A stretch of DNA of 64,000 nucleotides from assembly GCF_020091585.1 (NCBI RefSeq), contig NZ_CP083582.1, positions 1,054,001 to 1,118,000 on the forward strand, in the 5' to 3' direction. The translations under genes were made by a program, and so were the position numbers. How positions within the stretch are numbered: the stretch's first letter is position 1; each line of letters begins with the position of its first letter. This DNA is from Kovacikia minuta CCNUW1. GTDB taxonomy: Bacteria > Cyanobacteriota > Cyanobacteriia > Leptolyngbyales > Leptolyngbyaceae. This document shows, piece by piece, positions 1 through 64,000 of the stretch. Under the pieces are notes generated by a model. The model saw only the letters and a program-made list of their open reading frames with translations, searched no databases and was not told where the DNA came from.

Positions 1-2
1 GC

Positions 3-858
3 GGGCAGGGTGCTCCTATGGTTCCCGCCGTTGACGTTGCCCTCCTCACCCATCCCCTTTACAACCGTTGTGTGCAGAATATTGGCGGCATTGGAAATGT
101 GGCGTACTTACCAGCGGGGAATCAGGGGGCAGGGGCAGGGGGCAGGGGGCAGGGGGAGAGGAGATAGGAGAACCAACTCAAAATTTGAGATTTGACTCCC
201 CTCCCCTCCCCAAAACTCAAAACTTAAAACTTAAAACTCAAAACTCCACCCCCACCCCCCACCCCCCACCCCCCATCCTGTCCTCGGTTGGGACACCGGA
301 CCGGGCAACGTACTCCTCGATCTCGCGGTGCAACACCTTTCGGGTGGCACAAAAACCTTTGATCAAGATGGAGCCTGGGCAGCGAGGGGAACTCCGGATA
401 GCGAACTCGTTGCACAATGGTTACGTCAGGATTTTTTCCGCCAGTTTCCGCCTAAATCTACAGGAAGGGAATTATTTGGTCCAGCCTACCTTCAGCAGTG
501 CCTCAGAGATGCGGAGGGGCGATCGCTCACCGATGCCGACTTTCTGGCAACCTTGACCGAACTCACCGCTGCCTCCATTGCTGATAGTTACCTGCGCTTT
601 TTGCCGCAACTTCCGGATCAAGTCCTGGTTTGTGGAGGGGGCAGCAAGAATCTATACTTGAAGCAGCGGCTACAAGCCTATTTAGAAAAATCATCGGTTC
701 TTTCGACTGATGATGTTGGGTTAAATGCTGATTTTAAGGAGGCAATCGCATTTGCTGTTCTCGCTTACTGGCGGCTTCAGGGATTTCCCGGAAATCTCCC
801 TGAAGTTACGGGGGCTGAGAGAGCAGTCCTTTTAGGGGAAATTCACCAGGTTAGCTAA
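3..858 (+). pseudogene. anmK: anhydro-N-acetylmuramic acid kinase, interrupted by a repeat insertion (5' end outside window)
   Basis: The family phosphorylates 1,6-anhydro-MurNAc in cell-wall recycling. From position 3 the frame reads [17 protein letters not shown] and then [15 protein letters not shown], the conserved middle of AnmK. It then enters a G-rich repeat and stops at TAG 165-167. The gene resumes in another frame near position 286 with [20 protein letters not shown], followed by KSTGRELF and the C-terminal VCGGGSKN motif, ending at 858. The two halves join smoothly if about 160 bases of repeat are removed, so the break lies in a loop between two conserved strands. The insertion adds a stop and a frame change, so a full kinase should not be made unless the two parts complement each other. 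The N-terminal third is outside the window. Family assignment is firm from motifs; loss of function is inferred. Confidence 0.85.
123..285. repeat. heptamer-repeat mosaic (STRR-type) inserted in anmK
   Basis: A G-rich tract (GGGGGCA-type units) is followed by a run of AAAACTC/AAAACTT heptamers and then a C-rich tract (CCCCCAC units). The G-rich and C-rich ends are roughly complementary and could fold on each other. The same G-rich, A-rich, C-rich order occurs in the sensor kinase insertion near 18.7 kb. No clear target duplication is visible. Confidence 0.8.
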
Positions 859-930
859 GCAACTGCGTGATAGCATGAATTACCATCAACACTGGCATGG
901 CGGGAAGCAATCAATGCAAGGGATAGGGCT

Positions 931-1380
931 GTGGCTCACACCTTTTTAATGCAAGCAGGGCGCTGGACACTTCAAGGCAACTGGCTAGAGCGCAATGGCA
1001 TGCCAATTACTGTGAAGGGTAAGATACTTGTCGCCTGGAACCGGGATGACTGGTTCACAATGGTCACCAAACTGATCTTTCCAGGTGCCGATCGCGAAGA
1101 AATCGCCTTTCAGTATCGGGGTCGAATGGATGCTGGAGAGCGTCAGTATACCTTTGTGCTGCAACACAGCCTCCTGGGGCGTGTCGAAGGGGAGGGGTGG
1201 CTTGCTCCAGAATCGATTGTTCAACGCTATTGGGTTTTGGGCGATCGCCAGCGACGCAGTGGGTTCGAAACGCTGTACCGCATGGATGACAACACCTACT
1301 ATCTCTCTAGCGGCATTATGGCAGGCCACTACCTGAGTAGCACGATGGAAGCCACTCTGGAACGCCAACCAGAACAATAA
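931..1380 (+). CDS. conserved hypothetical protein (cyanobacterial)
   Basis: A 149-residue soluble protein with no signal peptide or membrane segment. The sequence is rich in aromatic and charged residues, for example GRWTLQGNWLERNGMPITV near the start and VQRYWVLGDRQRRSGFETL late in the protein. That pattern suggests a small beta-barrel of the kind seen in cyanobacterial proteins of unknown function. The best start is GTG at 931, because it gives the N-terminus MAHTFLMQAGRW; the next start, ATG at 949, would remove six residues. It stands alone between broken anmK and a Ser/Thr kinase gene on the same strand, with 268 bases before the kinase. I do not recognise a function. Confidence 0.7.
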   Translation: MAHTFLMQAGRWTLQGNWLERNGMPITVKGKILVAWNRDDWFTMVTKLIFPGADREEIAFQYRGRMDAGERQYTFVLQHSLLGRVEGEGWLAPESIVQRYWVLGDRQRRSGFETLYRMDDNTYYLSSGIMAGHYLSSTMEATLERQPEQ

Positions 1381-1648
1381 TCCTATATAAGTGAATTTTG
1401 AAGCAGCTTTACGGGATTACTAAGAGTAGATGTGTAGTTGTTGAAAACCCGATTAAATTTTCCCCTTTTACTTGAAAATAATATCGAAATCTTCCCGAAT
1501 TAGTACAGGAATGATTCAACCTGAAACATCACTGTTTTCATTCCCTGGTCTCAGTTCTGTTTCAACAAATGGTACAAGCCGCCTCGGTTTCCCTCCTAGT
1601 CTTGCCTACCTGAGACTTCAGGTACAGGCGCTTCTGTTTTAACCCCCT

Positions 1649-3205
1649 ATGACACCCGATCCTCAAATTGGACGCTTAATCTCAAATCGCTACCAGCTCC
1701 TTGAGTTAGTGGGAAAAGGCGCAATGGGGCGAGTTTATCGGGCAGAGGATGTTTTGTTGGGGGCAGTGATTGCGGTCAAATTTCTCTCCCAAACCCTTCT
1801 CAATCGGAAAATGCGCGATCGGTTCAAAGCTGAAGCGCGTACCTGTGCTCAATTGGGTCAGAAAAGCATCCATATCGTTCGGGTCACTGACTATGGCGTG
1901 AACGAAGAGGATGTTCCCTTTTATGTGATGGAATACTTGCAGGGAGAAAGCCTGAGCGAAGTCATCAATGCCCATCCCATTCCCCTCCCGCGCTTCCTCA
2001 GTTTCTCCCGTCAGATTTGCTTAGGGTTGCAATGTGCCCATCAAGGGGTAATTGTGGAGGGCAAAAACTGTCCGATTATCCATCGTGATATTAAACCCAG
2101 TAATATTCTGGTCAGCCAGGATACGAGCCTGGGAGAGTTGGTTAAAATCCTGGATTTTGGAATTGCCAAACTGATTCAGGAAGACAGTGGGCAAACCAAC
2201 TCATTTATGGGAACGCTAGCCTACTCCTCACCAGAACAAATGGAGGGGCGAGAGCTGGATGCCCGCTCAGATATTTATAGTCTGGGCGTCATGATGTTTG
2301 AAATGCTGACGGGCAAAATGCCCCTACAGGCTGAGACCCATTCTTTTGGAAGCTGGTACAAAACCCATCACTTTCAACCACCGCGCACTTTTGAATCTGC
2401 TAATCCCGGTGTGAAGTTACCGAAAGTGCTGGAAAATCTGGTTCTCAGTTGTCTGTCCAAGTCCCCCAGCGATCGCCCCCAATCTGTAACAGAGGTTCTT
2501 AAGGCGCTTGAACCCCTGGAACAGCGGTACAGTGCCAGTCGCCACATCAGTAACCGGATTGGTGAAATTTTGGCACGTAAGCCAGAGGTTGCAGAGTTTA
2601 CTTCCAGGCAGGCACCTTTACCAGACGATGTATGCCAACTTGCTATCTGGCCACAAGACAAGCCGATCGCCCAAATTGTCTTTGCCCAGCCCATTCAAAC
2701 CCGGAAGGGATCTCTGCCTGCTATCTGGGTCATGCTTCCTCAGCAGGAAATTCAAACGATCCAGATGAGCAAGCTGTACAACACGATTTATAAAAATTTC
2801 CTGTGTACAATGTCGCCACACCCGATGGTGTTGTGGTGGACGGCAATCTATAACAAACTTTATGGTCAAGAACAGGGTCCCCGCTGGATGTCCTGCTTTC
2901 TAGATTTGAAGAAATCTCCGGGTCAAGAAATGACTCGCTTACTGAGCGAAAAAGGGGAATATAAAGTTCTGCTGTTTGCCTTAGAAGCACCAGAGCGATG
3001 TCTTCATGCCATTACCGTAACCATCCAACCTTTGCTGCGGTCCCAGCTTGAACACTGGGCAATTACCAGTCAGCCTCTACCCTCTTCAGGACAACCGACT
3101 TTGAGCAAAAACAGTTTGAAGGCAGAACTGGAAAAGCTCAAACCGAAAATCATTGCAGAAATTGAGAGAAATTCCCTCAATTCTTCCTTCAACCTATCCA
3201 ACTAA
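1649..3205 (+). CDS. serine/threonine protein kinase (Hanks type)
   Basis: Transfers phosphate from ATP to Ser/Thr residues of target proteins. The kinase domain covers roughly residues 15-290: glycine loop VGKGAMGRVY (21-30), ATP-binding Lys44 in AVKFL, catalytic HRDIKPSN with Asp147, metal-binding DFG at 169-171, and GTLAYSSPEQ of the activation segment. The remaining 230 residues are not a recognised domain and contain no clear transmembrane helix, so the protein looks cytosolic, unlike PASTA-type kinases. The start ATG at 1649 gives a usual short leader before the domain. No operon partner is evident: the next gene is convergent. Substrate unknown. Confidence 0.93.
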   Translation: MTPDPQIGRLISNRYQLLELVGKGAMGRVYRAEDVLLGAVIAVKFLSQTLLNRKMRDRFKAEARTCAQLGQKSIHIVRVTDYGVNEEDVPFYVMEYLQGESLSEVINAHPIPLPRFLSFSRQICLGLQCAHQGVIVEGKNCPIIHRDIKPSNILVSQDTSLGELVKILDFGIAKLIQEDSGQTNSFMGTLAYSSPEQMEGRELDARSDIYSLGVMMFEMLTGKMPLQAETHSFGSWYKTHHFQPPRTFESANPGVKLPKVLENLVLSCLSKSPSDRPQSVTEVLKALEPLEQRYSASRHISNRIGEILARKPEVAEFTSRQAPLPDDVCQLAIWPQDKPIAQIVFAQPIQTRKGSLPAIWVMLPQQEIQTIQMSKLYNTIYKNFLCTMSPHPMVLWWTAIYNKLYGQEQGPRWMSCFLDLKKSPGQEMTRLLSEKGEYKVLLFALEAPERCLHAITVTIQPLLRSQLEHWAITSQPLPSSGQPTLSKNSLKAELEKLKPKIIAEIERNSLNSSFNLSN

Positions 3206-3243
3206 CAGGCAAGAGAAGGGATGGGGGATGGAAAAGCACAATC

Positions 3244-3308
3244 GTAGGGGCGGGTTTCGTTGAGATGGTTGGTTTAGCTGAAACGGTACGGACTAAACCC
3301 GCCCCTAC
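3244..3308. repeat. inverted repeat with GTAGGGGCGGGTTT arms
   Basis: GTAGGGGCGGGTTT at 3244-3257 is matched by its exact complement AAACCCGCCCCTAC at 3295-3308, around a 37-base centre. A related copy lies at 42978-43041. It sits between two convergent genes. It lacks a T-run, so it is an interspersed repeat more than a terminator. Confidence 0.8.
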
Positions 3309-3412
3309 AGGCATCTGCCCTATTCTCAATTTAATTTGGTATAAGCATAGATTTCATCGGATTCTTTTCTCACAATTTGAATAGGATTGCTATTCTATCT
3401 GTCCGATTTGGT

Positions 3413-4288
3413 CTATCGGCTCATGGGAAAATAAATAATTGGGTGCCAGCATCGGTTTAGCAGTTCGCGGGTAAAACTAGCCACGGACAATTCCTGGAGT
3501 TTACCTAGACTCTTAGACGCGATCGCGATCGCACTCACATCATCCATCAGCGCCGCATTCAAAACTTCGACGATCGAGTCACCCTGCCGCACCTCTGTTT
3601 TCACCTGTAAACCAAGGGACTCCAACTCAGCTTTGACGGGAACCAGTGCCTTCTGGGCGGGTTCAACCTGGTAATCTGCTGGCAACCCTCGCCGATTAAC
3701 ATCCTCCACAACCCAGCAGAGGTTACAGCGCTCCAGGGAATGCTCTGGTCTATTAGCTGCGTAGCGTTTAACCTGTTCGACCAAGTACCTGGCACTATCG
3801 CTCCCATCGTAGGGAATTAATAGCCAGCGAAATAAATGCTGACAACGCAGCTCTAACTCCTCTGATGTATAGGTTGAGATGAGTTGGGGACGCAAAACCA
3901 TCAGAGGAATGGGCGTTTTTTGGCAAAGCCCCACGGTCGTACTACCAAAAAGCCTCTCCTTCAGCTGCCCATGAATCGGCATTCCTAATACGACTAAATC
4001 TGTCTGATGGGTTTTGGCTGCCCTTAGAATGGTATCCATAGCCCGTCCAGATACCACTTCTACCTTGACCTCCACGGTCGCAGACGAATGCTTTAAGGCG
4101 GGTTCTAATTGCTCCCGTGCCTGATTGATTTTCTCAGTGTCCTCCCTGGGAATAGACCCTTCCAAAAAGGGAACACTATGCAAAAAGACAATTTGCTTTG
4201 CCCCAGTTGCCGCCAAGCTAGGAATGAAATTTACCAGGCGGTAGACACCATCCGAAAGATCTGTACAAAAAAGCAAACGCTGAAACAT
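3413..4288 (-). CDS. universal stress protein, two UspA domains
   Basis: About 291 residues forming two tandem UspA folds. Domain 1 (about 1-130) starts MFQRLLFCTDLSDG and contains the nucleotide-binding pattern VVLGMPIHG ... GSTT. Domain 2 (from about residue 150) starts WLLIPYDGSDSAR and ends HPIIYFPMSR; its ATP loop (AIASKSLGK) is less canonical. ATG 4288 is preferred because the 31 codons upstream translate STRR repeat sequence (polypurine/CCACC tracts) and are not UspA-like. Such proteins bind ATP or AMP and act in stress responses; the exact role is unknown. The gene lies downstream of the HTH gene on the same strand, separated by a repeat. Confidence 0.88.
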   Translation of the reverse strand: MFQRLLFCTDLSDGVYRLVNFIPSLAATGAKQIVFLHSVPFLEGSIPREDTEKINQAREQLEPALKHSSATVEVKVEVVSGRAMDTILRAAKTHQTDLVVLGMPIHGQLKERLFGSTTVGLCQKTPIPLMVLRPQLISTYTSEELELRCQHLFRWLLIPYDGSDSARYLVEQVKRYAANRPEHSLERCNLCWVVEDVNRRGLPADYQVEPAQKALVPVKAELESLGLQVKTEVRQGDSIVEVLNAALMDDVSAIAIASKSLGKLQELSVASFTRELLNRCWHPIIYFPMSR

Positions 4289-4289
4289 A

Positions 4290-4395
4290 GGTGGTAGAGG
4301 ATAAGTGGTAGGAAAAGGATAAATGATAAGGCGGAAACCTTTTGCTTTGTTACTTGCCCCCTGACACCTGACACCTACCACCTATCACCGACTAC
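4290..4395. repeat. STRR-type heptamer tract (TGACACC family)
   Basis: Degenerate units GATAAG/GGTAGG are followed by CTGACACCTGACACCTACC. The tract fills the whole gap between the HTH gene and the uspA-type gene. The TGACACC/GGTGTCA heptamer recurs at 8.8, 42.9, 50.9, 53.3, 59.0 and 60.0 kb. Confidence 0.75.
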
Positions 4396-5406
4396 CTATT
4401 GCAGCGCATAGACCTGCCCATCAATCAATAGGCGAGTAATGCCCTTTGCTTGTAGGTGAGAGGAAGCCTTATGCAGGACGCGACCATCGGGGAGTTTGAT
4501 AACCCGTTGGGTGCGAGGATTGGAGTAGCGTTTGGCAACTCGATGGTTATCGAAAATAGGCAGGGTTTTTTCCAAAATTTCGGCTTCAGGAATTTGTCCT
4601 AAATCGCCAAATTCCTTTAAGGGACGGGCAATCAGTTCAGCAGAGCGATCGACCACTAGATAACAGGTTCTTGGCAATGAGGCTTCTGCAAAGGGTAAAA
4701 CCTGAACCAGGGTTTTTCCTTGCAGTTTGCTTCCAACTAAAAAGACGCCTGTTTCTCCGTCTTCCCCTTCCAGGTCATCATCGAGGTCGTCTTCCTCTAA
4801 ATCATCGTCCTCCTCATCCTCATCCTCTTCTAATCCTGTCAGGTCTTCTTCCTGATCCAAAAAATCTTCCCCTAGCATTTGCTCAAGAGCTGCCGTTTCT
4901 GCGTAGACAGGATCGGCAGTATCCGTAGTCGTTTCCTGGACTAATTCAACAATCTGGGGAACATCTGATGATGGGATATCGGAAAGAGGCAAAGAGTTTA
5001 TTGGAGAGTTAGCCTCGGGTTGCTCCAGCAGTTCAGTTGCAGCAGAGGAGCGACGCCGCGCTCGCCGAATCGGTGCAGCTGGTTTTGCCGTCGAGGTGGC
5101 AGGGAGTTGAATCTCTAATTGAGCATCCGCATCAGATTCATTGGAGGCAACAGGTTCTTGCAACTCAATGTTTTGTGGGGACACCTCAGGTGCAGGGACT
5201 TCAACGGAGTCAGCCTGTGATCGTCCCCGTTTCTGCTGAATCAACGATTCATATTCTGCCTCATCCAGATTGCTCTTCAAAATGCGGCTAATCGTACTAT
5301 TGCTTACGCCATAGCGCTCCGCCAGCGTTGAAGTTGTTTCACCGGGCAAGCGGTACAATTCAAGAATTTTTTTCTTATCAGACTCAAACAGTTTGCGAGA
5401 AACCAT
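4396..5406 (-). CDS. HTH-domain protein with acidic linker, probable transcriptional regulator
   Basis: 336 residues. The N-terminus has a homeodomain-like helix-turn-helix of the resolvase/transposase type: KKKILELYRLPGETTSTLAE followed by RYGVSNSTISRILKSN. The middle (about 80-240) is low complexity, with a strongly acidic stretch around residues 185-215 made almost only of E and D. The last 110 residues form a folded domain (from VLVQVLPFAEA to ITRLLIDGQVYALQ) conserved in cyanobacterial proteins of this architecture as I recall them. It lacks a DDE catalytic core, so it is not an active transposase. The DNA target is unknown. The downstream gene on the same strand encodes a UspA protein. 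Confidence 0.75.
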   Translation of the reverse strand: MVSRKLFESDKKKILELYRLPGETTSTLAERYGVSNSTISRILKSNLDEAEYESLIQQKRGRSQADSVEVPAPEVSPQNIELQEPVASNESDADAQLEIQLPATSTAKPAAPIRRARRRSSAATELLEQPEANSPINSLPLSDIPSSDVPQIVELVQETTTDTADPVYAETAALEQMLGEDFLDQEEDLTGLEEDEDEEDDDLEEDDLDDDLEGEDGETGVFLVGSKLQGKTLVQVLPFAEASLPRTCYLVVDRSAELIARPLKEFGDLGQIPEAEILEKTLPIFDNHRVAKRYSNPRTQRVIKLPDGRVLHKASSHLQAKGITRLLIDGQVYALQ

Positions 5407-5459
5407 GCTGGCAATTTACGAAAAGCAACCTATCAGCTTCATTCTATTCTGAATAGCAG

Positions 5460-5537
5460 CCATCAGGGGACAGAAGAAAGGATAAAGGACAAAGGCTTTT
5501 GTATACCTTCATCCCTATTCCTCATTTCTCATCCCTT
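5460..5537. repeat. degenerate polypurine/STRR-like spacer
   Basis: A short tract of GGACAGAAGAAAGGATAAAGG and CATTTCTCATCCC type sequence between two genes on the same strand, matching the degenerate spacers elsewhere in this window. No promoter or terminator could be assigned. Confidence 0.4.
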
Positions 5538-6623
5538 TTACGATGCGCGTCTACGCCCGGATCGGCTCCGCGATCGACTCGATAGGTCGTACTCCAGAGC
5601 AGCCCCCATCCCAAATAGCACACCACTAAAGACCCAAAATACTTCTAACAGTCCACCGCTCTGGTAACCTTCCAGGCGATTCGTGGCGTACTTAAACCAG
5701 ATATCAGCAATGTAAAGGGAGAAAGCGGCAGCAGCAATCATCCGCCAGGACTGGGCAAAGCGTCCTCCCCAAAAAGCCAGCAGTAGGGTTGTGGCAATGA
5801 TTAGCAACAAGATATCAGTGATGACATAGAACCAATCCAGAATTGGCTTCAGCGGACTCAATAATTCCTCTAGAGATTTTGCCCACTCTGGTGTGTTGGC
5901 ACGTTCTTCTGTCGCTATAGCGGGAATCGGTTGCCCCGAAGAGGCAGGTGATGGTTTTGCTGTCGTTGCAGGTGCAGATTTGGTTGCAGCAGGGGTGGGT
6001 TTAGACTTCTCAGGTGTAGCTGCTTTGGAATTGGCTTTGCCAGAGGGTGCTTTGGGTGAAGGTTTCGCTGGAACAGTCTGAGCGGCGACAGGCTGCATTA
6101 GGACGGACTGGACAGGGGCTCCCACGGGCAGAGAAACAGCCCCCGCCAAAATAATTCCCAGAACCCCAATAACTGCGACGATTCCCCACTGCCAGATTTC
6201 CAGGTTAAGCCGCCTGGAGGCAACCGCCAGCACCATGCCAACGATCAGAAAAATATAGGTAAGAACGAAGAAAAAATCTCCTGGAGAGACATCTGGCTCA
6301 ATCCCCAGGTTCAGTTCCCAATAGGAGAACAGAAGATTGCCAATAAAGTAACAGAACATGCCTAAGCCAATGAATAGCCAGACGTTTCTCCCACTGACAA
6401 TTTGAGGGCTACGCCAGTTCCGGTAGCAAAGAAATGCTGCCACTAAGAAGGCGATCGCTTCAAAAAAGGAAGTGCCAGCAGAATACCAGAATGGGCGTTT
6501 CTCACCGGGAGCTGTCACACTAAATAGCAAGAAAAACAATAGCGCCGCGACCGCCCAAGCAATTTCAGCAAGGACAATCGTCTGAACAGAGAGTGATGAT
6601 TTAGACTTTGAGGATTTGTCCAA
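5538..6623 (-). CDS. polytopic membrane protein of unknown function
   Basis: 361 residues with about eight predicted hydrophobic helices: five in the first 165 residues (the first at about 13-36, IVLAEIAWAVAALLFFLLF) and three after residue 265. A hydrophilic linker of roughly 80 residues (about 170-250) is composed almost only of Pro, Ala, Lys, Ser and Thr and splits the helices into two groups. The C-terminus is very basic (SRSRSRSGRRRAS). The motif FSYWELNLGIEPDVSPGDFF between helices resembles the extramembrane loops of cyanobacterial membrane-sensor modules, but no output domain is present. I do not recognise a function. ATG 6623 gives a Ser/Lys-rich N-terminus before the first helix. 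Confidence 0.7.
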   Translation of the reverse strand: MDKSSKSKSSLSVQTIVLAEIAWAVAALLFFLLFSVTAPGEKRPFWYSAGTSFFEAIAFLVAAFLCYRNWRSPQIVSGRNVWLFIGLGMFCYFIGNLLFSYWELNLGIEPDVSPGDFFFVLTYIFLIVGMVLAVASRRLNLEIWQWGIVAVIGVLGIILAGAVSLPVGAPVQSVLMQPVAAQTVPAKPSPKAPSGKANSKAATPEKSKPTPAATKSAPATTAKPSPASSGQPIPAIATEERANTPEWAKSLEELLSPLKPILDWFYVITDILLLIIATTLLLAFWGGRFAQSWRMIAAAAFSLYIADIWFKYATNRLEGYQSGGLLEVFWVFSGVLFGMGAALEYDLSSRSRSRSGRRRAS

Positions 6624-6870
6624 GGAACTGCCTACCGGAATTCAAAAGGGAGATGCGAGAGCGGAAAATTGGGAGCAATCTAACTCACTAAAACCTTAAA
6701 GCAAGAGTCGAATATTAATCGAAACGCAGACAAATAGCACACTTCTCGAACATTTCTTCAAGCAAATGCAGCGGTCAAGAAGGATAAAATTCGCCATCCA
6801 GAGGTCAGAAACCCTGGTTTCTTCTGGTTTCTGGCTTTTGCTTCCTGACTTAGACGATTGCCTGCTGACA

Positions 6871-7543
6871 CTAGCGCCATAACTTACCTAAAGGCGACTG
6901 ATTTAACCAGGTCTGAAACTGGCTGCGGTCACTACCTGAAAGATCCTGTAGCGTATCTACTGCCCGTTCCACAAACGTAGTATTTCCGAAATAGGATTTG
7001 CCAATTCGATGCAACTCTTGCAACAGGGTATTGAGATGATGTTCCTGCCAGGGGGGGATTTGAGCTGCGTTGAGGGGATCTACTGTCAAGAGATATTTGA
7101 TGGCGTCTGGTGACTCTGTTTGGGGAAAGCGCCATTGCTTAAAGACCTCCGAAATGTCTTTTTGAAACAACCCCGCTTGCCTGCCACCCAGCAAGTCCTC
7201 AACGTCAATGTAGACTGCCTGAAGCATCAGCAGGCAGGCTTTGACGTAAACCGGAGAAACAGCTTGCGCCGCCTGCGGTTCCATCCGCCTCGTTGGCGAT
7301 TTGCTCCAGACGAATTTTGCCCCAAACGCTGTACCGTTCGGGTTCTTCCAAAAGCACACACGCTTTACCCTGGTTGTCTGTCAAATCTCGCCAGAATGTC
7401 TTAGCCTCTTCTTCCTGACTCGCGTTAAAAACACTAATCAAGCGAAAAGTCTGCCCTTGATAGGTCAGGATCGGAATTTGTTGATCCTTCTTTGGATGTT
7501 GAACGCTGGAAATTTCAACATCTTGCCGTTTCAGAATAAACAT
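6871..7543 (-). pseudogene. Npun_F0813-like conserved protein with an apparent one-base frameshift
   Basis: The 5' part (from ATG 7543) reads MFILKRQDVEISSVQHPKKD through PERYSVWGKIRLEQIANEAD. The 3' part in the neighbouring frame reads AAQAVSPVYVKACLLMLQAV through WLNQSPLGKLWR. Together they make one cyanobacterial protein of about 223 residues, which I recall as the Npun_F0813 family of unknown function. The frames meet near 7283, around GCGGATGGAACC, where removing one base restores the reading frame. Each part alone lacks the other conserved half. A sequencing error in the GG pair would explain it equally well. No downstream partner is evident. Confidence 0.75.
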
Positions 7544-7979
7544 GGCGCTGCCGATTAACTTCTATCAGGGCAAGGGTGGGGTTGAACAAGCAACTGGAGA
7601 TGAGGGACAACGGTGGCGCTACTCCAAAAACAAAGAGAGCCAATCAAGATAATTCACACAATATCCTAATCAATTCCCATTTTTTGGCTGTCAGTGTACA
7701 TCTTGCCGCACATTTGAGGTTTCATCTTTGATTCAGATACTAAGTTTCTTTGAGCTTGACCCCACAACTCCCATCCCGATACTGTAAGCTTATACCCTGA
7801 ATTCAGGAAAACCATGACAGCGTTTAGCCGTGTGCGATTAGAGTGTTCGATCGCGTCAGGACAGTGTACAAGATCGTTCCAGTTATGGCGGATGAGTCCG
7901 CTTTAAAGGCAGACCGCTCTTCCATCATGAATCTATACGGATTAAAATTAATGGTTAAGATTTAAGTCTAGCTACTCTA
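7544..7979. other. intergenic region upstream of tRNA-Arg, nothing identified
   Basis: About 430 bases between the frameshifted gene and the tRNA. No open frame with protein-like composition, repeat array or stem-loop with a T-run was found. It presumably contains divergent promoters, but no convincing -35/-10 pair was recognised. Confidence 0.5.
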
Positions 7980-8052
<73 letters not shown>

Positions 8053-8085
8053 TTAGCGTCATCAGTTAGGAAAGAATTTGCGCGG

Positions 8086-8775
8086 TCAGGAGCCAGGATC
8101 TGGAAGCGTTCCCTCTTCCTGCCCCCTCATTTCTTGCCGACGACTCCCGCCCCTTTCTATAAGACTTTTTGCTTGTCTGGAGATCAGATCCCAATCTCCC
8201 TGAATTACTGCCTGAGAAGGAAACAGGCTGCCAGAAAGCCCAACCGCGATCGCCCCTACGGTCAAAAATGCGGGCGCATTTTCCACGGTTACCCCCCCCG
8301 TCGGAATCAGTCGGATGTGTCCCAGGGGACCTTGAAGGCTTTTGATGTATTCAATACCGCCCATCGCCTGAACCGGGAATACTTTGACACTGGCTGCTCC
8401 CGCCTGCCATGCCTGCACAATTTCAGTGGGGGATAGCGCGCCTGCAACGACGGGCACATTTAAGCTCGCTGCCAGATAGATCAGCTCCGGGGCGACATGG
8501 GGAGTAAACAAGAACTGAGCACCTGCGGCGATCGCATCTCTAACATCTGCCTGAGTCAACAAGGTGCCTGCTCCAATCCAGCAATCTGGCAAGGTAGAGC
8601 GCAGCCTGTGAATGAGTTCCGAGGGACGATCGCTGTTCCAGGTGATTTCAATCAACCGGATGCCTCCTCTAGCAACTGCTTGTGCCATCTGTTGCCCCTG
8701 CTCAAGCTGATTACAGCGGATAACCGCGATTGCCCAATGCTCGTGCAGTAAGGTTAACCAGGTGGAAGGAGGCAT
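8086..8775 (-). CDS. eda: bifunctional KDPG / 4-hydroxy-2-oxoglutarate aldolase
   Basis: Class I aldolase of the Entner-Doudoroff pathway that splits 2-keto-3-deoxy-6-phosphogluconate into pyruvate and glyceraldehyde 3-phosphate. Family landmarks are AVIR near residue 17, the base Glu43 in IEITWN, GAGTLL (68-73), FTPH (90-93), the Schiff-base Lys131 in ASVKVFP, and the phosphate loop PTGGV. The core of about 205 residues matches the usual length. The last 20 residues (from RGGSRRQEMRGQEEG) are repeat-like and lie in a degenerate STRR tract, so the natural stop may have been displaced. It is convergent with the tRNA and downstream of ftsH on the same strand, separated by a terminator. Confidence 0.93.
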   Translation of the reverse strand: MPPSTWLTLLHEHWAIAVIRCNQLEQGQQMAQAVARGGIRLIEITWNSDRPSELIHRLRSTLPDCWIGAGTLLTQADVRDAIAAGAQFLFTPHVAPELIYLAASLNVPVVAGALSPTEIVQAWQAGAASVKVFPVQAMGGIEYIKSLQGPLGHIRLIPTGGVTVENAPAFLTVGAIAVGLSGSLFPSQAVIQGDWDLISRQAKSLIERGGSRRQEMRGQEEGTLPDPGS

Positions 8776-8853
8776 GAAGGGGGATGGGGGGATGGAGGGA
8801 TGGGGAGATGATGCTTATATCATTTGCCTGACACCTGACACCTACCACCTATC
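8776..8853. repeat. G-rich and TGACACC heptamer tract
   Basis: GGGGGATGGGGGGATGGAGG-type units followed by CCTGACACCTGACACCTACC. It fills the space between eda and the ftsH terminator. Same STRR family as the tract at 4290-4395. Confidence 0.7.
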
Positions 8854-8886
8854 AAAAAAATTGGGGCGCTGCGAACAACACCCCAA
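8854..8886 (-). terminator. rho-independent terminator of ftsH
   Basis: Read on the minus strand, TTGGGG (8886-8881) and CCCCAA (8866-8861) flank a 14-base loop and are followed directly by seven T residues (8860-8854). It begins 24 bases after the ftsH stop codon. Confidence 0.8.
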
Positions 8887-8910
8887 AGGTTTCAGTATAG
8901 ACAAGGTGGG

Positions 8911-10749
8911 TTAAGCAATGGCTGCAACTTTAACATCGTTATTCGCCAGTAGCTCCTGGAGTTCTTCCGCGTCCACAGTTTCCTTCTCAATTAGCATTTC
9001 TGCCAGTTGATCCAGCACATGCCGATTATTCACCAGAACAGCTTTGGCGCGGCGATAGGCTTGCTCTACCAGATTACGAACTTCGTCATCAATGGCAGCC
9101 GCTGTTTCTTCGGAAAAATCCCGTTCAGCCGCGATGTCGCGACCCAGGAACATGTTGCCCTGCTGACGACCTAAAGCAACAGGACCCAGGCGATCGCTCA
9201 TCCCAAATCGGGTTACCATCTGGCGAGCAACGCGGGCAACCTGCTGCAAATCATTGGAAGCACCCGTGGTTACTTCCTCTTCGCCAAAAATAAGTTCCTC
9301 AGCGATTCGACCTCCCAGAGCAACTGCCATCTGGTTTTGCAGATAGGATCGGGAATAAAGCCCAGAATCCATCCGGTCTTCACTTGGCGTAAACCAGGTC
9401 AGCCCCCCTGCCCGACCGCGGGGAATGATGCTAATTTTCTGAACCGGGTCGTAGTCGGGCATTAATGCACCGACCATCGCATGCCCTGCTTCGTGGTAGG
9501 CGACCAACTGCTTGCGCTTTTCACTCATCACCCGATCCTTCTTCTCAGGACCTGCCAGAACCCGATCGATCGCGTCATTGACCTCATCCATCGAGATTTC
9601 GGTCAAATTCCGGCGGGCTGCCAGAATTGCAGCCTCATTCAACAGGTTCGATAAATCCGCACCTGTGAAACCAGGGGTTCGACGAGCAATCTTTTCCAGA
9701 TCCACATCCTTCGAGATGGTTTTACCACGGGCATGGACATTGAGGATTTCGAGCCGACCCGCGTAGTCGGGGCGATCGACCACCACCTGGCGGTCAAAAC
9801 GACCAGGACGGAGCAATGCCGCATCTAAAACATCGGGACGGTTGGTGGCGGCAATAATAATGATCCCGGTATTACCTTCAAACCCATCCATTTCCGTCAA
9901 TAACTGGTTGAGTGTTTGTTCCCGCTCATCGTTTCCACCACCCAGACCAGCACCCCGTTGCCGACCAACAGCATCAATTTCATCAATAAACACAATACAG
10001 GGAGCGTTTGTCTTCGCTTGTTCAAACAGATCGCGGACACGGGAAGCCCCGACCCCGACGAACATTTCAACAAACTCAGAACCGGAAATTGAAAAGAAAG
10101 GAACCCCGGCTTCTCCAGCAACCGCACGGGCTAGAAGCGTTTTCCCGGTTCCTGGAGGCCCTACCAGCAACACTCCTTTAGGAATCTTGGCACCTACGGC
10201 GGTGAAGCGGTCAGCATTCTTAAGGAAATCGACAACTTCGCTAAGTTCCAGCTTTGCCTGGTCGATACCAGCCACATCTCCAAAGGTGACCTGGGTCTGC
10301 GGTTCCATTTGAACTCTGGCTTTCGACTTACCAAAGTTCATCGCCTGACTACCAGGACCATTCTGAGCGCGTCTGAGCAGGAAGAACAAACCAACCAGCA
10401 ATAGGATTGGCAACAGCAAACTGCTCAACACTTTGGGCAGCAGGTCTTCATTTCCCTGGGGTAGAACCGAAATGTCAACCTTATTTTTGACCAGAGTATC
10501 GATTAAGTCCGGATCGTTAGGCACTAAGTTAACCACGATGCGGTTGCTTCCCTGCCGGAATGCAGCGATCGTGCGGTCAGAGCTAATTTGAACCTTCTCA
10601 ATCTGGCCCGCTTCGACTGCTTTGTAAAACTGGCTGGCTGTCCAGGTTTCCCCTCTTTGGGAGGGTTTATCAAAAAATGCTGTGGCTAAAGAAACTACCA
10701 CAATTGCCAGCAGCGTATATAGTCCAACGTTTCTCCACCGCTTATTCAC
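8911..10749 (-). CDS. ftsH: ATP-dependent zinc metalloprotease FtsH
   Basis: Membrane-anchored AAA protease that degrades damaged membrane and soluble proteins as a hexamer; in cyanobacteria, paralogues repair photosystem II. At 612 residues it has the normal length. It has membrane helices at about 8-26 and 107-125, Walker A GPPGTGKT (197-204), Walker [11 protein letters not shown] (251-260), the SRH with ATNRPDVLD and RPGRFDR, zinc site HEAGH (419-423), and a third zinc ligand in NDLQQVA. ATG 10749 gives the standard [14 protein letters not shown] start. A terminator follows the gene. It is divergent from smc. The four-member cyanobacterial FtsH family cannot be resolved without alignment. 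Confidence 0.97.
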
Positions 10750-11095
10750 CGGGGTTTGTCCTCCTAAAAATATTTAGAGTGCGGAGATATCATCTATTCT
10801 AACGTGTTAACTAATCTTAACGTAGTCTCAGAAAATAGGGGGATAAGTTTAAGACCAGGAAGTACCCAGATCCCTGGCTTTTAGCAAAAGACTCAGTATT
10901 TACAACTGACTCAGCTTAGAAAGTAGGAGCTTTACAGAAGGCTTGCTTTAAGTTTGTAGAGCATGAGGCGCGGAACATTTGTTCTATTCTGTGCTACTAA
11001 TATAGAAAGAAAATGGCGAAATTTCCGCTCAAGGATTCGTCCAGGGGCTACACTGAACTACTGACTTTACACTTCTTGTATGGCTTGGGCAGCCT
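10750..11095. other. divergent promoter region between ftsH and smc
   Basis: 346 bases with no gene. It must contain start signals for two divergent genes. The only structure noticed is an imperfect inverted pair, GTTAACTAATCTTAAC, at about 10805-10820 on the ftsH side. No -35/-10 pair was assigned with confidence. Confidence 0.4.
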
Positions 11096-14000
11096 GTGTA
11101 TATTAAACGCCTGGAACTCTCTAATTTCAAGTCTTTTGGCGGCACAACACCGATTCCGTTGCTGCCAGGTTTTACAGTTGTTTCCGGTCCTAATGGTTCT
11201 GGTAAATCTAATCTGATTGATGCCCTGTTGTTCTGCCTGGGGTTGGCGGGTTCTAAGGGCATGCGGGCAGAGCGACTGCCGGATTTGGTAAATCATACTC
11301 AGATTAGTCGAAATCGCTCGGCTGTTGAAGCCAGTGTGACGGTTACCTTTGACTTATCTGATGAGCCGGAGTTGCTAGAAGATGTAATTGAAAGGCAGGT
11401 AAAGGGGGAAGGGGCAATCCCCGGTGCAGATTCCTCTGGTGATGCTCCCCATGGAGTTGTTCATCTTAATGGAAGTGCGGGCAATGGAAATGGTCAGCGC
11501 CCACGCGGTTCGACAGAGTGGAGCGTAACGCGTAAGTTGCGTGTCACTCAGCAAGGAACCTACACTTCCAACTATTTTATTAATGGTGAACCTTCTACGC
11601 TGACTGAACTGCACGAAGAGCTGAACCGTTTGCGGGTGTACCCAGAGGGATACAATGTCGTTCTGCAAGGGGATGTAACCCGAATTATTTCAATGAATTC
11701 CCGGGAGCGGCGGGAAATTATTGATGAATTGGCAGGCGTGGCAACCTTCGATCGCAAAATTAATCAGGCTAAAGAAAAGCTGAATGCGGTCAAAGAGCGG
11801 GAAGACCGCTACCACATTGTGGAACGGGAGCTAATTGACCAGCGCGATCGTCTCGCCCAGGATCGGATCAAAGCAGAGAAATATAAAAAGTTACGAAACG
11901 AGTTACAAGCCAAGGAACAATGGGAGGTTGTGATTCGCTACCGTCAGTCGGCTCAGGCGGCGGAGCGGTTACGGGAACAAATTCAGGGGGGCGATCGCGA
12001 ATTTGCGGATTTGTCCGAGCAACTTGCAATTCGGGCAACTGAGATCCAGCAGGCAGCCATAGACCTGGAGCAGTTGAATGCACGGGTTCGGGCGCTGGGA
12101 GAAGAAGAGCAACTGGCACTCCAATCTACTCTGGCGACCCGTGAGGCAGAACTGCGCCAGCTGCAACGTCAGGAGCAGGATTTGCAGTCCGCCAGTCAGG
12201 ACACGACCACAAAGATTGCTCAAACCCAACGCGAAATTCAAGAACACCTGCAAACCCTGGAAGCTCTAACCCAAAACCAAACCCGAGAGACCCAGTCAAT
12301 TGTGTCCTTGCAAGCGGAGCGAGATCAGGTACGCCAGGTTCTAGAACAAAGCCGCGAAACAGCAACCGCGATCGCGGCCAACGCTGAAGCCTGGGTGCAG
12401 GAGCAGGCGGCACTGCATCATCAGATGGAAGCGTTGCTCCATACCCTGGAACCGCAACGAACGGAACAAGCCCAATTGCAGGAACGGGGGCATCAGCTTG
12501 AGCGTCAGATTCAGGAACAAACCCGATCGCTCCAGGCGCTGGAACAAAGAATTGGCGAGAAACGGAGCCAAAAAGCTGACCTGGAGGCGCAAACGCTCAG
12601 GGTTCTACAACAGCAAGTACAAACCCTGGCGCAAGGCTTGGTGACCGCAGAGCAAGAACTGCAAATTCAGCAGGAAACCCAAACCCGCCTGCTGAATGAA
12701 CAACGGGATAAGCAACGACGGCTGGACAAACTAGAGGCACAGACTCAGGCCATGCAGGAGGCACAGGGAACCCATGCTGCCCAACTGATTTTGCGATCGG
12801 ATTTGCCTGGGGTTTGTGGACTCGTTGCCCAACTAGGACGGGTCGATCCCCGTTATCAACTGGCACTGGAAACCGCAGCTGGGGCGCGGTTGGGGAATCT
12901 GGTCGTGGAGGACGACTCGATCGCCGCTGCCGGAATTGAACTGTTAAAACAAAAGCGGGCAGGACGGGCAACTTTTCTACCGCTGAATAAATTGCAATCG
13001 GGGCGCATTCCTGCGGGGGATGCCCTACGATCGCTGAGTGGCTGTATTGGCTATGCAGTGAACCTGATTGAATTTGATCGGCGCTATCAGGATGTGTTTG
13101 CCTATGTCTTCGGTAGCACCGTTGTATTTGAAACCCTCAACACTGCCCGTCGTCACCTGGGGCAATACCGTATTGTTACTCTGGATGGTGAACTCTTAGA
13201 AACGAGTGGAGCCATGACGGGTGGCAGTACCAGTACACGTCAATCGATTCACTTTGGTACGGTCGATCCAGCAGAATCAACAGAAGTAGTGGCGCTGCGC
13301 GATCGCCTGCAAGAAATTGAGCGCATTCTGGAACACTGCGAGAACAGCATCTCCCGTGCGACTCAGTTGGTCAAGCAACGCACCCAGGAACTACAGGAAA
13401 CCCGACAACAGCATCGGGAGAGCCAGCTCCAGGCAGAACAACTCGCCACAGAACTGCAAACGTTGGATGCTGCATTCAACCAACTCCAGGCACAACTGAG
13501 CCAGAATATGCAGGAGCGAACCACGGCCCAAACTCGTTTAGAAACCCTGGATGCCGAGATTCCAATTCAGGATCGCCAACTACAAGACCTGCGGCAAACC
13601 TTGACAGAACTGGAGCAGTCCCAGACCCATAGTGAGTGGCAGCAGGTTCAGGCAACGCTACGTGCCCAGGAAGCCGAATTGAATCAGCGGGAACTGGCAG
13701 TCCGGGCGGTGGAACAACGCCTGCAAGACCTGGAAAACCAACGCCAACGGCTCCAGGAAAAAATTCAGCAGGGACAGGATCGCTTACAGGACTATCGTAC
13801 CCAGCAGACTGCCCAACTCAGCCAACACTCAACTTTCAGCATTCAGGATGCAGTCTTGCAGCAGCAAATTGCTGAAACCCAGGCTGCTCTGGCAGAACTG
13901 GAACAGCGCTTAGGGACAGAAAAGCAGATTCGCGATCGTGCCGAACGCCAACTACGGGAGCGCCAGACCCAGCAACAACAGCTTGAATGGCAACGGCAGA

Positions 14001-14785
14001 AGCTCCAAGAAACCCAGCAAACGAGACGAGACGAATTGGCAGTTGCCCAGGAGCAGTTAGAACTCCAACGTCAGGAGCTTCCCGATCCTTTGCCAGAAAT
14101 TCCGGCTGATGCGGAGACCCAGGATCTGGCAGTGTTGCAACACGAGTTGCGATCGCTGCAAAAACGCATTCAGGCGATGGAACCTGTCAACATGCTGGCA
14201 TTAGAGGAATACGATCGCACCCAAAAACGCCTGGAAGAACTCACTGAAAAGCTCAAAACACTTGAGGAAGAACGCACGGAGCTTCTACTCCGGATCGAAA
14301 ACTTCACAACCCTCAGACAACGGGCATTTAAAGAAGCCTTCGATGCTGTGAATCAAAATTTTCAGTCCATCTTCGCCACCCTTTCCGATGGCGACGGTCA
14401 CCTTCAATTAGAAGATGCCCAGGACCCGTTTAATGGTGGATTAACCCTGGTTGCCCACCCCAAGGGGAAACCGGTTCAAAGATTAGCTTCCATGTCTGGG
14501 GGAGAAAAATCCCTTACCGCTCTCAGCTTTATTTTTGCCCTGCAACGCTACCGCCCCTCGCCGTTTTACGCCTTTGATGAGGTTGATATGTTTCTGGATG
14601 GGGCAAATGTGGAGCGATTAGCTAGAATGATCAAACAGCAAGCGCAGCAAGCTCAGTTTATTGTCGTCAGTCTTCGGCGACCGATGATTGAGTCTGCCGA
14701 ACGTACCATTGGAGTTACACAGGCACGGGGAGCTTATACTCAAGTTTTGGGAATTAACTTGCTTACCCAAAGTGCTTCGGTATGA
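11096..14785 (+). CDS. smc: chromosome segregation protein SMC
   Basis: ATPase of the condensin-like complex that compacts and segregates the chromosome together with ScpA/ScpB. At 1229 residues it is about the usual length. Walker A GPNGSGKSN is at 31-39. Two long coiled coils rich in Q, E and R flank a hinge at about residues 560-690 (GVCGLVAQLGRVDPRYQLAL onward). The C-terminal head has the signature SMSGGEKSLTALSF and Walker B FYAFDEVDMFLD. GTG 11096 is chosen because it is the only in-frame start after a stop at 11054 and yields MYIKRLELSNFKSF. A Gly/Asn-rich stretch (about 103-140) is inserted in the N-terminal head, as in some cyanobacterial homologues. Confidence 0.96.
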   Translation: MYIKRLELSNFKSFGGTTPIPLLPGFTVVSGPNGSGKSNLIDALLFCLGLAGSKGMRAERLPDLVNHTQISRNRSAVEASVTVTFDLSDEPELLEDVIERQVKGEGAIPGADSSGDAPHGVVHLNGSAGNGNGQRPRGSTEWSVTRKLRVTQQGTYTSNYFINGEPSTLTELHEELNRLRVYPEGYNVVLQGDVTRIISMNSRERREIIDELAGVATFDRKINQAKEKLNAVKEREDRYHIVERELIDQRDRLAQDRIKAEKYKKLRNELQAKEQWEVVIRYRQSAQAAERLREQIQGGDREFADLSEQLAIRATEIQQAAIDLEQLNARVRALGEEEQLALQSTLATREAELRQLQRQEQDLQSASQDTTTKIAQTQREIQEHLQTLEALTQNQTRETQSIVSLQAERDQVRQVLEQSRETATAIAANAEAWVQEQAALHHQMEALLHTLEPQRTEQAQLQERGHQLERQIQEQTRSLQALEQRIGEKRSQKADLEAQTLRVLQQQVQTLAQGLVTAEQELQIQQETQTRLLNEQRDKQRRLDKLEAQTQAMQEAQGTHAAQLILRSDLPGVCGLVAQLGRVDPRYQLALETAAGARLGNLVVEDDSIAAAGIELLKQKRAGRATFLPLNKLQSGRIPAGDALRSLSGCIGYAVNLIEFDRRYQDVFAYVFGSTVVFETLNTARRHLGQYRIVTLDGELLETSGAMTGGSTSTRQSIHFGTVDPAESTEVVALRDRLQEIERILEHCENSISRATQLVKQRTQELQETRQQHRESQLQAEQLATELQTLDAAFNQLQAQLSQNMQERTTAQTRLETLDAEIPIQDRQLQDLRQTLTELEQSQTHSEWQQVQATLRAQEAELNQRELAVRAVEQRLQDLENQRQRLQEKIQQGQDRLQDYRTQQTAQLSQHSTFSIQDAVLQQQIAETQAALAELEQRLGTEKQIRDRAERQLRERQTQQQQLEWQRQKLQETQQTRRDELAVAQEQLELQRQELPDPLPEIPADAETQDLAVLQHELRSLQKRIQAMEPVNMLALEEYDRTQKRLEELTEKLKTLEEERTELLLRIENFTTLRQRAFKEAFDAVNQNFQSIFATLSDGDGHLQLEDAQDPFNGGLTLVAHPKGKPVQRLASMSGGEKSLTALSFIFALQRYRPSPFYAFDEVDMFLDGANVERLARMIKQQAQQAQFIVVSLRRPMIESAERTIGVTQARGAYTQVLGINLLTQSASV

Positions 14786-14855
14786 TTTGATGATAATGAA
14801 CGATTTCATTTTCATGATAAAAATCTAGGATTCGCGAATCAGGATTCAGCACATA

Positions 14856-15824
14856 ATGGCATCTGAAGAAATCCGCCAACGCTCTGACATTCTTGGCACT
14901 CTAGTCGTTACCCGCGACACGGGTAAAAAGCTAGGAGTGGTTAGTCAACTTTGGGTTGATATCGACCAACGAGAAGTGGTTGCACTTAGTCTCCGCCCAA
15001 ATCTGCTCTATGGAACTCCCCAACCCATGTTTTTGAGCAGCATTCGGCAAATTGGCGATGTCATTTTGGTTGATGACGAAAATGTGATTGAGGATATCGA
15101 TGTCGAATCCTACAGCAACCTGATCAACTGCGAAGTGATTACCGAGACGGGGGAACTTCTGGGAAAAGTTCGCGGTTTCAAATTCGATGTTGATAGCGGT
15201 GGGCTGACTGCGTTGACGATCGCATCCATCGGATTGCCCCTGATCCCGGATCAGGTTGTGAGTACTTATGAGTTGCCGGTAGACGAAATTGTCAGCAGCG
15301 GCCCCGATCGTCTGATTGTGTTTGAAGGGGCTGAGGAACGACTGGTTCAACTTTCTGTTGGAGTTCTAGAGCGCCTGGGTATTGGTCGGGCACCCTGGGA
15401 GCGGGACGATGAAATTGATTATGTCACGCCCGTTCGTGCTGACAATCAACTTCCAACTGGGCTGCGCACCCCCATATCCACCCCAATCCGACAGAAGGAA
15501 CCTGCGGTTCAGGAAACCTGGGATGACGACAATTGGGGAGAGCCAGAACCCAAACAACTTCGCCAGCAACAACGGCGAGCAGAACCCCTCTACTATGGGG
15601 ATGAGGAAGAAGATAACTGGAGCGAGGCGAGTGGGCGAGATCAGTATGACGATCGCTACCCAGAGAAATACGAAAAATATCCTGAACCCAAGGCTTACCA
15701 GGAAGCCTACGAAGATCTGGAGGATGATGCCTGGGCAGACCAGGAACAGAAAACCTATAACCCTCCCCGGGTCAATATTCCTGAGAAGCAAAAAGCGCCT
15801 GAGTACGAAGAAGAAGGCTATTAA
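14856..15824 (+). CDS. PRC-barrel domain protein
   Basis: 322 residues. Two PRC-barrel units occupy about residues 10-80 (LGTLVVTRDTGKKLGVVSQL) and 93-165 (CEVITETGELLGKVRGFKFD). The rest is hydrophilic and disordered-looking, rich in D, E, Y, Q and R (for example DDEIDYVTPVR and many PE/YE pairs), with no membrane segment. PRC barrels are found in photosynthetic reaction-centre H subunits and in RNA-processing proteins. In cyanobacteria such proteins are widespread but of unclear role. It starts 70 bases after smc on the same strand and may be cotranscribed with it. No substrate can be named. Confidence 0.85.
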   Translation: MASEEIRQRSDILGTLVVTRDTGKKLGVVSQLWVDIDQREVVALSLRPNLLYGTPQPMFLSSIRQIGDVILVDDENVIEDIDVESYSNLINCEVITETGELLGKVRGFKFDVDSGGLTALTIASIGLPLIPDQVVSTYELPVDEIVSSGPDRLIVFEGAEERLVQLSVGVLERLGIGRAPWERDDEIDYVTPVRADNQLPTGLRTPISTPIRQKEPAVQETWDDDNWGEPEPKQLRQQQRRAEPLYYGDEEEDNWSEASGRDQYDDRYPEKYEKYPEPKAYQEAYEDLEDDAWADQEQKTYNPPRVNIPEKQKAPEYEEEGY

Positions 15825-16097
15825 GGGCATTGAAGCAAGTTAGAAAATAGAAGCTAGGAGCCAGGACTCAGAAGCCAGCATAGCTGTCTCATTGGGCTTC
15901 TAGCTACTGTTTGTCGTGCCTGGATTTTGCCCGCCAATACGATCTCTGTGATGTATTACAGCTAGCGCCTAAGCGTCTTACAAACTAGTTTCTGGCTTCT
16001 GACTTCTAACCTCGTAAAGATGTAGGTTGTAATGTTAGCGGTTTTCCTATAGCGGGCAAACTACAATCATTGCAACTCTTTTTGTCCTTTGATCCCA

Positions 16098-16709
16098 ATG
16101 ATGCATCCACATACAGAGCTTCGATTCATTAACGAATCAATCGGTTATGGTGTGTTTGCGACCAGATTCATTCCTAAAGGGACAATTACCTGGATTTTGG
16201 ATGAATTGGATCAGAAATTTGATGAGTTCTACTTTATTTCATTAGATCCGCTGTTGCGGGAACGCTTACTCAAATATTGCTACCGGGATGAACTGGGACA
16301 ATATATTTTGTGCTGGGATATCGCTCGCTATGTGAACCACAGTTTTCACTCAAATTGCATGGCAACCCCCTATAAATTTGAACTGGCAGTTAGGGATATT
16401 TATCCTGGGGAAGAACTCACCGATGACTATGGTTACTTTAATTTAGACAAACCCTTTTATTGCTTTCCTGAGCCAGGAACTGATCGAACCCGAGTCATGC
16501 CTGATGATATCCTGCACTATTATCGGGAGTGGGATCAAAAAGCAGCGGATGCGATGCAATCGTTTAACTGGGTTCAACAACCGCTGAAACATTTGCTTGA
16601 GCGTAAATATATTGATAAGGTTCATGCGATCGCCCTAGGACAGGAGAAAATGGACTCAATCTTAGCTTGCTACTTTGACCGCACTGCCCAATTCAAGGCG
16701 GTTAGCTAA
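16098..16709 (+). CDS. SET domain protein (putative lysine methyltransferase)
   Basis: About 203 residues. The SET core is visible as GYGVFATRFIPKGTITWILD near the N-terminus, NHSFHSNC (about residues 80-87, the SAM/substrate pocket motif NHS.xxNC) and GEELTDDYGYF (the catalytic Tyr region). SET proteins transfer methyl groups from S-adenosylmethionine to lysines; bacterial members have few known targets. ATG 16098 or 16101 is preferred to the in-frame TTG at 16089. No post-SET cysteine cluster is seen. It precedes the sensor kinase by 6 bases on the same strand, so the two may share a transcript. Confidence 0.85.
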   Translation: MMHPHTELRFINESIGYGVFATRFIPKGTITWILDELDQKFDEFYFISLDPLLRERLLKYCYRDELGQYILCWDIARYVNHSFHSNCMATPYKFELAVRDIYPGEELTDDYGYFNLDKPFYCFPEPGTDRTRVMPDDILHYYREWDQKAADAMQSFNWVQQPLKHLLERKYIDKVHAIALGQEKMDSILACYFDRTAQFKAVS

Positions 16710-16715
16710 CAATGC

Positions 16716-19102
16716 ATGCCTGACCCAATACTGCCTTACCCCGTGACTTATACAGGAGAACGAATATGCAGTCCACCGCTTCGGACTCCGCGGTCATCCT
16801 ATCCTAAGCGGGGAACTTCCCTCTTAAGATCGGTTGGTTCCCGGTTATTTCTTTCGGTGGTAGGCGGCTCCCTGGTCGGCTTGATCGGCACTTCCTTCCT
16901 ATCCTACTGGGAACTTGCAAAACAATCGGAAGCAGAACTTCGATCGAATTTGCAAGTGAAGGCAGAGAACCTGGAAGGTGACCTTAACACGTTTGAATAT
17001 TCCACAAAACTGGTTGCTGATGCGGTTAAAACGCTTTATGAATCAGGAGAACGACGGGAACAGGTTTATGTCAATCTCCTTGATCGCTCCCTCAGAACTT
17101 CACCCCTTGGAACAGGCTTAGGATTTGGGCAACCTCCGACCAATCGTTTGATTCTTCCTTCAAGGAAATTTGCCTATCCTTACGCTGCCCGCAATCCCAA
17201 GGACGGTGCGATTTCAGCCCAGGGGGGAGAAGCCCAGGCAAAAAACTTTACCGAAAGCTATTTCACCCAACCGATCGCTGCGGGTAGGCCAATTTGGCTC
17301 GAACCAGTTGCTTATCTAGAAGACACCCTGAAACCGCCCAAAGTTTTAGTTAGCACAGCCTATGCGCTCCCTTTTTACAGCCAAAAAAAGGAATTATTGG
17401 GGGTCTTAAGCCAGGATTTAGAACTGGGCTTTCTCAGCAAAAAACTATCTGTTCAGGTCATGCGGGATGCGGGATATTTTATCCTGGTTAGCTCTAAAGG
17501 GGGATTAATTGCCTACCCTCCTGACCCCTCAATTATCTATGCGGCTGATCCCCAAAAAACATCTGGACTGAAGCAATTTCCCCAACTCAACAACTACTCC
17601 GGGCTATGGCAGCGCATTCAAGATAATTTGAAGACAGGCACAGGGCAAGGGGTTACCCAATGGCAGGACGCTGGCGGTAAAAGAGAGTATTGGGCATATC
17701 AACTGATTCCCAATAATGATTGGGTGTTGATGGCAGTCGTTCCAGAATCCGTTGTTTTGGGTCCGGTTGTACGCTTTACAGCCATTGGCGCTTTAGGCTC
17801 GATTCTGGGCGTTTCGGTGGTACTGGGGGGGGTGGTGGCGGCGTTCGTGAAGCGGCTGAACCAGCGGTTGCAACCGATTATGGATGAATGTAATCGACTG
17901 GCGGAAACCAGCGCTAAGAGCGAAGAACTAATGAACCGGGAGGATGAATTGGGACGGCTAACAATTTCCTTCTACGCCCTACTGGGGCAAGTTACTGTGA
18001 ATGAACGGCGGCTACGACAGGAAATGGCGAAATCGGCGCAGGCGTTCCAGGTACTTCAGCAAACCCAGGCCCAACTGATTCAGACGGAAAAAATGTCGGG
18101 TTTGGGCCAGCTTGTTGCGGGTGTTGCCCACGAAATCAATAATCCAATCAATTTCATCTACGGCAATTTGCCCCATGCTACAAATTACACCCAGGATTTG
18201 CTCAAGTTGATTCAGTTATACGACAGCAAATATGGCGATTCTGATCCAGAGATTCAGTCCTATCGGGAGGACATTGATCTAGATTTTCTGGTCAACGATC
18301 TCAAGAAAATGCTGGACTCCATGAGTATTGGAGCCGATCGAATTCGGGAAATTGTGTTGTCGTTGCGTAACTTCTCTCGCCTGGATGAAGCGGAGATGAA
18401 GCGGGTAAATATTCATGAAGGTATCGACAGCACATTGCTAATTCTGCAAAATCGCTTAAAGGAGAGCCCTGGGCATCCCGAAATTGAGGTGGTCAAGCAG
18501 TATGGCAAATTACCCCTGGTCGAGTGCTACGCGGGTCAGCTTAACCAGGTATTTATGAATATTTTGAGTAATGCGATCGACGCCTTGGATAAATTCAATC
18601 AGGAGCAATCAGTTGGAGACATTACGACCCCTCCAGCCAGGATTACGATTATTACCGAAATGGTGAATCAGCAAGAAGCAGAAGCGGAGGAGGCAAGCGG
18701 CGGGAGTCAGGAGTCAGAAGCGGAGAAGGTAGAGGGCAGAGGGCAGAGGGCAGAGGGAAATACTCAGTCTTCAGTGCTCAGTTCCCACTCTTCAGATTCA
18801 ATTCAAAATTCAAAATTCAAAATTCAAAATTCTCCCTCCCCCCACCCCAATTCATCGCTATCCGCATTCACGATAATGGTCCAGGGATTCCTATCCAGCA
18901 TCAGACTAAATTGTTTGACCCCTTCTTTACCACGAAGCCGATCGGCAAGGGAACAGGGCTGGGGTTGTCGATCAGCTATCAGATTGTGGTAGAAAAACAT
19001 CAAGGTCTGCTGAAATGTATTTCCACGCTGGACCAGGGAACAGAGTTTCGGATTGAAATTCCGATTCGTCACAAAGAAACAGGCAGGGCAGGATCGGACT
19101 GA
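16716..19102 (+). pseudogene. membrane sensor histidine kinase (Cache-HAMP-HisKA-HATPase) broken by a repeat insertion
   Basis: From ATG 16716 the frame reads helix 1 (about 44-64), an extracytoplasmic Cache-like sensor region to residue 350, helix 2 (about 353-376), HAMP, a coiled coil, the dimerisation box with phospho-acceptor His near 472 (GVAHEINNPINFIYGNL), and the N box NQVFMNILSNAIDAL near 610. After RITIITEMVNQ it enters an STRR mosaic and runs to a false stop at 18992. The rest of the ATPase domain is in another frame: AIRIHDNGPGIP, LFDPFFTTKP and GKGTGLGLSISYQIV, ending at 19102. The split falls between the N box and the G1 box, so neither product has a complete ATP lid. The 3' end overlaps convergent dusB by 34 bases. 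Confidence 0.88.
18673..18849. repeat. heptamer-repeat mosaic (STRR-type) inside the histidine kinase
   Basis: GGAGTCAGGAGTCAGAAG and GGCAGAGGGCAGAGGGCAGA units are followed by a mixed stretch (CTCAGTCTTCAGTGCTCAG), then by AATTCAA heptamers repeated about four times, then by a C-rich end (CTCCCTCCCCCCACCCC). The layout is the same as the anmK insertion. Confidence 0.8.
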
Positions 19103-20130
19103 GCAATCTCGTAGGAATTGTGCTCCATTAAATGGGCGATCGCCCGATCAATTAGCTCCAACCCATGATGAACCGTTTCAATTACGCTCAGTTGGCCCCG
19201 TAGTTCCGCTGCACCGACAAAGCCTTTGGTATACCAGGTCATATGTTTGCGTGCCTGCTGAATGCCGCGATCGCCCTTATACTCCCACAGCATCCACAAA
19301 TGCTCACGGGCGCACTGCAAACGCTCCACAGAGGTCGGCGGAGCTTTTTCCCTGCCCGTTTTGAGGAAGTGGTCTACTTCTCCTACGAGAAAGGGGTAGC
19401 CAAGGGTTCCCCGTGAACACATCACCCCATCTGCCCCTGTTTGCTCCAAACAATTGACGGCTGCCGCCACGGAGAAAATATCCCCATTGGCAATCACCGG
19501 AATGGCAAGAATTTTCTTCAAGCGGGTAATCCATTCCCAATTGGCAGGTCCGTTATACCCCTGAGCACGGGTGCGTCCATGCACGGTAATCATCTGTGCT
19601 CCAGCATCTTGCAGGCGTTGGGCAAACTCCAGAATGGTAATCTCCTGATCAGTCCAGCCAATCCGGGTTTTTACCGTAACTGGAACATCGACTGCCCGTA
19701 CCACTGCCCGCACGATCGCCTCTGCTGTTCGAGGATCGCGTAATAGGGAAGAACCTCCTCCATTTTTGGTGATTTTGTTCACGGGGCAGCCCATGTTGAT
19801 GTCCACGGTATTTGCCCCTTCGGCAACTGCCATCTGCGCTGCCTCCGCCAGGAAGTCGGGACGACAATCAAACAACTGGATGCTAATCGGTTGCTCGTTA
19901 GGATCTACCTCCATTATTTGAGGAAGCTGCTTCATATAACGCAACCCGGATGCATGCACCATCTCGGTATACATCATCGAGTCGGGTGCATGGCGGCGCA
20001 CCAGACGCCGAAAGACCAGGTCGGTCACGCCCGATAGGGGCGATTGTAAGACCCGACTCTTAACCTCAAGCTGACCAATTTTCAATGGGCTGGACAGACG
20101 AGCTTGCAAATTATGAGAAAACGCCAGCAT
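19069..20130 (-). CDS. dusB: tRNA-dihydrouridine synthase
   Basis: FMN enzyme that reduces specific uridines in tRNA D loops with NADPH. Family marks are VLQSPLSGVTDLVFR (FMN pocket), the catalytic Cys in DINMGCPVNKITKNGGGS, the Lys in VTVKTRIGW, TVHGRTRAQGYNG, VIANGDIF and GVMCSRGTLGYPFL. It is about 353 residues from ATG 20130 (MLAFSHNLQAR). The upstream start at 20154 would overlap the GT9 stop by 16 bases and adds eight residues without family similarity. It lies 8 bases downstream of the GT9 gene on the same strand, so the two are probably cotranscribed. The 3' end overlaps the broken histidine kinase on the other strand. Confidence 0.93.
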   Translation of the reverse strand: MLAFSHNLQARLSSPLKIGQLEVKSRVLQSPLSGVTDLVFRRLVRRHAPDSMMYTEMVHASGLRYMKQLPQIMEVDPNEQPISIQLFDCRPDFLAEAAQMAVAEGANTVDINMGCPVNKITKNGGGSSLLRDPRTAEAIVRAVVRAVDVPVTVKTRIGWTDQEITILEFAQRLQDAGAQMITVHGRTRAQGYNGPANWEWITRLKKILAIPVIANGDIFSVAAAVNCLEQTGADGVMCSRGTLGYPFLVGEVDHFLKTGREKAPPTSVERLQCAREHLWMLWEYKGDRGIQQARKHMTWYTKGFVGAAELRGQLSVIETVHHGLELIDRAIAHLMEHNSYEIAQSDPALPVSL

Positions 20131-20138
20131 GGAGAAAA

Positions 20139-21104
20139 TTACCGACCTCCCCAAATTTTTTCCAAAACCGTCTGGGGCGCAATGTCTGTCATTTGCCCAG
20201 TCAGGGACTTGATCCCGACAAAGCGATCGCTCTCAGGCAGCAACCGTTTCGGCTCGGTCGGACCAAACAACGCCAGGGTGTAGGTCTTCACAGCCACGGC
20301 TAAATGCATAGGCGCACTATCCGTAGATATCAGGAGATTGGCCCCAGCAATCATTGCAGCCAGTTTGCCCACATCCTCAGGGGAAGTTACTTTTAACCCC
20401 GAATTAGCTGCAAGTAACGTCTGGACAAACTCCCTGTCTTCCGGTCCCTGGATGACGACGATCGGCAACTCTGGCTGGCGCTGCTGAAAGTCCTGAACAA
20501 TTCCAAGCCAACTTTCCACAGGATAAATCTTATCAATTCCCTTTTGTTTGGCTAATTGACTCGATCCTCCATGAATCAAAACATAACCACTGTTTTGAAT
20601 TCCCAGTCGTTTACGTTCCGCATCTGCCCAATCAATATCTTTAACTGGCACACTGATCGCGATTTCAGGACAAGGGGTATTGATTCCCAAACCCTTCAGC
20701 AGATCGTGATACAAATTGGCCGCGTACTGATCCGGTTTCAGCGGCACGGGATTCGTCAAGAAAACTTCTCCAGGGCTACCCGCGTAGCCAACTCTAACCG
20801 GAATTCCTGTTAACCAAAGCAAAAGCCCAACCGTCCAACGTTGCCCCAGGGAAATGGCAACATCATATTCACGCTCACGCACCACACCCAACAGATTCCC
20901 CCAATCTGCCAGACTATTTCGGTCTTTGAAATCAAAGGGGATCGTGGTCTTTACAGACTTCGCTACTCGGTAAGCATCCTTCGCCCTAGGCTCAACAACG
21001 ACATCGAGCTGAGCCTCAGGATAAATTTGCTTCAGGCTATCCAGAGTTGGGAAGAATAAGATTTGATCGCCAATCCCGCCAGGGACGAAGGCTACTATTC
21101 TCAT
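20139..21104 (-). CDS. glycosyltransferase family 9 (heptosyltransferase-like)
   Basis: 321 residues of the ADP-heptose:LPS heptosyltransferase fold (GT-B). It has the N-terminal MRIVAFVPGGIGDQILFFPT, DVVVEPRAKDAYR, GGSSQLAKQKG at the start of the second domain, and the donor-site region STDSAPMHLAVAVKTYTLA with LFGPTEPKRLLP. These match GT9 proteins that add sugars to lipid-linked glycans. In cyanobacteria, which lack classical heptose cores, the donor sugar is uncertain. ATG 21104 follows a 165-base gap shared with divergent ispD. It is separated by 8 bases from dusB. Confidence 0.9.
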   Translation of the reverse strand: MRIVAFVPGGIGDQILFFPTLDSLKQIYPEAQLDVVVEPRAKDAYRVAKSVKTTIPFDFKDRNSLADWGNLLGVVREREYDVAISLGQRWTVGLLLWLTGIPVRVGYAGSPGEVFLTNPVPLKPDQYAANLYHDLLKGLGINTPCPEIAISVPVKDIDWADAERKRLGIQNSGYVLIHGGSSQLAKQKGIDKIYPVESWLGIVQDFQQRQPELPIVVIQGPEDREFVQTLLAANSGLKVTSPEDVGKLAAMIAGANLLISTDSAPMHLAVAVKTYTLALFGPTEPKRLLPESDRFVGIKSLTGQMTDIAPQTVLEKIWGGR

Positions 21105-21269
21105 AGTGGAAGGGAAATATTTCTTTACGCTAACTCGCTCCTTATTTTAGGGGAAGATACAGTAAAGTTTTGAGTTTTACACGTCACCATCGGATCACAA
21201 TTTAAACTGAAGATTCCTGAATCTCACTCCAGAAAAACTGCTATGTACCGTAGTTTCTAGAGGATTGCC

Positions 21270-21959
21270 GTGTACCTTCTCATTCCAGCCGCCGGATCAG
21301 GTCGCCGTATGGGCAGCAGTCGTAATAAATTGTTACTTCCCTTGCTCGATCGTCCCCTCCTTTTCTGGACACTTTCCGCCGCAAAAGCTTCTGAGTCCAT
21401 TCGCTGGGTTGGGTTAATTGGTCAACCAGAAGATTTTCAGGACTTTAAGGAAATCGTGGTTGCTCTCTCAATGACCAAATTTGTTCACTTTATCCCTGGA
21501 GGCTCGACCCGCCAGGAGTCCGTTTATAAAGGGTTGCAAGCGTTACCAGCTGTCGCCGAAAGAGTTTTGATCCATGATGGAGCAAGATGTTTGATTACAC
21601 CTGCGCTATTTGACCACTGTGCCAGAGAAATTTCCCAGTGCCCTGGCTTAATCGCGGCTGTTCCCGTTAAAGATACGATCAAGGTTGTTGAATCCGCTAC
21701 CCATCTAGTATCGGGAACCCTCGATCGCGGTCAACTATGGGCAGCCCAAACCCCTAAGGGGTTTGAGGTCGAACGGCTGACCCAGTGCCACATCGAAGGC
21801 AATCGTCAGGGATGGGAGGTGACTGATGATGCAGCTCTGTTTGAGCAATGCGGTTACCCGGTCAAAATCGTGTCAGGGGAAGAGACCAACCTGAAAGTAA
21901 CAACGCCTGTCGATCTTGCGATCGCCGAATTTATTTTGCGGCAGCGAAATAGGCGCTGA
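21270..21959 (+). CDS. ispD: 2-C-methyl-D-erythritol 4-phosphate cytidylyltransferase
   Basis: Third step of the MEP isoprenoid pathway: couples CTP with MEP to give CDP-ME. Landmarks are the nucleotide loop PAAGSGRRMGSSRNKLLLPL (residues 5-24), GGSTRQESVYKGL, VLIHDGARCL, AAVPVKDTIKVV, LWAAQTPKGFE, VTDDAALFEQCG and the C-terminal NLKVTTPVDLAIAEF. The 229 residues match the family. The start is GTG 21270, preceded by AGAGGAT as a ribosome-binding site. It is convergent with the VanZ-like gene, with 7 bases between the stops. Confidence 0.95.
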   Translation: MYLLIPAAGSGRRMGSSRNKLLLPLLDRPLLFWTLSAAKASESIRWVGLIGQPEDFQDFKEIVVALSMTKFVHFIPGGSTRQESVYKGLQALPAVAERVLIHDGARCLITPALFDHCAREISQCPGLIAAVPVKDTIKVVESATHLVSGTLDRGQLWAAQTPKGFEVERLTQCHIEGNRQGWEVTDDAALFEQCGYPVKIVSGEETNLKVTTPVDLAIAEFILRQRNRR

Positions 21960-21966
21960 CTTTCGG

Positions 21967-23535
21967 TTAGAAACTATCGGCTTTTTCAACAGAATTTTTC
22001 GTTGTGTCCAGAAAAGCCCATCGAATCAGTAATCTTGTTGCCCAAAAAGTAATCAGAGAAATGAAAATGTTGATCATCAAATTTTCTACTCGAAGAGACT
22101 GGGCGCTCTGATTACACCAAAGCATTTCTAACAGGATTGCAGGTACCAAACTGCCTCCCATCATTAACAGGCAGTAGAATAATAAATTCCCTTTTACCAG
22201 GGTGCTAATCAGTGCTAAAAGAAAAGCCAATGGCACAAAGATCATCAGGGAATGAACAATCTCAACAATCTTTCCTTGGTGAATCTTGGGAGGAAGCAGG
22301 TAGCTCAGTAACGTAGCATCGGGAGATAGTTCTGATGTTTGCAAACGTTGGCTATTATCTACGTATACCCGCAGGATTGCGTTGGCATAAACAATTACAA
22401 AATGGTGGACAGCGGTATCCTTAAAGATGTTGCCAAAATACATTTCTGGATGCCTTCCATTGTCCCCAGAAAAAGAAGTACGAAGGCGAACGGTTAAATC
22501 CTGACCCTCTTGACCGATCGTCAAATTTCGATTAAGCGCATCCTGAGAAAGTGAAAAGATTCGAGCGGGTCCAGTTTGAGCTTGATCCGAACTTGCAGCG
22601 ATTAAACTTAAAGTAAACTCAGAACTTTTTTGGATTTGTTGATTGATAAATTTTGCTGGATCTAGGGTTGTTAACCAATGCTGGGGTGATAAAGAAACCC
22701 CTGAGCGAACAGTTGAACCTTCAGAGCTTCCCCGCCACACAAGATTGGGAGAACGCCCCATTAAATCTGAATAGTTGCCTTTCCCTTCTAAAAGGTATTC
22801 AGCTAATAAAGAATCTCCTAGAACATCAGCAGCTTTTTTTGCTTTTAGAAGCTGTACTAGAGCTTTTCCAGTAATCGCTTTGTTGGCGATCGCAACTTCA
22901 GAAATGGTTCCTTTCCAGGGGCGATCGCCGGTTTGTTCATTGCCAAGTAATAACGGAAAGTTAACATCCCAACGATTGAGATTAACAAGATTTTGTGACC
23001 CCAGTATAATCAAGGAAACGAGTAGAAAATAGCCGATAAACCCTATTGCTAACGGTTTAATAGTCAATCGACTTAAGCTTTTCTGGCAAATCCAATAAAC
23101 TTTCCTATCTATTCCTCCTACCCACCAATAGAAGCTAAGACAGCCAAATACTCCTCCCAAAGTGTTTGTTAAAACATCACTCAGACTAGAAGTTCTTGTA
23201 GGTAAAAAGGTTTGTAATAGCTCAATACTTAAGGAAAACCCAAAACTGAAAATTAAAACACTAACCAGTGTTATAGCCCCCGTCAGCCGTGTTTTTTTCC
23301 GGATATGCCAACCTAAACCAAATCCCCAGGGTATAAAAAGTAGCACATTGGCAATTTGGTCAACCAAATTACTGGGGCGCTGCAAACTACCTACCAATTG
23401 ATGCCATAAAGAATCTTCTTGAACAGAAAAGTTAAAGGGGTACAAGGTAATAATTGCAATCCCTAGAAAGCTTCCAACAGCAATGACCAAACCTGGGTTC
23501 CCTGCTAACTTCCTCATGGTTCTGTCGAAATCCAT
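21967..23535 (-). CDS. VanZ-like membrane protein with LamG-like sensor domain
   Basis: 522 residues. The N-terminal part (about 1-165) is VanZ-like: ITLYPFNF, DQIANVLLFIPWGFGLG, LSIELLQTFLPTRTSSLSDV and TNTLGGVFG, with four or five helices. After one more helix (about 173-195) comes an extracytoplasmic region of about 220 residues that looks like a concanavalin/LamG jelly roll (NLNRWDVNFPLLLGNEQT, WKGTISEVAIANKAI, PAKFINQQ, FTLSLIAASSD, HFVIVYANAILRVYVD). A further group of helices lies near the C-terminus. The VanZ family includes teicoplanin-resistance proteins, but in polysaccharide loci its role is unknown. It starts 5 bases after the PIG-L stop and is probably in one operon with it and the GT4 gene. 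Confidence 0.82.
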   Translation of the reverse strand: MDFDRTMRKLAGNPGLVIAVGSFLGIAIITLYPFNFSVQEDSLWHQLVGSLQRPSNLVDQIANVLLFIPWGFGLGWHIRKKTRLTGAITLVSVLIFSFGFSLSIELLQTFLPTRTSSLSDVLTNTLGGVFGCLSFYWWVGGIDRKVYWICQKSLSRLTIKPLAIGFIGYFLLVSLIILGSQNLVNLNRWDVNFPLLLGNEQTGDRPWKGTISEVAIANKAITGKALVQLLKAKKAADVLGDSLLAEYLLEGKGNYSDLMGRSPNLVWRGSSEGSTVRSGVSLSPQHWLTTLDPAKFINQQIQKSSEFTLSLIAASSDQAQTGPARIFSLSQDALNRNLTIGQEGQDLTVRLRTSFSGDNGRHPEMYFGNIFKDTAVHHFVIVYANAILRVYVDNSQRLQTSELSPDATLLSYLLPPKIHQGKIVEIVHSLMIFVPLAFLLALISTLVKGNLLFYCLLMMGGSLVPAILLEMLWCNQSAQSLRVENLMINIFISLITFWATRLLIRWAFLDTTKNSVEKADSF

Positions 23536-23540
23536 ATAAT

Positions 23541-24395
23541 TTACCTGTTTCGATTCAAAAGATCGTTCTCATTCAATTGCTCATAGCGGTAGAAAAACTC
23601 TCGCTCCTGCAACAGACAATCCAAAAATCTTCCCTGTGAAACATCCCTAAGTGTTGACCAGGTTGGATCGGGTAAGAATTGTGTCATTTGAGTTTGATGC
23701 TTTTCTAAAGCGGCGCGTTTAAGATGCAGGACATTACCAATTGAAACTGAGGTACGAAAATCTTTGAGTAACCGCAACCCAAATCCCGCTGATATAGTAT
23801 TTTTGATAGCAGATTTAATTTCCCATTTTTTCCCCCATAAACTTACCCACGGCCAATGGAACCAAAACCATACCGGATATTCATAAACGGTTACATCAAG
23901 TCCATGCATTCTGACCGCAGTTAACACGATCGAGTTGGTAATCGTATGATCTAAGTGCCCCTCCTTGTGATAGGGAATAAAGACCTGTTCAGGTTGATAT
24001 GCAAGAAGAATCTGAGCAACTTTATCAATAGCAATCTCCTGGTGCTGGCTCAAACATCCATCCTCAAAATTCAGAAAGATAACGTCCTTTTTATCAATCC
24101 CGAGCACCTCGCAGGCAGATACTGCTTCCTGGGCACGAATTAATCTCAATTCGTTCTTAGAGATCAAATGGCTGTGCGATCGACAACCGTCTGTCATAAA
24201 GACAACCTTGACAGCGGCTCCTAGTTTCTTCTTAAGCAGAAGAGTTCCACCACAACCAAGGGTTTCATCATCCTCGTGGGGTGAAAAAATAATTGCAGAT
24301 TTCTGTAAATCGATCGGGTCTAGCTCATGAGATAAGTGACCCATTAAATACCTATAAAAGGAACAAAGAAGAGTTCGAGGAGATTGCACTTTCAT
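23541..24395 (-). CDS. PIG-L family N-acetyl sugar deacetylase
   Basis: Zinc-dependent deacetylase of the LmbE/PIG-L family, which removes acetyl groups from N-acetylglucosaminyl compounds. Zinc motifs are visible: SPHEDDETLGCGG in the first 60 residues and the second-site histidine stretch in YHKEGHLDHTITNS. ATG 24395 (MKVQSPRTLLCSFYRYL) is preferred. The longer open frame to 24536 lies wholly inside the upstream glycosyltransferase gene, and a shorter start at 24344 would also be possible. About 285 residues, soluble. It lies between a GT4 gene and a VanZ-like gene on the same strand, suggesting action on a surface glycan or a sugar-lipid precursor. Confidence 0.87.
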   Translation of the reverse strand: MKVQSPRTLLCSFYRYLMGHLSHELDPIDLQKSAIIFSPHEDDETLGCGGTLLLKKKLGAAVKVVFMTDGCRSHSHLISKNELRLIRAQEAVSACEVLGIDKKDVIFLNFEDGCLSQHQEIAIDKVAQILLAYQPEQVFIPYHKEGHLDHTITNSIVLTAVRMHGLDVTVYEYPVWFWFHWPWVSLWGKKWEIKSAIKNTISAGFGLRLLKDFRTSVSIGNVLHLKRAALEKHQTQMTQFLPDPTWSTLRDVSQGRFLDCLLQEREFFYRYEQLNENDLLNRNR

Positions 24396-25710
24396 AGGGC
24401 TTACAAATATTTTTGTACTCAGCTTCAAGACTTTCAGCAACTTTTGACCAGGAAAACAAAGCAAGCGCTCTCTGCCGCCCGGCTTGTCCCATCGATTTTC
24501 TAAGATCTTCATTCGAAAGCAGTTCGCAAATTGCATGAGCCAATACAGAGGGATTATTTGGCTCCACTAAAACGCCTGTTTCACCCTGCTGAATGATGGA
24601 GGTCATACCTCCAACTCGTGCGGCAATCACCGGAATACCACAGGCCATACTCTCGACCAGACTCATCCCAAACGCTTCACTTAAAGAGGGATTAACCACG
24701 ATCGTTGCATTTTTGTAGTAGATCGGCAATTCTTCATGGGAGACATAACCCGTAAACACAACGCGGTTGTTAATGTCTGCTGACATTCTGTGCTTCAGTT
24801 TTTCTAGATAGCTCCCCAAATAGAATTCAGATAACCCTAAGGATTCAGGCTCATTACTGGCACCGAAAACCCATTCCTTAGCCGCTACTACTTCCGAACC
24901 AATGATCCTAAGCCTGGTATGTGGCCAACTCTGAATCACTTGATGAAAAGCGTCTAACAGTACATGTATTCCTTTTTCGGGCGAAATTCTACCGACAAAC
25001 AAAATTTCTCTGAAATGGGTTTCCTGGCTCAATTGAGATGGGTTATCCCTGACAGGATTAGTCTGCCTGACGAGTAGATCTATTTTGGATTCCTGAGAAA
25101 AATTTCCTATATCAACTCCGTTGTATATTGTCTTACAGCGGTCTTTGAAGAAAGGGAACCTGCTTTGAATTTTTTCAGTAATGTACTCACTACAGCCAAT
25201 GATCAGGTCAGCCTGCTTAAGCCGCCTCTCTAGAAGCAAATAATTAAATTGGGATAGCCATTCGCAATGCATGTGTAAAACAATTTTTATTTTTGGATTA
25301 AAAGCTCGAATGATTGGAATAAATTGAGAGAAGTTATGAATATGTACCAGATCACAGTTTTGCTGGGCTAAATCCCTTGCGATTTGAAGGATATATGTTA
25401 AGTAGAAGTGTTTGGAAATAATAAATGGGCAGTCAGCATTAGCGAGATCTAAGCGCTGTGAAATTTGATTAAATTTGCTAACAATTTTGTTGAGTACCCA
25501 TCGATCGATCTTCGTCAGGGAACCTCTATAGCAAATTCCTTCATGCATTTGGTTAGTTTTGTTGAACACAGATCTCTTCTCGCCATAAGTAACAATCTCA
25601 TGGGAAATGGCAAGTTGGCGGGCAGTATTGTAAGTCCAGATCCCAACTGAATCCCCAGTTGGAGAGGGGACTGCATCAGTCCAGGGTTGATTAACAAAGG
25701 CAATTTTCAC
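24352..25710 (-). CDS. glycosyltransferase family 4
   Basis: 452 residues of GT-B fold. The N-terminal acceptor domain runs from MKIAFVNQPWTD through HIHNFSQFIP and GCSEYITEKIQSRFP. The C-terminal donor domain has FVGRISPEKGIHVLLDAF, VVNPSLSEAFGMSLVESMA and CGIPVIAARVGGMTSII, which contains the E-x7-E motif of family 4. It transfers a nucleotide-activated sugar; donor and acceptor are unknown. First gene of a likely three-gene operon (GT4, PIG-L deacetylase, VanZ-like protein). Its 3' end overlaps the deacetylase start region. It is divergent from the exopolysaccharide cluster at 26.9 kb. Confidence 0.9.
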   Translation of the reverse strand: MKIAFVNQPWTDAVPSPTGDSVGIWTYNTARQLAISHEIVTYGEKRSVFNKTNQMHEGICYRGSLTKIDRWVLNKIVSKFNQISQRLDLANADCPFIISKHFYLTYILQIARDLAQQNCDLVHIHNFSQFIPIIRAFNPKIKIVLHMHCEWLSQFNYLLLERRLKQADLIIGCSEYITEKIQSRFPFFKDRCKTIYNGVDIGNFSQESKIDLLVRQTNPVRDNPSQLSQETHFREILFVGRISPEKGIHVLLDAFHQVIQSWPHTRLRIIGSEVVAAKEWVFGASNEPESLGLSEFYLGSYLEKLKHRMSADINNRVVFTGYVSHEELPIYYKNATIVVNPSLSEAFGMSLVESMACGIPVIAARVGGMTSIIQQGETGVLVEPNNPSVLAHAICELLSNEDLRKSMGQAGRQRALALFSWSKVAESLEAEYKNICKPYESAISSNSSLFLL

Positions 25711-25746
25711 TAATTTTACTTCTTAAAAAATGGTTTTGATCTTAGA

Positions 25747-25904
25747 GAGTGCTTGAAAAGTCCTACTGTCGGTAGCAAAGATGCGATCCCCCTAAGTCCC
25801 CCTTATTAAGGGGGACTTTAAGCCTGTTTCCTCCCTTTTTAAGGGGGGTTAGGGGGGATCTGTGAGTGTTGCATCTTACAGTCCATACCTTTTCAAACAT
25901 CCTC
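25747..25904. mobile_element. MITE-like hairpin element, 158 bp
   Basis: Ends GAGTGCTTGAAAAG (left) and the complement of GAGGATGTTTGAAAAG (right) form imperfect terminal inverted repeats. The element is flanked by the identical pentamer TTAGA at 25742-25746 and 25905-25909, a probable target duplication. The centre folds back through GATCCCCCTAAGTCCCCC and GGGGGGTTAGGGGGGATC, related to the hairpin at 57730-58000. It has no coding capacity. Confidence 0.7.
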
Positions 25905-25909
25905 TTAGA

Positions 25910-26905
25910 CGATATTTAAAAAGTAGAGCATGGATTGCAGCAAATAGGGAACTGGAAGTAAAGCATAGAAATTGTAAGGTAGGCTGCCATTGATAACCAT
26001 CTGATAACCATCCATGTCATCTATTCATTCAATACGATGCCTGCTTGTCATATATCCTCCTTGGAAAACTTTATGAGTGATTGATAGGGTGAGGAGTTGT
26101 ATGAAAAGGTACTGCTTCAGCTAATTCAATCAACCTTCAGCTATTCCGATTTATTCACGTCATGCTTTTACAATCAATCCAGCTTTGTCATGAGTCAATA
26201 AAAGGAAAAATTAAATAGCTTTTTCAGTACATTCTCGATTTGAGGGAGATTACTTAAGTGTTTTTTGATACTTGAACCAATTGGTTCTCCACCTGTTTGC
26301 TCTCTTACTTGCTACGTACTTGAAAGACTCGCTACTCTGGCAGGAATTTTTTGGCGCAAATATTAGGTTTATTGGATGCGAAAAAAGCAAATAGCTTGTA
26401 GAAATATTGAATCAACAAATTTTAGTTTTCGCTTATACAGTTCCTTTTTCTACATCTTTGGCTTTATGGATTATTTACAAGCCCTATGGTTGTATTAAGT
26501 GAAGGTGAACCCAGAAGAAATTTGTCTACATGATTCTACAGAAAACTCTATCCTCCTTATAGGGGACGGATTATGTGAGTTTTCTTTTGCTCCTCGCAAG
26601 ACCATCTCTCCGGATTGTCAGCACTTGTAACGGCTTATTCCCTAATAGAGCTATACGGTTGTCCCCATCGTCGTATTCACATAGGTTTAACTGCGTTGGC
26701 TTTGTTAGTTTCCTTGTAAATCTCATCCCAAGGGTTATGGAACCAAATTTATGGATTTTTGGGTCGTACAAAGCAATGGGTCGTACAACACAAGCAGAAA
26801 AGCCGCCCGGATGCTTTGAGACTGGGAAGGTTTGATGGTTAACATCGGAATTAAGGCTCGCTCCCAAGTTTCTTACTGGACTCTCTGGACCCTAATAATT
26901 AAGTT
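25910..26905. other. 1 kb intergenic region with an unrecognised short ORF (26571-26867, minus)
   Basis: This AT-rich stretch lies between divergent glycan operons and probably contains the promoter of the 26.9-38.5 kb cluster. A 98-codon minus frame at 26571-26867 (including NLCEYDDGDNRIALLGNKPL and VVRPIALYDPKIHKFG) overlaps an open plus frame at 26575-26835. I recognise neither; a decayed element is possible. Nothing else was seen in 25910-26570. Confidence 0.35.
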
Positions 26906-28099
26906 ATGCGCATTCCTGTTCTGACAATCTTTTATCAATTCAACCCCTGGAACAGCACGATTGGCGGAATTCAGACGGTTATCAGGTATTTCATCAAGTA
27001 TGCTCCCTCTGATTTTGAGATTCGTCTTGTAGGAACCGGGAGTGGTGCGGAAACCTCCGTAGGAAAGTGGTATGAGGCTGAACTAGATGGTAGACAACTG
27101 ATGTTTCTGCCTCTGTTGAATCTTCAGGATGACAATGTGAGGGGCCGGGTGCCGACCACACTGAAATATACAGCAGCGCTTCTAGGACGGAACTTTGCAT
27201 CTGATTTTATGCATTTTCATCGATTAGAGCCAACTGTGGCGGCAGTTCCCTGGAGAGGAGACAAAACGCTCTTCATTCACAATGATATTCATCAACAGAT
27301 GACTTCCTCGGAAAACAAAAATGCGATTCTGTGGCGTCACCTTCCGCAGGCGTATTTTGCCCTTGAGCGGGCGCTCGTTGGACAATTCTCACAAATCCTT
27401 TCCTGCAATTCTGATTCGGTAAAGCTCTATCAACAGCTCTACCCAAAGGTTGCTGAGCGTGTTTCCTTTATTAAAAATACGGTAGACAACGAAGTATTTT
27501 ACCCCTTGTCTACAGAGGTGCGGACTCAACAAAGGATTGCCTTTGCAAAACGCTTAGCACTGCCAGATGAGACTCGATTTATTCTATTTGCGGGTCGGCT
27601 TCATCCTCAGAAAGATCCTTTGTTATTGGTGAGAGCCATAGCTGCACTCAATGAGCCAAACGTTCATTTGCTAGTTGCAGGTGCTGGAGAGTTGTCTAGC
27701 CAGATTGAGTCTGAGATTGCTCAACTGGGGTTATCGACCCAAGTCTCTATGTTGGGTTCACTTAAACAAACAGAGCTGGCGGATCTGCATCGTCTTTGTA
27801 GCATTTTTGTTCTGAGTAGTGCTTATGAAGGTCTCCCCCTAGTTGTCTTAGAGGCACTTGCTTGTGGAACACCAGTCGTTACTACACGCTGTGGTGAAAC
27901 TCCCTATTTACTAGCTGATGATAGCGGGGTTGTCTGTGAAGAACGGACACCAATCGCAATTGCAGCAGCGCTCCGAAAAGTGTTGTGCAATCCGGAGGAT
28001 TATCCGGCAGAAGCCTGCATAAGAACTGCAAAGCCTTTTGGAGCACGTCATGTTATCCATGAGGTTTATAGCGATATGTTGAAACGCTGGAAGCCCTGA
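26906..28099 (+). CDS. glycosyltransferase family 4
   Basis: 397 residues, GT-B fold. The N-terminal half includes PWNSTIGGIQTVIRYFIKYA and DFMHFHRLEPTVAAVPW; the donor half has FAGRLHPQKDPLLLVRAIAA, VAGAGELSSQIE, and VLSSAYEGLPLVVLEALACG with TPVVTTRCGE, the E-x7-E donor motif of GT4. First gene of the Wzx/Wzy-type cluster, so it probably adds a sugar to the lipid-linked repeat unit on the cytoplasmic face. ATG 26906 is the only start giving MRIPVLTIFYQF. It is followed 57 bases later by another GT4 gene. Sugar specificity cannot be told. Confidence 0.9.
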   Translation: MRIPVLTIFYQFNPWNSTIGGIQTVIRYFIKYAPSDFEIRLVGTGSGAETSVGKWYEAELDGRQLMFLPLLNLQDDNVRGRVPTTLKYTAALLGRNFASDFMHFHRLEPTVAAVPWRGDKTLFIHNDIHQQMTSSENKNAILWRHLPQAYFALERALVGQFSQILSCNSDSVKLYQQLYPKVAERVSFIKNTVDNEVFYPLSTEVRTQQRIAFAKRLALPDETRFILFAGRLHPQKDPLLLVRAIAALNEPNVHLLVAGAGELSSQIESEIAQLGLSTQVSMLGSLKQTELADLHRLCSIFVLSSAYEGLPLVVLEALACGTPVVTTRCGETPYLLADDSGVVCEERTPIAIAAALRKVLCNPEDYPAEACIRTAKPFGARHVIHEVYSDMLKRWKP

Positions 28100-28156
28100 G
28101 TCAATGGTTGGCAAAAGTAAGGTTTACCTCCCTGTTCGTCATAAAGGATACTTAAC

Positions 28157-29326
28157 ATGAAAATTGCTGTTATCGGTTCCAAGGGTTTGCCTCCCAAGCA
28201 AGGGGGCATTGAGCATTACTGCGCTGAGGTTTACCCACGCATGGTTGCTCAAGGGCACTCTGTTGATTTGTTTGCCCGATCGTCCTACCTTGGTTTGCCC
28301 TGGTTCAGTCAAACCAACTACCGGGGAGTTCGGGTTATCTCTTTGCCCTCTCCAAATTTGAAGGGAATTGATGCCTTTATTAGTTCGGCTCTGGGCGCGA
28401 TCGCCGCTCGCGGAAATCGATATGATATTGTTCACTTTCATGCCTTAGGACCTTCCCTATTTAGCTGGCTACCCAATGTCGCTTCCTCCGCAAAAGTTGT
28501 TGTAACCTGTCAAGGATTAGATTGGCAAAGGGCGAAATGGGGCAAATTGTCTAGCCGTCTAATATTCCTGGGGGAGAAAACGGCTGTGCGCTTTGCTGAT
28601 GGAATGATTGTTGTTTCTGATGCGCTCGGCTCCTATTTCAAGCAGACTTATGGCAGGGAGACAGTCTACATTCCGAATGCTCCAGCAAGCTACGACGAGT
28701 CTGACCCAGCGTTTACTTATGGGACTTCCTTAGGGTTAGAGAAGGGACGCTACATCATTTTCATCGGCAGGCTTGTACCTGAAAAATGTCCTGATCTTTT
28801 GATCAAAGCATTCCAGACGCTTCGCCCATTGGGATGGAAATTGGTTCTTGCCGGTGGCAATAGCGATACTGAATCCTACATTACAGAGCTAGGTAACCTT
28901 TCAATGTCGAGTTCAGACATCCTGTTTGCTGGTGAATTGCGAGGAAGTCGTTTAGCTGAAATTGTCCGAGGGGCAGGATTATTTGTTTTGCCATCCAACT
29001 TGGAAGGCTTGCCGCTGGCAATGCTAGAAGCAATGCAGGAAGGAGTTCCAGTACTTGCGAGTGATATTCCTCCCCATCGGCAACTTTTAGGCGAGGATCG
29101 AGGTCTACTGTTTCAAGCTGCAAACCTGGATTCGCTGGTTAAACGCTTGAACTGGGCACTCCATAATTCTGAGGCTATGATGGCTATGTCTGAGAAGGCG
29201 AAAGAGTACGTGAAACTTCACTACAATTGGGACCGAATAACTGATGACAATTTAAGACTGTACAAGGCTTTATCTGGACAGTCTAAGGGATCGGTAATCA
29301 GTGATAAAGTGAAGGCTTCTGTTTGA
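28157..29326 (+). CDS. glycosyltransferase family 4 (DUF1972-type N-terminus)
   Basis: 389 residues. The N-terminus KIAVIGSKGLPPKQGGIEHY matches the DUF1972-type start seen in rhamnosyl- and related transferases. The donor domain contains FIGRLVPEKCPDLLIKAFQT, VLAGGNSDTESYI, FAGELRGSRLAEIVRGAGLF and VLPSNLEGLPLAMLEAMQEG with VPVLASDIPPHRQLL. The ribosome-binding site AAAGGA lies 8 bases before ATG 28157. Within the exopolysaccharide cluster it probably builds the repeat unit. The exact linkage is unknown. The gene is 107 bases upstream of the Wzc-like gene. Confidence 0.9.
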   Translation: MKIAVIGSKGLPPKQGGIEHYCAEVYPRMVAQGHSVDLFARSSYLGLPWFSQTNYRGVRVISLPSPNLKGIDAFISSALGAIAARGNRYDIVHFHALGPSLFSWLPNVASSAKVVVTCQGLDWQRAKWGKLSSRLIFLGEKTAVRFADGMIVVSDALGSYFKQTYGRETVYIPNAPASYDESDPAFTYGTSLGLEKGRYIIFIGRLVPEKCPDLLIKAFQTLRPLGWKLVLAGGNSDTESYITELGNLSMSSSDILFAGELRGSRLAEIVRGAGLFVLPSNLEGLPLAMLEAMQEGVPVLASDIPPHRQLLGEDRGLLFQAANLDSLVKRLNWALHNSEAMMAMSEKAKEYVKLHYNWDRITDDNLRLYKALSGQSKGSVISDKVKASV

Positions 29327-29433
29327 AATGGCTGAAATCTGTGTTAACAGTTTTGCCCTGAAATCAGGTAGCAAGTCTAATCCAATCCGCTCTTCAGCCT
29401 TTCGGTTCCTCCCTAGAAAAGTGAGGGGTTCAC

Positions 29434-31626
29434 ATGAATAAACTCTCATTGCCATCATTTAGATTAAAGCGGCATCTGTGGCCAGCTTTAGCAACGTTTG
29501 CTTCAGTGATTGGCGCTTCGTTTGCCTATTTATTGACTGCTTCACCCATTTATGAAACCACTGCAAGGCTTATCCTTGATGAAAGAAGAGTTAGTGTTTC
29601 TGAATTAGGGCGAACACTTTCTGAGGTACCGAATAGTGTGCCAGGTGGTCCAAGCCCGATCGCAACGCAGGCTGAGCTGGTTAAATCCCAGCAGGTTCTA
29701 AGAAGATCTCTGGATCAGGTTTTTGGTCAGGGAAGCGGAGAATCACTCAATAATGCTCCAACTGTTGAGAAGTTGACCAAAGATTTACGTGTCAAGATCA
29801 TTCCTGCAACGAACATTCTTGAACTCAGTTATAAAAATCAAAACCCTGAGTTGGCTAAAAAGCTGCTGAATGCAATTACAGAAGCAATGGTCGAGGAGGA
29901 CGCCCGTTCAATACGCTTGGAAGCGTCTTCGGTCCGGAAATTCCTAGAAACTAAAGTGCCTGAAGAACAGGCAAAGTTAGAGCAGGCTGAAGTTGCCGAA
30001 AGCCAATATCGGCGAGCCAGTGGAATTATTTCTCCAGTTCCGCAAACGGAGAGTTTGGTCAATGGTTTGGCAACTATTGAAGAACAGGAACGAACCTTAC
30101 TGGCGCAGATTCGGGAAGCAAGAACAAGGGGAAATCTGCTTCAACGGGTTACTGGGGTTAACGCACTCACCAATGCCTATACCGCTATTCGTCTCGGTCA
30201 GGATGAAGAGCTTAAAAAGCTGAGAAGTAGCCTCCTGGATGCCGAAGCCGCTGTGATTGACAAGCAGTCTCGGTTAGGGGATAAACATCCGGATCTACTG
30301 GCAGCGATAGACCAACGGGATGCAACGCGGGCATTGTATGCACGGCAACTTGCTCGCATTATTCCAGAAAGTCGGGGAACTAATAGTAGTGGCGTTTCTG
30401 ATCAAATCAGTGCAGACCTGATCTCTAAGTTTATTACCGGTGAGGTAGAGCGGAATGCCCTTGAAAGCAGGTTGCAGGCCGTACAAGCCGAACGAAGTAA
30501 GTTGCGTGCCAGAATTGCCCAATTCCCCATCACACAGCAACCTCTGGCTGCACTCGTGCGACAACGGGAAGAGGCGGAAAACTCGCTTAAACTATTGCAG
30601 GGAAAACTGGAGGAAGCTCGCATTGCTGAAGCGCAGCTTGTGGGGAATGTTCGCATCATCGATCGGGCTGAGACGCCCTCTTCTCCAGCCGCGCCTAAGC
30701 CCTCTATGGTATTGGTTGTCGCTGTCTTTGCGGGTGCTCTATTAGCTGCTGGAGTTGTGCTCCTGTTAGAGCTTCTAGATGACACAATTCGGGATGAAGC
30801 GGATGTAGAAGCATTGTTAAAGCTTCCTGTGTTAGGTGTTCTTCCTAAACTTCCCCTTGATCTGGAAAACCATCTGGATACTTTCTTAGATAATCCAGCG
30901 CTTGTTGAGCCTTACCGCAGACTCCTGAAAACCATAGAATCCCGTGGGGGCAAGAGACCAGGAGCGATCTTAATCAACAGTGCCACTGCTGGGGAAGGAA
31001 AATCAAATGTAGCTGCATGTCTGGGGGCTGTGGCAACAATGTCGTTAAATCGAACGTTGATTATGGATGCCGATTTAAGGCACCCCTTGCAACATAAGTT
31101 TTTCAATTTACCCTCTAGTCCTGGTTTATCTGAATTCATTCTCGGCAGTAAGGGGTTAGATGAAGCTGCCCACCTTACTAGCATTGATAAGCTCTCAGTG
31201 ATGCCGCATGGGCAATTACCTGATCGTCCTTCAGCGCTTTTAGAATCGCCTGCAATGGCCAATCTTTTGAAAGATGCCACCGCCAGCTATGACTTGGTGA
31301 TGGTGGATACTTCACCCATGAGTGACTATGCCGATGCAATCACCTTAAGTCGCTACACGGACGGGATTTTGTTAGTTGTTCATCCAAACGTTACGCCTAA
31401 AGGTCCACTCGTTCGAGCTGTAGCTGAGTTAAGAGAAAGTGGGGCATCTATTCTAGGCGTTGTTATGAATGAAACTTCAGATCCAAAGGATAACTACTCT
31501 AATTACATAGAGCAGAGCCAACCACCAGCCAGAACTTTGAGGTCTCCCCTTGCTCAGGATGAGCCAATTGGAATTTCTAAAGTAAAGGGAACTTCTGCCA
31601 CGATTCAGGAAAAAGTTCAAGAATAG
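29434..31626 (+). CDS. polysaccharide co-polymerase / tyrosine autokinase (Wzc-like)
   Basis: 730 residues. The N-terminal Wzz domain is bounded by helix 1 (about 15-38) and a helix near residues 425-448 (VLVVAVFAGALLAAGVVLL), with long coiled coils between. The cytoplasmic BY-kinase domain has Walker A SATAGEGKSN (about 515-524), Walker A' LIMDADLRHP and Walker B LVMVDTSPMSD. Such proteins control chain length and export with a Wza-type channel and are regulated by phosphorylation of a C-terminal tyrosine cluster. Here the tail has only a short NYSNYIEQ patch, so autophosphorylation capacity may be limited. The ribosome-binding site GAGGGG precedes ATG 29434. Confidence 0.93.
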   Translation: MNKLSLPSFRLKRHLWPALATFASVIGASFAYLLTASPIYETTARLILDERRVSVSELGRTLSEVPNSVPGGPSPIATQAELVKSQQVLRRSLDQVFGQGSGESLNNAPTVEKLTKDLRVKIIPATNILELSYKNQNPELAKKLLNAITEAMVEEDARSIRLEASSVRKFLETKVPEEQAKLEQAEVAESQYRRASGIISPVPQTESLVNGLATIEEQERTLLAQIREARTRGNLLQRVTGVNALTNAYTAIRLGQDEELKKLRSSLLDAEAAVIDKQSRLGDKHPDLLAAIDQRDATRALYARQLARIIPESRGTNSSGVSDQISADLISKFITGEVERNALESRLQAVQAERSKLRARIAQFPITQQPLAALVRQREEAENSLKLLQGKLEEARIAEAQLVGNVRIIDRAETPSSPAAPKPSMVLVVAVFAGALLAAGVVLLLELLDDTIRDEADVEALLKLPVLGVLPKLPLDLENHLDTFLDNPALVEPYRRLLKTIESRGGKRPGAILINSATAGEGKSNVAACLGAVATMSLNRTLIMDADLRHPLQHKFFNLPSSPGLSEFILGSKGLDEAAHLTSIDKLSVMPHGQLPDRPSALLESPAMANLLKDATASYDLVMVDTSPMSDYADAITLSRYTDGILLVVHPNVTPKGPLVRAVAELRESGASILGVVMNETSDPKDNYSNYIEQSQPPARTLRSPLAQDEPIGISKVKGTSATIQEKVQE

Positions 31627-31795
31627 ATACTTACTCTTGGGCAAATTTCCCAGATACTCTGCAAGCGCTTCATTCATTCAATCGCATGCTCAAACGTATG
31701 CTTTATCAGGGGCATCTTATACAAAATTGGGGATTTTATCAGCCTGGGGATTTTACTTTTTCGCTCTCTACGTACATAACTACTGAGAATCATTT

Positions 31796-32857
31796 ATGAG
31801 AACGATAGGATTGATCTGCTCTGCTGCTCTGGCAGTTGCTCTAGGGTTTGAACTGGGTGCTTACGCTGAAACAGCACAGGCGCAAACCTCGATCGCCCAA
31901 TCTACGGAGAGCCAAAGCGCTGTTTCTTTGAAGCCAGGCGATCGAGTTCGGATAACGGTTGTTGGGTTCCAAGAGTTATCTGGGGATCAGATGGTTCTTT
32001 CGGATGGGGCTGTTGAATTGCCGTTAGCGGGACGAATCAATGTTGGTCGCCTCACCCCAAATCAGGCAGTAGCAAGAATTACGGAAGCTCTCTTGCCCTA
32101 TATCCGTCGCCCTCAAGTTGGGCTTACAGTTGTCAGTGTTAGTCCGCTTCGAGTGAGCGTGACAGGGGAAGTGTTACGACCAGGACCACGGTTGTTAACC
32201 CCTCCTAGCCCTGTCAACTTTTCAGATAACAATAGCTATCCATCTAATTTACGGGATACAACAGCAATCAAGCTTAGTGATGTGCTGGTTCAAGCAGGTG
32301 GGGTTACTCCCAGTGCCGATATTCGTAATGTTGTGCTTCGTCGCTTTGCTTCAGATCCTGCTTCTTCTGATAAGTCAAAGCTTGTTAAAACTGAAACAAG
32401 AATTGATTTGTGGCAGGCGATTCAAACGGGAAATTTGGGGGCAGATTTACCAATTCTTGACGGTGATGAAATCGTCGTTCCAACCGCTCAAATATCAAGG
32501 GCAGATCAACAGCAATTGCTAACCTCTACGGTTGCCCCCACCAAAATTAACGTGCAGGTTGGTGGACAGGTTCAGCGCCCTGGAAGAATTGAAATCGAAC
32601 CGAATGCTGAAGTAAATGATGCGATCGGTGCTGCCGGTGGGCTTACAGATAAAGCCGACTATGGGGAAATTGAGCTGATCCGCATGACTCCAGAAGGTCG
32701 TTTGGAGAAGAAAAAACTAGCCTTTGGAACTCCCTCCGGTCCCTTGATGAATGGTGATCTGGTTGTTGTGAAGAAATCTACAGGCAGCAAGATTACGGAT
32801 CTATTGGGAAGCCTCTTCGGTCCAGTTGTTAGTCCCTTCATATATCTATTGAGATGA
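31796..32857 (+). CDS. polysaccharide export protein (Wza-like, Poly_export/SLBB)
   Basis: 353 residues with an N-terminal signal peptide (MRTIGLICSAALAVALGF, cleavage near AYAETAQAQ). No lipobox cysteine is evident, unlike E. coli Wza. The Poly_export domain (about 45-125) includes LKPGDRVRITVVGF and VELPLAGRINVGRLTPNQA. Two SLBB-like segments follow: VSVTGEVLRPG and VQVGGQVQRPGRIEIEPNAE. It should form the periplasmic/outer-membrane channel working with the adjacent Wzc-like protein. It lies 7 bases upstream of the polymerase gene. SLBB domains bind sugar polymers in this family. Confidence 0.92.
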   Translation: MRTIGLICSAALAVALGFELGAYAETAQAQTSIAQSTESQSAVSLKPGDRVRITVVGFQELSGDQMVLSDGAVELPLAGRINVGRLTPNQAVARITEALLPYIRRPQVGLTVVSVSPLRVSVTGEVLRPGPRLLTPPSPVNFSDNNSYPSNLRDTTAIKLSDVLVQAGGVTPSADIRNVVLRRFASDPASSDKSKLVKTETRIDLWQAIQTGNLGADLPILDGDEIVVPTAQISRADQQQLLTSTVAPTKINVQVGGQVQRPGRIEIEPNAEVNDAIGAAGGLTDKADYGEIELIRMTPEGRLEKKKLAFGTPSGPLMNGDLVVVKKSTGSKITDLLGSLFGPVVSPFIYLLR

Positions 32858-32864
32858 TTCACCC

Positions 32865-34316
32865 ATGTTGACAGAACGTCGCAGGAACCCTCTTTCCCAT
32901 CCTGCCTTCTGGCTGGCAGCAATAGGCGTTGTAATTGGTATTGCCGCAGGCTTGCTGGCTGGAGTTGAACCGCTTTATTTGGGGCTGCTAATGGCGGTGG
33001 CAGCAGTATTAATCTTTTTTTTCATCAGCTTTGAGCAAGCAGTTATTGGATTTCTCATTCTGCGCAGCTCGCTGGATATATTTTCGGCTCAGCAGATTCC
33101 TGCGGTGTTTGCCATTGCTGTCGATGCCCTGACACTCCTCTATCTGGTCGTTCAACTCTTTAGAAAGCAACCGATTCAAGTCGATAAATTCTTCTGGATT
33201 TTTGCTACATGGGTCGTTTTTCAAGGGTTATGGGTCGTACTTTTACCTGTAGGTGGGCTGGGACTTGATGCTTCTTACTTACCCGATGCAATTCGTGAAT
33301 GGGCACGTTTGTTTTCCTGGCTAATGGTCTACCTGCTGGTCATGCAACTGAGAGGCAAAGTTCCTCCTGAAAGGGTAATCTCTCTTCTATTTTTGGGTCT
33401 CATCCTACCCTTGACGGTAGGAGCATTACAAACATTCCTGCCACAGTCAATTCTGCCGACAATGCTGGCTGCTAAGGCTGCCGCTGATTCACCCTTTGGA
33501 GAGGCTTCTCGAATTAGTGGAACGCTTGGTCACTCTAATACGTTTGCGACATTTCTTTTGCTTTTTATTAGTTTGACCTGCTGGAAGGTTAAGCAAGAAA
33601 AAAATCGATTGCCCTGGATTCTGCTGCTGACTGTGATTCTCTTTTTCTATGTAGGTACGAAAGCACTGTTCAGCTTGATGATGCTGAGTGTATTTGTGCT
33701 TGTTTTGATTGTGCCTAAGGTCAGCCCTGTTAAATTGCTGGGAGGAATACTTCTGATTGGGGTGGTAATTACCTTGTTTGCCAGCACTGAATTTGGGCAG
33801 GCTCGTCTTGGCTCGATCGCCAATACTCCGTTATTGAATCCAGATATTGACATATCGAGAGCAATTCTTCTTTCAGCGGGCGATCGTAATAGTTTTAACT
33901 GGCGGATTGCCCAGTGGACTTATCTATTAGATCAATGGAAGGAATTTCCTATCTTTGGTTTTGGTTTGGGAACCAGTATTTATGTCAGTACCAATAAGCT
34001 CCTGCCCCACAACGATTACGTTCGCGCTCTGATTGAAGGAGGAATTGTCGGATTAATTACTTTCCTCTCCTTTCTGGGAGTTCAGGCGCTCTATCTCATT
34101 CGGTTAATCCGTTCAACTCCCATTCAAAGTTCCCAGAGCGACTTATGTTTATCTTTGTTAGCCGTATTGGTTGCCATACCTGTTGGCATGCTGACCGAAA
34201 ATATTTGGAGTCATACCACCCTGTTCTTTTACTGGTGGACGATATTTTCAGTTGTAAGTTGGGATTGGGGCAGACGAAGCTTACAGCGGAAAGAGACGAT
34301 GTTAGCTGAGGCGTAA
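32865..34316 (+). CDS. O-antigen ligase/polymerase family protein (Wzy-like)
   Basis: 483 residues with about a dozen hydrophobic helices. The family signature is near the C-terminus: the periplasmic loop with RNSFNWRIAQWTYLL followed by FPIFGFGLGTSIYVS and HNDYVRALIEGGIVGL, the Wzy_C pattern. The protein polymerises repeat units on the periplasmic face in the Wzx/Wzy pathway. The WaaL-type ligase share of this family cannot be separated by sequence alone. Context (Wzc, Wza and flippase genes) argues for polymerase. ATG 32865 lies 7 bases after the export gene and 5 bases before the acyltransferase gene, so all are probably one operon. Confidence 0.88.
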   Translation: MLTERRRNPLSHPAFWLAAIGVVIGIAAGLLAGVEPLYLGLLMAVAAVLIFFFISFEQAVIGFLILRSSLDIFSAQQIPAVFAIAVDALTLLYLVVQLFRKQPIQVDKFFWIFATWVVFQGLWVVLLPVGGLGLDASYLPDAIREWARLFSWLMVYLLVMQLRGKVPPERVISLLFLGLILPLTVGALQTFLPQSILPTMLAAKAAADSPFGEASRISGTLGHSNTFATFLLLFISLTCWKVKQEKNRLPWILLLTVILFFYVGTKALFSLMMLSVFVLVLIVPKVSPVKLLGGILLIGVVITLFASTEFGQARLGSIANTPLLNPDIDISRAILLSAGDRNSFNWRIAQWTYLLDQWKEFPIFGFGLGTSIYVSTNKLLPHNDYVRALIEGGIVGLITFLSFLGVQALYLIRLIRSTPIQSSQSDLCLSLLAVLVAIPVGMLTENIWSHTTLFFYWWTIFSVVSWDWGRRSLQRKETMLAEA

Positions 34317-34321
34317 CTTGC

Positions 34322-34927
34322 ATGGGTAATCTAATTCACGATATTTTTCAGGATTGGGACATTAATCAAGACACTAGTTTTAAATCTCGATATGCGCTCT
34401 CGCTCTTTCGACTCGTGCAAGCATCCAGAACCTTGCCAAACTATCTTGCCTGGATCACCCTACTTTTGCGAGCAATTTATCAAATTCTGGTGGAGTGGAT
34501 CTTAGGAATTGAACTACCTTGGGATACTCAGGTAGGGAAAAACCTTAAACTTCATCATGGTGTAGCACTGGTGGTGAATCATGAAACTGTAATTGGCGAT
34601 AATTGTGTCCTCAGGCATGCCACAACGATCGGAAACAAAACGCGTTCTGATGGAACTGTAAGTGTTTCACCCAAAATTGGGAATAATGTAGATATTGGGT
34701 CGAATGTTGTAATCATCGGGCCAATTACAGTCGGAAATAATTCCGTCATTGGGGCAGGCTCTGTGGTGGTAAGAGATGTCCCTGAAGGTGCTGTTGTTGT
34801 TGGCAACCCAGCAAGAGTGTTGCGAATATTAGAACCCACCCATTCACCATCTGTATGTAAAGAAGAACTGAGTACACTCGAATTGGAAACAGCTTCAGAT
34901 GGCTTTGGAGGTCTATCTCAGCCATGA
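34322..34927 (+). CDS. serine acetyltransferase-like hexapeptide O-acyltransferase
   Basis: 201 residues. A helical N-terminus is followed by left-handed beta-helix hexapeptide repeats: LPWDTQVGKNLKLHHGVALV, NHETVIGDNCVLRHATTIGN, KIGNNVDIGSNVVIIGPITV and NSVIGAGSVVVRDVPEGAV. His in LHHGVALVVNHE is in the CysE-like active-site position. In exopolysaccharide clusters such enzymes acetylate sugars of the repeat unit using acetyl-CoA. It starts 5 bases after the polymerase gene. The last 25 residues are not family-conserved. Whether it acts on serine cannot be excluded, but the short length and context favour sugar acetylation. Confidence 0.85.
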   Translation: MGNLIHDIFQDWDINQDTSFKSRYALSLFRLVQASRTLPNYLAWITLLLRAIYQILVEWILGIELPWDTQVGKNLKLHHGVALVVNHETVIGDNCVLRHATTIGNKTRSDGTVSVSPKIGNNVDIGSNVVIIGPITVGNNSVIGAGSVVVRDVPEGAVVVGNPARVLRILEPTHSPSVCKEELSTLELETASDGFGGLSQP

Positions 34928-35004
34928 TGACAGGCGATGTGTCAATTTAAGGGCGAGCTGGAAAACCAGTTATGAGGGTACATACCGCCAAGGAAGGGTT
35001 CGAG

Positions 35005-35979
35005 ATGCCGAAAGTTACTGTAGTCATTCCAGCCTACAACTCAATTAAATACCTCCCCCAAACGCTAGAAAGTGTTTTGCGCCAGACCTTTACTGATTTT
35101 GAAGTGCTAATCGTCAACGATGGTAGTTCAGATCAGATTGAGCAGTGGGCAGCACAGTTGGTTGACCCCCGCGTAAGGCTAATTTCCCAGGAGAATCAGG
35201 GCGTTTCCGCTGCTCGTAATGCAGGGATTGCCCAAGCGAAGGGGGAGTATGTTGCCTTTTTAGATGCAGATGATCTGTGGGAACCCACGAAGCTTGCCAA
35301 GCAGGTGCAATGTTTAGATAGCAATCCTGAAGTAGGTTTGGTACATACCTGGATGTTTTTTGCGGATGAGCAGGGCAAATCAACAGGCAGGGTACTGTGC
35401 TCTGATGCGGAGGGCTGGGTTTGGGAACGGCTTGCCGAGAAGAATCTGGTGGCGTGTTCTTCGGTGATGGTTCGTCGGTTTTGCTTTGAATGGGTTGGAA
35501 CCTTTGACCCAAACCTGAAGATAAACGAAGATTGGGATCTGTGGATTCGAATTGCGTCTCGCTGTCGCTTTGCCGTCATCAAAGAAGCTTTAGTTTATTA
35601 TCGTCAACTGCCTACCAGTATTTCTAAGAACTATCGAGTCATGGAAGCAGCCTTCCATACTGTGATTGAACGTACATTTGAGTCAGCCTCTTTAGATTTG
35701 CAGTTACTTAAAAGCCGCAGCTATGGGCATGCCTATCTCTGTCTTGCCTGGAAAGCATTACAGAGTGCTGATCGTGACTATAAATTAGCAATCTTATTTC
35801 AAAAGGAGGCATTGGCGCATTATCCAAAAATTCGGTCCTCTAAAGAGAACCTTCGCCTTAGTTTAGCGATCGGGATGATGCGATCATTTGGTCACAATAA
35901 GTATGCAAAAGCCTTAGGAGTGCTGTATACATTTCGTCGTCGTCTTTCGGCTAAACCTAAGCTGTCCTCAGCCAAGTAA
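35005..35979 (+). CDS. glycosyltransferase family 2
   Basis: 324 residues, GT-A fold. MPKVTVVIPAYNSIKYLPQT and LIVNDGSSDQ form the nucleotide-binding half; AFLDADDLWEPTKL is the DxD metal site; EDWDLWIRIASRCRF is the catalytic ED-W region. ATG 35005 is chosen over 34972 because AGGAAGG lies 7 bases before it and the domain starts at once. Part of the Wzx/Wzy cluster, so probably transfers a sugar onto the lipid-linked precursor. No membrane helices are seen. Donor unknown. Confidence 0.92.
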   Translation: MPKVTVVIPAYNSIKYLPQTLESVLRQTFTDFEVLIVNDGSSDQIEQWAAQLVDPRVRLISQENQGVSAARNAGIAQAKGEYVAFLDADDLWEPTKLAKQVQCLDSNPEVGLVHTWMFFADEQGKSTGRVLCSDAEGWVWERLAEKNLVACSSVMVRRFCFEWVGTFDPNLKINEDWDLWIRIASRCRFAVIKEALVYYRQLPTSISKNYRVMEAAFHTVIERTFESASLDLQLLKSRSYGHAYLCLAWKALQSADRDYKLAILFQKEALAHYPKIRSSKENLRLSLAIGMMRSFGHNKYAKALGVLYTFRRRLSAKPKLSSAK

Positions 35980-36023
35980 TCTATTGCCTATCTTGATCTA
36001 TTTGAGGATAACCAAAGCATCTG

Positions 36024-37280
36024 ATGCTAATTCAAAAATTAAGAGGTTTATCGTCTGATCAATTCGTTCGGAATTTGGGTTGGCTAGGAGCTGCGGAGCT
36101 AACCAATCGCGTGTTTCGGTTGCTGACGACAGTGACATTAGCACGGGTATTCACGCCCTACGATTATGGCATGGTATCGGTCATCTACACGGTCTTCGAC
36201 ATTGCAGGTTCTCTCAGCCTCACTTCTGGAATTAGAGCCAAGATTGTACAGGCAGATGAGGAAGATGTAGAACAAATTTGCAACACATCCTACTGGCTAT
36301 TTTGGATTATTTGTGGTTCCCTCTTTATTGTTCAGTGCTTAGCTGCTTATCCAATTGCGCGGTTTTATCAAAACAATCAACTGATTTTGCCCATCTGTGT
36401 TGTTGGTTTGATCTTTTTAACCTACCCCACGTTTCTGGTGCAGGCTGCGTTAATCGAAAGAGAAAATCGCTTGAAAGTCATTGCCTGGTGTGCAGCTTCG
36501 CAGGCGATCGTGGCAAATATCATTCTTGTTGTTCTGGCACTTCTGGGCTTAAAGGTTTGGGCAGTCGTATGGTCTATGGTTCTAAGCTTCCCAGTTTGGA
36601 TTATTATTGCTAATTTGAACCAGCCTTGGCGAGTTTCCAAGTCGTTTAATTTGGCAAGCTGGCAAGAACTCATTAGCTTCAGCGGCAAGATCTTGGGAGC
36701 TGAACTACTGTTCAAGTTCAGGCTCAATGTGGATTATTTAATTGTTGGGCGGTTCCTGGGGCTTGAAGCATTAGGGCTATATTTCTTTGCATTCAATGCG
36801 GGGTTAGGGATTAGCCAAAGTATTTTGAATTCTTTATCTGCTGCCTGGTATCCAAACTACTGCCAGGTTCGTGGCGATTTACAGCAATTGCATAAACGGT
36901 TTGTTAACAGCTTTAAAACAATTGCTGCGGTTGTTGTTCCTGTTGTTTTGCTACAAACGAGTTTGGCTCATTTTTATGTGCCCATTGTATTTGGGGCAAA
37001 GTGGAGTGGTGCGGTTCCAATTCTGGTGTTAATTTGTCTGTCGGCGATTCCCCTCGCCATGTCTATGTCCACTTCCCAGCTCCTGCGTTCAGTGGATAAA
37101 ACTAACCTCGATTTTGGTTGGAATTTATTTTTCACTGGCTTTTTTGTCGTTTCTTTACTACTTGCTGTTCCCCACGGAATCTTTTGGGTGGCAGCTACGG
37201 TATTAATCACTCAAGTCATTGCGGTTCCTGCGTTTACTTTCTGGGTTAATCGGTTGGTTTTCTCTGCAAAGACTCTGTAA
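36024..37280 (+). CDS. oligosaccharide flippase (Wzx-like, MOP superfamily)
   Basis: 418 residues, about 12 hydrophobic helices. The start MLIQKLRGLSSDQFVRNLGW leads into AAELTNRVFRLLTTVTLARV, the typical polysaccharide-biosynthesis flippase opening. Later motifs are FSGKILGAELLFKFRLNVDY with LIVGRFLGLEALGLYFFAFN and YVPIVFGAKWSGAVPILVLI. It moves lipid-linked repeat units across the inner membrane for the Wzy-like polymerase encoded nearby. It follows the GT2 gene by 44 bases. Substrate specificity cannot be predicted. Confidence 0.92.
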   Translation: MLIQKLRGLSSDQFVRNLGWLGAAELTNRVFRLLTTVTLARVFTPYDYGMVSVIYTVFDIAGSLSLTSGIRAKIVQADEEDVEQICNTSYWLFWIICGSLFIVQCLAAYPIARFYQNNQLILPICVVGLIFLTYPTFLVQAALIERENRLKVIAWCAASQAIVANIILVVLALLGLKVWAVVWSMVLSFPVWIIIANLNQPWRVSKSFNLASWQELISFSGKILGAELLFKFRLNVDYLIVGRFLGLEALGLYFFAFNAGLGISQSILNSLSAAWYPNYCQVRGDLQQLHKRFVNSFKTIAAVVVPVVLLQTSLAHFYVPIVFGAKWSGAVPILVLICLSAIPLAMSMSTSQLLRSVDKTNLDFGWNLFFTGFFVVSLLLAVPHGIFWVAATVLITQVIAVPAFTFWVNRLVFSAKTL

Positions 37281-37414
37281 AGTTCTTCCAATCCTCCAAC
37301 GTAATCACTAACAATAGCTCTAGTAGTATTTGCGGTATGGTTTCCCAGAACTCAATCTTCACCTGAGTAATCGTTTGGCAAGGGTTTCTACATAATTTAG
37401 GAGAGTAGAATTAG

Positions 37415-38869
<1,455 letters not shown>

Positions 38870-38932
38870 GGAGGAAAAAGGGCAAGGGTGAGGAGAAAGG
38901 GAGGGAGCGGAGGGGGGGGATGGATGAAGGGA
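38870..38932. repeat. G-rich polypurine spacer
   Basis: AGGAGGAAAAAGGGCAAGGG and GGAGCGGAGGGGGGG-type sequence fills the gap between the convergent HIT and deacetylase-like genes. It is the same kind of G-rich tract that accompanies STRR heptamers elsewhere. Confidence 0.5.
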
Positions 38933-38933
38933 G

Positions 38934-39785
38934 TTATAACCTGAATCGGCGGTAAACTTCGCTGGCGGCACGGTGGAGCAGGGAGTGGCGGTAGACCAGA
39001 GCGGGCAAATCATCAGCATAGCCGCCACCAATGACGCAAGCAGTGGGATAACCCTGGGAAAGGCAGGTGTTGAGGACTTGCATTTCGCGCCGGAAAAGCC
39101 CGGTGTCAGTGAGGGCGAGTTTGCCGAGGCGATCGCCCACATGGGGATCAACGCCTGCGTCATACAATACCAGGTCTGGTTTCACCTGCGAGAGTAAATC
39201 GGGTAGGTAGCGATCGAGGGTTTGCAGGTAGGCATCATCCTCCATCCCTTCTGGCAAGGGTACATCCAGGTCACTTCGCTGTTTGGTTCCAGGAAAATTT
39301 GTCTCACAATGCATGGAGAAGGTAAAGACTCTGGGTTCATTTTGAAAAATATGGGCGGTACCATCGCCCTGGTGGACATCTAAATCCACAACCAGGATCT
39401 TTTGGGCGAGGTTCTGCTTCAGCAAAAGCTGCGCTGCGATCGCCATATCGTTGAAGATGCAGAACCCTGATCCATAACTGGGGAAGGCGTGATGGGTTCC
39501 CCCCGCAGTATTGCATGCGAGTCCGTGTTGCAGAGCCAGGGTTGCGGTCAGAATGGTGCCTCCAACTGCAACACAGGTACGGTTGACCAAGGCTGGACTC
39601 CAGGGCAAGCCAATTCGTCTCTGGGCTTTGGGGTCAAGTGTACCCTGACAGTATGCCTGGACATACTCTGAGGTATGAACGAACTCAATCCACTCCTGGG
39701 GGGGACGTTCGGGAATATGGAATTGCGATGAATCGGCGATTCCGTCTGCCAGCAGCGTTTCATAGAGCAACTGAAACTTGGGCAT
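38934..39785 (-). CDS. histone deacetylase-like amidohydrolase (class II/AcuC-type)
   Basis: Zinc-dependent deacetylase-fold hydrolase; bacterial relatives act on acetylated proteins or acetylpolyamines. Catalytic features are GGTHHAFPSYGSGFCIFND (the His-His pair and metal-site region), VVDLDVHQGDGTAHIF (zinc ligands), SMHCETNFPG and GGGYADD. 283 residues from ATG 39785. Codons just upstream in the same frame still read like the family (LPITYHPNYVAPLP and GHRFP), but they carry no ATG, GTG or TTG before the repeat-rich gap; the codon at 39854 is ATC. The true start may be non-canonical or lost. Confidence 0.85.
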   Translation of the reverse strand: MPKFQLLYETLLADGIADSSQFHIPERPPQEWIEFVHTSEYVQAYCQGTLDPKAQRRIGLPWSPALVNRTCVAVGGTILTATLALQHGLACNTAGGTHHAFPSYGSGFCIFNDMAIAAQLLLKQNLAQKILVVDLDVHQGDGTAHIFQNEPRVFTFSMHCETNFPGTKQRSDLDVPLPEGMEDDAYLQTLDRYLPDLLSQVKPDLVLYDAGVDPHVGDRLGKLALTDTGLFRREMQVLNTCLSQGYPTACVIGGGYADDLPALVYRHSLLHRAASEVYRRFRL

Positions 39786-39892
39786 GGGAAAGCGGTGTCC
39801 GGCGGGAAGGGGGGCAACGTAGTTGGGATGGTAGGTGATGGGTAAATCGACGATGGTTTTTGATGGGGTGTGGGGTGTGGGGGATGGGGTGT

Positions 39893-40972
39893 TTATGCCA
39901 GGGTGGTGAGGTCGAGGGAGCCGGAGATTGTGCCAGTGGGGGTGGTCAGGTCGGTGGTCAGCAATCCATTGCTGAGACTGATGGTGCCCTGGGACTGACT
40001 CAAGAAGGTGGCAGTGTTATTAACCAGATCGGACAGATCCACGGTTCCATTCAGGGTACCAGAGGGGCCACTCAGATTGCTGGTAACGATGCCTGTGGAA
40101 ACATTTAAACTACCAGTGAATTGTCTGAAGTAGTCGGTGACTGCATTGTCTACCAGTTGGGAAAGATCAAAACTCGTCGAGATTTGACCAAAGGGAAAGT
40201 TGGTAACCGTGACAGTTGCCTGCCCCTGGTCGAGATTGACGGTTCCAGCCAACGAGCTAAGCGGAACTGTGACTTCCCCACCCGGTAAACCAGGTAAGAT
40301 GTCGGTGGTCAGTTCTCCGCGTGAAAAATCAATGGTTCCACTTGAACTGCCAAAGTTGACAGGAACTTGGGCATTGTCGCCAAAATCGAAGGAGCCTTGA
40401 ATGGGGCCATAGGGGGTTGTGAGATTACTGATTAATGCACCGTTGCCAAAATCGAGGGTACCGGCGATCGTCCCCAGGGCTGTTGAGATATCTACATCCA
40501 GTTGCCCATTTTCAAACGGGAAGGTGCCTGTTGCGCTATCCAATAAGGTGTTGGTCAGGTTGCCGAACAGGTTGGCATAATCAAGGCTGCCTTGAAGCGG
40601 GCCTCCTGGAGTCGTTAGATCACTATCTAACACGCCATTTTCGACATTGATGGTGCCTGTGATCTGGTTCAGGTAGGCGATCGCTTCACTCGCCAGTTGA
40701 TCAGTACTGGCGGTGTCCTGCCAGTTGCCAAAGGGACTGGTGAAGTCGCTGGTTAATTGTCCCTGGTTTAGGGTCAGTGTCCCCTCAATCTGTTGAAGTG
40801 AATTGATCAGGTCGGTCGTGGTTTGGCTGCTGCTCGACGACAGGGAAAGCGGCTCCAGGAAACTGTTAGCCAGAAATGAACTGGGAGTCGCTTCCAGACT
40901 CAACGCCTGGCTGGCTGCACTGATTGAAATCAGGGATGTTAAATTAAGGGATTCTAAATTACTGGAGGGCAT
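39893..40972 (-). CDS. repeat protein of unknown function (glycine-threonine strand modules)
   Basis: 359 residues. After a Ser/Leu-rich N-terminus (no signal peptide seen), the protein consists of about seven modules of similar plan: a G-T/S-hydrophobic strand, an x-x-G turn, a second strand and a TP/GP turn. Examples are GTINVENGVLDSDLTTPGGP, GTIDFSRGELTTDI, GSLNVSTGIVTSNLSGPSG and GTISLSNGLLTTDLTTPTG. Spacing is 40-65 residues, with helical inserts ending in D/N-L-V-N-N. The pattern suggests a beta-solenoid or stacked hairpins. I do not recognise a family. It sits between the deacetylase-like gene and a radical SAM gene, all on the minus strand. Confidence 0.65.
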   Translation of the reverse strand: MPSSNLESLNLTSLISISAASQALSLEATPSSFLANSFLEPLSLSSSSSQTTTDLINSLQQIEGTLTLNQGQLTSDFTSPFGNWQDTASTDQLASEAIAYLNQITGTINVENGVLDSDLTTPGGPLQGSLDYANLFGNLTNTLLDSATGTFPFENGQLDVDISTALGTIAGTLDFGNGALISNLTTPYGPIQGSFDFGDNAQVPVNFGSSSGTIDFSRGELTTDILPGLPGGEVTVPLSSLAGTVNLDQGQATVTVTNFPFGQISTSFDLSQLVDNAVTDYFRQFTGSLNVSTGIVTSNLSGPSGTLNGTVDLSDLVNNTATFLSQSQGTISLSNGLLTTDLTTPTGTISGSLDLTTLA

Positions 40973-41179
40973 GACGGTGTCTTCTCAAACGGATTCAGTT
41001 GTTAATGATAGCAACCGTTTCGATCGAAGCGATCCCCCGTGTTGAATACATCCCAATTCCAGGTTTAAAGACGTGAAAACCCTTCCCGACAGGATTTTCA
41101 GGGAAACTTGAGATGGAATAATATTTCTATTGGTATCCAGTCGATTACCCCAGGAACGATCGCCGTTGCCGTGAGATCG

Positions 41180-42841
41180 TTACCGTGCCAGTAATTTGAC
41201 GCGAGAGTGGAGGGGTTCTTTCACTTGTTGGGAGTAGAATGAAGCGGATTGTTTGCCCTGTCCACATTCCTGGGCAAAGGTAATCAGATGGTGCCCAACC
41301 AGACCGATGTGAATCAGGTTTTCGATCTTGCCTGCTTTGAGTTTTGGTCCTGCCATTTTCCAAAAAGTTCTGCGGTAGTTGCTAAAAACGCCAATTCGCA
41401 GGATCAGGTTTCCTAGAATCCACAAACCTTTGCGAATATTTTTCTTCGACAACCTGGCTGGGCTTAAGGGCGGTTTAATTCGATTGGGATAGGTGTGCTG
41501 CATGTTGTAGGCAAACCGTTCGTAGAGAAAGTCTGGCTCGTATGCCTGGGTAATACAGCGTCGCCACATTTCTACGACCTCTTCGTAGGGCATGAGGAAT
41601 TCGACATTGGACTCCCGATGGGCATCAAAATTCAGTCGCCCTTCTGCTTCCAATCTGCGCCATAGGGGAGTTTTGGGCAATGCATGGAGCAGGTTAATGG
41701 TGAGCATGGGCATGTTGGAAAGTCGAATGAATTCCAGAATACGATCGCCCGTATCGGCTGTATCCGTATCCAACCCCATGATGATCCCGGAAACAACCTC
41801 CATCCCATAACTGTTGAGGGTTTTGATCGCTTCCAAAATCGACATTCCCCCCATTAGATTTTGTTGTTTGGAAATGGATTTGAGGGCATCGGTTTCGGGG
41901 GTTTCAATGCCACAAAAGACGGTGCAGAAATAGGCCTCCCGCATCAATGCCAGTAATTCCTTGTGTTGTGCCAGATTGAGGGTTGCTTCACAGGCAAACT
42001 GGACGGGGTAGCCGTTCCGCTTCTGCCACTCAATCAGGTGGGGTAATAGCTTCAGGGCTGCGCGTCGATCGCCAACAAAGTTGTCATCGACAAAGTAGAC
42101 AGCTCTCAAATTGCCTGACGCCAGCATGGCATCAAGCTCAGCCGTGATCTGTTCTGGTTCCTTTAAGCGGGGATTGCGTCCGTAAAGTTCGGGAATATCG
42201 CAAAACTCACACCGATAGGGGCAACCGCTGGAGTACTGCACATTGGCAATGAAGTAATGGTTTAAGTTGACTAAATGATAGGCTGGGATGGGAAATTCGT
42301 TCAGGGGCAGACGCTCTTTGGTCTCAAATCGAATCTGTTGGGCGGGACGATCGGGGTGCAGGTCAAGATATTCGATCAGGCGATCGGTGGCATCTCCCAG
42401 TTCCCCCAGGTGTAGCAAATCAAAGTCGGGATAATACTCCGGGCATCCCGAAACAGACGGTCCTCCTACAACCGTAATTTTGCCGTAGCGATGGGCAATT
42501 TCATTGATCCGGTTAATTCTGGGACGTTGAATATGCATCCCGCTGACAATTACCGCATCTGCCCATTTGTAGTCGCCAGGCTTAGCGGGCTTGATATTTT
42601 CGTCAATGAATCGAATCTCCCATGTTTGAGGCAAATAGGCAGCCACAATCAGGATGCCCTGAGGTGGCATAAATGCCTTCACTCTGCCTAAGAGGGGGTA
42701 GGCATTATCAAAGGTGCCAAAAGACCGACTGTACTTGGGAAATACACAAAGAATTCGGCGAAAGTTACGCGGCACATAGGGGGCTTTACCTGGCGCGCTT
42801 TCGGGAATGGGGGTTTCAAAGTCCTTGAGCGTAGCAGTCAT
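41180..42841 (-). CDS. B12-binding radical SAM protein (DUF4070; resembles hopanoid C-3 methylase HpnR)
   Basis: 553 residues. The N-terminal cobalamin-binding region covers about 28-165 (ILCVFPKYSRSFGTFDNAYP, FVDEN-like FIDENIKP, GGPSVSGCPEYYPDFD). Then comes the radical SAM domain with the cluster motif CPYRCEFCD (Cys207, 211, 214), and VVSGIIMGLDTDTADTGDR. The C-terminal part contains the DUF4070-like MWRRCITQAYEPDFLYERF. Compared from memory, the order and motifs match HpnR, which methylates hopanoids at C-3; other members of this subfamily modify different lipids. It lies in no obvious operon. Upstream is an STRR tract. Function as hopanoid methylase is inferred. Confidence 0.83.
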   Translation of the reverse strand: MTATLKDFETPIPESAPGKAPYVPRNFRRILCVFPKYSRSFGTFDNAYPLLGRVKAFMPPQGILIVAAYLPQTWEIRFIDENIKPAKPGDYKWADAVIVSGMHIQRPRINRINEIAHRYGKITVVGGPSVSGCPEYYPDFDLLHLGELGDATDRLIEYLDLHPDRPAQQIRFETKERLPLNEFPIPAYHLVNLNHYFIANVQYSSGCPYRCEFCDIPELYGRNPRLKEPEQITAELDAMLASGNLRAVYFVDDNFVGDRRAALKLLPHLIEWQKRNGYPVQFACEATLNLAQHKELLALMREAYFCTVFCGIETPETDALKSISKQQNLMGGMSILEAIKTLNSYGMEVVSGIIMGLDTDTADTGDRILEFIRLSNMPMLTINLLHALPKTPLWRRLEAEGRLNFDAHRESNVEFLMPYEEVVEMWRRCITQAYEPDFLYERFAYNMQHTYPNRIKPPLSPARLSKKNIRKGLWILGNLILRIGVFSNYRRTFWKMAGPKLKAGKIENLIHIGLVGHHLITFAQECGQGKQSASFYSQQVKEPLHSRVKLLAR

Positions 42842-42862
42842 GCGAAGGCATCCTCACAAATT

Positions 42863-42888
42863 CAGGTGTCAGGTGTCAGGTGTCAGGG
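42863..42888. repeat. CAGGTGT heptamer array (STRR)
   Basis: Three to four exact tandem copies of CAGGTGT just upstream of the radical SAM gene. Same unit as the longer arrays at 50.85 and 53.3 kb. Confidence 0.8.
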
Positions 42889-42977
42889 AAAGGTTAAAGG
42901 ATAAGGGATAAAAATCATCTCCTCAGTTTTCTCAGCTTCTCTACTTAGGATCATGGATTAAATAATCTCCGGGTTTT

Positions 42978-43041
42978 GTAGGGCGGGTTTTGCCCAAAAA
43001 CTTACCCCTAGTTAGCAAATCTCAGTCAAACCCGCCCCTAC
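42978..43041. repeat. inverted repeat, GTAGGG(G)CGGGTTT family
   Basis: GTAGGGCGGGTTTT (42978-42991) opposes AAACCCGCCCCTAC (43028-43041) across a 36-base loop. Related to the repeat at 3244-3308, with one G missing in the left arm. Confidence 0.75.
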
Positions 43042-43131
43042 GCCGACTTTATTTAATTCCCATTCCTTAGCACCTCCCTACCTCTTTATGTCATACCAAA
43101 TTAAATAGTCTTCGTGGTATATCAACATCCT

Positions 43132-43159
43132 GTAGGGGCGTTTGGCCAAACGCCCCTAC
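43132..43159. repeat. perfect 28-base palindrome
   Basis: GTAGGGGCGTTTGG is followed directly by its complement CCAAACGCCCCTAC with no loop. It shares the GTAGGGGCG end with the two longer inverted repeats at 3244 and 42978. Confidence 0.85.
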
Positions 43160-43189
43160 CTGATCTATCGGTTTTCAATTCAAATTGGT

Positions 43190-43291
43190 TAGGACTTACG
43201 CACAGTTTGAAAGAAACCGGGTTTCTAGACAGAATCTAAACGGTTAAATGACAGATTTTCGTTCAGAAACCCGGTTTCTGCGTCAGTCCTA
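43190..43291. mobile_element. MITE-like element, 102 bp, TAGGACTkACGC ends
   Basis: The left end TAGGACTTACGC and the complement of the right end (TAGGACTGACGC) differ at one base. The flanks show the same pentamer TTGGT at 43185-43189 and 43292-43296. The interior carries AGAAACCGGGTTTCT and AGAAACCCGGTTTCT. There is no coding capacity. Confidence 0.65.
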
Positions 43292-43296
43292 TTGGT

Positions 43297-43506
43297 ATCA
43301 CTTTAAAAAAGACTGATGGGGAATAGCAAGGGTTAGTCGTGGAAACTCGTACACCAGTGCAGGAGCGACTGAGTATTAACCTGATAAGGGTAGAGAGATG
43401 TCACAGTTTCACCCTTCTGCCCCCTGCCTTCTGCCTTCATTAAAGCAAGGACTGAAGCGCTGCGAGAATGGCGGGGCATCAGATGCGAAGTCAGTGTTGT
43501 CTATTT
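43297..43506. other. intergenic spacer without gene
   Basis: Together with the repeats upstream, this completes a 660-base gap downstream of the coiled-coil gene. A short CTGCCCCCTGCCTTCTGCC tract is STRR-like. Nothing else was identified. Confidence 0.4.
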
Positions 43507-43641
43507 CTAAATCCCAGTCGTAGGTGACGGCTGCGGCGATCGGGTTGTATTGCTACACGTTATCGGCGGAAACAGTGTACCAATGTAGGTTTTTCCTGCG
43601 CCTTTGGGACCGATCGGCAGGTAAAGAATTTGACCGATCAT
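43507..43641 (-). pseudogene. remnant of a P-loop NTPase, 44 codons
   Basis: ATG 43641 overlaps the stop of the upstream coiled-coil gene by one base (TGATG). The product starts MIGQILYLPIGPKGAGKTYI, with a clear Walker A GPKGAGKT. After GTLFPPIT the sequence loses NTPase character and stops at 43507. No Walker B or fold follows in any frame nearby. It looks like the 5' end of a kinase-like ATPase gene whose remainder has been deleted or replaced. Confidence 0.55.
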
Positions 43642-43985
43642 CAACTGCTACCCGGATTTATCCCAGATACGAAGGCATTAATTACAGGTGCAACGGCTTG
43701 TAAAACGGGGGAGAGCACAACGACGGAAGCGGCTGCGATGATCACGGTGGTAGTTAACCGAATGACCTGGTCGGAGGCTTTTTGGTAGGTGTCAAATTTA
43801 TAGTCGATTTTTTCCAAATTGGTTTCCAGTTTGCCGACGTTGGTTTCCAGTTTGCCGACGTTGGTTTCTAATTTGCCAAAGTCTGTTTCCAGGCGATCGA
43901 GCCGTTGGCTGATCTGCCGCAATTCCGTCAGAACTTGTTGCTGGAAGTTCTCAGATGTATCGCTGGCTTGCATACAGGACACCAA
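43641..43985 (-). CDS. small coiled-coil membrane protein with LETNVGK repeats
   Basis: 114 residues. A helix of heptads runs over about 10-65 (LTELRQISQRLDRLET, then FGKLETNVGKLETNVGK and KLETNLEK). It is followed by one hydrophobic helix (about 78-105, VIIAAASVVVLSPVLQAVAP) and a short tail. At the DNA level the repeated 7-residue unit is an almost exact 21-base tandem repeat around 43811-43873. It has no enzymatic motif; it resembles small membrane-anchored coiled-coil proteins common in cyanobacteria. It overlaps the P-loop remnant by one base. Confidence 0.65.
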   Translation of the reverse strand: MVSCMQASDTSENFQQQVLTELRQISQRLDRLETDFGKLETNVGKLETNVGKLETNLEKIDYKFDTYQKASDQVIRLTTTVIIAAASVVVLSPVLQAVAPVINAFVSGINPGSS

Positions 43986-44026
43986 TTGACCTACTGCTAT
44001 TTTACTCCCAATTTGTTTGTCAGGCT

Positions 44027-44404
44027 CTATCTGCTCCCTGCTCCCGTTACAGATAGTTGCTTGGTCAACTGATTTTGCAACTCCGCCATCAAATCATCCC
44101 CGCCTCGATGCGCTTCCCAGGTGCCCGTGTAACTGCCCACCTTCCAGGTGCCCTGCATGGAGTTTTCATCCTCTGAAACGGTTCCGGTGTAGTTGACCGG
44201 GTGGGGTGAGGTTGTGAGATAGCGTTTGTTAAAGCCAACACTTCGCCCAATGACTTCTCCAGCCACCTGTGCTTCTCCTAAATCGCTGTCATCCAGAATA
44301 CTTCCACTAAGAGAGTTCCCGCTTTGAACGAGGGTCGCTTCAAAGCGAGTCGGAATTCCTTCCTGCCAGTAGGTGCCAAGCCATGAACCACTCAAGTTTG
44401 CCAT
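44027..44404 (-). CDS. small conserved hypothetical protein
   Basis: 125 residues from ATG 44404 (MANLSGSWLGTYWQEGIPTR). The sequence alternates short strands with Gly/Ser turns (SGNSLSGSILDDSDLGEAQV, TGTVSEDENSMQGTWKVGSY), suggesting a small beta barrel, and ends in a helix. The upstream extension to 44530 overlaps the Uma2 gene and translates repeat-like sequence, so the short form is preferred. No membrane segment. Function not recognised. It lies just downstream of a Uma2 gene on the same strand. Confidence 0.6.
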   Translation of the reverse strand: MANLSGSWLGTYWQEGIPTRFEATLVQSGNSLSGSILDDSDLGEAQVAGEVIGRSVGFNKRYLTTSPHPVNYTGTVSEDENSMQGTWKVGSYTGTWEAHRGGDDLMAELQNQLTKQLSVTGAGSR

Positions 44405-44510
44405 TGGAGAAGTGGGGGGTGAGGGGGGGAAAGAAAGGCAGAGAGCAGGAGTCAGAAGGGAGAGACTCTTACAATTAGACACGGTTCTTTGCGTTTGGGG
44501 AATCGGTTGC

Positions 44511-45245
44511 CTATATCTGATCAGGATCAACGCCCAATTCCCTTAATCGAGTTGCCAGACGCTCGGCCCGCTGGCGTTCCTGTTCTGCCCGTTCGTTAGG
44601 GTAGGGTAACCATCGTTTGGTGGCATCATACCAACGTAACCAGAGTCCCTCTGTTGCTTGATATGCTCCCTGCCAAACTCCCAATCCTAATCCAATTTCC
44701 TCAAACCAGAATCGTTGGTCTGAAAGTTCTTTTTCCTGATACCGGGTTGCCACTAATTGAAATACTCGAAGTTGATTCTGGTAGCGATCGAAAACGGCAT
44801 AGTAGGGAATTCGCAAAATTTGCTCATAGACCTGCCACTTGGTTGGCGGTTGGTGAATTTCTCTCAGGGTTTGTCCCAGATCTTCTGCTTCTGTACCTGG
44901 TGAAAGTAGCTCGATCACAAGAAAAGGGGTTACCCCTTCTTGCCAAACCACATAGCTCAAGCGTATCTCTCGCTGTTGTTGAGCGCGAGCTACCCCTAAG
45001 ACTAAAAACCAGTCTGGGCGTTTCTGCCAAAGGGAATGGCGGACATCGTAGAAGAGGTTAATATCTGTTCCAATAAATATCTCGTCAGTGGAATAGCCTT
45101 GAGGGCAGCAGGTTTCTCGCAACAACTGGGGTTGAAAGCTGTGAAACTCATCGGGCACGCCAGACTCCTCTGGGTCTTCGCTGGGAAGATCGTACATCGT
45201 GGGCAGCACTTCGCTGGCAGGACGAGGTGGATCAGTCTGGTACAT
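44511..45245 (-). CDS. Uma2 family (DUF820) restriction-endonuclease-like protein
   Basis: 244 residues with a PD-(D/E)XK-type core: KRPDWFLVLGVAR supplies the Asp and PFLVIELLSPGTEAEDLG the Glu region. The N-terminus MYQTDPPRPASEVLPTMYDL is nearly the same as that of the Uma2 gene at 55894-56745, so the two are recent paralogues. The C-terminus is a short charged helix ending LRELGVDPDQI. Uma2 proteins are expanded in cyanobacteria and their role is unclear; nuclease activity is inferred from the fold. It closes the ABC-type polysaccharide cluster. Confidence 0.88.
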   Translation of the reverse strand: MYQTDPPRPASEVLPTMYDLPSEDPEESGVPDEFHSFQPQLLRETCCPQGYSTDEIFIGTDINLFYDVRHSLWQKRPDWFLVLGVARAQQQREIRLSYVVWQEGVTPFLVIELLSPGTEAEDLGQTLREIHQPPTKWQVYEQILRIPYYAVFDRYQNQLRVFQLVATRYQEKELSDQRFWFEEIGLGLGVWQGAYQATEGLWLRWYDATKRWLPYPNERAEQERQRAERLATRLRELGVDPDQI

Positions 45246-45289
45246 GGAACGCTCGACTATTTTCCCCGATCTGGACTGTTTTCCCTATT

Positions 45290-46282
45290 CTAAGCCTGAA
45301 TGCGATCGCCCTTTTGAATATGCCGCCAACCATAGCGGAAATACCAGGGTTTAGAATCGGCAACGTAATGATGCAGGATCGCCTGAGGATGGATGGTTTC
45401 CTCCTGATTTGGCATGACGATGTAGTTTTCTACAGGGGCAATCACACAGGGTTTGCCTGCCATTAGCATGGCAATGAGTGCCTGTTCCTGGTAGTAGTGG
45501 GTTCCCTGCTGCTCGATCATGGTTTTGCACCAAAATTCAAGCTGTTCCCAATCAATCTCGTCACTATTGAGACCACAAATCCCGACGTTGACTCGATCGG
45601 GGATCTCTGTTTGTACCAGTGCCTCCATCAAGGGTTTGGGATAGCCGTAGGAAGTCTCGGTGTCTACCATATAGCAGGGAGCCTGGGGAGCCTGGAGCCA
45701 ATTCAGCAACAGAGTTGGTGGGCGAAAAAATAGCATGTCAGAGTCGAGTACCAGTTTCCAACCATGATTGCCAAGATGAACATCGGTGAGCTTGCGAATA
45801 TTGGGATAATACTGGCGGCGATCACGCAGATAAGGAAACCGATGTTGCGGCAGATATTCCTCAATCAGTACATCTAACTCAGGTTTGAGAAAGATTTTGA
45901 CATTTGGGAAGATGCGTTGAATGGCTTCCTGGTAACATTTTTGCAGTGATCCATCGTCATAGATCACGGGACGGATTGGTAATTCGGTTTGCTGTGCCAA
46001 TGAAACTGCACAGAAGCAGGTTTGATACCAGAATTTTTTACCCGTTAGAAAGTGAACTTCGAGTGCGGGAAGGGAGGTGTCAGATGGGATGGTAGGGAGT
46101 TGATAGGCTGCCTGTTCCATTCGTCGCTGTGCCTGGGCATCCACAACCGTATTCCACAATCCCTTCCGCAAACTCGATCGGGCAGCATTTCTGGGAGCGT
46201 AGTAAAGACGATAGGCGATCGCGCCCAGTTTCAGAGATTTGAGAAGTTGCTGGAGATTGCTGCTGAATGAACTGGAGTACAT
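45290..46282 (-). CDS. putative GT-A glycosyltransferase, family not assigned
   Basis: 330 residues, no membrane helix. Features are HFLTGKKFWYQTCFCAVSLA, LPIRPVIYDDGSLQ, HLGNHGWKLVLDSDMLFFRP (a DxD-like metal site, D-S-D) and GICGLNSDEIDWEQLEFWCK, with HYYQEQALIAMLMAGK late. This is the layout of GT-A transferases acting on protein or glycan acceptors. I cannot name a CAZy family. It lies 7 bases downstream of the DUF1919 gene and 44 bases upstream of Uma2, in the same transcription direction as the ABC-type cluster. Confidence 0.72.
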   Translation of the reverse strand: MYSSSFSSNLQQLLKSLKLGAIAYRLYYAPRNAARSSLRKGLWNTVVDAQAQRRMEQAAYQLPTIPSDTSLPALEVHFLTGKKFWYQTCFCAVSLAQQTELPIRPVIYDDGSLQKCYQEAIQRIFPNVKIFLKPELDVLIEEYLPQHRFPYLRDRRQYYPNIRKLTDVHLGNHGWKLVLDSDMLFFRPPTLLLNWLQAPQAPCYMVDTETSYGYPKPLMEALVQTEIPDRVNVGICGLNSDEIDWEQLEFWCKTMIEQQGTHYYQEQALIAMLMAGKPCVIAPVENYIVMPNQEETIHPQAILHHYVADSKPWYFRYGWRHIQKGDRIQA

Positions 46283-46289
46283 TGTTTGT

Positions 46290-46988
46290 TTAGAAGGTAG
46301 GGGGACAAGATGCGGAACGGGTCAACTTAATTTGACCGCTGCCTCCATTCAACCAATCAATCACATCAAAGTATTTTTTACCAATCCGGTAAAGTTCTCC
46401 ACCGTCAACAACCGATTCATCTTGCTTACATTCCTCTATCCAAACAGCCGAGCGTAAAGTGGGATGAGGTTGACTGGTAAAGCAAACTTTATGGGCGTAC
46501 TTTAGTTGATCGAATTCTATGAGTAATTGGTTTGTGCAAAGTTCACGATCGCAGAACTTAAAAAATATTCTGTCCTGATTGTTCCAGTTAATTCGCTGAG
46601 ATCTTCTGATCCATTTCTCCCTCGCTTCCGTTTCACTTGCATAGTGCATAAAATGAATTTCGATCGCATCACCAAGTAACCCGATCGGATACAAATCCCA
46701 GATTCCTTGTTTTCTTGCCTCATTAGCAGGTTGATATTTTGAACAGGTAATAAATCGAAGCGTCTGTTCCAAATAAGTTCTGGGGTTCTGTAAAAGCTGG
46801 ATATAACAGGGAGCAAATAGAAATAATCCTACGAAGGGCGTTTGATAGGGCAAACCAAACTCTCGATAAACCTCTCCTCCCCAACAGTTATTGGAGATGA
46901 TTGTAAAATTTTTATTTCTTAGTTGAGAACGCACTAGCGTTTTAACGAACTGATTCCGATATGTTTTGAGTGTTGTTTTGATTGACAT
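46290..46988 (-). CDS. DUF1919 family protein (polysaccharide biosynthesis-associated)
   Basis: 232 residues. Recognised by FTIISNNCWGGEVYREFGLP, QTPFVGLFLFAPCYIQLLQN, YPIGLLGDAIEIHFMHYASE with EAREKWIRRSQRINW, and the C-terminal motif DVIDWLNGG. DUF1919 proteins occur in surface-polysaccharide loci and are predicted transferases; no activity is established to my knowledge. ATG 46988 gives MSIKTTLKTYRNQFVK. It is 7 bases upstream of the GT-A-like gene, so the two are probably cotranscribed. Confidence 0.83.
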   Translation of the reverse strand: MSIKTTLKTYRNQFVKTLVRSQLRNKNFTIISNNCWGGEVYREFGLPYQTPFVGLFLFAPCYIQLLQNPRTYLEQTLRFITCSKYQPANEARKQGIWDLYPIGLLGDAIEIHFMHYASETEAREKWIRRSQRINWNNQDRIFFKFCDRELCTNQLLIEFDQLKYAHKVCFTSQPHPTLRSAVWIEECKQDESVVDGGELYRIGKKYFDVIDWLNGGSGQIKLTRSASCPPTF

Positions 46989-47110
46989 GTGAATTTCTCC
47001 TGATACTGATCAGTATCCACTCAGTTCGTAGATGAGTAACTCATCCATCCATCCACCCATCCACTCTCCACCCGTTTGCAACACTGGCGCAAACCGTTTG
47101 CCATCATGCA
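46989..47110. repeat. CATC/CACC tetranucleotide-like spacer
   Basis: CATCCATCCATCCACCCATC occurs around 47042-47062 between the GT2 and DUF1919 genes. It resembles other low-complexity spacers here. No promoter was recognised, so the operon may continue through it. Confidence 0.4.
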
Positions 47111-48058
47111 CTAGTCTGGTAATGCCCCTAAACCTTCAAATGTTCCACACGCTGCTCTCCAACGGATGTAGGCAGCAGGACTGCTCCAGGGTTTGTAACT
47201 GAAAAATGCTTTAATCTGTCTAGGTAGAACTGTCCAACCGGGAATTTTTTGCCAGGGACGGATGCCATGCACATCTAATACCTGTATCCACGATCGAGAT
47301 GAAGCGTAGTTCACACGGGCAAGGTATTCTGTGGTGACCCGTCCGGCAGGAATCAAATGGGTGAGTTGCAATTGGGGAAAGTAACCAATTTCCCAACCAG
47401 CTTCTAAAAGGGTGAGGTTGATGTCACAATCGCCTCCAGATTGCAAACTCCGACCTGTGCGATCGAACGCTTGTCGAGTGCTGTCTGATTGCAACAGGTC
47501 AGCATAGAATTGGGCTGCTACTTTTCTTAGTCCCATCCCTGCACCGATCGGAGCAAATTCAGGGTGGGATTTGCCAGAACCATCCTGCTTACAAAAGGAA
47601 TAGGTTCTCACCTCATCACCGAAATCTCTTAATGCTAAACAAACATCAAATTCCCTGGTCCAAGTTTCTGGCAAACTTTCAAACTCTGGTAGTGACTTGC
47701 CGCCAATCACACCTATCTCAGAATTGTTTTGAAAGATTTCAACTGCATTTTTCAAATAGTCTGGGTGCAAAACATTATCATCATCCACAAAAACGATGTA
47801 TTCTCCCCGACTGGCTTGAATCCCTGTCAAACGTGCCCGCGTCAATCCTAAACAGTTTTCTCGAATAACAACCGCTTGGGGGTGCCACGAGGTATCAAAA
47901 CTGGAGAGATAGTGAATATCAGGTGTAGCATTATCGATGATTAAAAGTTCCCACTGGTCAAAATTAAAAGTTTGCTGCTGGAGACCTTCCAGGGTTCTTT
48001 CTAAACGAACTCGGTTGGGTTTATAGGTAGGAATGACAACAGAGAGTTGAGGCATCAT
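47111..48058 (-). CDS. glycosyltransferase family 2
   Basis: About 315 residues. MMPQLSVVIPTYKPNRVRLE starts the GT-A domain; IIDNATPDIH, IVFVDDDNVLHPDYL (DxD) and GAGMGLRKVAAQFYADLL follow, with GGDCDINLTLLEAGWEIGYF in the acceptor half. ATG 48058 overlaps the acyltransferase stop as ATGA, indicating translational coupling. The longer frame to 48202 runs inside that gene. Part of the ABC-type polysaccharide cluster. Donor and acceptor are unknown. Confidence 0.91.
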   Translation of the reverse strand: MMPQLSVVIPTYKPNRVRLERTLEGLQQQTFNFDQWELLIIDNATPDIHYLSSFDTSWHPQAVVIRENCLGLTRARLTGIQASRGEYIVFVDDDNVLHPDYLKNAVEIFQNNSEIGVIGGKSLPEFESLPETWTREFDVCLALRDFGDEVRTYSFCKQDGSGKSHPEFAPIGAGMGLRKVAAQFYADLLQSDSTRQAFDRTGRSLQSGGDCDINLTLLEAGWEIGYFPQLQLTHLIPAGRVTTEYLARVNYASSRSWIQVLDVHGIRPWQKIPGWTVLPRQIKAFFSYKPWSSPAAYIRWRAACGTFEGLGALPD

Positions 48059-48642
48059 AAGCGAGTTCTCACAACTTTTGCAGGAACGCCAACCGCAATT
48101 GAGTATGGAGGCAAATCTTTTGTTACTACGGCACCCGCACCAACAACGCACCCGTTTCCGATCGTGACGCCACCTAAAACAGTGACGGACCCTCCTAGCC
48201 AAACATCTTCACCAATGGTGGTTGGCTGCAAAATATTGGGTTGATGACGAATAGGAGCATTTCTTTCAGGAATCGCATGAGTTGAAGATAGAATCCGGCA
48301 ATGCATGGCGATTAAGGAATCTTTTCCAATCCTGACACCACCTTGTCCGTAAATGACGGTATACGGTCCAATAAAAACATTGTCCTCAATCAGGATAGAG
48401 CCACCCCAGCATTCTAAAATAGCCCCTTGAGACAGTTCTGTTTTTTCACCAATTTGAATTTTTCCTCTATTTCCCTTTAAAAACCCTGGAGATCCTTTTA
48501 CACCCGTTCCAATGCTACAAGAAGAGGCGATTTCAATCCCGATACTTCTAAAGACAATGATTCTCCAAAGATTCTGTAAAGGTTTAAGGCGATTCAAAAT
48601 AATGCCTAAAACTGATTTGTTGTAAATGGCAACCATTTGCAT
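48055..48642 (-). CDS. hexapeptide-repeat O-acyltransferase
   Basis: 195 residues of left-handed beta helix: SCSIGTGVKGSPGFLKGNRG, KIQIGEKTELSQGAILECWG, SILIEDNVFIGPYTVIYGQG, and the terminal EDVWLGGSVTVLGGVTIGNG with GCVVGAGAVVTKDLPPYSIA. This ending is typical of maltose-acetyltransferase/WcaF-type enzymes. It probably acetylates a sugar of the exported polysaccharide. A short amphipathic helix opens the protein. It follows the Wzt gene by 11 bases and overlaps the GT2 gene by 4 bases. Confidence 0.88.
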   Translation of the reverse strand: MQMVAIYNKSVLGIILNRLKPLQNLWRIIVFRSIGIEIASSCSIGTGVKGSPGFLKGNRGKIQIGEKTELSQGAILECWGGSILIEDNVFIGPYTVIYGQGGVRIGKDSLIAMHCRILSSTHAIPERNAPIRHQPNILQPTTIGEDVWLGGSVTVLGGVTIGNGCVVGAGAVVTKDLPPYSIAVGVPAKVVRTRL

Positions 48643-48653
48643 CGTTAAAACAG

Positions 48654-49898
48654 CTAATGACAGGTATCTGAAACACTCCAGGAAGCAGCAACCTTAAATG
48701 GACCAATTACATCCGGAGATAAGCCTTCAGGCAATGCTTGAGAAGCGATATAGTCAAATGTCAAAGCATCAGTTTGAACATCATAGTTCTGATTTTTTTC
48801 TCCAAACCAGACAGAGAGCTTATAGCTGCCTGGATGCAAAGGAAGATTTTTAATAAATAGTGTTGCTACTCCTGATTTCAACTTTGTAGGCTCAAATCCT
48901 GAGTCAATTCGGGTATTGGTTCCAAATAAGGGCATGCCATGAATGCTATAAACAACAATCCCAACAAGTGGCGGATCTAGTATCCAGGGAGAGTTGAAAT
49001 GAACATTAATCTTGAGATCGCCTTGGTCTAAAGCTTTCTGATCTAAGGCAACTTTGAGAATAGAAGGAGTATTTGCTTTGGACTGTCCAACAAAGACTGA
49101 TTGATTGATATCAGAATGATAAGAACTGAGTGCTTCTAAAGTTGTTGTGTTTGATTTTAAGCACCCTTTCTCCAAAACGATGCCACGATTACACAAACTC
49201 ACGATCGCACTACTGTTATGGCTAACAAAAAGAATGGTTCTTCCCTGATTACTGACTTCATGCATTTTGCCTAGACACTTCTTCTGAAATTTGGCATCTC
49301 CCACAGCTAACACCTCATCTACAACCAATATTTCAGGTTCCAAATGGGCTGCGACGGCAAACGCTAAGCGGACGTACATTCCTGATGAGTAGCGCTTCAC
49401 AGGGGTGTCTAGAAACTTTTCGACCTCTGCAAAGGCGACGATTTCATCAAACTTGCGTTGAATTTCGACTTTGCTCATCCCCAGAATGGCACCATTCAGG
49501 TAGATATTTTCCCGTCCGGTCAACTCTGGGTGGAAGCCTGTTCCCACTTCTAATAGACTGGCAACCCGCCCTTTAATCCGAATCGATCCCGTGGTGGGTT
49601 CGGTGATCCGGCTGAGGATTTTAAGCAGGGTTGATTTGCCTGCACCGTTGCGTCCAATAATGCCAACCCGATCGCCCTGATTAATCTCGAATGACACATC
49701 CTTGAGTGCCCAAAACTCTTCTCTAGAAGAGTTTTGAGTTTTGAGTTTTGAGTTTTGAGTGAAAGGATTAGCTGCCTTTACCAATGATTTAGTCCGCTTA
49801 GCAATCACATCTCGTAGTGCGACATAGCGCTCTGATTGCTGATGAGCAAGGATATATTGCTTGCTGAGATTTTCAACCTGAATGATTGGATCGCTCAT
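48654..49898 (-). CDS. ABC transporter ATP-binding protein for polysaccharide export (Wzt/TagH-like)
   Basis: 414 residues. The nucleotide-binding domain has Walker A GRNGAGKST (82-90), the signature region YSSGMYVRLAFAVAAHLEPE, and Walker B EILVVDEVLAVGDA. After residue 255 a separate domain (TPSILKVALDQKALDQGDLK to GPFKVAASWSVSD) resembles the Wzt C-terminal carbohydrate-recognition domain. With the Wzm permease (56803-57636) it would export a finished polymer. Residues about 46-58 (FTQNSKLKTQNSS) are encoded by a GAGTTTT heptamer repeat inserted in frame just before the conserved EEFWALKDV; usual family members have a shorter link here. Confidence 0.93.
   Translation of the reverse strand: MSDPIIQVENLSKQYILAHQQSERYVALRDVIAKRTKSLVKAANPFTQNSKLKTQNSSREEFWALKDVSFEINQGDRVGIIGRNGAGKSTLLKILSRITEPTTGSIRIKGRVASLLEVGTGFHPELTGRENIYLNGAILGMSKVEIQRKFDEIVAFAEVEKFLDTPVKRYSSGMYVRLAFAVAAHLEPEILVVDEVLAVGDAKFQKKCLGKMHEVSNQGRTILFVSHNSSAIVSLCNRGIVLEKGCLKSNTTTLEALSSYHSDINQSVFVGQSKANTPSILKVALDQKALDQGDLKINVHFNSPWILDPPLVGIVVYSIHGMPLFGTNTRIDSGFEPTKLKSGVATLFIKNLPLHPGSYKLSVWFGEKNQNYDVQTDALTFDYIASQALPEGLSPDVIGPFKVAASWSVSDTCH
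49711..49760. repeat. GAGTTTT heptamer repeat within the wzt-like gene
   Basis: A short inverted pair (CAAAACTCTTCTCTAGAAGAG, truncated here at its centre: CTCTTCT/AGAAGAG) leads into about four GTTTTGA heptamers. The reading frame of the host gene is kept. The unit matches the A-rich heptamers in the anmK insertion. Confidence 0.7.
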
Positions 49899-50058
49899 AA
49901 GTTGGGGAACTCGTTACAGGTCGGTCTGTACAGAGAAAGGAGGTCGCGTGGGGGTTGAAAAACTTGATCATTTGCAATACCTCTTCCCTATACAGTTCTT
50001 AAGAACGAGAATCAGGATGGAAAGATTTTGAAATTTTGGCTTTTGATTGGTTGCAGGG

Positions 50059-50799
50059 TTAGATCTGGTCCGGGTCTACACCCATTTCGCGCAGTTTTTC
50101 CGCCAACCGTTCTGCCCGTTGCCGTTCTGCTTCTGCTCGTTGGTGTTCTGTTTCAGCCCGTTGCCGTTCTGCCGCCGCCCGTTCCTGGTCAGTTGGCAAG
50201 ACCTCACCTGTTAGCGTTGCCCAGCGTAGCCAGGTGGCATCCACCTCTCTGAACCGTCCCTGCCAGCGCACCAGCGCCAACCCCAACTGCTGACTGATGA
50301 GCCAGCCATCGGATGTACTGGAAATGGGTTGATAGCCGCCTGGTCGCAAACTAAATCCGGCAAAGTCAGTTGGGTTAAATGGGTCATACCAGAAGTATTC
50401 TGGTACCCGCAGGCGATTCTGATAGATTTGCTTTTTATCGGTCTTGTCGCGATCGCGGGTGCTATCTGAAAGTAGCTCAATCACCACATCGGGTGCTTTA
50501 CCTTCGTCCCAAACGACCCAGCTTTTGCGTTCTCCCACGGGTACATCCAGCACTACAAATACATCCGGCCCCTTATAGTCGTGATTCTTTACCTGCAATG
50601 GGCTGAAGTAGACAAACATATTGCCGCCCACAAAACCGCTGCCCTGCTCCAATACCAACCAGGTGTTCAAGGAATCCACCAACAAATCCATTTGCAGCTT
50701 GTGTCGGTAGGTTTCCATCGGAATACCATCATCACAGGGTAATTCGTCCTGGGTGGGCGGCAATGGAATATCCAATTCGTTGAATGCAGGTTCCAGCAT
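50059..50799 (-). CDS. Uma2 family (DUF820) restriction-endonuclease-like protein
   Basis: 246 residues. The core carries KGPDVFVVLDVPVGERKSWV and DVVIELLSDSTRDRDKTDKK, a PD-(D/E)XK arrangement. It is a more distant paralogue of the two other Uma2 proteins here: its N-terminus (MLEPAFNELDIPLPPTQDEL) is different. The tail shares the repeated QRAE units (EHQRAEAERQRAERLAEKL) and the terminal MGVDPDQI. It interrupts the ABC-type polysaccharide cluster between wzt and the methyltransferase remnant. Cellular function unknown. Confidence 0.87.
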   Translation of the reverse strand: MLEPAFNELDIPLPPTQDELPCDDGIPMETYRHKLQMDLLVDSLNTWLVLEQGSGFVGGNMFVYFSPLQVKNHDYKGPDVFVVLDVPVGERKSWVVWDEGKAPDVVIELLSDSTRDRDKTDKKQIYQNRLRVPEYFWYDPFNPTDFAGFSLRPGGYQPISSTSDGWLISQQLGLALVRWQGRFREVDATWLRWATLTGEVLPTDQERAAAERQRAETEHQRAEAERQRAERLAEKLREMGVDPDQI

Positions 50800-50850
50800 C
50801 GATCTGCACTCCCTTCAACCTCGGACGAGTGGTGATGCCATCTATTCTAT

Positions 50851-51017
50851 AGCAGGTGTTAGGTGTCAGGTGTTAGGTGTCAGGTGTCAGGTGTTAGGTG
50901 TCAGGTGTCAGGTGTTAGGTGTCAGGTGTCAGGGAAGAAATAGCCAGCGACAGGGGGTTTCAGTGATATGGCAGGTGTTAGGTGTCAGGTGTCAGGTGTC
51001 AGGGAAGAAATAGCCAG
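50851..51017. repeat. two AGGTGTY heptamer arrays with a duplicated flank
   Basis: Array 1 (50851-50933) has about 11 units alternating AGGTGTT and AGGTGTC; array 2 (50971-51003) has about 4. Each array ends with the same 20-base string GTCAGGGAAGAAATAGCCAG (50928-50947 and 50998-51017), so the arrays arose with a local duplication. Confidence 0.8.
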
Positions 51018-51077
51018 TGCCTTTTGGTGAGTGATGATGACCATAGCCATCGGTGCGGCAAAGGCGATCAACCCTGC

Positions 51078-51906
51078 TCACTCAGAGATGGGTTTCTTTG
51101 CGATCCAGCACAAATTCGCAGGGGTGCGATGCTTGTTACCCAAGATTGTGTCCATCAGCAGGGCGATCGCATTCATTAAACCAATCACGGGTGCGAGTAA
51201 AACCGCTCTTGATGACGAAAAGCCCTGGGCTTCCCCATCTTTTCGGGTCGTTAATACCCAATCCATTGCAATCATTAAAGCAGCGGCGGAATGAACGCCC
51301 CCGCTCCCTTCTATGTTGATATCAGTAAATCCAGCTTTTTCGAGCAGTTGCTTTAAGCCCAGGTCGGTATATCGTCGGAAATCAAAGGGTTCAAGATGTA
51401 CGGGGCTAACGTGGGGAACAGAACCAATGCACCAACCCCCTGGTTTTAGTACGCGATACATTTCGGCAACCGCTTCAGTTGGTTCCAGGACATGTTCAAG
51501 TACCTGCGTTCGATAAAATAATGTCAGCAGAAACTTCAGGAATGGAAAGCTTTTCCGCAAATCCAACCATTTGCTTAATGGGTCGAACTTCATTTTGAGG
51601 CAAACTTTCGATCGAATCGATGGCAATGTAGTCCTCTACTAGTTCAGCAAAAATGGGATAGTAAGGACTTTTACCTGCACCGACATCCACTAAAGTGAGT
51701 GCATTTCCAGGCAGTTGATTTCTGGTTGCCCAAAGAAATCGATTGATATGGCGCACATTATGATAGTTGAACGAAAAGATTGTATTGTTGGGATGCCTTC
51801 CCAAAATCAAATGTTGATATCGTTCAACGACCTTTTTGAGTAGAAAAGCGAGATGCATTGCAAAACCAGAATTTGATTTTAGGTTTGATTCTGAAGGATT
51901 GGTCAT
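51078..51906 (-). pseudogene. class I SAM-dependent methyltransferase with an apparent one-base frameshift
   Basis: From ATG 51906 the frame includes TLVDVGAGKSPYYPIFAE (SAM motif I) and YIAIDSIESLP, ending in EVSADIILSNAGT and a stop. The rest is open in the neighbouring frame: TQVLEHVLEPTEAVAEMYRV with LKPGGWCIGSVPHVSPVH, ending at 51078. Joined with one base fewer in TCGAACGC (about 51508-51515) the text reads ILSTQVLEHVLEP, the standard motif IV region. It probably methylated a sugar of the exported polymer. Decay and sequencing error both remain possible. Confidence 0.82.
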
Positions 51907-51968
51907 CCTGCTTTCCCTCCCAATAGACGTTCAATCGTCTAAATTGTTCCGTTCTAAAACGCCAATAT

Positions 51969-52035
51969 AGAAACCGGGTTTCTGGACGAAAAATCAGGGT
52001 TTTAAGTTGAGCCAAGCTTGAAAAACCCGGTTTCT
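51969..52035. repeat. inverted repeat with AGAAACCGGGTTTCT arm
   Basis: AGAAACCGGGTTTCT at 51969-51983 and AAACCCGGTTTCT at 52023-52035 flank a 39-base centre. The same arms occur inside the MITE-like element at 43190-43291, but here the TAGGACT ends are missing. Confidence 0.7.
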
Positions 52036-52056
52036 AAAACTTCGGCAAGATCTGAG

Positions 52057-53283
52057 TTACCCTTTAGCAAGAATCTGCTGATATAGCTCAATATACCGCT
52101 GTGCCTGGAGTTCCAGAGGATATTCGCGCAGGGCAATTTCTCGGCAGTGATGGCTCATTTGGGCGCGGAGGGCGTGATCTTCCAGCAGTTGCACAATGCC
52201 ATCACAGAAATCAGTGGTATTTTCAGGGGTGGCCAGGTAACCCGTTACCCCTGGACGTACCAGATCTGGAACCCCACCTACTTTGAAGGAAACCATTGGG
52301 GTGCCACACGCCATACTTTCCTGGAGCACCAGCGGCACATTGTCCGCGCGGGTGGGAAACACAAACAAATCTGCTGCCGAATAGGCGATCGACTTCAGGC
52401 GATCGCTGTTGACGTAACCTAAATCTAGCGTCGGCATGCCCACCATGTCTGCAATTTCAGCCCCGCTTTCCCCCAGCGTCAGCAAGACAATCTCTTGCTT
52501 GAGGGAATCGGGTAAGCATTGCAGTGCTTTGACCAGCAAATCTCCCCCTTTACGGGTGTCTTTCAGCTTTTGTGCCCCAAACAGCAGCACCCGCTTACCC
52601 GCTGGTAGCCCTAATACAGCACGGCATTGTTGGGGGTCCAGGGGTTGGTAAGCTTGGGTGTCAATGCCATTGGGAATGGTATGGATGGGAAACCGATTCA
52701 GCATACTTTGCTGAACCCGATCAGTCAGCCATTGGCTCAGCGCCACAATGGTCAGGTCAGACCGCTGGTAAAGCCAGTTTTTGAGCTTCCATTCCAGGGC
52801 AGTATTGTCCCTTAAAATTTCGGGATAAACGCTGGGATAGGGACAGGAACCACAGCCCGTCTGCCAGCGATCGCAGTCGTAGCTATAGGCACAATGCCCT
52901 GTAAAACTCCACATATCGTGCAGGGTATAAACCGCAGGCTTGGGTTTCGTCAACACTGGAATCGCCAGGTAATTGAAGTAGCCGGTATGCAGGTTGTGAA
53001 AGTTGAGAATGTCTGCCGCTTGATAGGAAGGGTAATTAGGAATTCCGAAGGAGCTAACGACGTTGAGATAGTTCAATCCGAGGCGAGAGGTGAGGCGGTA
53101 AAGTTTGTCTTCCAGGAAAGGTTGGCGGGGAATTCGATTGATCCGGGAATGGTCGATCGTGGCAGTTCCTACCAGCAGATTGGAATCAATTCCCGCAGCC
53201 AATAACCCCTGGTGCAGGCGGTACCCCGCGATCGCGGCTCCTCCCCCTGCCAGATCCGATTGGTTAAGATGCAAGACGTTCAT
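52057..53283 (-). CDS. glycosyltransferase family 4
   Basis: 408 residues. The start MNVLHLNQSDLAGGGAAIAG is typical of this subgroup. The acceptor half has TLHDMWSFTGHCAYSYDCDR and a Cys-rich GCGSCPYPSVYPEI stretch seen in related enzymes. The donor half has LFGAQKLKDTRKGGDLLVKA, FVFPTRADNVPLVLQESMAC and GTPMVSFKVGGVPDLVRPG with the E-x7-E pair. Part of the ABC-type polysaccharide cluster, downstream of the radical SAM/pyruvyl transferase gene. Donor sugar unknown. STRR heptamers lie immediately upstream of the start. Confidence 0.91.
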   Translation of the reverse strand: MNVLHLNQSDLAGGGAAIAGYRLHQGLLAAGIDSNLLVGTATIDHSRINRIPRQPFLEDKLYRLTSRLGLNYLNVVSSFGIPNYPSYQAADILNFHNLHTGYFNYLAIPVLTKPKPAVYTLHDMWSFTGHCAYSYDCDRWQTGCGSCPYPSVYPEILRDNTALEWKLKNWLYQRSDLTIVALSQWLTDRVQQSMLNRFPIHTIPNGIDTQAYQPLDPQQCRAVLGLPAGKRVLLFGAQKLKDTRKGGDLLVKALQCLPDSLKQEIVLLTLGESGAEIADMVGMPTLDLGYVNSDRLKSIAYSAADLFVFPTRADNVPLVLQESMACGTPMVSFKVGGVPDLVRPGVTGYLATPENTTDFCDGIVQLLEDHALRAQMSHHCREIALREYPLELQAQRYIELYQQILAKG

Positions 53284-53297
53284 AGCGCACCCTCTGG

Positions 53298-53442
53298 TGA
53301 TAGGTGTCAGGTGTCAGGTGTCAGGTGAGAATTAAGAATTAAGAATTAAAAATTAGGGGTGGAGTGAAGAGGGTTCAAAGCTCAGTTTCACGTCTAATTC
53401 ATCATTCATCATTCATCATTCACCATTCACCATTCACCATTC
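53298..53442. repeat. STRR tracts: CAGGTGT, AATTAAG and CATTCAC units
   Basis: Three different low-complexity arrays follow each other: CAGGTGT heptamers (53302-53325), AATTAAG-type units (53330-53352), and ATTCATC/ATTCACC heptamers (53397-53442). The last array covers the 3' end of the radical SAM fusion gene and encodes its final residues MVNGEW. Confidence 0.75.
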
Positions 53443-55741
53443 TTTCCTGCCATTTACCTGTTGCCACGTCCTGAAGTGAAATCAGGCGATCGAGTTGATT
53501 TCGATGGTGCAAAAAGGCTTTGATTTTGCCACCACCAGTGTAGTCGATCGCCAGATAGGGCACACCCAACGTTTCGGCAAACAAAACGGAGTGAAACCGC
53601 ATGCAGATATTTAATTGGGCATGATACATGCTTTGCAGAATTTCAGCCGGGGAAATGTGTCCCTTGGCATAGGCTACGTGAACGCCTGCGCTTTGTTCGG
53701 AAACACGGTGGGTTAAGGCTTTGGCGAATCGGCGGTTAAAGACTCGATCGTCTCCTCCAACATGAAAGGTGTGCATCGGCAGGAGGTGGATATTCAGGTT
53801 TTTGGTGGTCGCGATCGTTCCCACAAGGTCTGCCAATTGGGTTTCAAACGGCTGCTTCAGTTCGTCAAATTCTTCTGGACACAAATCCCCAGCGTATTCC
53901 TGCGTCCATTCCCTTAAAAAGCAAGCAACATTGGGGGTTAGCCCCAGCGGTGGCACGTTCCCCTGCAACTTGCCAGCGGCTTTGACGGTTTGCACATAGT
54001 CTGTCGCGGGATCGGGGGTGACTAAAACGTTGGGTGCTGGAAACTGTTTCAGGCTCCGATCCGCCGATGCCTGGTCGCGCAGGCTGACCTGATCTGAGAG
54101 CCGGAAGATCTCAGAGACCACCTGGGTATAAACCGGATCGTGAAGGGGACCGACGCCGCAACCTTCAATTCTTGCCACAGCCCGGTTTTGGGCAGCTTTT
54201 GTAAAGGCATAGAGAATATGGTTGAGGGGTTCGATATCCATCAATGGACCTCCGCCCACCACCACTTCATCGACGCGATCGCAGACGGTTTCAAACTCCT
54301 GGGAATAGGTCTCTACAAGGGTGATGTTGCCCAAATTCATCTCCCGAATTGTCCAGTCCGAGATGAAGGGATAGAGGCTGGAGAGGTAAATTTTTTCTGG
54401 CGGATGGGGGCGCGATCGCAACCGCTCAATCACAGTCCACAAAATTGCCTTATCTCCCACCGTTTCCGTTCCATACCAACCCACAATCAATACCTGGCGG
54501 GAACCGAGGCTGGATAAATCTTCAATCTCCGTTCGTTGTTTTCCCTGGGTTGCAGAGAGGGTCAGTAATTTTGCACAGTCATATTTGCGCTGCCTGCGCC
54601 GATTGAGATAATCCGCCACCTGTTCTCGAAACGTCACCGGCACATGATAGTCGTGGATGCAATCTTTGCAATCGTTTTGGCGAATCTGTTGACGCTGATC
54701 AAGATTCGAGAAGAAGAGCTTACGGGCAGAAGTTTCTAGCGTATTTCCCAAACTGGGAGATTTGGGGGCACAGTACAGCAACTCGCCCCGCGAGGTTAGA
54801 ACTGCTGCCCTGGCTTGATAGGGACATCCAATTTGCCTTGGTTTGCCCTCTACCAGCATGCGCCGGATGTTTCGGTAAGTCTTACGAAACATCGGGTTCG
54901 GTTCAAAATCTTGCTCTGCTCGAAAGAAAAACAATCCCAGATGGTACAGGGTTTTATCGTCAAACGCTCTGACAAATTCCGTCTGCCCCTGGTTATATAA
55001 CCGATTGATAAACTCTGCAATCCTGAATCTGCCGTACAACCCTTCCGCTTTTGCAAAATCCAGCAGTTCATCGACCTCCAGGGCATTTGATGAAGTGATA
55101 GTGCAGCCAAATGAGGTAGGAATATCGGTTTCCTGGTGAAAGAATTGAAGCAATGACAGCGTGGATTCAAAATTATTTTTGCGCCCTCTCACCGTGTCGT
55201 GTACCGCTTCCAACCCATCCAGGGAGAACATCACATTGAACGGGACGCCGTAGGATGCACAGACCTGGGCGGATTCCAGGACGCGCTGTTTTACCACATC
55301 ATGAATAATCCCATTGGTAATGATGCCCGTGCCCAAAATCCGGGGTGTTTTGGCGCAAATTACTTTGAATAAATCGGACAGGTCCGATCGCAGGGTTGGT
55401 TCTCCACCGCTCACACCCACATATTGCAGATTACTGAACAAATCATCATCCAAGACCCTTGCCAGTTCATCGGGAGTGAGTTCCCTATCCTTTTTGTTTT
55501 TCCAGATCAGGCACATCTGGCAACGGGAGTTACAGACATCATTGACCAGCAGGTTAAGTGCCGTAGGTTTGGGCGGAAATAGGTCCCCTAATGCTTCCGT
55601 TCTAAAATCCTGATAGGCAAGTCGGGTATAGGAAACCACTTTCTGAAGCTGGTTTTTCTGTTTCTGATTAAGGAGGGATGAGAGTGCCTGTTTTGCATTT
55701 TTTAAAATTCTGGTTTGGGACAGAATGGGGGTAGATGGCAC
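53420..55741 (-). CDS. fusion of radical SAM (SPASM-type) and polysaccharide pyruvyl transferase domains
   Basis: 773 residues. The N-terminal half is radical SAM: LNLLVNDVCNSRCQMCLIW with cluster Cys70, 74 and 77, then SGGEPTLRSDLSD and FNVMFSLDGLEAVHD. A SPASM-like region has Cys306, 324, 358 and 361 (GCPYQAR, LLYCAPK, CKDCIHDY) for an auxiliary cluster. The C-terminal half (about 415-745) is a polysaccharide pyruvyl transferase: VLIVGWYGTETVGDKAILW, VVVGGGPLMD, SLRDQASADRSLKQF and CMRFHSVLFAETLGVPYLAI. It could modify a sugar by radical chemistry and add a ketal pyruvate, or act on a peptide-linked glycan. The final residues come from repeat DNA. Activity is inferred from domains only. Confidence 0.9.
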   Translation of the reverse strand: MPSTPILSQTRILKNAKQALSSLLNQKQKNQLQKVVSYTRLAYQDFRTEALGDLFPPKPTALNLLVNDVCNSRCQMCLIWKNKKDRELTPDELARVLDDDLFSNLQYVGVSGGEPTLRSDLSDLFKVICAKTPRILGTGIITNGIIHDVVKQRVLESAQVCASYGVPFNVMFSLDGLEAVHDTVRGRKNNFESTLSLLQFFHQETDIPTSFGCTITSSNALEVDELLDFAKAEGLYGRFRIAEFINRLYNQGQTEFVRAFDDKTLYHLGLFFFRAEQDFEPNPMFRKTYRNIRRMLVEGKPRQIGCPYQARAAVLTSRGELLYCAPKSPSLGNTLETSARKLFFSNLDQRQQIRQNDCKDCIHDYHVPVTFREQVADYLNRRRQRKYDCAKLLTLSATQGKQRTEIEDLSSLGSRQVLIVGWYGTETVGDKAILWTVIERLRSRPHPPEKIYLSSLYPFISDWTIREMNLGNITLVETYSQEFETVCDRVDEVVVGGGPLMDIEPLNHILYAFTKAAQNRAVARIEGCGVGPLHDPVYTQVVSEIFRLSDQVSLRDQASADRSLKQFPAPNVLVTPDPATDYVQTVKAAGKLQGNVPPLGLTPNVACFLREWTQEYAGDLCPEEFDELKQPFETQLADLVGTIATTKNLNIHLLPMHTFHVGGDDRVFNRRFAKALTHRVSEQSAGVHVAYAKGHISPAEILQSMYHAQLNICMRFHSVLFAETLGVPYLAIDYTGGGKIKAFLHHRNQLDRLISLQDVATGKWQERMVNGEW

Positions 55742-55893
55742 GATTTATCCTCCTGGAAAGTAGGTAGCCAAGTATCATCAGGGCTGCGTACTACCATTGA
55801 GGTAGACGATTTTTGCGCTAAAGGGTTCCCAGTCGCACAACAAGAGTTTACCTTCCCCTGGCTAAGAAGGGCGACCATTCTGTTGACTGCTAT

Positions 55894-56745
55894 TTAGATT
55901 TGTTCGGGATCGATGCCCATCTTCCTGAGTTGTTCTGCCAGACGTTCAAGCCGTTGGCGCTCTTGTTCTAATAGCAGTTCAGCCTGTTCTGCTCGCTGAT
56001 GTTCTTGCTCTGCTCGCTGATGTTCTTGCTCTGCTCGCTGATGTTCTTGTTCTGCTCGTTGGCGTTCCTGTTCTGCCTGTTGACTTTCAATTTCCGTTGG
56101 CGTTGGAATCCACTCGCCAAGAGCGTCATACCACCGTAGCCATAAGCGATCGATGCCCTGAAAAGTTCCCTGCCACAACCCTAAACCTAATTCTAAGGTA
56201 GGCATCCAAATTCGAGCTTGGGTTAGTTCCAGTTCACTATAGCGATCGGCAACCAGTTGAAATGCTTGCAGGCGATCGCTGTATCGGTCAAATACTACGT
56301 AGTAAGGAACACGCAAAATCTGTTCGTAGACTTCCCATTTGGTAGGCGGCTGGTTGACATCGCGCAACGTTTGACCCAAATCTTCCTTCTCCGTTCCTGG
56401 AGAAAGCAACTCTACCACCACATAAGGGCTGACGCCTTCTTGCCAGATGACATAACTCAATCGCAGATCTCGCTGGTCATAAAGTCGAGGCACACCCACG
56501 GCTGCAAACCAATCGGGGCGTTTGTACCACTGCGGATGGCGCACATCGTAGTAGAGGTTAAGATCCGTACCCACAAAAATTTGGCTAGCTGAAACAGTGG
56601 GTGGGCGAAAGGTCTCGTACAGTAGCTGGGGTTGCAAATCATGAAATTCGTCAGGCAATCCAGGCCCCCCCGGATCTTCGCTGGGAAGATCATACATGGT
56701 CGGCAGTGTTTCCTGCGGTGGGAGGGGTGGATCGGTTTGATACAT
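55894..56745 (-). CDS. Uma2 family (DUF820) restriction-endonuclease-like protein with QRAEQEH repeats
   Basis: 283 residues. Core motifs are KRPDWFAAVGVPRLYDQRDL and SPYVVVELLSPGTEKEDLGQ. The N-terminus MYQTDPPLPPQETLPTMYDL matches the paralogue at 44511-45245. The C-terminal helix is enlarged by tandem copies of RAEQEHQ (about residues 230-260), then LRKMGIDPEQI. It lies between the Wzm permease gene and the radical SAM fusion gene, with 57 bases to the former. The role of Uma2 proteins in cyanobacteria is unknown; nuclease action is a fold-based inference. Confidence 0.88.
   Translation of the reverse strand: MYQTDPPLPPQETLPTMYDLPSEDPGGPGLPDEFHDLQPQLLYETFRPPTVSASQIFVGTDLNLYYDVRHPQWYKRPDWFAAVGVPRLYDQRDLRLSYVIWQEGVSPYVVVELLSPGTEKEDLGQTLRDVNQPPTKWEVYEQILRVPYYVVFDRYSDRLQAFQLVADRYSELELTQARIWMPTLELGLGLWQGTFQGIDRLWLRWYDALGEWIPTPTEIESQQAEQERQRAEQEHQRAEQEHQRAEQEHQRAEQAELLLEQERQRLERLAEQLRKMGIDPEQI
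55985..56060. repeat. 21-base tandem repeat in the Uma2 gene
   Basis: TCTGCTCGCTGATGTTCTTG(C) is repeated three times with few changes, followed by a more divergent fourth copy. It encodes the HQRAEQE units of the coiled-coil tail. Confidence 0.85.
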
Positions 56746-56802
56746 CGCTAACCGAATCGGTGCGGGTTCACCATGAGTGTATCTTACCTTCTATGCTTAC
56801 GC

Positions 56803-57636
56803 CTAAATCACATCTGCAAAGGTTCGTTCCACTTTACGGAAGTACCAGATGCCAGTCAATAGTACCAGCACCACTAGCGCCAGCGATAACAAAAATCCGG
56901 GGATGTACAAACTGAAATTGCCACCCAAAATTGCCCAACGAAAGCCGTCAATTACACCCACCATTGGGTTGAGCGAATAGAGCAGACGCCATTTTTCGGG
57001 CACGATGTTACTTTGAAACCCAACCGGTGAAATGTAGGTGCCAAATTGAACAATGAATGGCACGATGTAGCGAAAATCCCGATATTTCACATTCAATGCT
57101 GCTAACCACAATCCAGTACCCATTGATGCAGCAAAGGCGATCGCAATAAATAAGGGCAACGTCACGATTCGCCAACTGGGCACAAAGTTATACCACGCCA
57201 TTAGACCCAGCAAAACCATCCCCGCCACCAAAAAGTCTACAAAACTAACTATCACTGAACTCAACGGTACAATTAAGCGGGGAAAGTAAACCTTCGACAA
57301 CAGGTTGGCATTGCCAATCAGGCTATTGCTGCACTCGGATAAGGCATTGGCAAAAAACTGCCAGGGTAACATCGCCGAATACACCAGAATGGGGTAGGGC
57401 ACCCCACCTGAAGGCAATTTTGCCAGAGCGCCAAACACCACGGAAAACACCAACATCGTCAGGAAAGGACGAATCAGTGCCCAGGCAATTCCGATCGCGG
57501 TTTGCTTATACCGCACTAAAATATCGCGCCATGCCAGGAAATACAGGAGTTCCCGATAGCGCCACAGATCTTTCCAGTACTGGCGTTCTGCCCGACCTGC
57601 TTCGATTACCAATTCAGGTTTAGTTGATTGAATCAT
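56803..57636 (-). CDS. ABC transporter permease for polysaccharide export (Wzm-like)
   Basis: About 278 residues with six hydrophobic helices, ABC-2 type. Motifs are YRELLYFLAWRDILVRYKQT with AIGIAWALIRPFLTMLVFSV, the typical opening of Wzm/KpsM proteins, and later GTYISPVGFQSNIVPEKWRL and NPMVGVIDGFRWAILGG. ATG 57636 (MIQSTKPELVIEAGR) is preferred because the 28 upstream codons are not family-like. The partner ATPase is encoded at 48654-49898, 7 kb downstream on the same strand, with glycan genes and two Uma2 genes between. First gene of the ABC-type cluster. Confidence 0.93.
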   Translation of the reverse strand: MIQSTKPELVIEAGRAERQYWKDLWRYRELLYFLAWRDILVRYKQTAIGIAWALIRPFLTMLVFSVVFGALAKLPSGGVPYPILVYSAMLPWQFFANALSECSNSLIGNANLLSKVYFPRLIVPLSSVIVSFVDFLVAGMVLLGLMAWYNFVPSWRIVTLPLFIAIAFAASMGTGLWLAALNVKYRDFRYIVPFIVQFGTYISPVGFQSNIVPEKWRLLYSLNPMVGVIDGFRWAILGGNFSLYIPGFLLSLALVVLVLLTGIWYFRKVERTFADVI

Positions 57637-57729
57637 GATGACGAAAAAGGTGGGAAGTTGAACCGAAAGGTTGGAAAAGTAATTGTTTGTTTGCCTTATA
57701 CCAATTCTTTGTGAAGGCACATGGTTCTC

Positions 57730-58000
57730 GATCCCCCTAGCCCCCTTAGAAAGGGGGAAACAGAGGGCATTCCCCCTTTTCTAAGCTACCGTGTACACAC
57801 AAGTCGGAAATCTGTGAACACAAGTCCTGAAACCCTTGCTCTGCCTCAACTTTGGAAATTGGCTGAAATCTCAATAATCTCGGCTTATTGAGAACCGGCA
57901 ACGAGAAATCAAGGTTGTGGAGGATCAGGTTTTCGGAAAACGAATCAGCGATCGACTTGTGTGTACACCGTAGCTTTTCTAAGGGGGGCTAGGGGGGATC
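57730..58000. repeat. hairpin repeat (GATCCCCCTAG ends) split by a MITE
   Basis: GATCCCCCTAGCCCCCTTAG (57730-57749) opposes CTAAGGGGGGCTAGGGGGG and GATC at the right end (to 58000). Without the internal insertion (57785-57974) and one copy of the octamer, the element would be about 73 bases and fold into one stem. Related sequence forms the core of the element at 25747-25904. Confidence 0.8.
57785..57974. mobile_element. MITE, 190 bp, with 22-bp terminal inverted repeats and 8-bp target duplication
   Basis: The left end GCTACCGTGTACACACAAG (continuing TCG) and the complement of the right end match at 21 of 22 bases, differing only at base 6. The octamer TTTTCTAA occurs directly on both sides (57777-57784 and 57975-57982). 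The interior has no gene. It is inserted within the hairpin repeat 57730-58000. The matching transposase family was not identified; several families make 8-bp duplications. Confidence 0.88.
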
Positions 58001-58055
58001 TAATTCTGTGCATCCTCATAAAAAATTGGGATTAGCGTGATTAGTACTGGGCATC

Positions 58056-58967
58056 TCAAGTCTTCGGTTTAAGGGGTTTCCGGTTGATGATTGCCATTAC
58101 CACATAGTAATAAGTGGTAAAAAGCAAGGCTGAGAAAATTTGACCGCCCCAGAACCCATGCCAGAATTCAAACGCGCTTTTCCCCCAGTAAGCCTGGGAC
58201 ATCGCCAGCAACACAATCCGGGGAATATTGAACACCAGCGCTAAAAATATCCCAATGGCAATCATTAAGGTGATGTGCGATCGCCGTTGTTTGAACAGCA
58301 GCCCAATCATTAAACCTGCCACTGCAATGTTGAGTGCCATATCAAACCCATTGCAGCCCCAGTCCACCCGAACTGACCCTCCGGGCAGGGAAATGATATC
58401 ATTGGCAAACTTGACCTGCTGGCCGATCGCCTTCAATGTCCATCCTCCCCCCCATGCCATCAAACGCTCCAGGGAATTGGGTGGCGTAAATGCCTGCCAC
58501 AATGCTTTTGCGATCGGGCTTTTATTGGGCAGGATGCCACCCAGAATTAATAGTGTTGAAAGAAGATGCTTCTGAAAAAAAGCAGCACCCCAAACACTAC
58601 AGGCGACTCCCGTCAGAATGACTGAGCAAACCAACGCTAAGGACCATTCTGAAGTCACACAAAAGGGGAAAAGCACCGCGCCTCCCAAAATCAGAACGTA
58701 TCCCAACAGGCGATCCTCGTCTCCAGCCTGCAATTTTTCAAGCTGACGCCGATCTTTCCATAGGAACCAGAGTCCCAAACTGATTACCCCAAGTGCCAGA
58801 ATGCCACTCGAAAACCCCCGTAAGGAAAAGATGAGGAGCTTAAACAATCGAACGGCTAAGTAAGCAAAAACGAATAACAAACCAGCCGTCAAAATTCGAC
58901 TATGGGTTGTTTTAATACTTTCGTGCAGCAGGCGGGTTGCTAACTGCTTTGTCTGTTTCCGATTCAT
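58056..58967 (-). CDS. cyanoexosortase (exosortase/archaeosortase family)
   Basis: About 303 residues with eight or nine membrane helices. Catalytic triad positions are visible in periplasm-facing segments: Cys205 in VDWGCNGFDMALN, Arg250 in FNIPRIVLL, His270 in EFWHGFWGGQIF. Exosortases are predicted transpeptidases that recognise C-terminal PEP-CTERM-like signals and process surface proteins in step with polysaccharide export. The type looks like cyanoexosortase A. ATG 58967 (MNRKQTKQLATRLL) is preferred, as the seven upstream codons lie in STRR sequence. An HpsJ-like gene and a PTPA-CTERM protein gene lie upstream on the same strand. Confidence 0.9.
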   Translation of the reverse strand: MNRKQTKQLATRLLHESIKTTHSRILTAGLLFVFAYLAVRLFKLLIFSLRGFSSGILALGVISLGLWFLWKDRRQLEKLQAGDEDRLLGYVLILGGAVLFPFCVTSEWSLALVCSVILTGVACSVWGAAFFQKHLLSTLLILGGILPNKSPIAKALWQAFTPPNSLERLMAWGGGWTLKAIGQQVKFANDIISLPGGSVRVDWGCNGFDMALNIAVAGLMIGLLFKQRRSHITLMIAIGIFLALVFNIPRIVLLAMSQAYWGKSAFEFWHGFWGGQIFSALLFTTYYYVVMAIINRKPLKPKT

Positions 58968-58989
58968 GCGACTTACCACCTGACACATT

Positions 58990-59095
58990 CAGAGGGAATA
59001 GGGGATGGGGAATGGGGGATGAAGGACAAAGGATAAAACAGTCCCGCCCCCTATGACCGCCTAACCCCTGACACCCGATACCTGACACCTATCCC
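58990..59095. repeat. G-rich and TGACACC STRR tract
   Basis: GGGGATGGGGAATGGGGGAT is followed by CCTGACACCCGATACCTGAC and ACCTATC units. It fills the gap between the HpsJ-like and cyanoexosortase genes, so any readthrough transcript would contain it. Confidence 0.7.
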
Positions 59096-59707
59096 CTAAT
59101 TCCCCTTACTCTTGCGTAAACGCATGCCATAACGTCCTAGGCTAATCAGCCCCAGCCCGACTACGGCTAAATTACCCACGCTGGCAACGCCCGTTTTTAA
59201 GAATGTAGTCTTTGCTGTTTGCTTCAAATTGTTTGCTTGCGCGTTTAACTGTTGGGAGGCTTGTTGAAGTTGCTCTGGAGTCACTTTTAGTTCACTGGCG
59301 GGCTTGCTTTGGGCATCGGTAATCCGGGTTTGAATCTGGGATGCCTGGCTACTGATATTGCTAATTGCCTGCTGCTGGAGGGTTAAACTATCGCGGATAA
59401 CCAGCAAGGTTGAGAGCAGAAAAATCACGCCGACGACTAAGCTGACAGTCGAAAATCGTTTTAACCAGCGACGGCTATCAAGACTAAAGATAGTTAATGC
59501 TGCGCCTAAAAGCATGATGATGCTGCGATCGGCAAGCTGTTGCATAAACGCCGATCGCCACTCAGGGCTGGCTGGATTGGGTGGCAACGCCAGCACCACC
59601 ATATCAATTACAAAACCAGACAGACAAACTAAACCAACGATTTGGCAAATGACTTTGGCACTGTAAAAACCGGCACCATTAGAAGGATTTGTAGAAATAG
59701 ATGCCAT
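59096..59707 (-). CDS. HpsJ-like protein, cyanoexosortase-associated
   Basis: About 203 residues. Three helices in the first half (around 17-38 ICQIVGLVCLSGFVIDMVVL; 61-76; 84-103 STVSLVVGVIFLLSTLLVIR) are followed by a periplasmic-type coiled-coil region (QQAISNISSQASQIQTRITD and QQLNAQANNLKQTAKT) and a last helix with basic end GRYGMRLRKSKGN. This layout is that of HpsJ proteins, linked in cyanobacteria to hormogonium polysaccharide and exosortase loci. ATG 59707 (MASISTNPSNGAGFY) is preferred over 59827. It lies between the PTPA-CTERM and exosortase genes. Biochemical role unknown. Confidence 0.82.
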   Translation of the reverse strand: MASISTNPSNGAGFYSAKVICQIVGLVCLSGFVIDMVVLALPPNPASPEWRSAFMQQLADRSIIMLLGAALTIFSLDSRRWLKRFSTVSLVVGVIFLLSTLLVIRDSLTLQQQAISNISSQASQIQTRITDAQSKPASELKVTPEQLQQASQQLNAQANNLKQTAKTTFLKTGVASVGNLAVVGLGLISLGRYGMRLRKSKGN

Positions 59708-59865
59708 AGGACAACCAATGAGTATGAATGGGTAAAATGAGCAGTCAATAGACCTTACGCCGAACAGACAGTAGTTCCGGATTATTTCAACCGTAGGTCT
59801 GTTTGGAAATGGTAAAGTTAGGCCCAAAAATATAAAGAGTCAGTAAAGCAGTTCAAAACAAAACA

Positions 59866-60062
59866 AAAGGTAGAAGGTAGAGAGGATAGAGGAGATGGGG
59901 GATGGGGATGCAGGGGTGAGGGGAGGATGAGTCGATGGGTAGGTGAAGACTAAGTTTTATCCTCTAGCTTTTAACTCCTGACACCTGAACCCCTTATCCT
60001 CTATCCTTCAGCCTTTATCCTTTCCCTGATACCTGACACCTGATACCCGACACCTACTATCT
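59866..60062. repeat. degenerate STRR tract
   Basis: GGTAGAAGGTAGAGAGGATA, GATGGGGGATGGGGATGCAG, then TGATACCTGACACCTGATAC and related units. It occupies most of the 476-base gap downstream of the PTPA-CTERM gene; nothing else was seen in that gap apart from the terminator. Confidence 0.65.
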
Positions 60063-60090
60063 ATAGAAATGTAGGCATGGGAACTGCAAC

Positions 60091-60132
60091 AAAAGAACCC
60101 CTTCGCCCCCAAAAATTGGGAAGACGAAGGGG
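60091..60132 (-). terminator. rho-independent terminator of the PTPA-CTERM gene
   Basis: On the minus strand CCCCTTCG (60132-60125) pairs with CGAAGGGG (60105-60098) and is followed by TTCTTTTG. The loop contains a second short pairing (CCCAA/TTGGG). It begins 52 bases after the stop codon. Confidence 0.75.
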
Positions 60133-60183
60133 TCTATCTGTGATGGTGATGTGCGTGAAGCCAGCCAGAACCAAGCTCTAGCG

Positions 60184-60783
60184 TTAGCTAGCCTCTTCTG
60201 CAACTTCAGTTTTCCGTCGCCGGAAAGCAGCCACGCCCAACCCAATCAACCCTGGCAGCAAAGCCGGAGTAGGAATTGCCTGGGCTGAAAATTCCGCGTT
60301 CCTGAAGAGGGAACTTGAACTGCCCGAAACATTTGCCTGTCCTTGAAGTTGAAGCACGCCCGCAGAGAAAATCTGGAAACTAAGCGCATTGGTACCCAAC
60401 GCGTAAGCGCCAGGGAAAGTCCCAATTAATTCAAAGGTGGATGGCAAAAGATTCAGCGTGAAAGGATCTCCTGCCAATGTCCCAGTGAGGAAGTTGTTAA
60501 CCGGGGTGGTGAAGCTGAACGTATTTCCACCAGAGGGTGCCAGCGTGATAGACGTAGGGCCGAATGATAGCCCGTTTAAGCCCGTTAAGCCGCCCGTAGC
60601 ATTTGATACAGAGCCTGAGAAGTTGAGCACAAAATTTGAACCGCTTTGGGTTACCGTTGGCGGTGTTAGCCTGAATGAGCCAGGTGTTAAAGTGGCTGCC
60701 TGAGCCGGAGAAATTGCCATTGCCGAACCAGCGACGACGGCTGTGGCAACGGCTGCGTTAATGCCTAGTGTCTTAAAACCCAT
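60184..60783 (-). CDS. PTPA-CTERM sorting-domain surface protein
   Basis: 199 residues. It has a signal peptide (helix AAVATAVVAGSAMAISPAQA, cleavage near AQA-A). The body consists of Thr/Ser/Gly-rich strands (SGSVSNATGGLTGLNGLSFG). The C-terminal tripartite signal is IPTPALLPGLIGLGVAAFRR then RKTEVAEEAS: a PTPA motif, a hydrophobic helix and basic residues. This is the cyanobacterial variant of PEP-CTERM, recognised by a cyanoexosortase. A cyanoexosortase gene lies 1.2 kb downstream on the same strand, which makes them a likely enzyme and substrate pair. A terminator follows. The mature part has no recognised fold. Confidence 0.9.
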   Translation of the reverse strand: MGFKTLGINAAVATAVVAGSAMAISPAQAATLTPGSFRLTPPTVTQSGSNFVLNFSGSVSNATGGLTGLNGLSFGPTSITLAPSGGNTFSFTTPVNNFLTGTLAGDPFTLNLLPSTFELIGTFPGAYALGTNALSFQIFSAGVLQLQGQANVSGSSSSLFRNAEFSAQAIPTPALLPGLIGLGVAAFRRRKTEVAEEAS

Positions 60784-61482
60784 AGTTGAACCTACCTTGG
60801 TGTACAGTTGTTCGATTCGATTGCGATCGAACCGTTCAGCTCGACATCATTCGAACAGAACTCAATAGACTACCGATGTCTTTCGCCATGCTTTTAGGGG
60901 TGAATCTGTAAACCAGCGATTTCATCAATAGTCCGGCAGTGCACTTTGGTAGAAGCAAGTCCCCGATAGATTGTGGAGGGCATCGCATACCCCGGAATGT
61001 TAGAAGATTTGTTGAGAGAGGGGCAAAATTATGCCTGTAAATTTACAGCACCTTCACAATTGAATGGATGCTCAAAACAGCCCTGGTGGATATTGGGTTG
61101 ATAGACGATGCAAAGGGAGGATACATACATAACCTTATTTTCCAGATACTCTACTGAGATCCGGAAAAATCTGAGAAAATTATCTGTCAAGAATTTTCCC
61201 TTCAGGAACAGGGATTGCAGCGGGGAGAATAGCCATCTTGCCTGTTGAATGGGTTAATGTGTGTAACCTTTAAAGGTTTAGAAGTGATACCAACTTTAAA
61301 GTAAAGAACGAGCGCAACAGACCGGTGTAGAGATGTTCCAGCAAAACCTTTCTATAGGGTGTGTTGTGGGAATGGTTGAAATCGGTCTGAATAACTCCCC
61401 ATGCTTGAAGGTAAAAAAAGATTAATCCACCATCACGATCGGGGCTTTTGGAATTGTCAGTTTAGATTTAAAGGATAATTCT
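60784..61482. other. 700-base divergent intergenic region
   Basis: It separates the PTPA-CTERM gene and the ethylene-receptor-like kinase and should hold both promoters. A 14-base perfect palindrome CTGTAAATTTACAG lies at 61035-61048 and could be an operator; this is a guess. No ORF, repeat array or riboswitch was recognised. Confidence 0.4.
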
Positions 61483-62934
61483 ATGCTGGAGTTTGTGCAG
61501 GATTTCTTTACCTCAGGGTCGTTTATTCCCCACGGCCATTGTTACCTTTGGCAGCCGAATCTGGTCGGGCTTCATGTTGTATCCGATGGGTTAATTGGGA
61601 TCGCCTATTACTCCATTCCATTTATTCTGTTCTACTTCGTCCGCCATCGGTCGGATCTTCCCTTTGACTGGATGTTTCTGCTGTTTGGCTCCTTCATCAT
61701 TGCCTGTGGTACGACTCACCTGCTGGAAATATGGACCCTGTGGCACCCGATTTACTGGCTGTCGGGAGCTGTCAAAGCAAGTACAGCTCTGGTTTCCCTT
61801 TATACTGCTGGGGCATTAGTTCCTCTGGTGCCGAAGGCACTCTCCCTACCCAGCCCGGTTCAGCTTGAAGTTGCTAACCGAGAACTACAGCGGGAAATTG
61901 CTGAACGTAAGGAAATTGAGAAAACGCTGCGGGAGAGTGAGGCCCGTTATCGGGCGATCGTCGAGGATCAGACCGAAATGATTTGTCGATTTCGCTCAGA
62001 TGGGACGTTTACCTTCGTCAATCAAGCCTACTGCCGCTACTTTGGGCGTACCCCAGAAGAACTGATTGGGCATAGCTTCGTCCCAGTGATTTTCCCAGAT
62101 GACCTGGACCACGTGGAGCAACAACTCGACACGCTTGGACCTGAAAACCCTGTTACCACAATTACGAACCGGGTCATGCGACCGGATGGCGAAATTCGCA
62201 CCCATCAATGGACTAACCGGGCAATTCTGGATCAGCAGGATCATTTTGTTGAGTTTCAAGCAGTGGGGCGAGACATTACGGAACTTCAACAAACCCGCCA
62301 AATTCAGGCGGCACTGAAGGAGAAAGAAGTGCTGCTCAAAGAAATTCACCATCGAGTTAAGAACAATTTACAAATCATTTATAGTTTGCTGCGCTTACAA
62401 AGCAGACAAATTAAGGATCAACAAATGGCTCAATTTCTCCTGGATAGCCAGAACCGGGTAAAGTCGATCGCCCTGATTCACGAAAAACTCTATCGTTCTG
62501 AAGATTTGGCAAAAATCAACTTAAAGCAGTACATTCCCAGTCTGGTATCCAACCTCTTTAGTTCCTATAAAATCAATAGTGATGTAGTTACCTTAGAAAC
62601 CAAAATTGAAGACATATCGTTAGACATCGATACCGCTATTCCCTGTGGACTGATTATTAATGAATTAATCTCTAATTCTCTCAAACACGCCTTTCCAGAG
62701 GGTCGAGGTGGTAAAATTCATGTTCGGCTTCATGGCAAGAAAAAGGGTTTAATTCGTTTGATCGTGGGTGACAGTGGGATTGGGATTCCGGATAAAATTG
62801 ATCCTGCACGGGTGAAATCTTTGGGGTTAAGTTTAGTGAGAGATCTGGCAAGTCAACTCAAGGGGACGGTCAGAATTCATCGTCATCAGGGAACACTATT
62901 TGTGGTTACATTCCCGGAGCGTAGTGAACCATGA
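61483..62934 (+). CDS. ethylene receptor-like histidine kinase (ethylene-binding domain, PAS, HisKA_2)
   Basis: 483 residues. Three N-terminal helices form an ethylene-binding domain. Counting from ATG 61483, Asp35, Tyr42, Ile45, Pro46, Ile72, Cys75 and His79 sit at the spacing of plant ETR1 Asp25, Tyr32, Ile35, Pro36, Ile62, Cys65 and His69, the residues needed for copper and ethylene binding. The local text is HVVSDGLIGIAYYSIPFI and FIIACGTTHLLEIWT. A PAS domain follows (about 150-268), then a HisKA_2-type phosphoacceptor helix KEIHHRVKNNLQIIYSLLR (His289/290) and a HATPase with ELISNSLKHAF and GDSGIGIP. It overlaps the next gene as ATGA. Close in plan to Synechocystis slr1212 (Etr1). Confidence 0.92.
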   Translation: MLEFVQDFFTSGSFIPHGHCYLWQPNLVGLHVVSDGLIGIAYYSIPFILFYFVRHRSDLPFDWMFLLFGSFIIACGTTHLLEIWTLWHPIYWLSGAVKASTALVSLYTAGALVPLVPKALSLPSPVQLEVANRELQREIAERKEIEKTLRESEARYRAIVEDQTEMICRFRSDGTFTFVNQAYCRYFGRTPEELIGHSFVPVIFPDDLDHVEQQLDTLGPENPVTTITNRVMRPDGEIRTHQWTNRAILDQQDHFVEFQAVGRDITELQQTRQIQAALKEKEVLLKEIHHRVKNNLQIIYSLLRLQSRQIKDQQMAQFLLDSQNRVKSIALIHEKLYRSEDLAKINLKQYIPSLVSNLFSSYKINSDVVTLETKIEDISLDIDTAIPCGLIINELISNSLKHAFPEGRGGKIHVRLHGKKKGLIRLIVGDSGIGIPDKIDPARVKSLGLSLVRDLASQLKGTVRIHRHQGTLFVVTFPERSEP

Positions 62935-64000
62935 CTGGAATATCGCAGTCCCTATCTCGACCCAAAGGGCTTCAGATTCTAGTTGTTGAAGACGAAATCG
63001 TCATTGCCAGAGACATTGAAGGATGTTTGGAAAACCTGGGATATTCTGTCGCTGACATCGTAGCGTCTGGAACAGATGCCATTCACCGAGCTACGGAATT
63101 GCACCCAGATCTGGTTCTGATGGATATTCGGCTGGAAGGGGAGTTGGACGGTATTCAAGCGGCAGAACAAATCTGGGGTTGTCTTGAGATCCCAATCATT
63201 TATGTCACTGGTTTTTCTGATCGAAACACACTGGAACGGGCAAAAATTACCCAACCCTTTGGCTACATTCTCAAACCTGTGGAAGAGCAGGAATTGTTTG
63301 TAGCCATTGAAACGGCATTGCATCAGTATCGCGTCAATCGGAAGTTGCTGGATCGGGAACAGTGGTTAACCAGTGTCCTGCGAGATTTGGGAGACGGTGT
63401 AATCGTAATTGACACGGAGAAGAAAGTTAAATTTCTGAATTTGGTTGCCTCGGGGTTAACCGGTTGGTCTCAAGCAGAAGCCGTTGGGAAGGCGTTGCCA
63501 GAAATTTTTGCCCTGGTTCACGAAGACACGGGAGAACCCCTGCAAAATCCGGCGATCGCTGCGCTTGAGAACGGTCAGTTAAACTATCTTGCTGAACGTA
63601 CCCTCCTGATTTCAAAAAATGGCGTGATGATCCCCATTTCAGATAGTGGCGCACCCCTGCGGGATGAAACGGGTGCGATTACCGGAGCTGTCCTGATGTT
63701 TCGCGACGTGACCCAACGGCGGCTCGCGGAAGAACGGGAGAACGCGATTCAGCGGGCAAGTCAGCTAGAAGCCCAGATGGCAGAACTGGAAAGACTAAAC
63801 CAACTAAAAGATGACTTTTTGAATACGGTTTCACACGAGTTGCGAACTCCCCTGGCAAACATGAAGATGGCAATCCAAATATTAGAAGTTGGACTGAAGC
63901 AACAGGGTTTATTACAAACCCCCAATTCGGAAAGCAGCCGGATTACGCGATATTTCGACATTTTACGTAATCAATGTAACCAGGAACTGACGCTGGTCAA
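62931..64000 (+). CDS. receiver-PAS-histidine kinase hybrid (3' end outside window)
   Basis: 356 complete codons are visible. The receiver domain (about 15-130) has acidic pocket Glu20-Asp21, phosphoacceptor Asp65 in LVLMDIRLEGELDG, Thr93 in YVTGFSD, and Lys115 in YILKPVEE. A PAS domain lies at about 143-265 (VIVIDTEKKVKFLN to GAVLMFRDVTQRR). A coiled coil leads to a HisKA box with His302 in TVSHELRTPLANMKM. The ATPase domain is cut by the window edge. ATG 62931 overlaps the TGA of the kinase gene upstream, so the two are translationally coupled. It probably receives phosphate from the ethylene-receptor-like kinase and passes the signal on. Confidence 0.9.
   Translation, partial: MTGISQSLSRPKGLQILVVEDEIVIARDIEGCLENLGYSVADIVASGTDAIHRATELHPDLVLMDIRLEGELDGIQAAEQIWGCLEIPIIYVTGFSDRNTLERAKITQPFGYILKPVEEQELFVAIETALHQYRVNRKLLDREQWLTSVLRDLGDGVIVIDTEKKVKFLNLVASGLTGWSQAEAVGKALPEIFALVHEDTGEPLQNPAIAALENGQLNYLAERTLLISKNGVMIPISDSGAPLRDETGAITGAVLMFRDVTQRRLAEERENAIQRASQLEAQMAELERLNQLKDDFLNTVSHELRTPLANMKMAIQILEVGLKQQGLLQTPNSESSRITRYFDILRNQCNQELTLV

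Follow-up and report, generated by a model that had tools for sequence, protein, structure and literature searches.

We describe a single gene of Kovacikia minuta CCNUW1 in which a radical SAM domain with a twitch extension is followed, in one frame, by a polysaccharide pyruvyl transferase domain of full length. The data support a true fusion of two intact domains that is under selection and lies inside a surface-polysaccharide cluster. On balance we favour an enzyme with two activities that tailors an exporter-linked surface polysaccharide of cyanobacteria; it would combine radical oxidation or epimerisation of a sugar with the addition of a pyruvate ketal to the same glycan.

Gene and domain organization

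The gene lies in a stretch of 64,000 nucleotides that was analysed as a whole and is called the window below. Its minus strand holds 773 unbroken codons over the interval given in Table 1, while the plus strand is closed by stops there. The coordinates and the uninterrupted frame across both halves, as given in a preliminary description of this DNA, were correct, and the gene was placed on the minus strand. The Radical_SAM profile (PF04055) matched residues 68–228 above its cut-off of 29.5 bits, which assigns the N-terminal half to the radical SAM superfamily. PS_pyruv_trans (PF04230) matched residues 429–734 with 70.9 bits (cut-off 25.3). As this match runs from position 3 to 278 of a profile of 280, the pyruvyl transferase domain is complete, and both halves are intact as the preliminary description had proposed. 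The predicted structure of the two halves together gave a whole-model pTM of 0.81, which suggests a defined packing of one against the other.

Table 1. The fused gene, its parts and the surrounding genes (nucleotide positions in the window; residues refer to the fusion protein).
Feature	Coordinates	Strand	Details
Fused radical SAM/twitch–polysaccharide pyruvyl transferase gene	53420..55741	minus	773 aa, GTG start
Radical SAM and twitch domain, residues 51–372	54626..55591	minus	PF04055 60.6 bits; profile limits; fold comparison
CNSRCQMC (CX3CX2C, predicted SAM-binding cluster site), residues 70–77	55511..55534	minus	three Cys kept in 15/15
Auxiliary-cluster cysteines C306, C324, C358, C361 (twitch)	54659..54826	minus	CX12GX4C-x33-CX2C; spacing kept in 15/15
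Linker, residues 373–413	54503..54625	minus	low conservation, yet in frame
Pyruvyl transferase domain, residues 414–769	53435..54502	minus	PF04230; TIGR03609 80.1 bits, below cut-off; Pvg1p fold
MRFH...GGGK, predicted PEP-binding R715, H717, K739	53525..53602	minus	invariant in 16/16 rows of alignment A4
GT4 glycosyltransferase, 136 bp downstream of the fusion	52057..53283	minus	PF00534/PF13439
Wzm-type ABC-2 polysaccharide exporter permease	56803..57720	minus	PF01061 63.4 bits
Wzt ATPase with C-terminal glycan-binding domain	48654..49898	minus	PF00005, PF14524 Wzt_C 44.3 bits
Methyltransferase, split over two frames (51496–51906, 51078–51626)	51078..51906	minus	whole 279-aa L038 homologue spans both pieces
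GT2 glycosyltransferase	47111..48202	minus	PF00535 71.4 bits; longest possible start listed, with overlap into the next gene
Hexapeptide-repeat acyltransferase	48055..48642	minus	PF00132 65.1 bits
Weak GT8-like protein of the cluster	45290..46282	minus	PF01501 13.7 bits, below cut-off 24.3

The radical SAM and twitch half

The CX3CX2C motif, the sequence GGEPTLR and the four auxiliary cysteines are invariant in all 15 fusions found (see below). The auxiliary spacing, CX12[G/A]X4C-x33-CX2C, is likewise identical throughout, the glycine being replaced by alanine in one member. A further invariant cysteine, C213, sits on strand 209–215 of the barrel. The preliminary description had named this half radical SAM/SPASM. 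The radical SAM assignment and the four additional cysteines stand, but the auxiliary domain is a twitch, that is, a truncated SPASM domain with the ligands of one predicted auxiliary cluster. A SPASM domain carries seven cysteines in the pattern CX9-15GX4C-gap-CX2CX5CX3C-gap-C, according to PMC6231123; the fusions have just the first four, CX5CX3C is absent from all 15, and PF13186 scored 13.7 bits against a cut-off of 21.5. PMC6231123 and PMC9012708 place twitch domains in dehydrogenation, GTP rearrangement and thioether formation, so membership of the twitch class does not name the reaction of the radical half. The nearest radical SAM model in NCBIfam, TIGR03961 (PTO1314 family), gave 69.0 bits and thus fell below its cut-off of 306.05.

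The best structural and sequence match was SkfB, a twitch sactisynthase (6efn; Z 21.2, rmsd 3.5, 275 aligned residues; E 2.9e-15). The auxiliary ligands of SkfB are also spaced by CX33C; however, its substrate is a peptide, and an open site is described on the auxiliary cluster in the structure. The cytosylglucuronate decarboxylase BlsE (7vob) is a radical SAM enzyme that acts on a sugar and superimposed almost equally well (Z 20.6, rmsd 3.5, 285 aligned), although with only 14% identity, and the solved protein lacks a pyruvyl transferase. BtrN, the twitch radical SAM dehydrogenase of butirosin synthesis, works on a polyol ring and is described as having one auxiliary cluster with four cysteine ligands. 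Its fold is similar (Z 15.5, rmsd 3.3, 224 aligned), whereas identity is 16%, the substrate is small and soluble, and the enzyme is unfused. The ligand pattern and predicted fold are compatible with a BtrN-type dehydrogenase, carrying out two-electron oxidation of a cyclic polyol.

The pyruvyl transferase half

Y423, R555, R610, R715, H717 and K739, the counterparts of PEP-site residues, were invariant in all 16 rows of alignment A4, which holds 14 of the 15 fusions (the frameshifted L084 was left out), L102 and the genome's own CsaB. In P. alvei CsaB, Y14 (the counterpart of Y423), R148, R207, H308 and K328 were probed by mutation and R306 by docking only (PMC10435577). R148, R207, R306, H308 and K328 correspond to R555, R610, R715, H717 and K739, a correspondence drawn from shared motifs with the genome's own CsaB as intermediary rather than from the P. 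alvei sequence, and the PEP site is retained to this extent. The docked PEP contact S88 is not retained: its counterpart P499 is proline in the fused rows and serine in the genome's CsaB. That position is glycine in Pvg1p (PMC10435577), so S88 does not define the PF04230 family. The predicted acceptor residue F16 of CsaB is replaced by T425.

The fusion shares with CsaB the PF04230 domain and the main PEP-binding residues, and it can be aligned with the CsaB of its own genome. It is nevertheless no CsaB equivalog, since it falls below the TIGR03609 cut-off of 213.1 bits. It also differs at the S88 and F16 counterparts and carries a radical SAM half; the separate, true CsaB of the genome scored 386.6 bits. 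Yeast Pvg1p (5ax7) has a similar fold (Z 18.4, rmsd 4.2, 272 aligned) but only 15% identity; it is a single-domain protein with galactose or lactose as acceptors (PMC10435577). A profile search of the PDB with this half returned nothing significant (best E 0.11, unrelated; Pvg1p E 0.62), so that the relation to Pvg1p rests on the predicted fold.

Gene neighbourhood

The fusion is surrounded by a surface-polysaccharide cluster with Wzm and Wzt (Table 1), as the preliminary description had recognized; its second suggestion for a substrate, a glycopeptide, found no support in these data. The surface-glycan context is well supported. A GT4 of the same family is encoded near the fusion at 14 of 15 loci, adjacent at 13 and directly downstream on the same strand at 12, overlapping the fusion gene by 4 bp in L039 and L090. 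Wzt was detected at E 1e-20 or better at 9 of 15 fused loci (the window and 8 of the 14 others) and was not seen at the other six within the locus DNA examined.

An exclusive attachment of this GT4 to the fusion can be ruled out, as the family is broad, with members in 65 of 373 genomes (E 1e-70 or better). Twenty high-scoring GT4 loci from 18 fusion-less genomes (4–19 kb each) contained no match at E 1e-3 to the radical SAM profile of the fusion family, which is blind to other kinds of radical SAM protein; one of them, L154, had a weak pyruvyl transferase match (5.6e-5). When identities were compared over 13 loci, the GT4 and the radical SAM half were only loosely coupled (Spearman 0.33 within the main clade). 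Alignment A2 comprised 13 of the 15 neighbouring GT4 proteins, leaving out the long form of L002 and the fragment of L085.

Distribution and separate homologues

The architecture was found in 15 distinct cyanobacterial genomes, the locus pairs L001/G574, L002/G656, L003/G529 and L004/G767, whose contigs agree in length, each being counted once. It is a single open frame in 14 of them. The one frameshift (G448) breaks the pyruvyl transferase half, and in G702 that half is reduced to a remnant. Nor are homologues always separate and unlinked, as the close homologues found were fused. The fusion is rare and patchy within cyanobacteria: it was located in 4 of the 386 genomes sampled across the phylum and in 1 of 42 of the window's own order. 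These whole-genome searches score a few top candidates from each genome, so members may be missed. One sequence used as a pattern query against 84,980 species, an approach sensitive to close relatives only, returned four loci, all cyanobacterial. Comparison of the window with 8 homologues (9 of the 15 sequences) gave differences of 0.59–0.70 at third codon positions versus 0.10–0.25 at second positions in both halves. This constraint, together with recurrence in 15 genomes, indicates that the architecture is more than chance. Carriage on mobile elements was also considered and rejected. No plasmid record (5 partial matches) and no phage (2 partial matches) covered at least 80% of the query, and viral contigs gave one remote radical SAM match with 23% identity.

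Twelve genomes with a separate radical SAM homologue were examined for linkage to a PF04230 gene, a check suggested in the preliminary description, and the two lay side by side only in G667. The operon of G667 encodes a pyruvyl transferase, a MurB paralogue and a radical SAM protein, in which the MurB paralogue stands between the other two. This radical SAM protein is the nearest separate homologue and has the cysteine spacing of the fusion. The MurB paralogue scored 83.7 bits, below the murB cut-off of 144.5, and a normal MurB is encoded elsewhere in the genome. In the remaining 11 genomes the PF04230 gene was on another contig or more than 1 Mb away, which argues against a general functional link; the remote radical SAM proteins there are of uncertain orthology, draft contig ends may hide linkage, and G000 and G193 are among the 12 through their separate radical SAM genes. 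In G420 a radical SAM protein of more remote kinship is joined to a GT2 glycosyltransferase. In G787 a related pyruvyl transferase lies near a GT4 in a locus that lacks the radical SAM motif, so the two activities can part.

Proposed function and alternatives

We infer both reactions, their shared substrate and the order of the steps as follows. The partner GT4 would place a sugar on a carrier-linked chain in the cytoplasm. The C-terminal half would then use PEP to pyruvylate this sugar at two hydroxyls, forming a cyclic ketal, as the conserved PEP-site residues and the family suggest. The N-terminal half, predicted to hold a [4Fe-4S] cluster for SAM cleavage besides a single auxiliary cluster with four cysteine ligands as in BtrN, may remove a hydrogen from a carbinol carbon, either in that sugar or in an adjacent one, resulting in oxidation or epimerisation, and the product would leave through Wzm/Wzt where present. 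For the radical half a two-electron oxidation is our tentative choice; it is slightly favoured over epimerisation, and other radical chemistry accounts for the remainder. More specifically, the radical SAM half may act on the assembled, carrier-linked glycan, one sugar carbon being inverted or oxidized, the same sugar capped with a pyruvate ketal and the chain end read by the glycan-binding domain of Wzt; this version is possible, if rather doubtful.

The two halves might instead act on different molecules or residues of one pathway, with the fusion merely setting dosage or membrane placement. Such a division of labour would fit the locus of G787 and the proximity of separate radical SAM homologues to PF04230 genes in only one genome of 12. 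However, fused members score at least 878 bits over their main piece with profile A1, which was built from 8 of the 15 fusions, and the best unfused radical SAM half, that of G667, 87.4 bits among the first few candidates per genome; the high whole-model pTM also speaks against it, and we consider separate targets unlikely. The radical SAM half might also be directed at the pyruvyl group itself, in the style of MqnE-type chemistry: an enolpyruvyl or lactyl ether could, for example, undergo radical addition or a change of stereochemistry. The MurB paralogue of G667 is consistent with it, but this is one locus, and the pyruvyl transferase half keeps the main residues of the ketal-type CsaB, which makes the reading quite improbable. 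Still less probable is a loss of catalysis in one half, which would then have a binding or structural role. The frameshift in G448 (1 of 15), the remnant in G702 and the proline at the S88 counterpart would suit a dead pyruvyl transferase; against this, all 15 fusions retain the cysteines of the radical SAM and auxiliary sites, the main PEP residues are kept in every row of A4, and both halves show constraint at second codon positions. Nothing was found in favour of an assembly or frame artefact, which is refuted by the single open frame in 14 of 15 independent genomes.

To our knowledge, the sugar-acting radical SAM enzymes BtrN, BlsE and DesII use small molecules as substrates. Among open-licence papers, none was found that pairs 'radical SAM' with 'pyruvyl transferase', or with the one-word spelling together with 'polysaccharide', a search that other wordings of 'radical SAM' would escape, and no paper among the matches listed contained terms of both families (PF04230/PS_pyruv_trans and radical SAM/PF04055). 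The text of the review PMC6801904 does not contain 'radical', 'fusion' or 'bifunctional'. The fusion lies beside a GT4 and frequently also near a Wzt-type exporter, a setting that points to a surface polysaccharide as the target of the radical chemistry and offers a concrete pair of reactions for testing. One cyanobacterium can carry two different enzymes of the pyruvyl transferase family and, with the fusion and a true CsaB in the same genome, pyruvylated glycans there need not be of the CsaB type alone. If a glycan-acting radical SAM half and a ketal cap are indeed combined in this protein, they would constitute a new biochemical step in surface polysaccharide synthesis.

Domain composition of the fusion

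The fusion gene has a GTG start and encodes 773 residues with no stop in frame. Pfam places Radical_SAM at residues 68–228 and PS_pyruv_trans (PF04230) at 429–734, each over its cut-off, so the preliminary description was right that a single frame joins the two enzymes. Its SPASM label was not borne out. The SPASM motif is described as proceeding to CX5CX3C and a final cysteine (PMC6231123); this continuation is absent from all 15 homologues, and the SPASM score of the protein lies under the Pfam cut-off. The auxiliary cysteines C306, C324, C358 and C361 fit CX12GX4C-x33-CX2C. Since this four-cysteine pattern comes without the rest of the SPASM motif, we assign the region to a twitch domain that has four cysteines as candidate ligands, the same number as in BtrN, whose single auxiliary cluster is described as fully ligated by four cysteines (PMC9012708). 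No NCBIfam model was over cut-off among the best 25 of 62 matches. Both domains are well known; a full-text search of the open-licence literature found no description of their combination, and proteins of this architecture may already be listed, without study, in domain-architecture databases.

Features of the window and of related loci
Locus	Position	Strand	Feature
Window	44511–45245		Uma2-family gene
Window	46290–46988		DUF1919 protein (186.8 bits)
Window	48654–49898	minus	Wzt
Window	50059–50799		Uma2-family gene, 21-bp tandem repeats inside coding region
Window	50853–51003		7-base tandem repeats, intergenic
Window	51078–51906		Split methyltransferase gene
Window	52057–53283	minus	GT4 glycosyltransferase
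Window	53302–53442		7-base tandem repeats, intergenic
Window	53420–55741	minus	Fusion gene
Window	55894–56745		Uma2-family gene, 21-bp tandem repeats inside coding region
Window	56803–57720	minus	Wzm
Window	58056–58988		Cyanoexosortase C (NF033464, 353.6 bits)
Window	60184–60783		PTPA-CTERM protein
L058 (G420)	9033–11228		GT2–radical SAM fusion
L102 (G787)	9393–11153		Pyruvyl transferase, different N-terminal region
L103 (G702)	9161–9676		Wzt–pyruvyl transferase frame
L104 (G667)	7509–10545		Separate PF04230, MurB-paralogue and radical SAM genes

The model predicted for the whole fusion has a mean pLDDT of 81.2 and a pTM of 0.81, and the high pTM hints at a fixed mutual arrangement of the two large domains. 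In VIA-align comparisons, the radical SAM half matched SkfB (Z 21.2, rmsd 3.5, 275 aligned), BlsE (20.6, 3.5, 285), MoaA (19.6, 3.5, 268), DesII (17.4, 4.5, 283), BtrN (15.5, 3.3, 224) and the peptide epimerase EpeE (13.9, 4.4, 255). The predicted pyruvyl transferase half matched UDP-GlcNAc 2-epimerases, at best with Z 21.0, rmsd 3.4 and 309 aligned, as well as a yeast pyruvyltransferase, Pvg1p (18.4, 4.2, 272); its fold thus shares the arrangement of the epimerase family and cannot by itself name the reaction.

Conservation and inheritance of the two halves

The radical SAM half was compared across 15 sequences: CX3CX2C and GGEPTLR are kept in all of them, as are C213 and the four auxiliary cysteines. 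For the other half, residues of Paenibacillus alvei CsaB, a known ketal pyruvyltransferase, were mapped by motif; the counterparts of Y14, R148, R207, R306, H308 and K328 are invariant in 16 rows, the CsaB of the Kovacikia genome included. The main PEP-site residues are therefore kept, whereas two predicted contacts are replaced: S88, which touches docked PEP, aligns with P499, and the acceptor residue F16 with T425. Pvg1p is likewise described as lacking a conserved S88 (PMC10435577), and the genome's own CsaB has leucine in place of F16. This separate PF04230 protein is a true CsaB (TIGR03609, 386.6 bits against a cut-off of 213.1); at 80.1 bits, the fused half is ruled out as the housekeeping enzyme.

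Between the window and eight homologues, differences at codon positions 1, 2 and 3 were 0.25–0.34, 0.10–0.21 and 0.59–0.66 in the radical SAM half, and 0.32–0.45, 0.18–0.25 and 0.61–0.70 in the pyruvyl transferase half. Judged from these sequences, each half is constrained. Pairwise identities computed for one half follow those for the other (Pearson 0.94, 13 loci; Spearman 0.67, 11 closer loci), and the GT4 tracks them more loosely (Pearson 0.66 against the radical SAM half and 0.74 against the pyruvyl transferase half). The three most diverged members (L039, L085 and L090) group as a single clade (support 1.0) in the trees of both halves; elsewhere the trees disagree in other branches, several of them weakly supported. 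The simplest account is one old fusion passed on as a unit.

When 84,980 species were scanned by pattern, with a single fusion protein as query, four loci were obtained, all cyanobacterial. Whole-genome searches extended this to 15 distinct genomes after four duplicates were merged (the window, L001–L004, G193, G083, G064, G441, G463, G448, G550, G596, G598 and G753); by search, the fusion was present in 4/386, 2/58, 8/243, 3/38, 9/388 and 1/42 genomes, in overlapping samples with few candidates scored per genome. The last figure is the window's own order, where the search detected it in the window alone. The frame is uninterrupted in 14 of the 15 genomes; G448 has a frameshift within the pyruvyl transferase half (pieces of 639 and 117 aa), and in L002 the frame extends upstream to 891 aa, leaving the start uncertain. 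This patchy spread suggests that the gene has been transferred, or lost more than once, a common history for genes of surface polysaccharides.

Gene neighbourhood

In 12 of the 15 loci, a GT4 of one family directly follows the fusion in the same orientation, with gaps of up to 485 bp; in L039 and L090 the genes overlap by 4 bp. The GT4 is divergent and 114 bp away in L001, 2.7 kb downstream in G753, and seen only as a 103-aa fragment in G550. We take its cysteine-rich motif to resemble that of WcaC. Homologues of Wzt occur in nine of the 15 loci, window counted, and of Wzm in four besides the window's, some contigs being short. The GT4 family is wider than the fusion (65/373 genomes): the radical SAM profile built from the fusion family had no match in 20 GT4 loci without the fusion, where the neighbours resemble, by eye, methyltransferases, glycosyltransferases and others.

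The window's methyltransferase gene is split across two overlapping frames, through either decay or sequencing error; an intact 279-aa homologue adjoins the fusion gene in G083. Three putative endonuclease genes of the Uma2 family (PF05685) are dispersed in the polysaccharide cluster, together with a DUF1919 protein of unknown function (a strong match), and the cyanoexosortase and PTPA-CTERM genes lie upstream of it. The 7-base repeats have the units CAGGTGT, AGAATTA and ATTCACC, and one of them overlaps the 3′ end of the fusion gene.

Separate and rearranged homologues

In G667, a separate PF04230 gene and a separate radical SAM gene flank a MurB paralogue in an operon-like run (a normal MurB is encoded elsewhere). 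Twelve genomes were examined, several of them drafts; in the 11 others, the vicinity of the separate radical SAM gene showed no PF04230 gene. The G667 protein is the best separate radical SAM match, with cysteine spacing identical to that of the fusion, and is also over the Pfam SPASM cut-off (36.8 against 21.5 bits). In G420, a radical SAM domain that is more distantly related, with its cysteines spaced differently, is fused to a GT2 glycosyltransferase in a protein of 731 aa; this gene adjoins frames resembling, by eye, a CMP-sugar synthetase and a phosphatase. Together these cases indicate that a radical SAM domain of this type can be associated with glycan enzymes in ways other than the present fusion. 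Conversely, the pyruvyl transferase of G787, a relative of the fused half, is separated by 1.65 kb from a GT4 belonging to the same broad family; its different N-terminal region of ∼220 residues lacks CX3CX2C, the radical SAM motif, and matches no Pfam family at E 0.01; the GT4–pyruvyl transferase pair can thus exist without the radical SAM domain. The 171-aa frame of G702, part of a Wzt-like ATPase joined to the final segment of the pyruvyl transferase half, is probably a deletion remnant and suggests a locus that once had Wzt upstream of the fusion.

Proposed function

Most likely, the GT4 and both halves of the fusion act on one carrier-linked glycan. The GT4 would put a sugar onto the carrier-linked chain, and the C-terminal half would add a pyruvyl ketal to that sugar with PEP as donor. 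In the N-terminal half, a 5′-deoxyadenosyl radical would initiate oxidation or epimerisation of a carbinol carbon on that or a neighbouring sugar. By analogy, oxidation is mildly favoured, because the four-cysteine auxiliary cluster of BtrN is thought to take the second electron (PMC9012708). Epimerisation is also possible, and the invariant C213 would be its candidate hydrogen donor. In O-antigen systems, terminal modification goes with export by a Wzt having a C-terminal glycan-binding domain, and a terminal modification of this glycan would fit export of that type.
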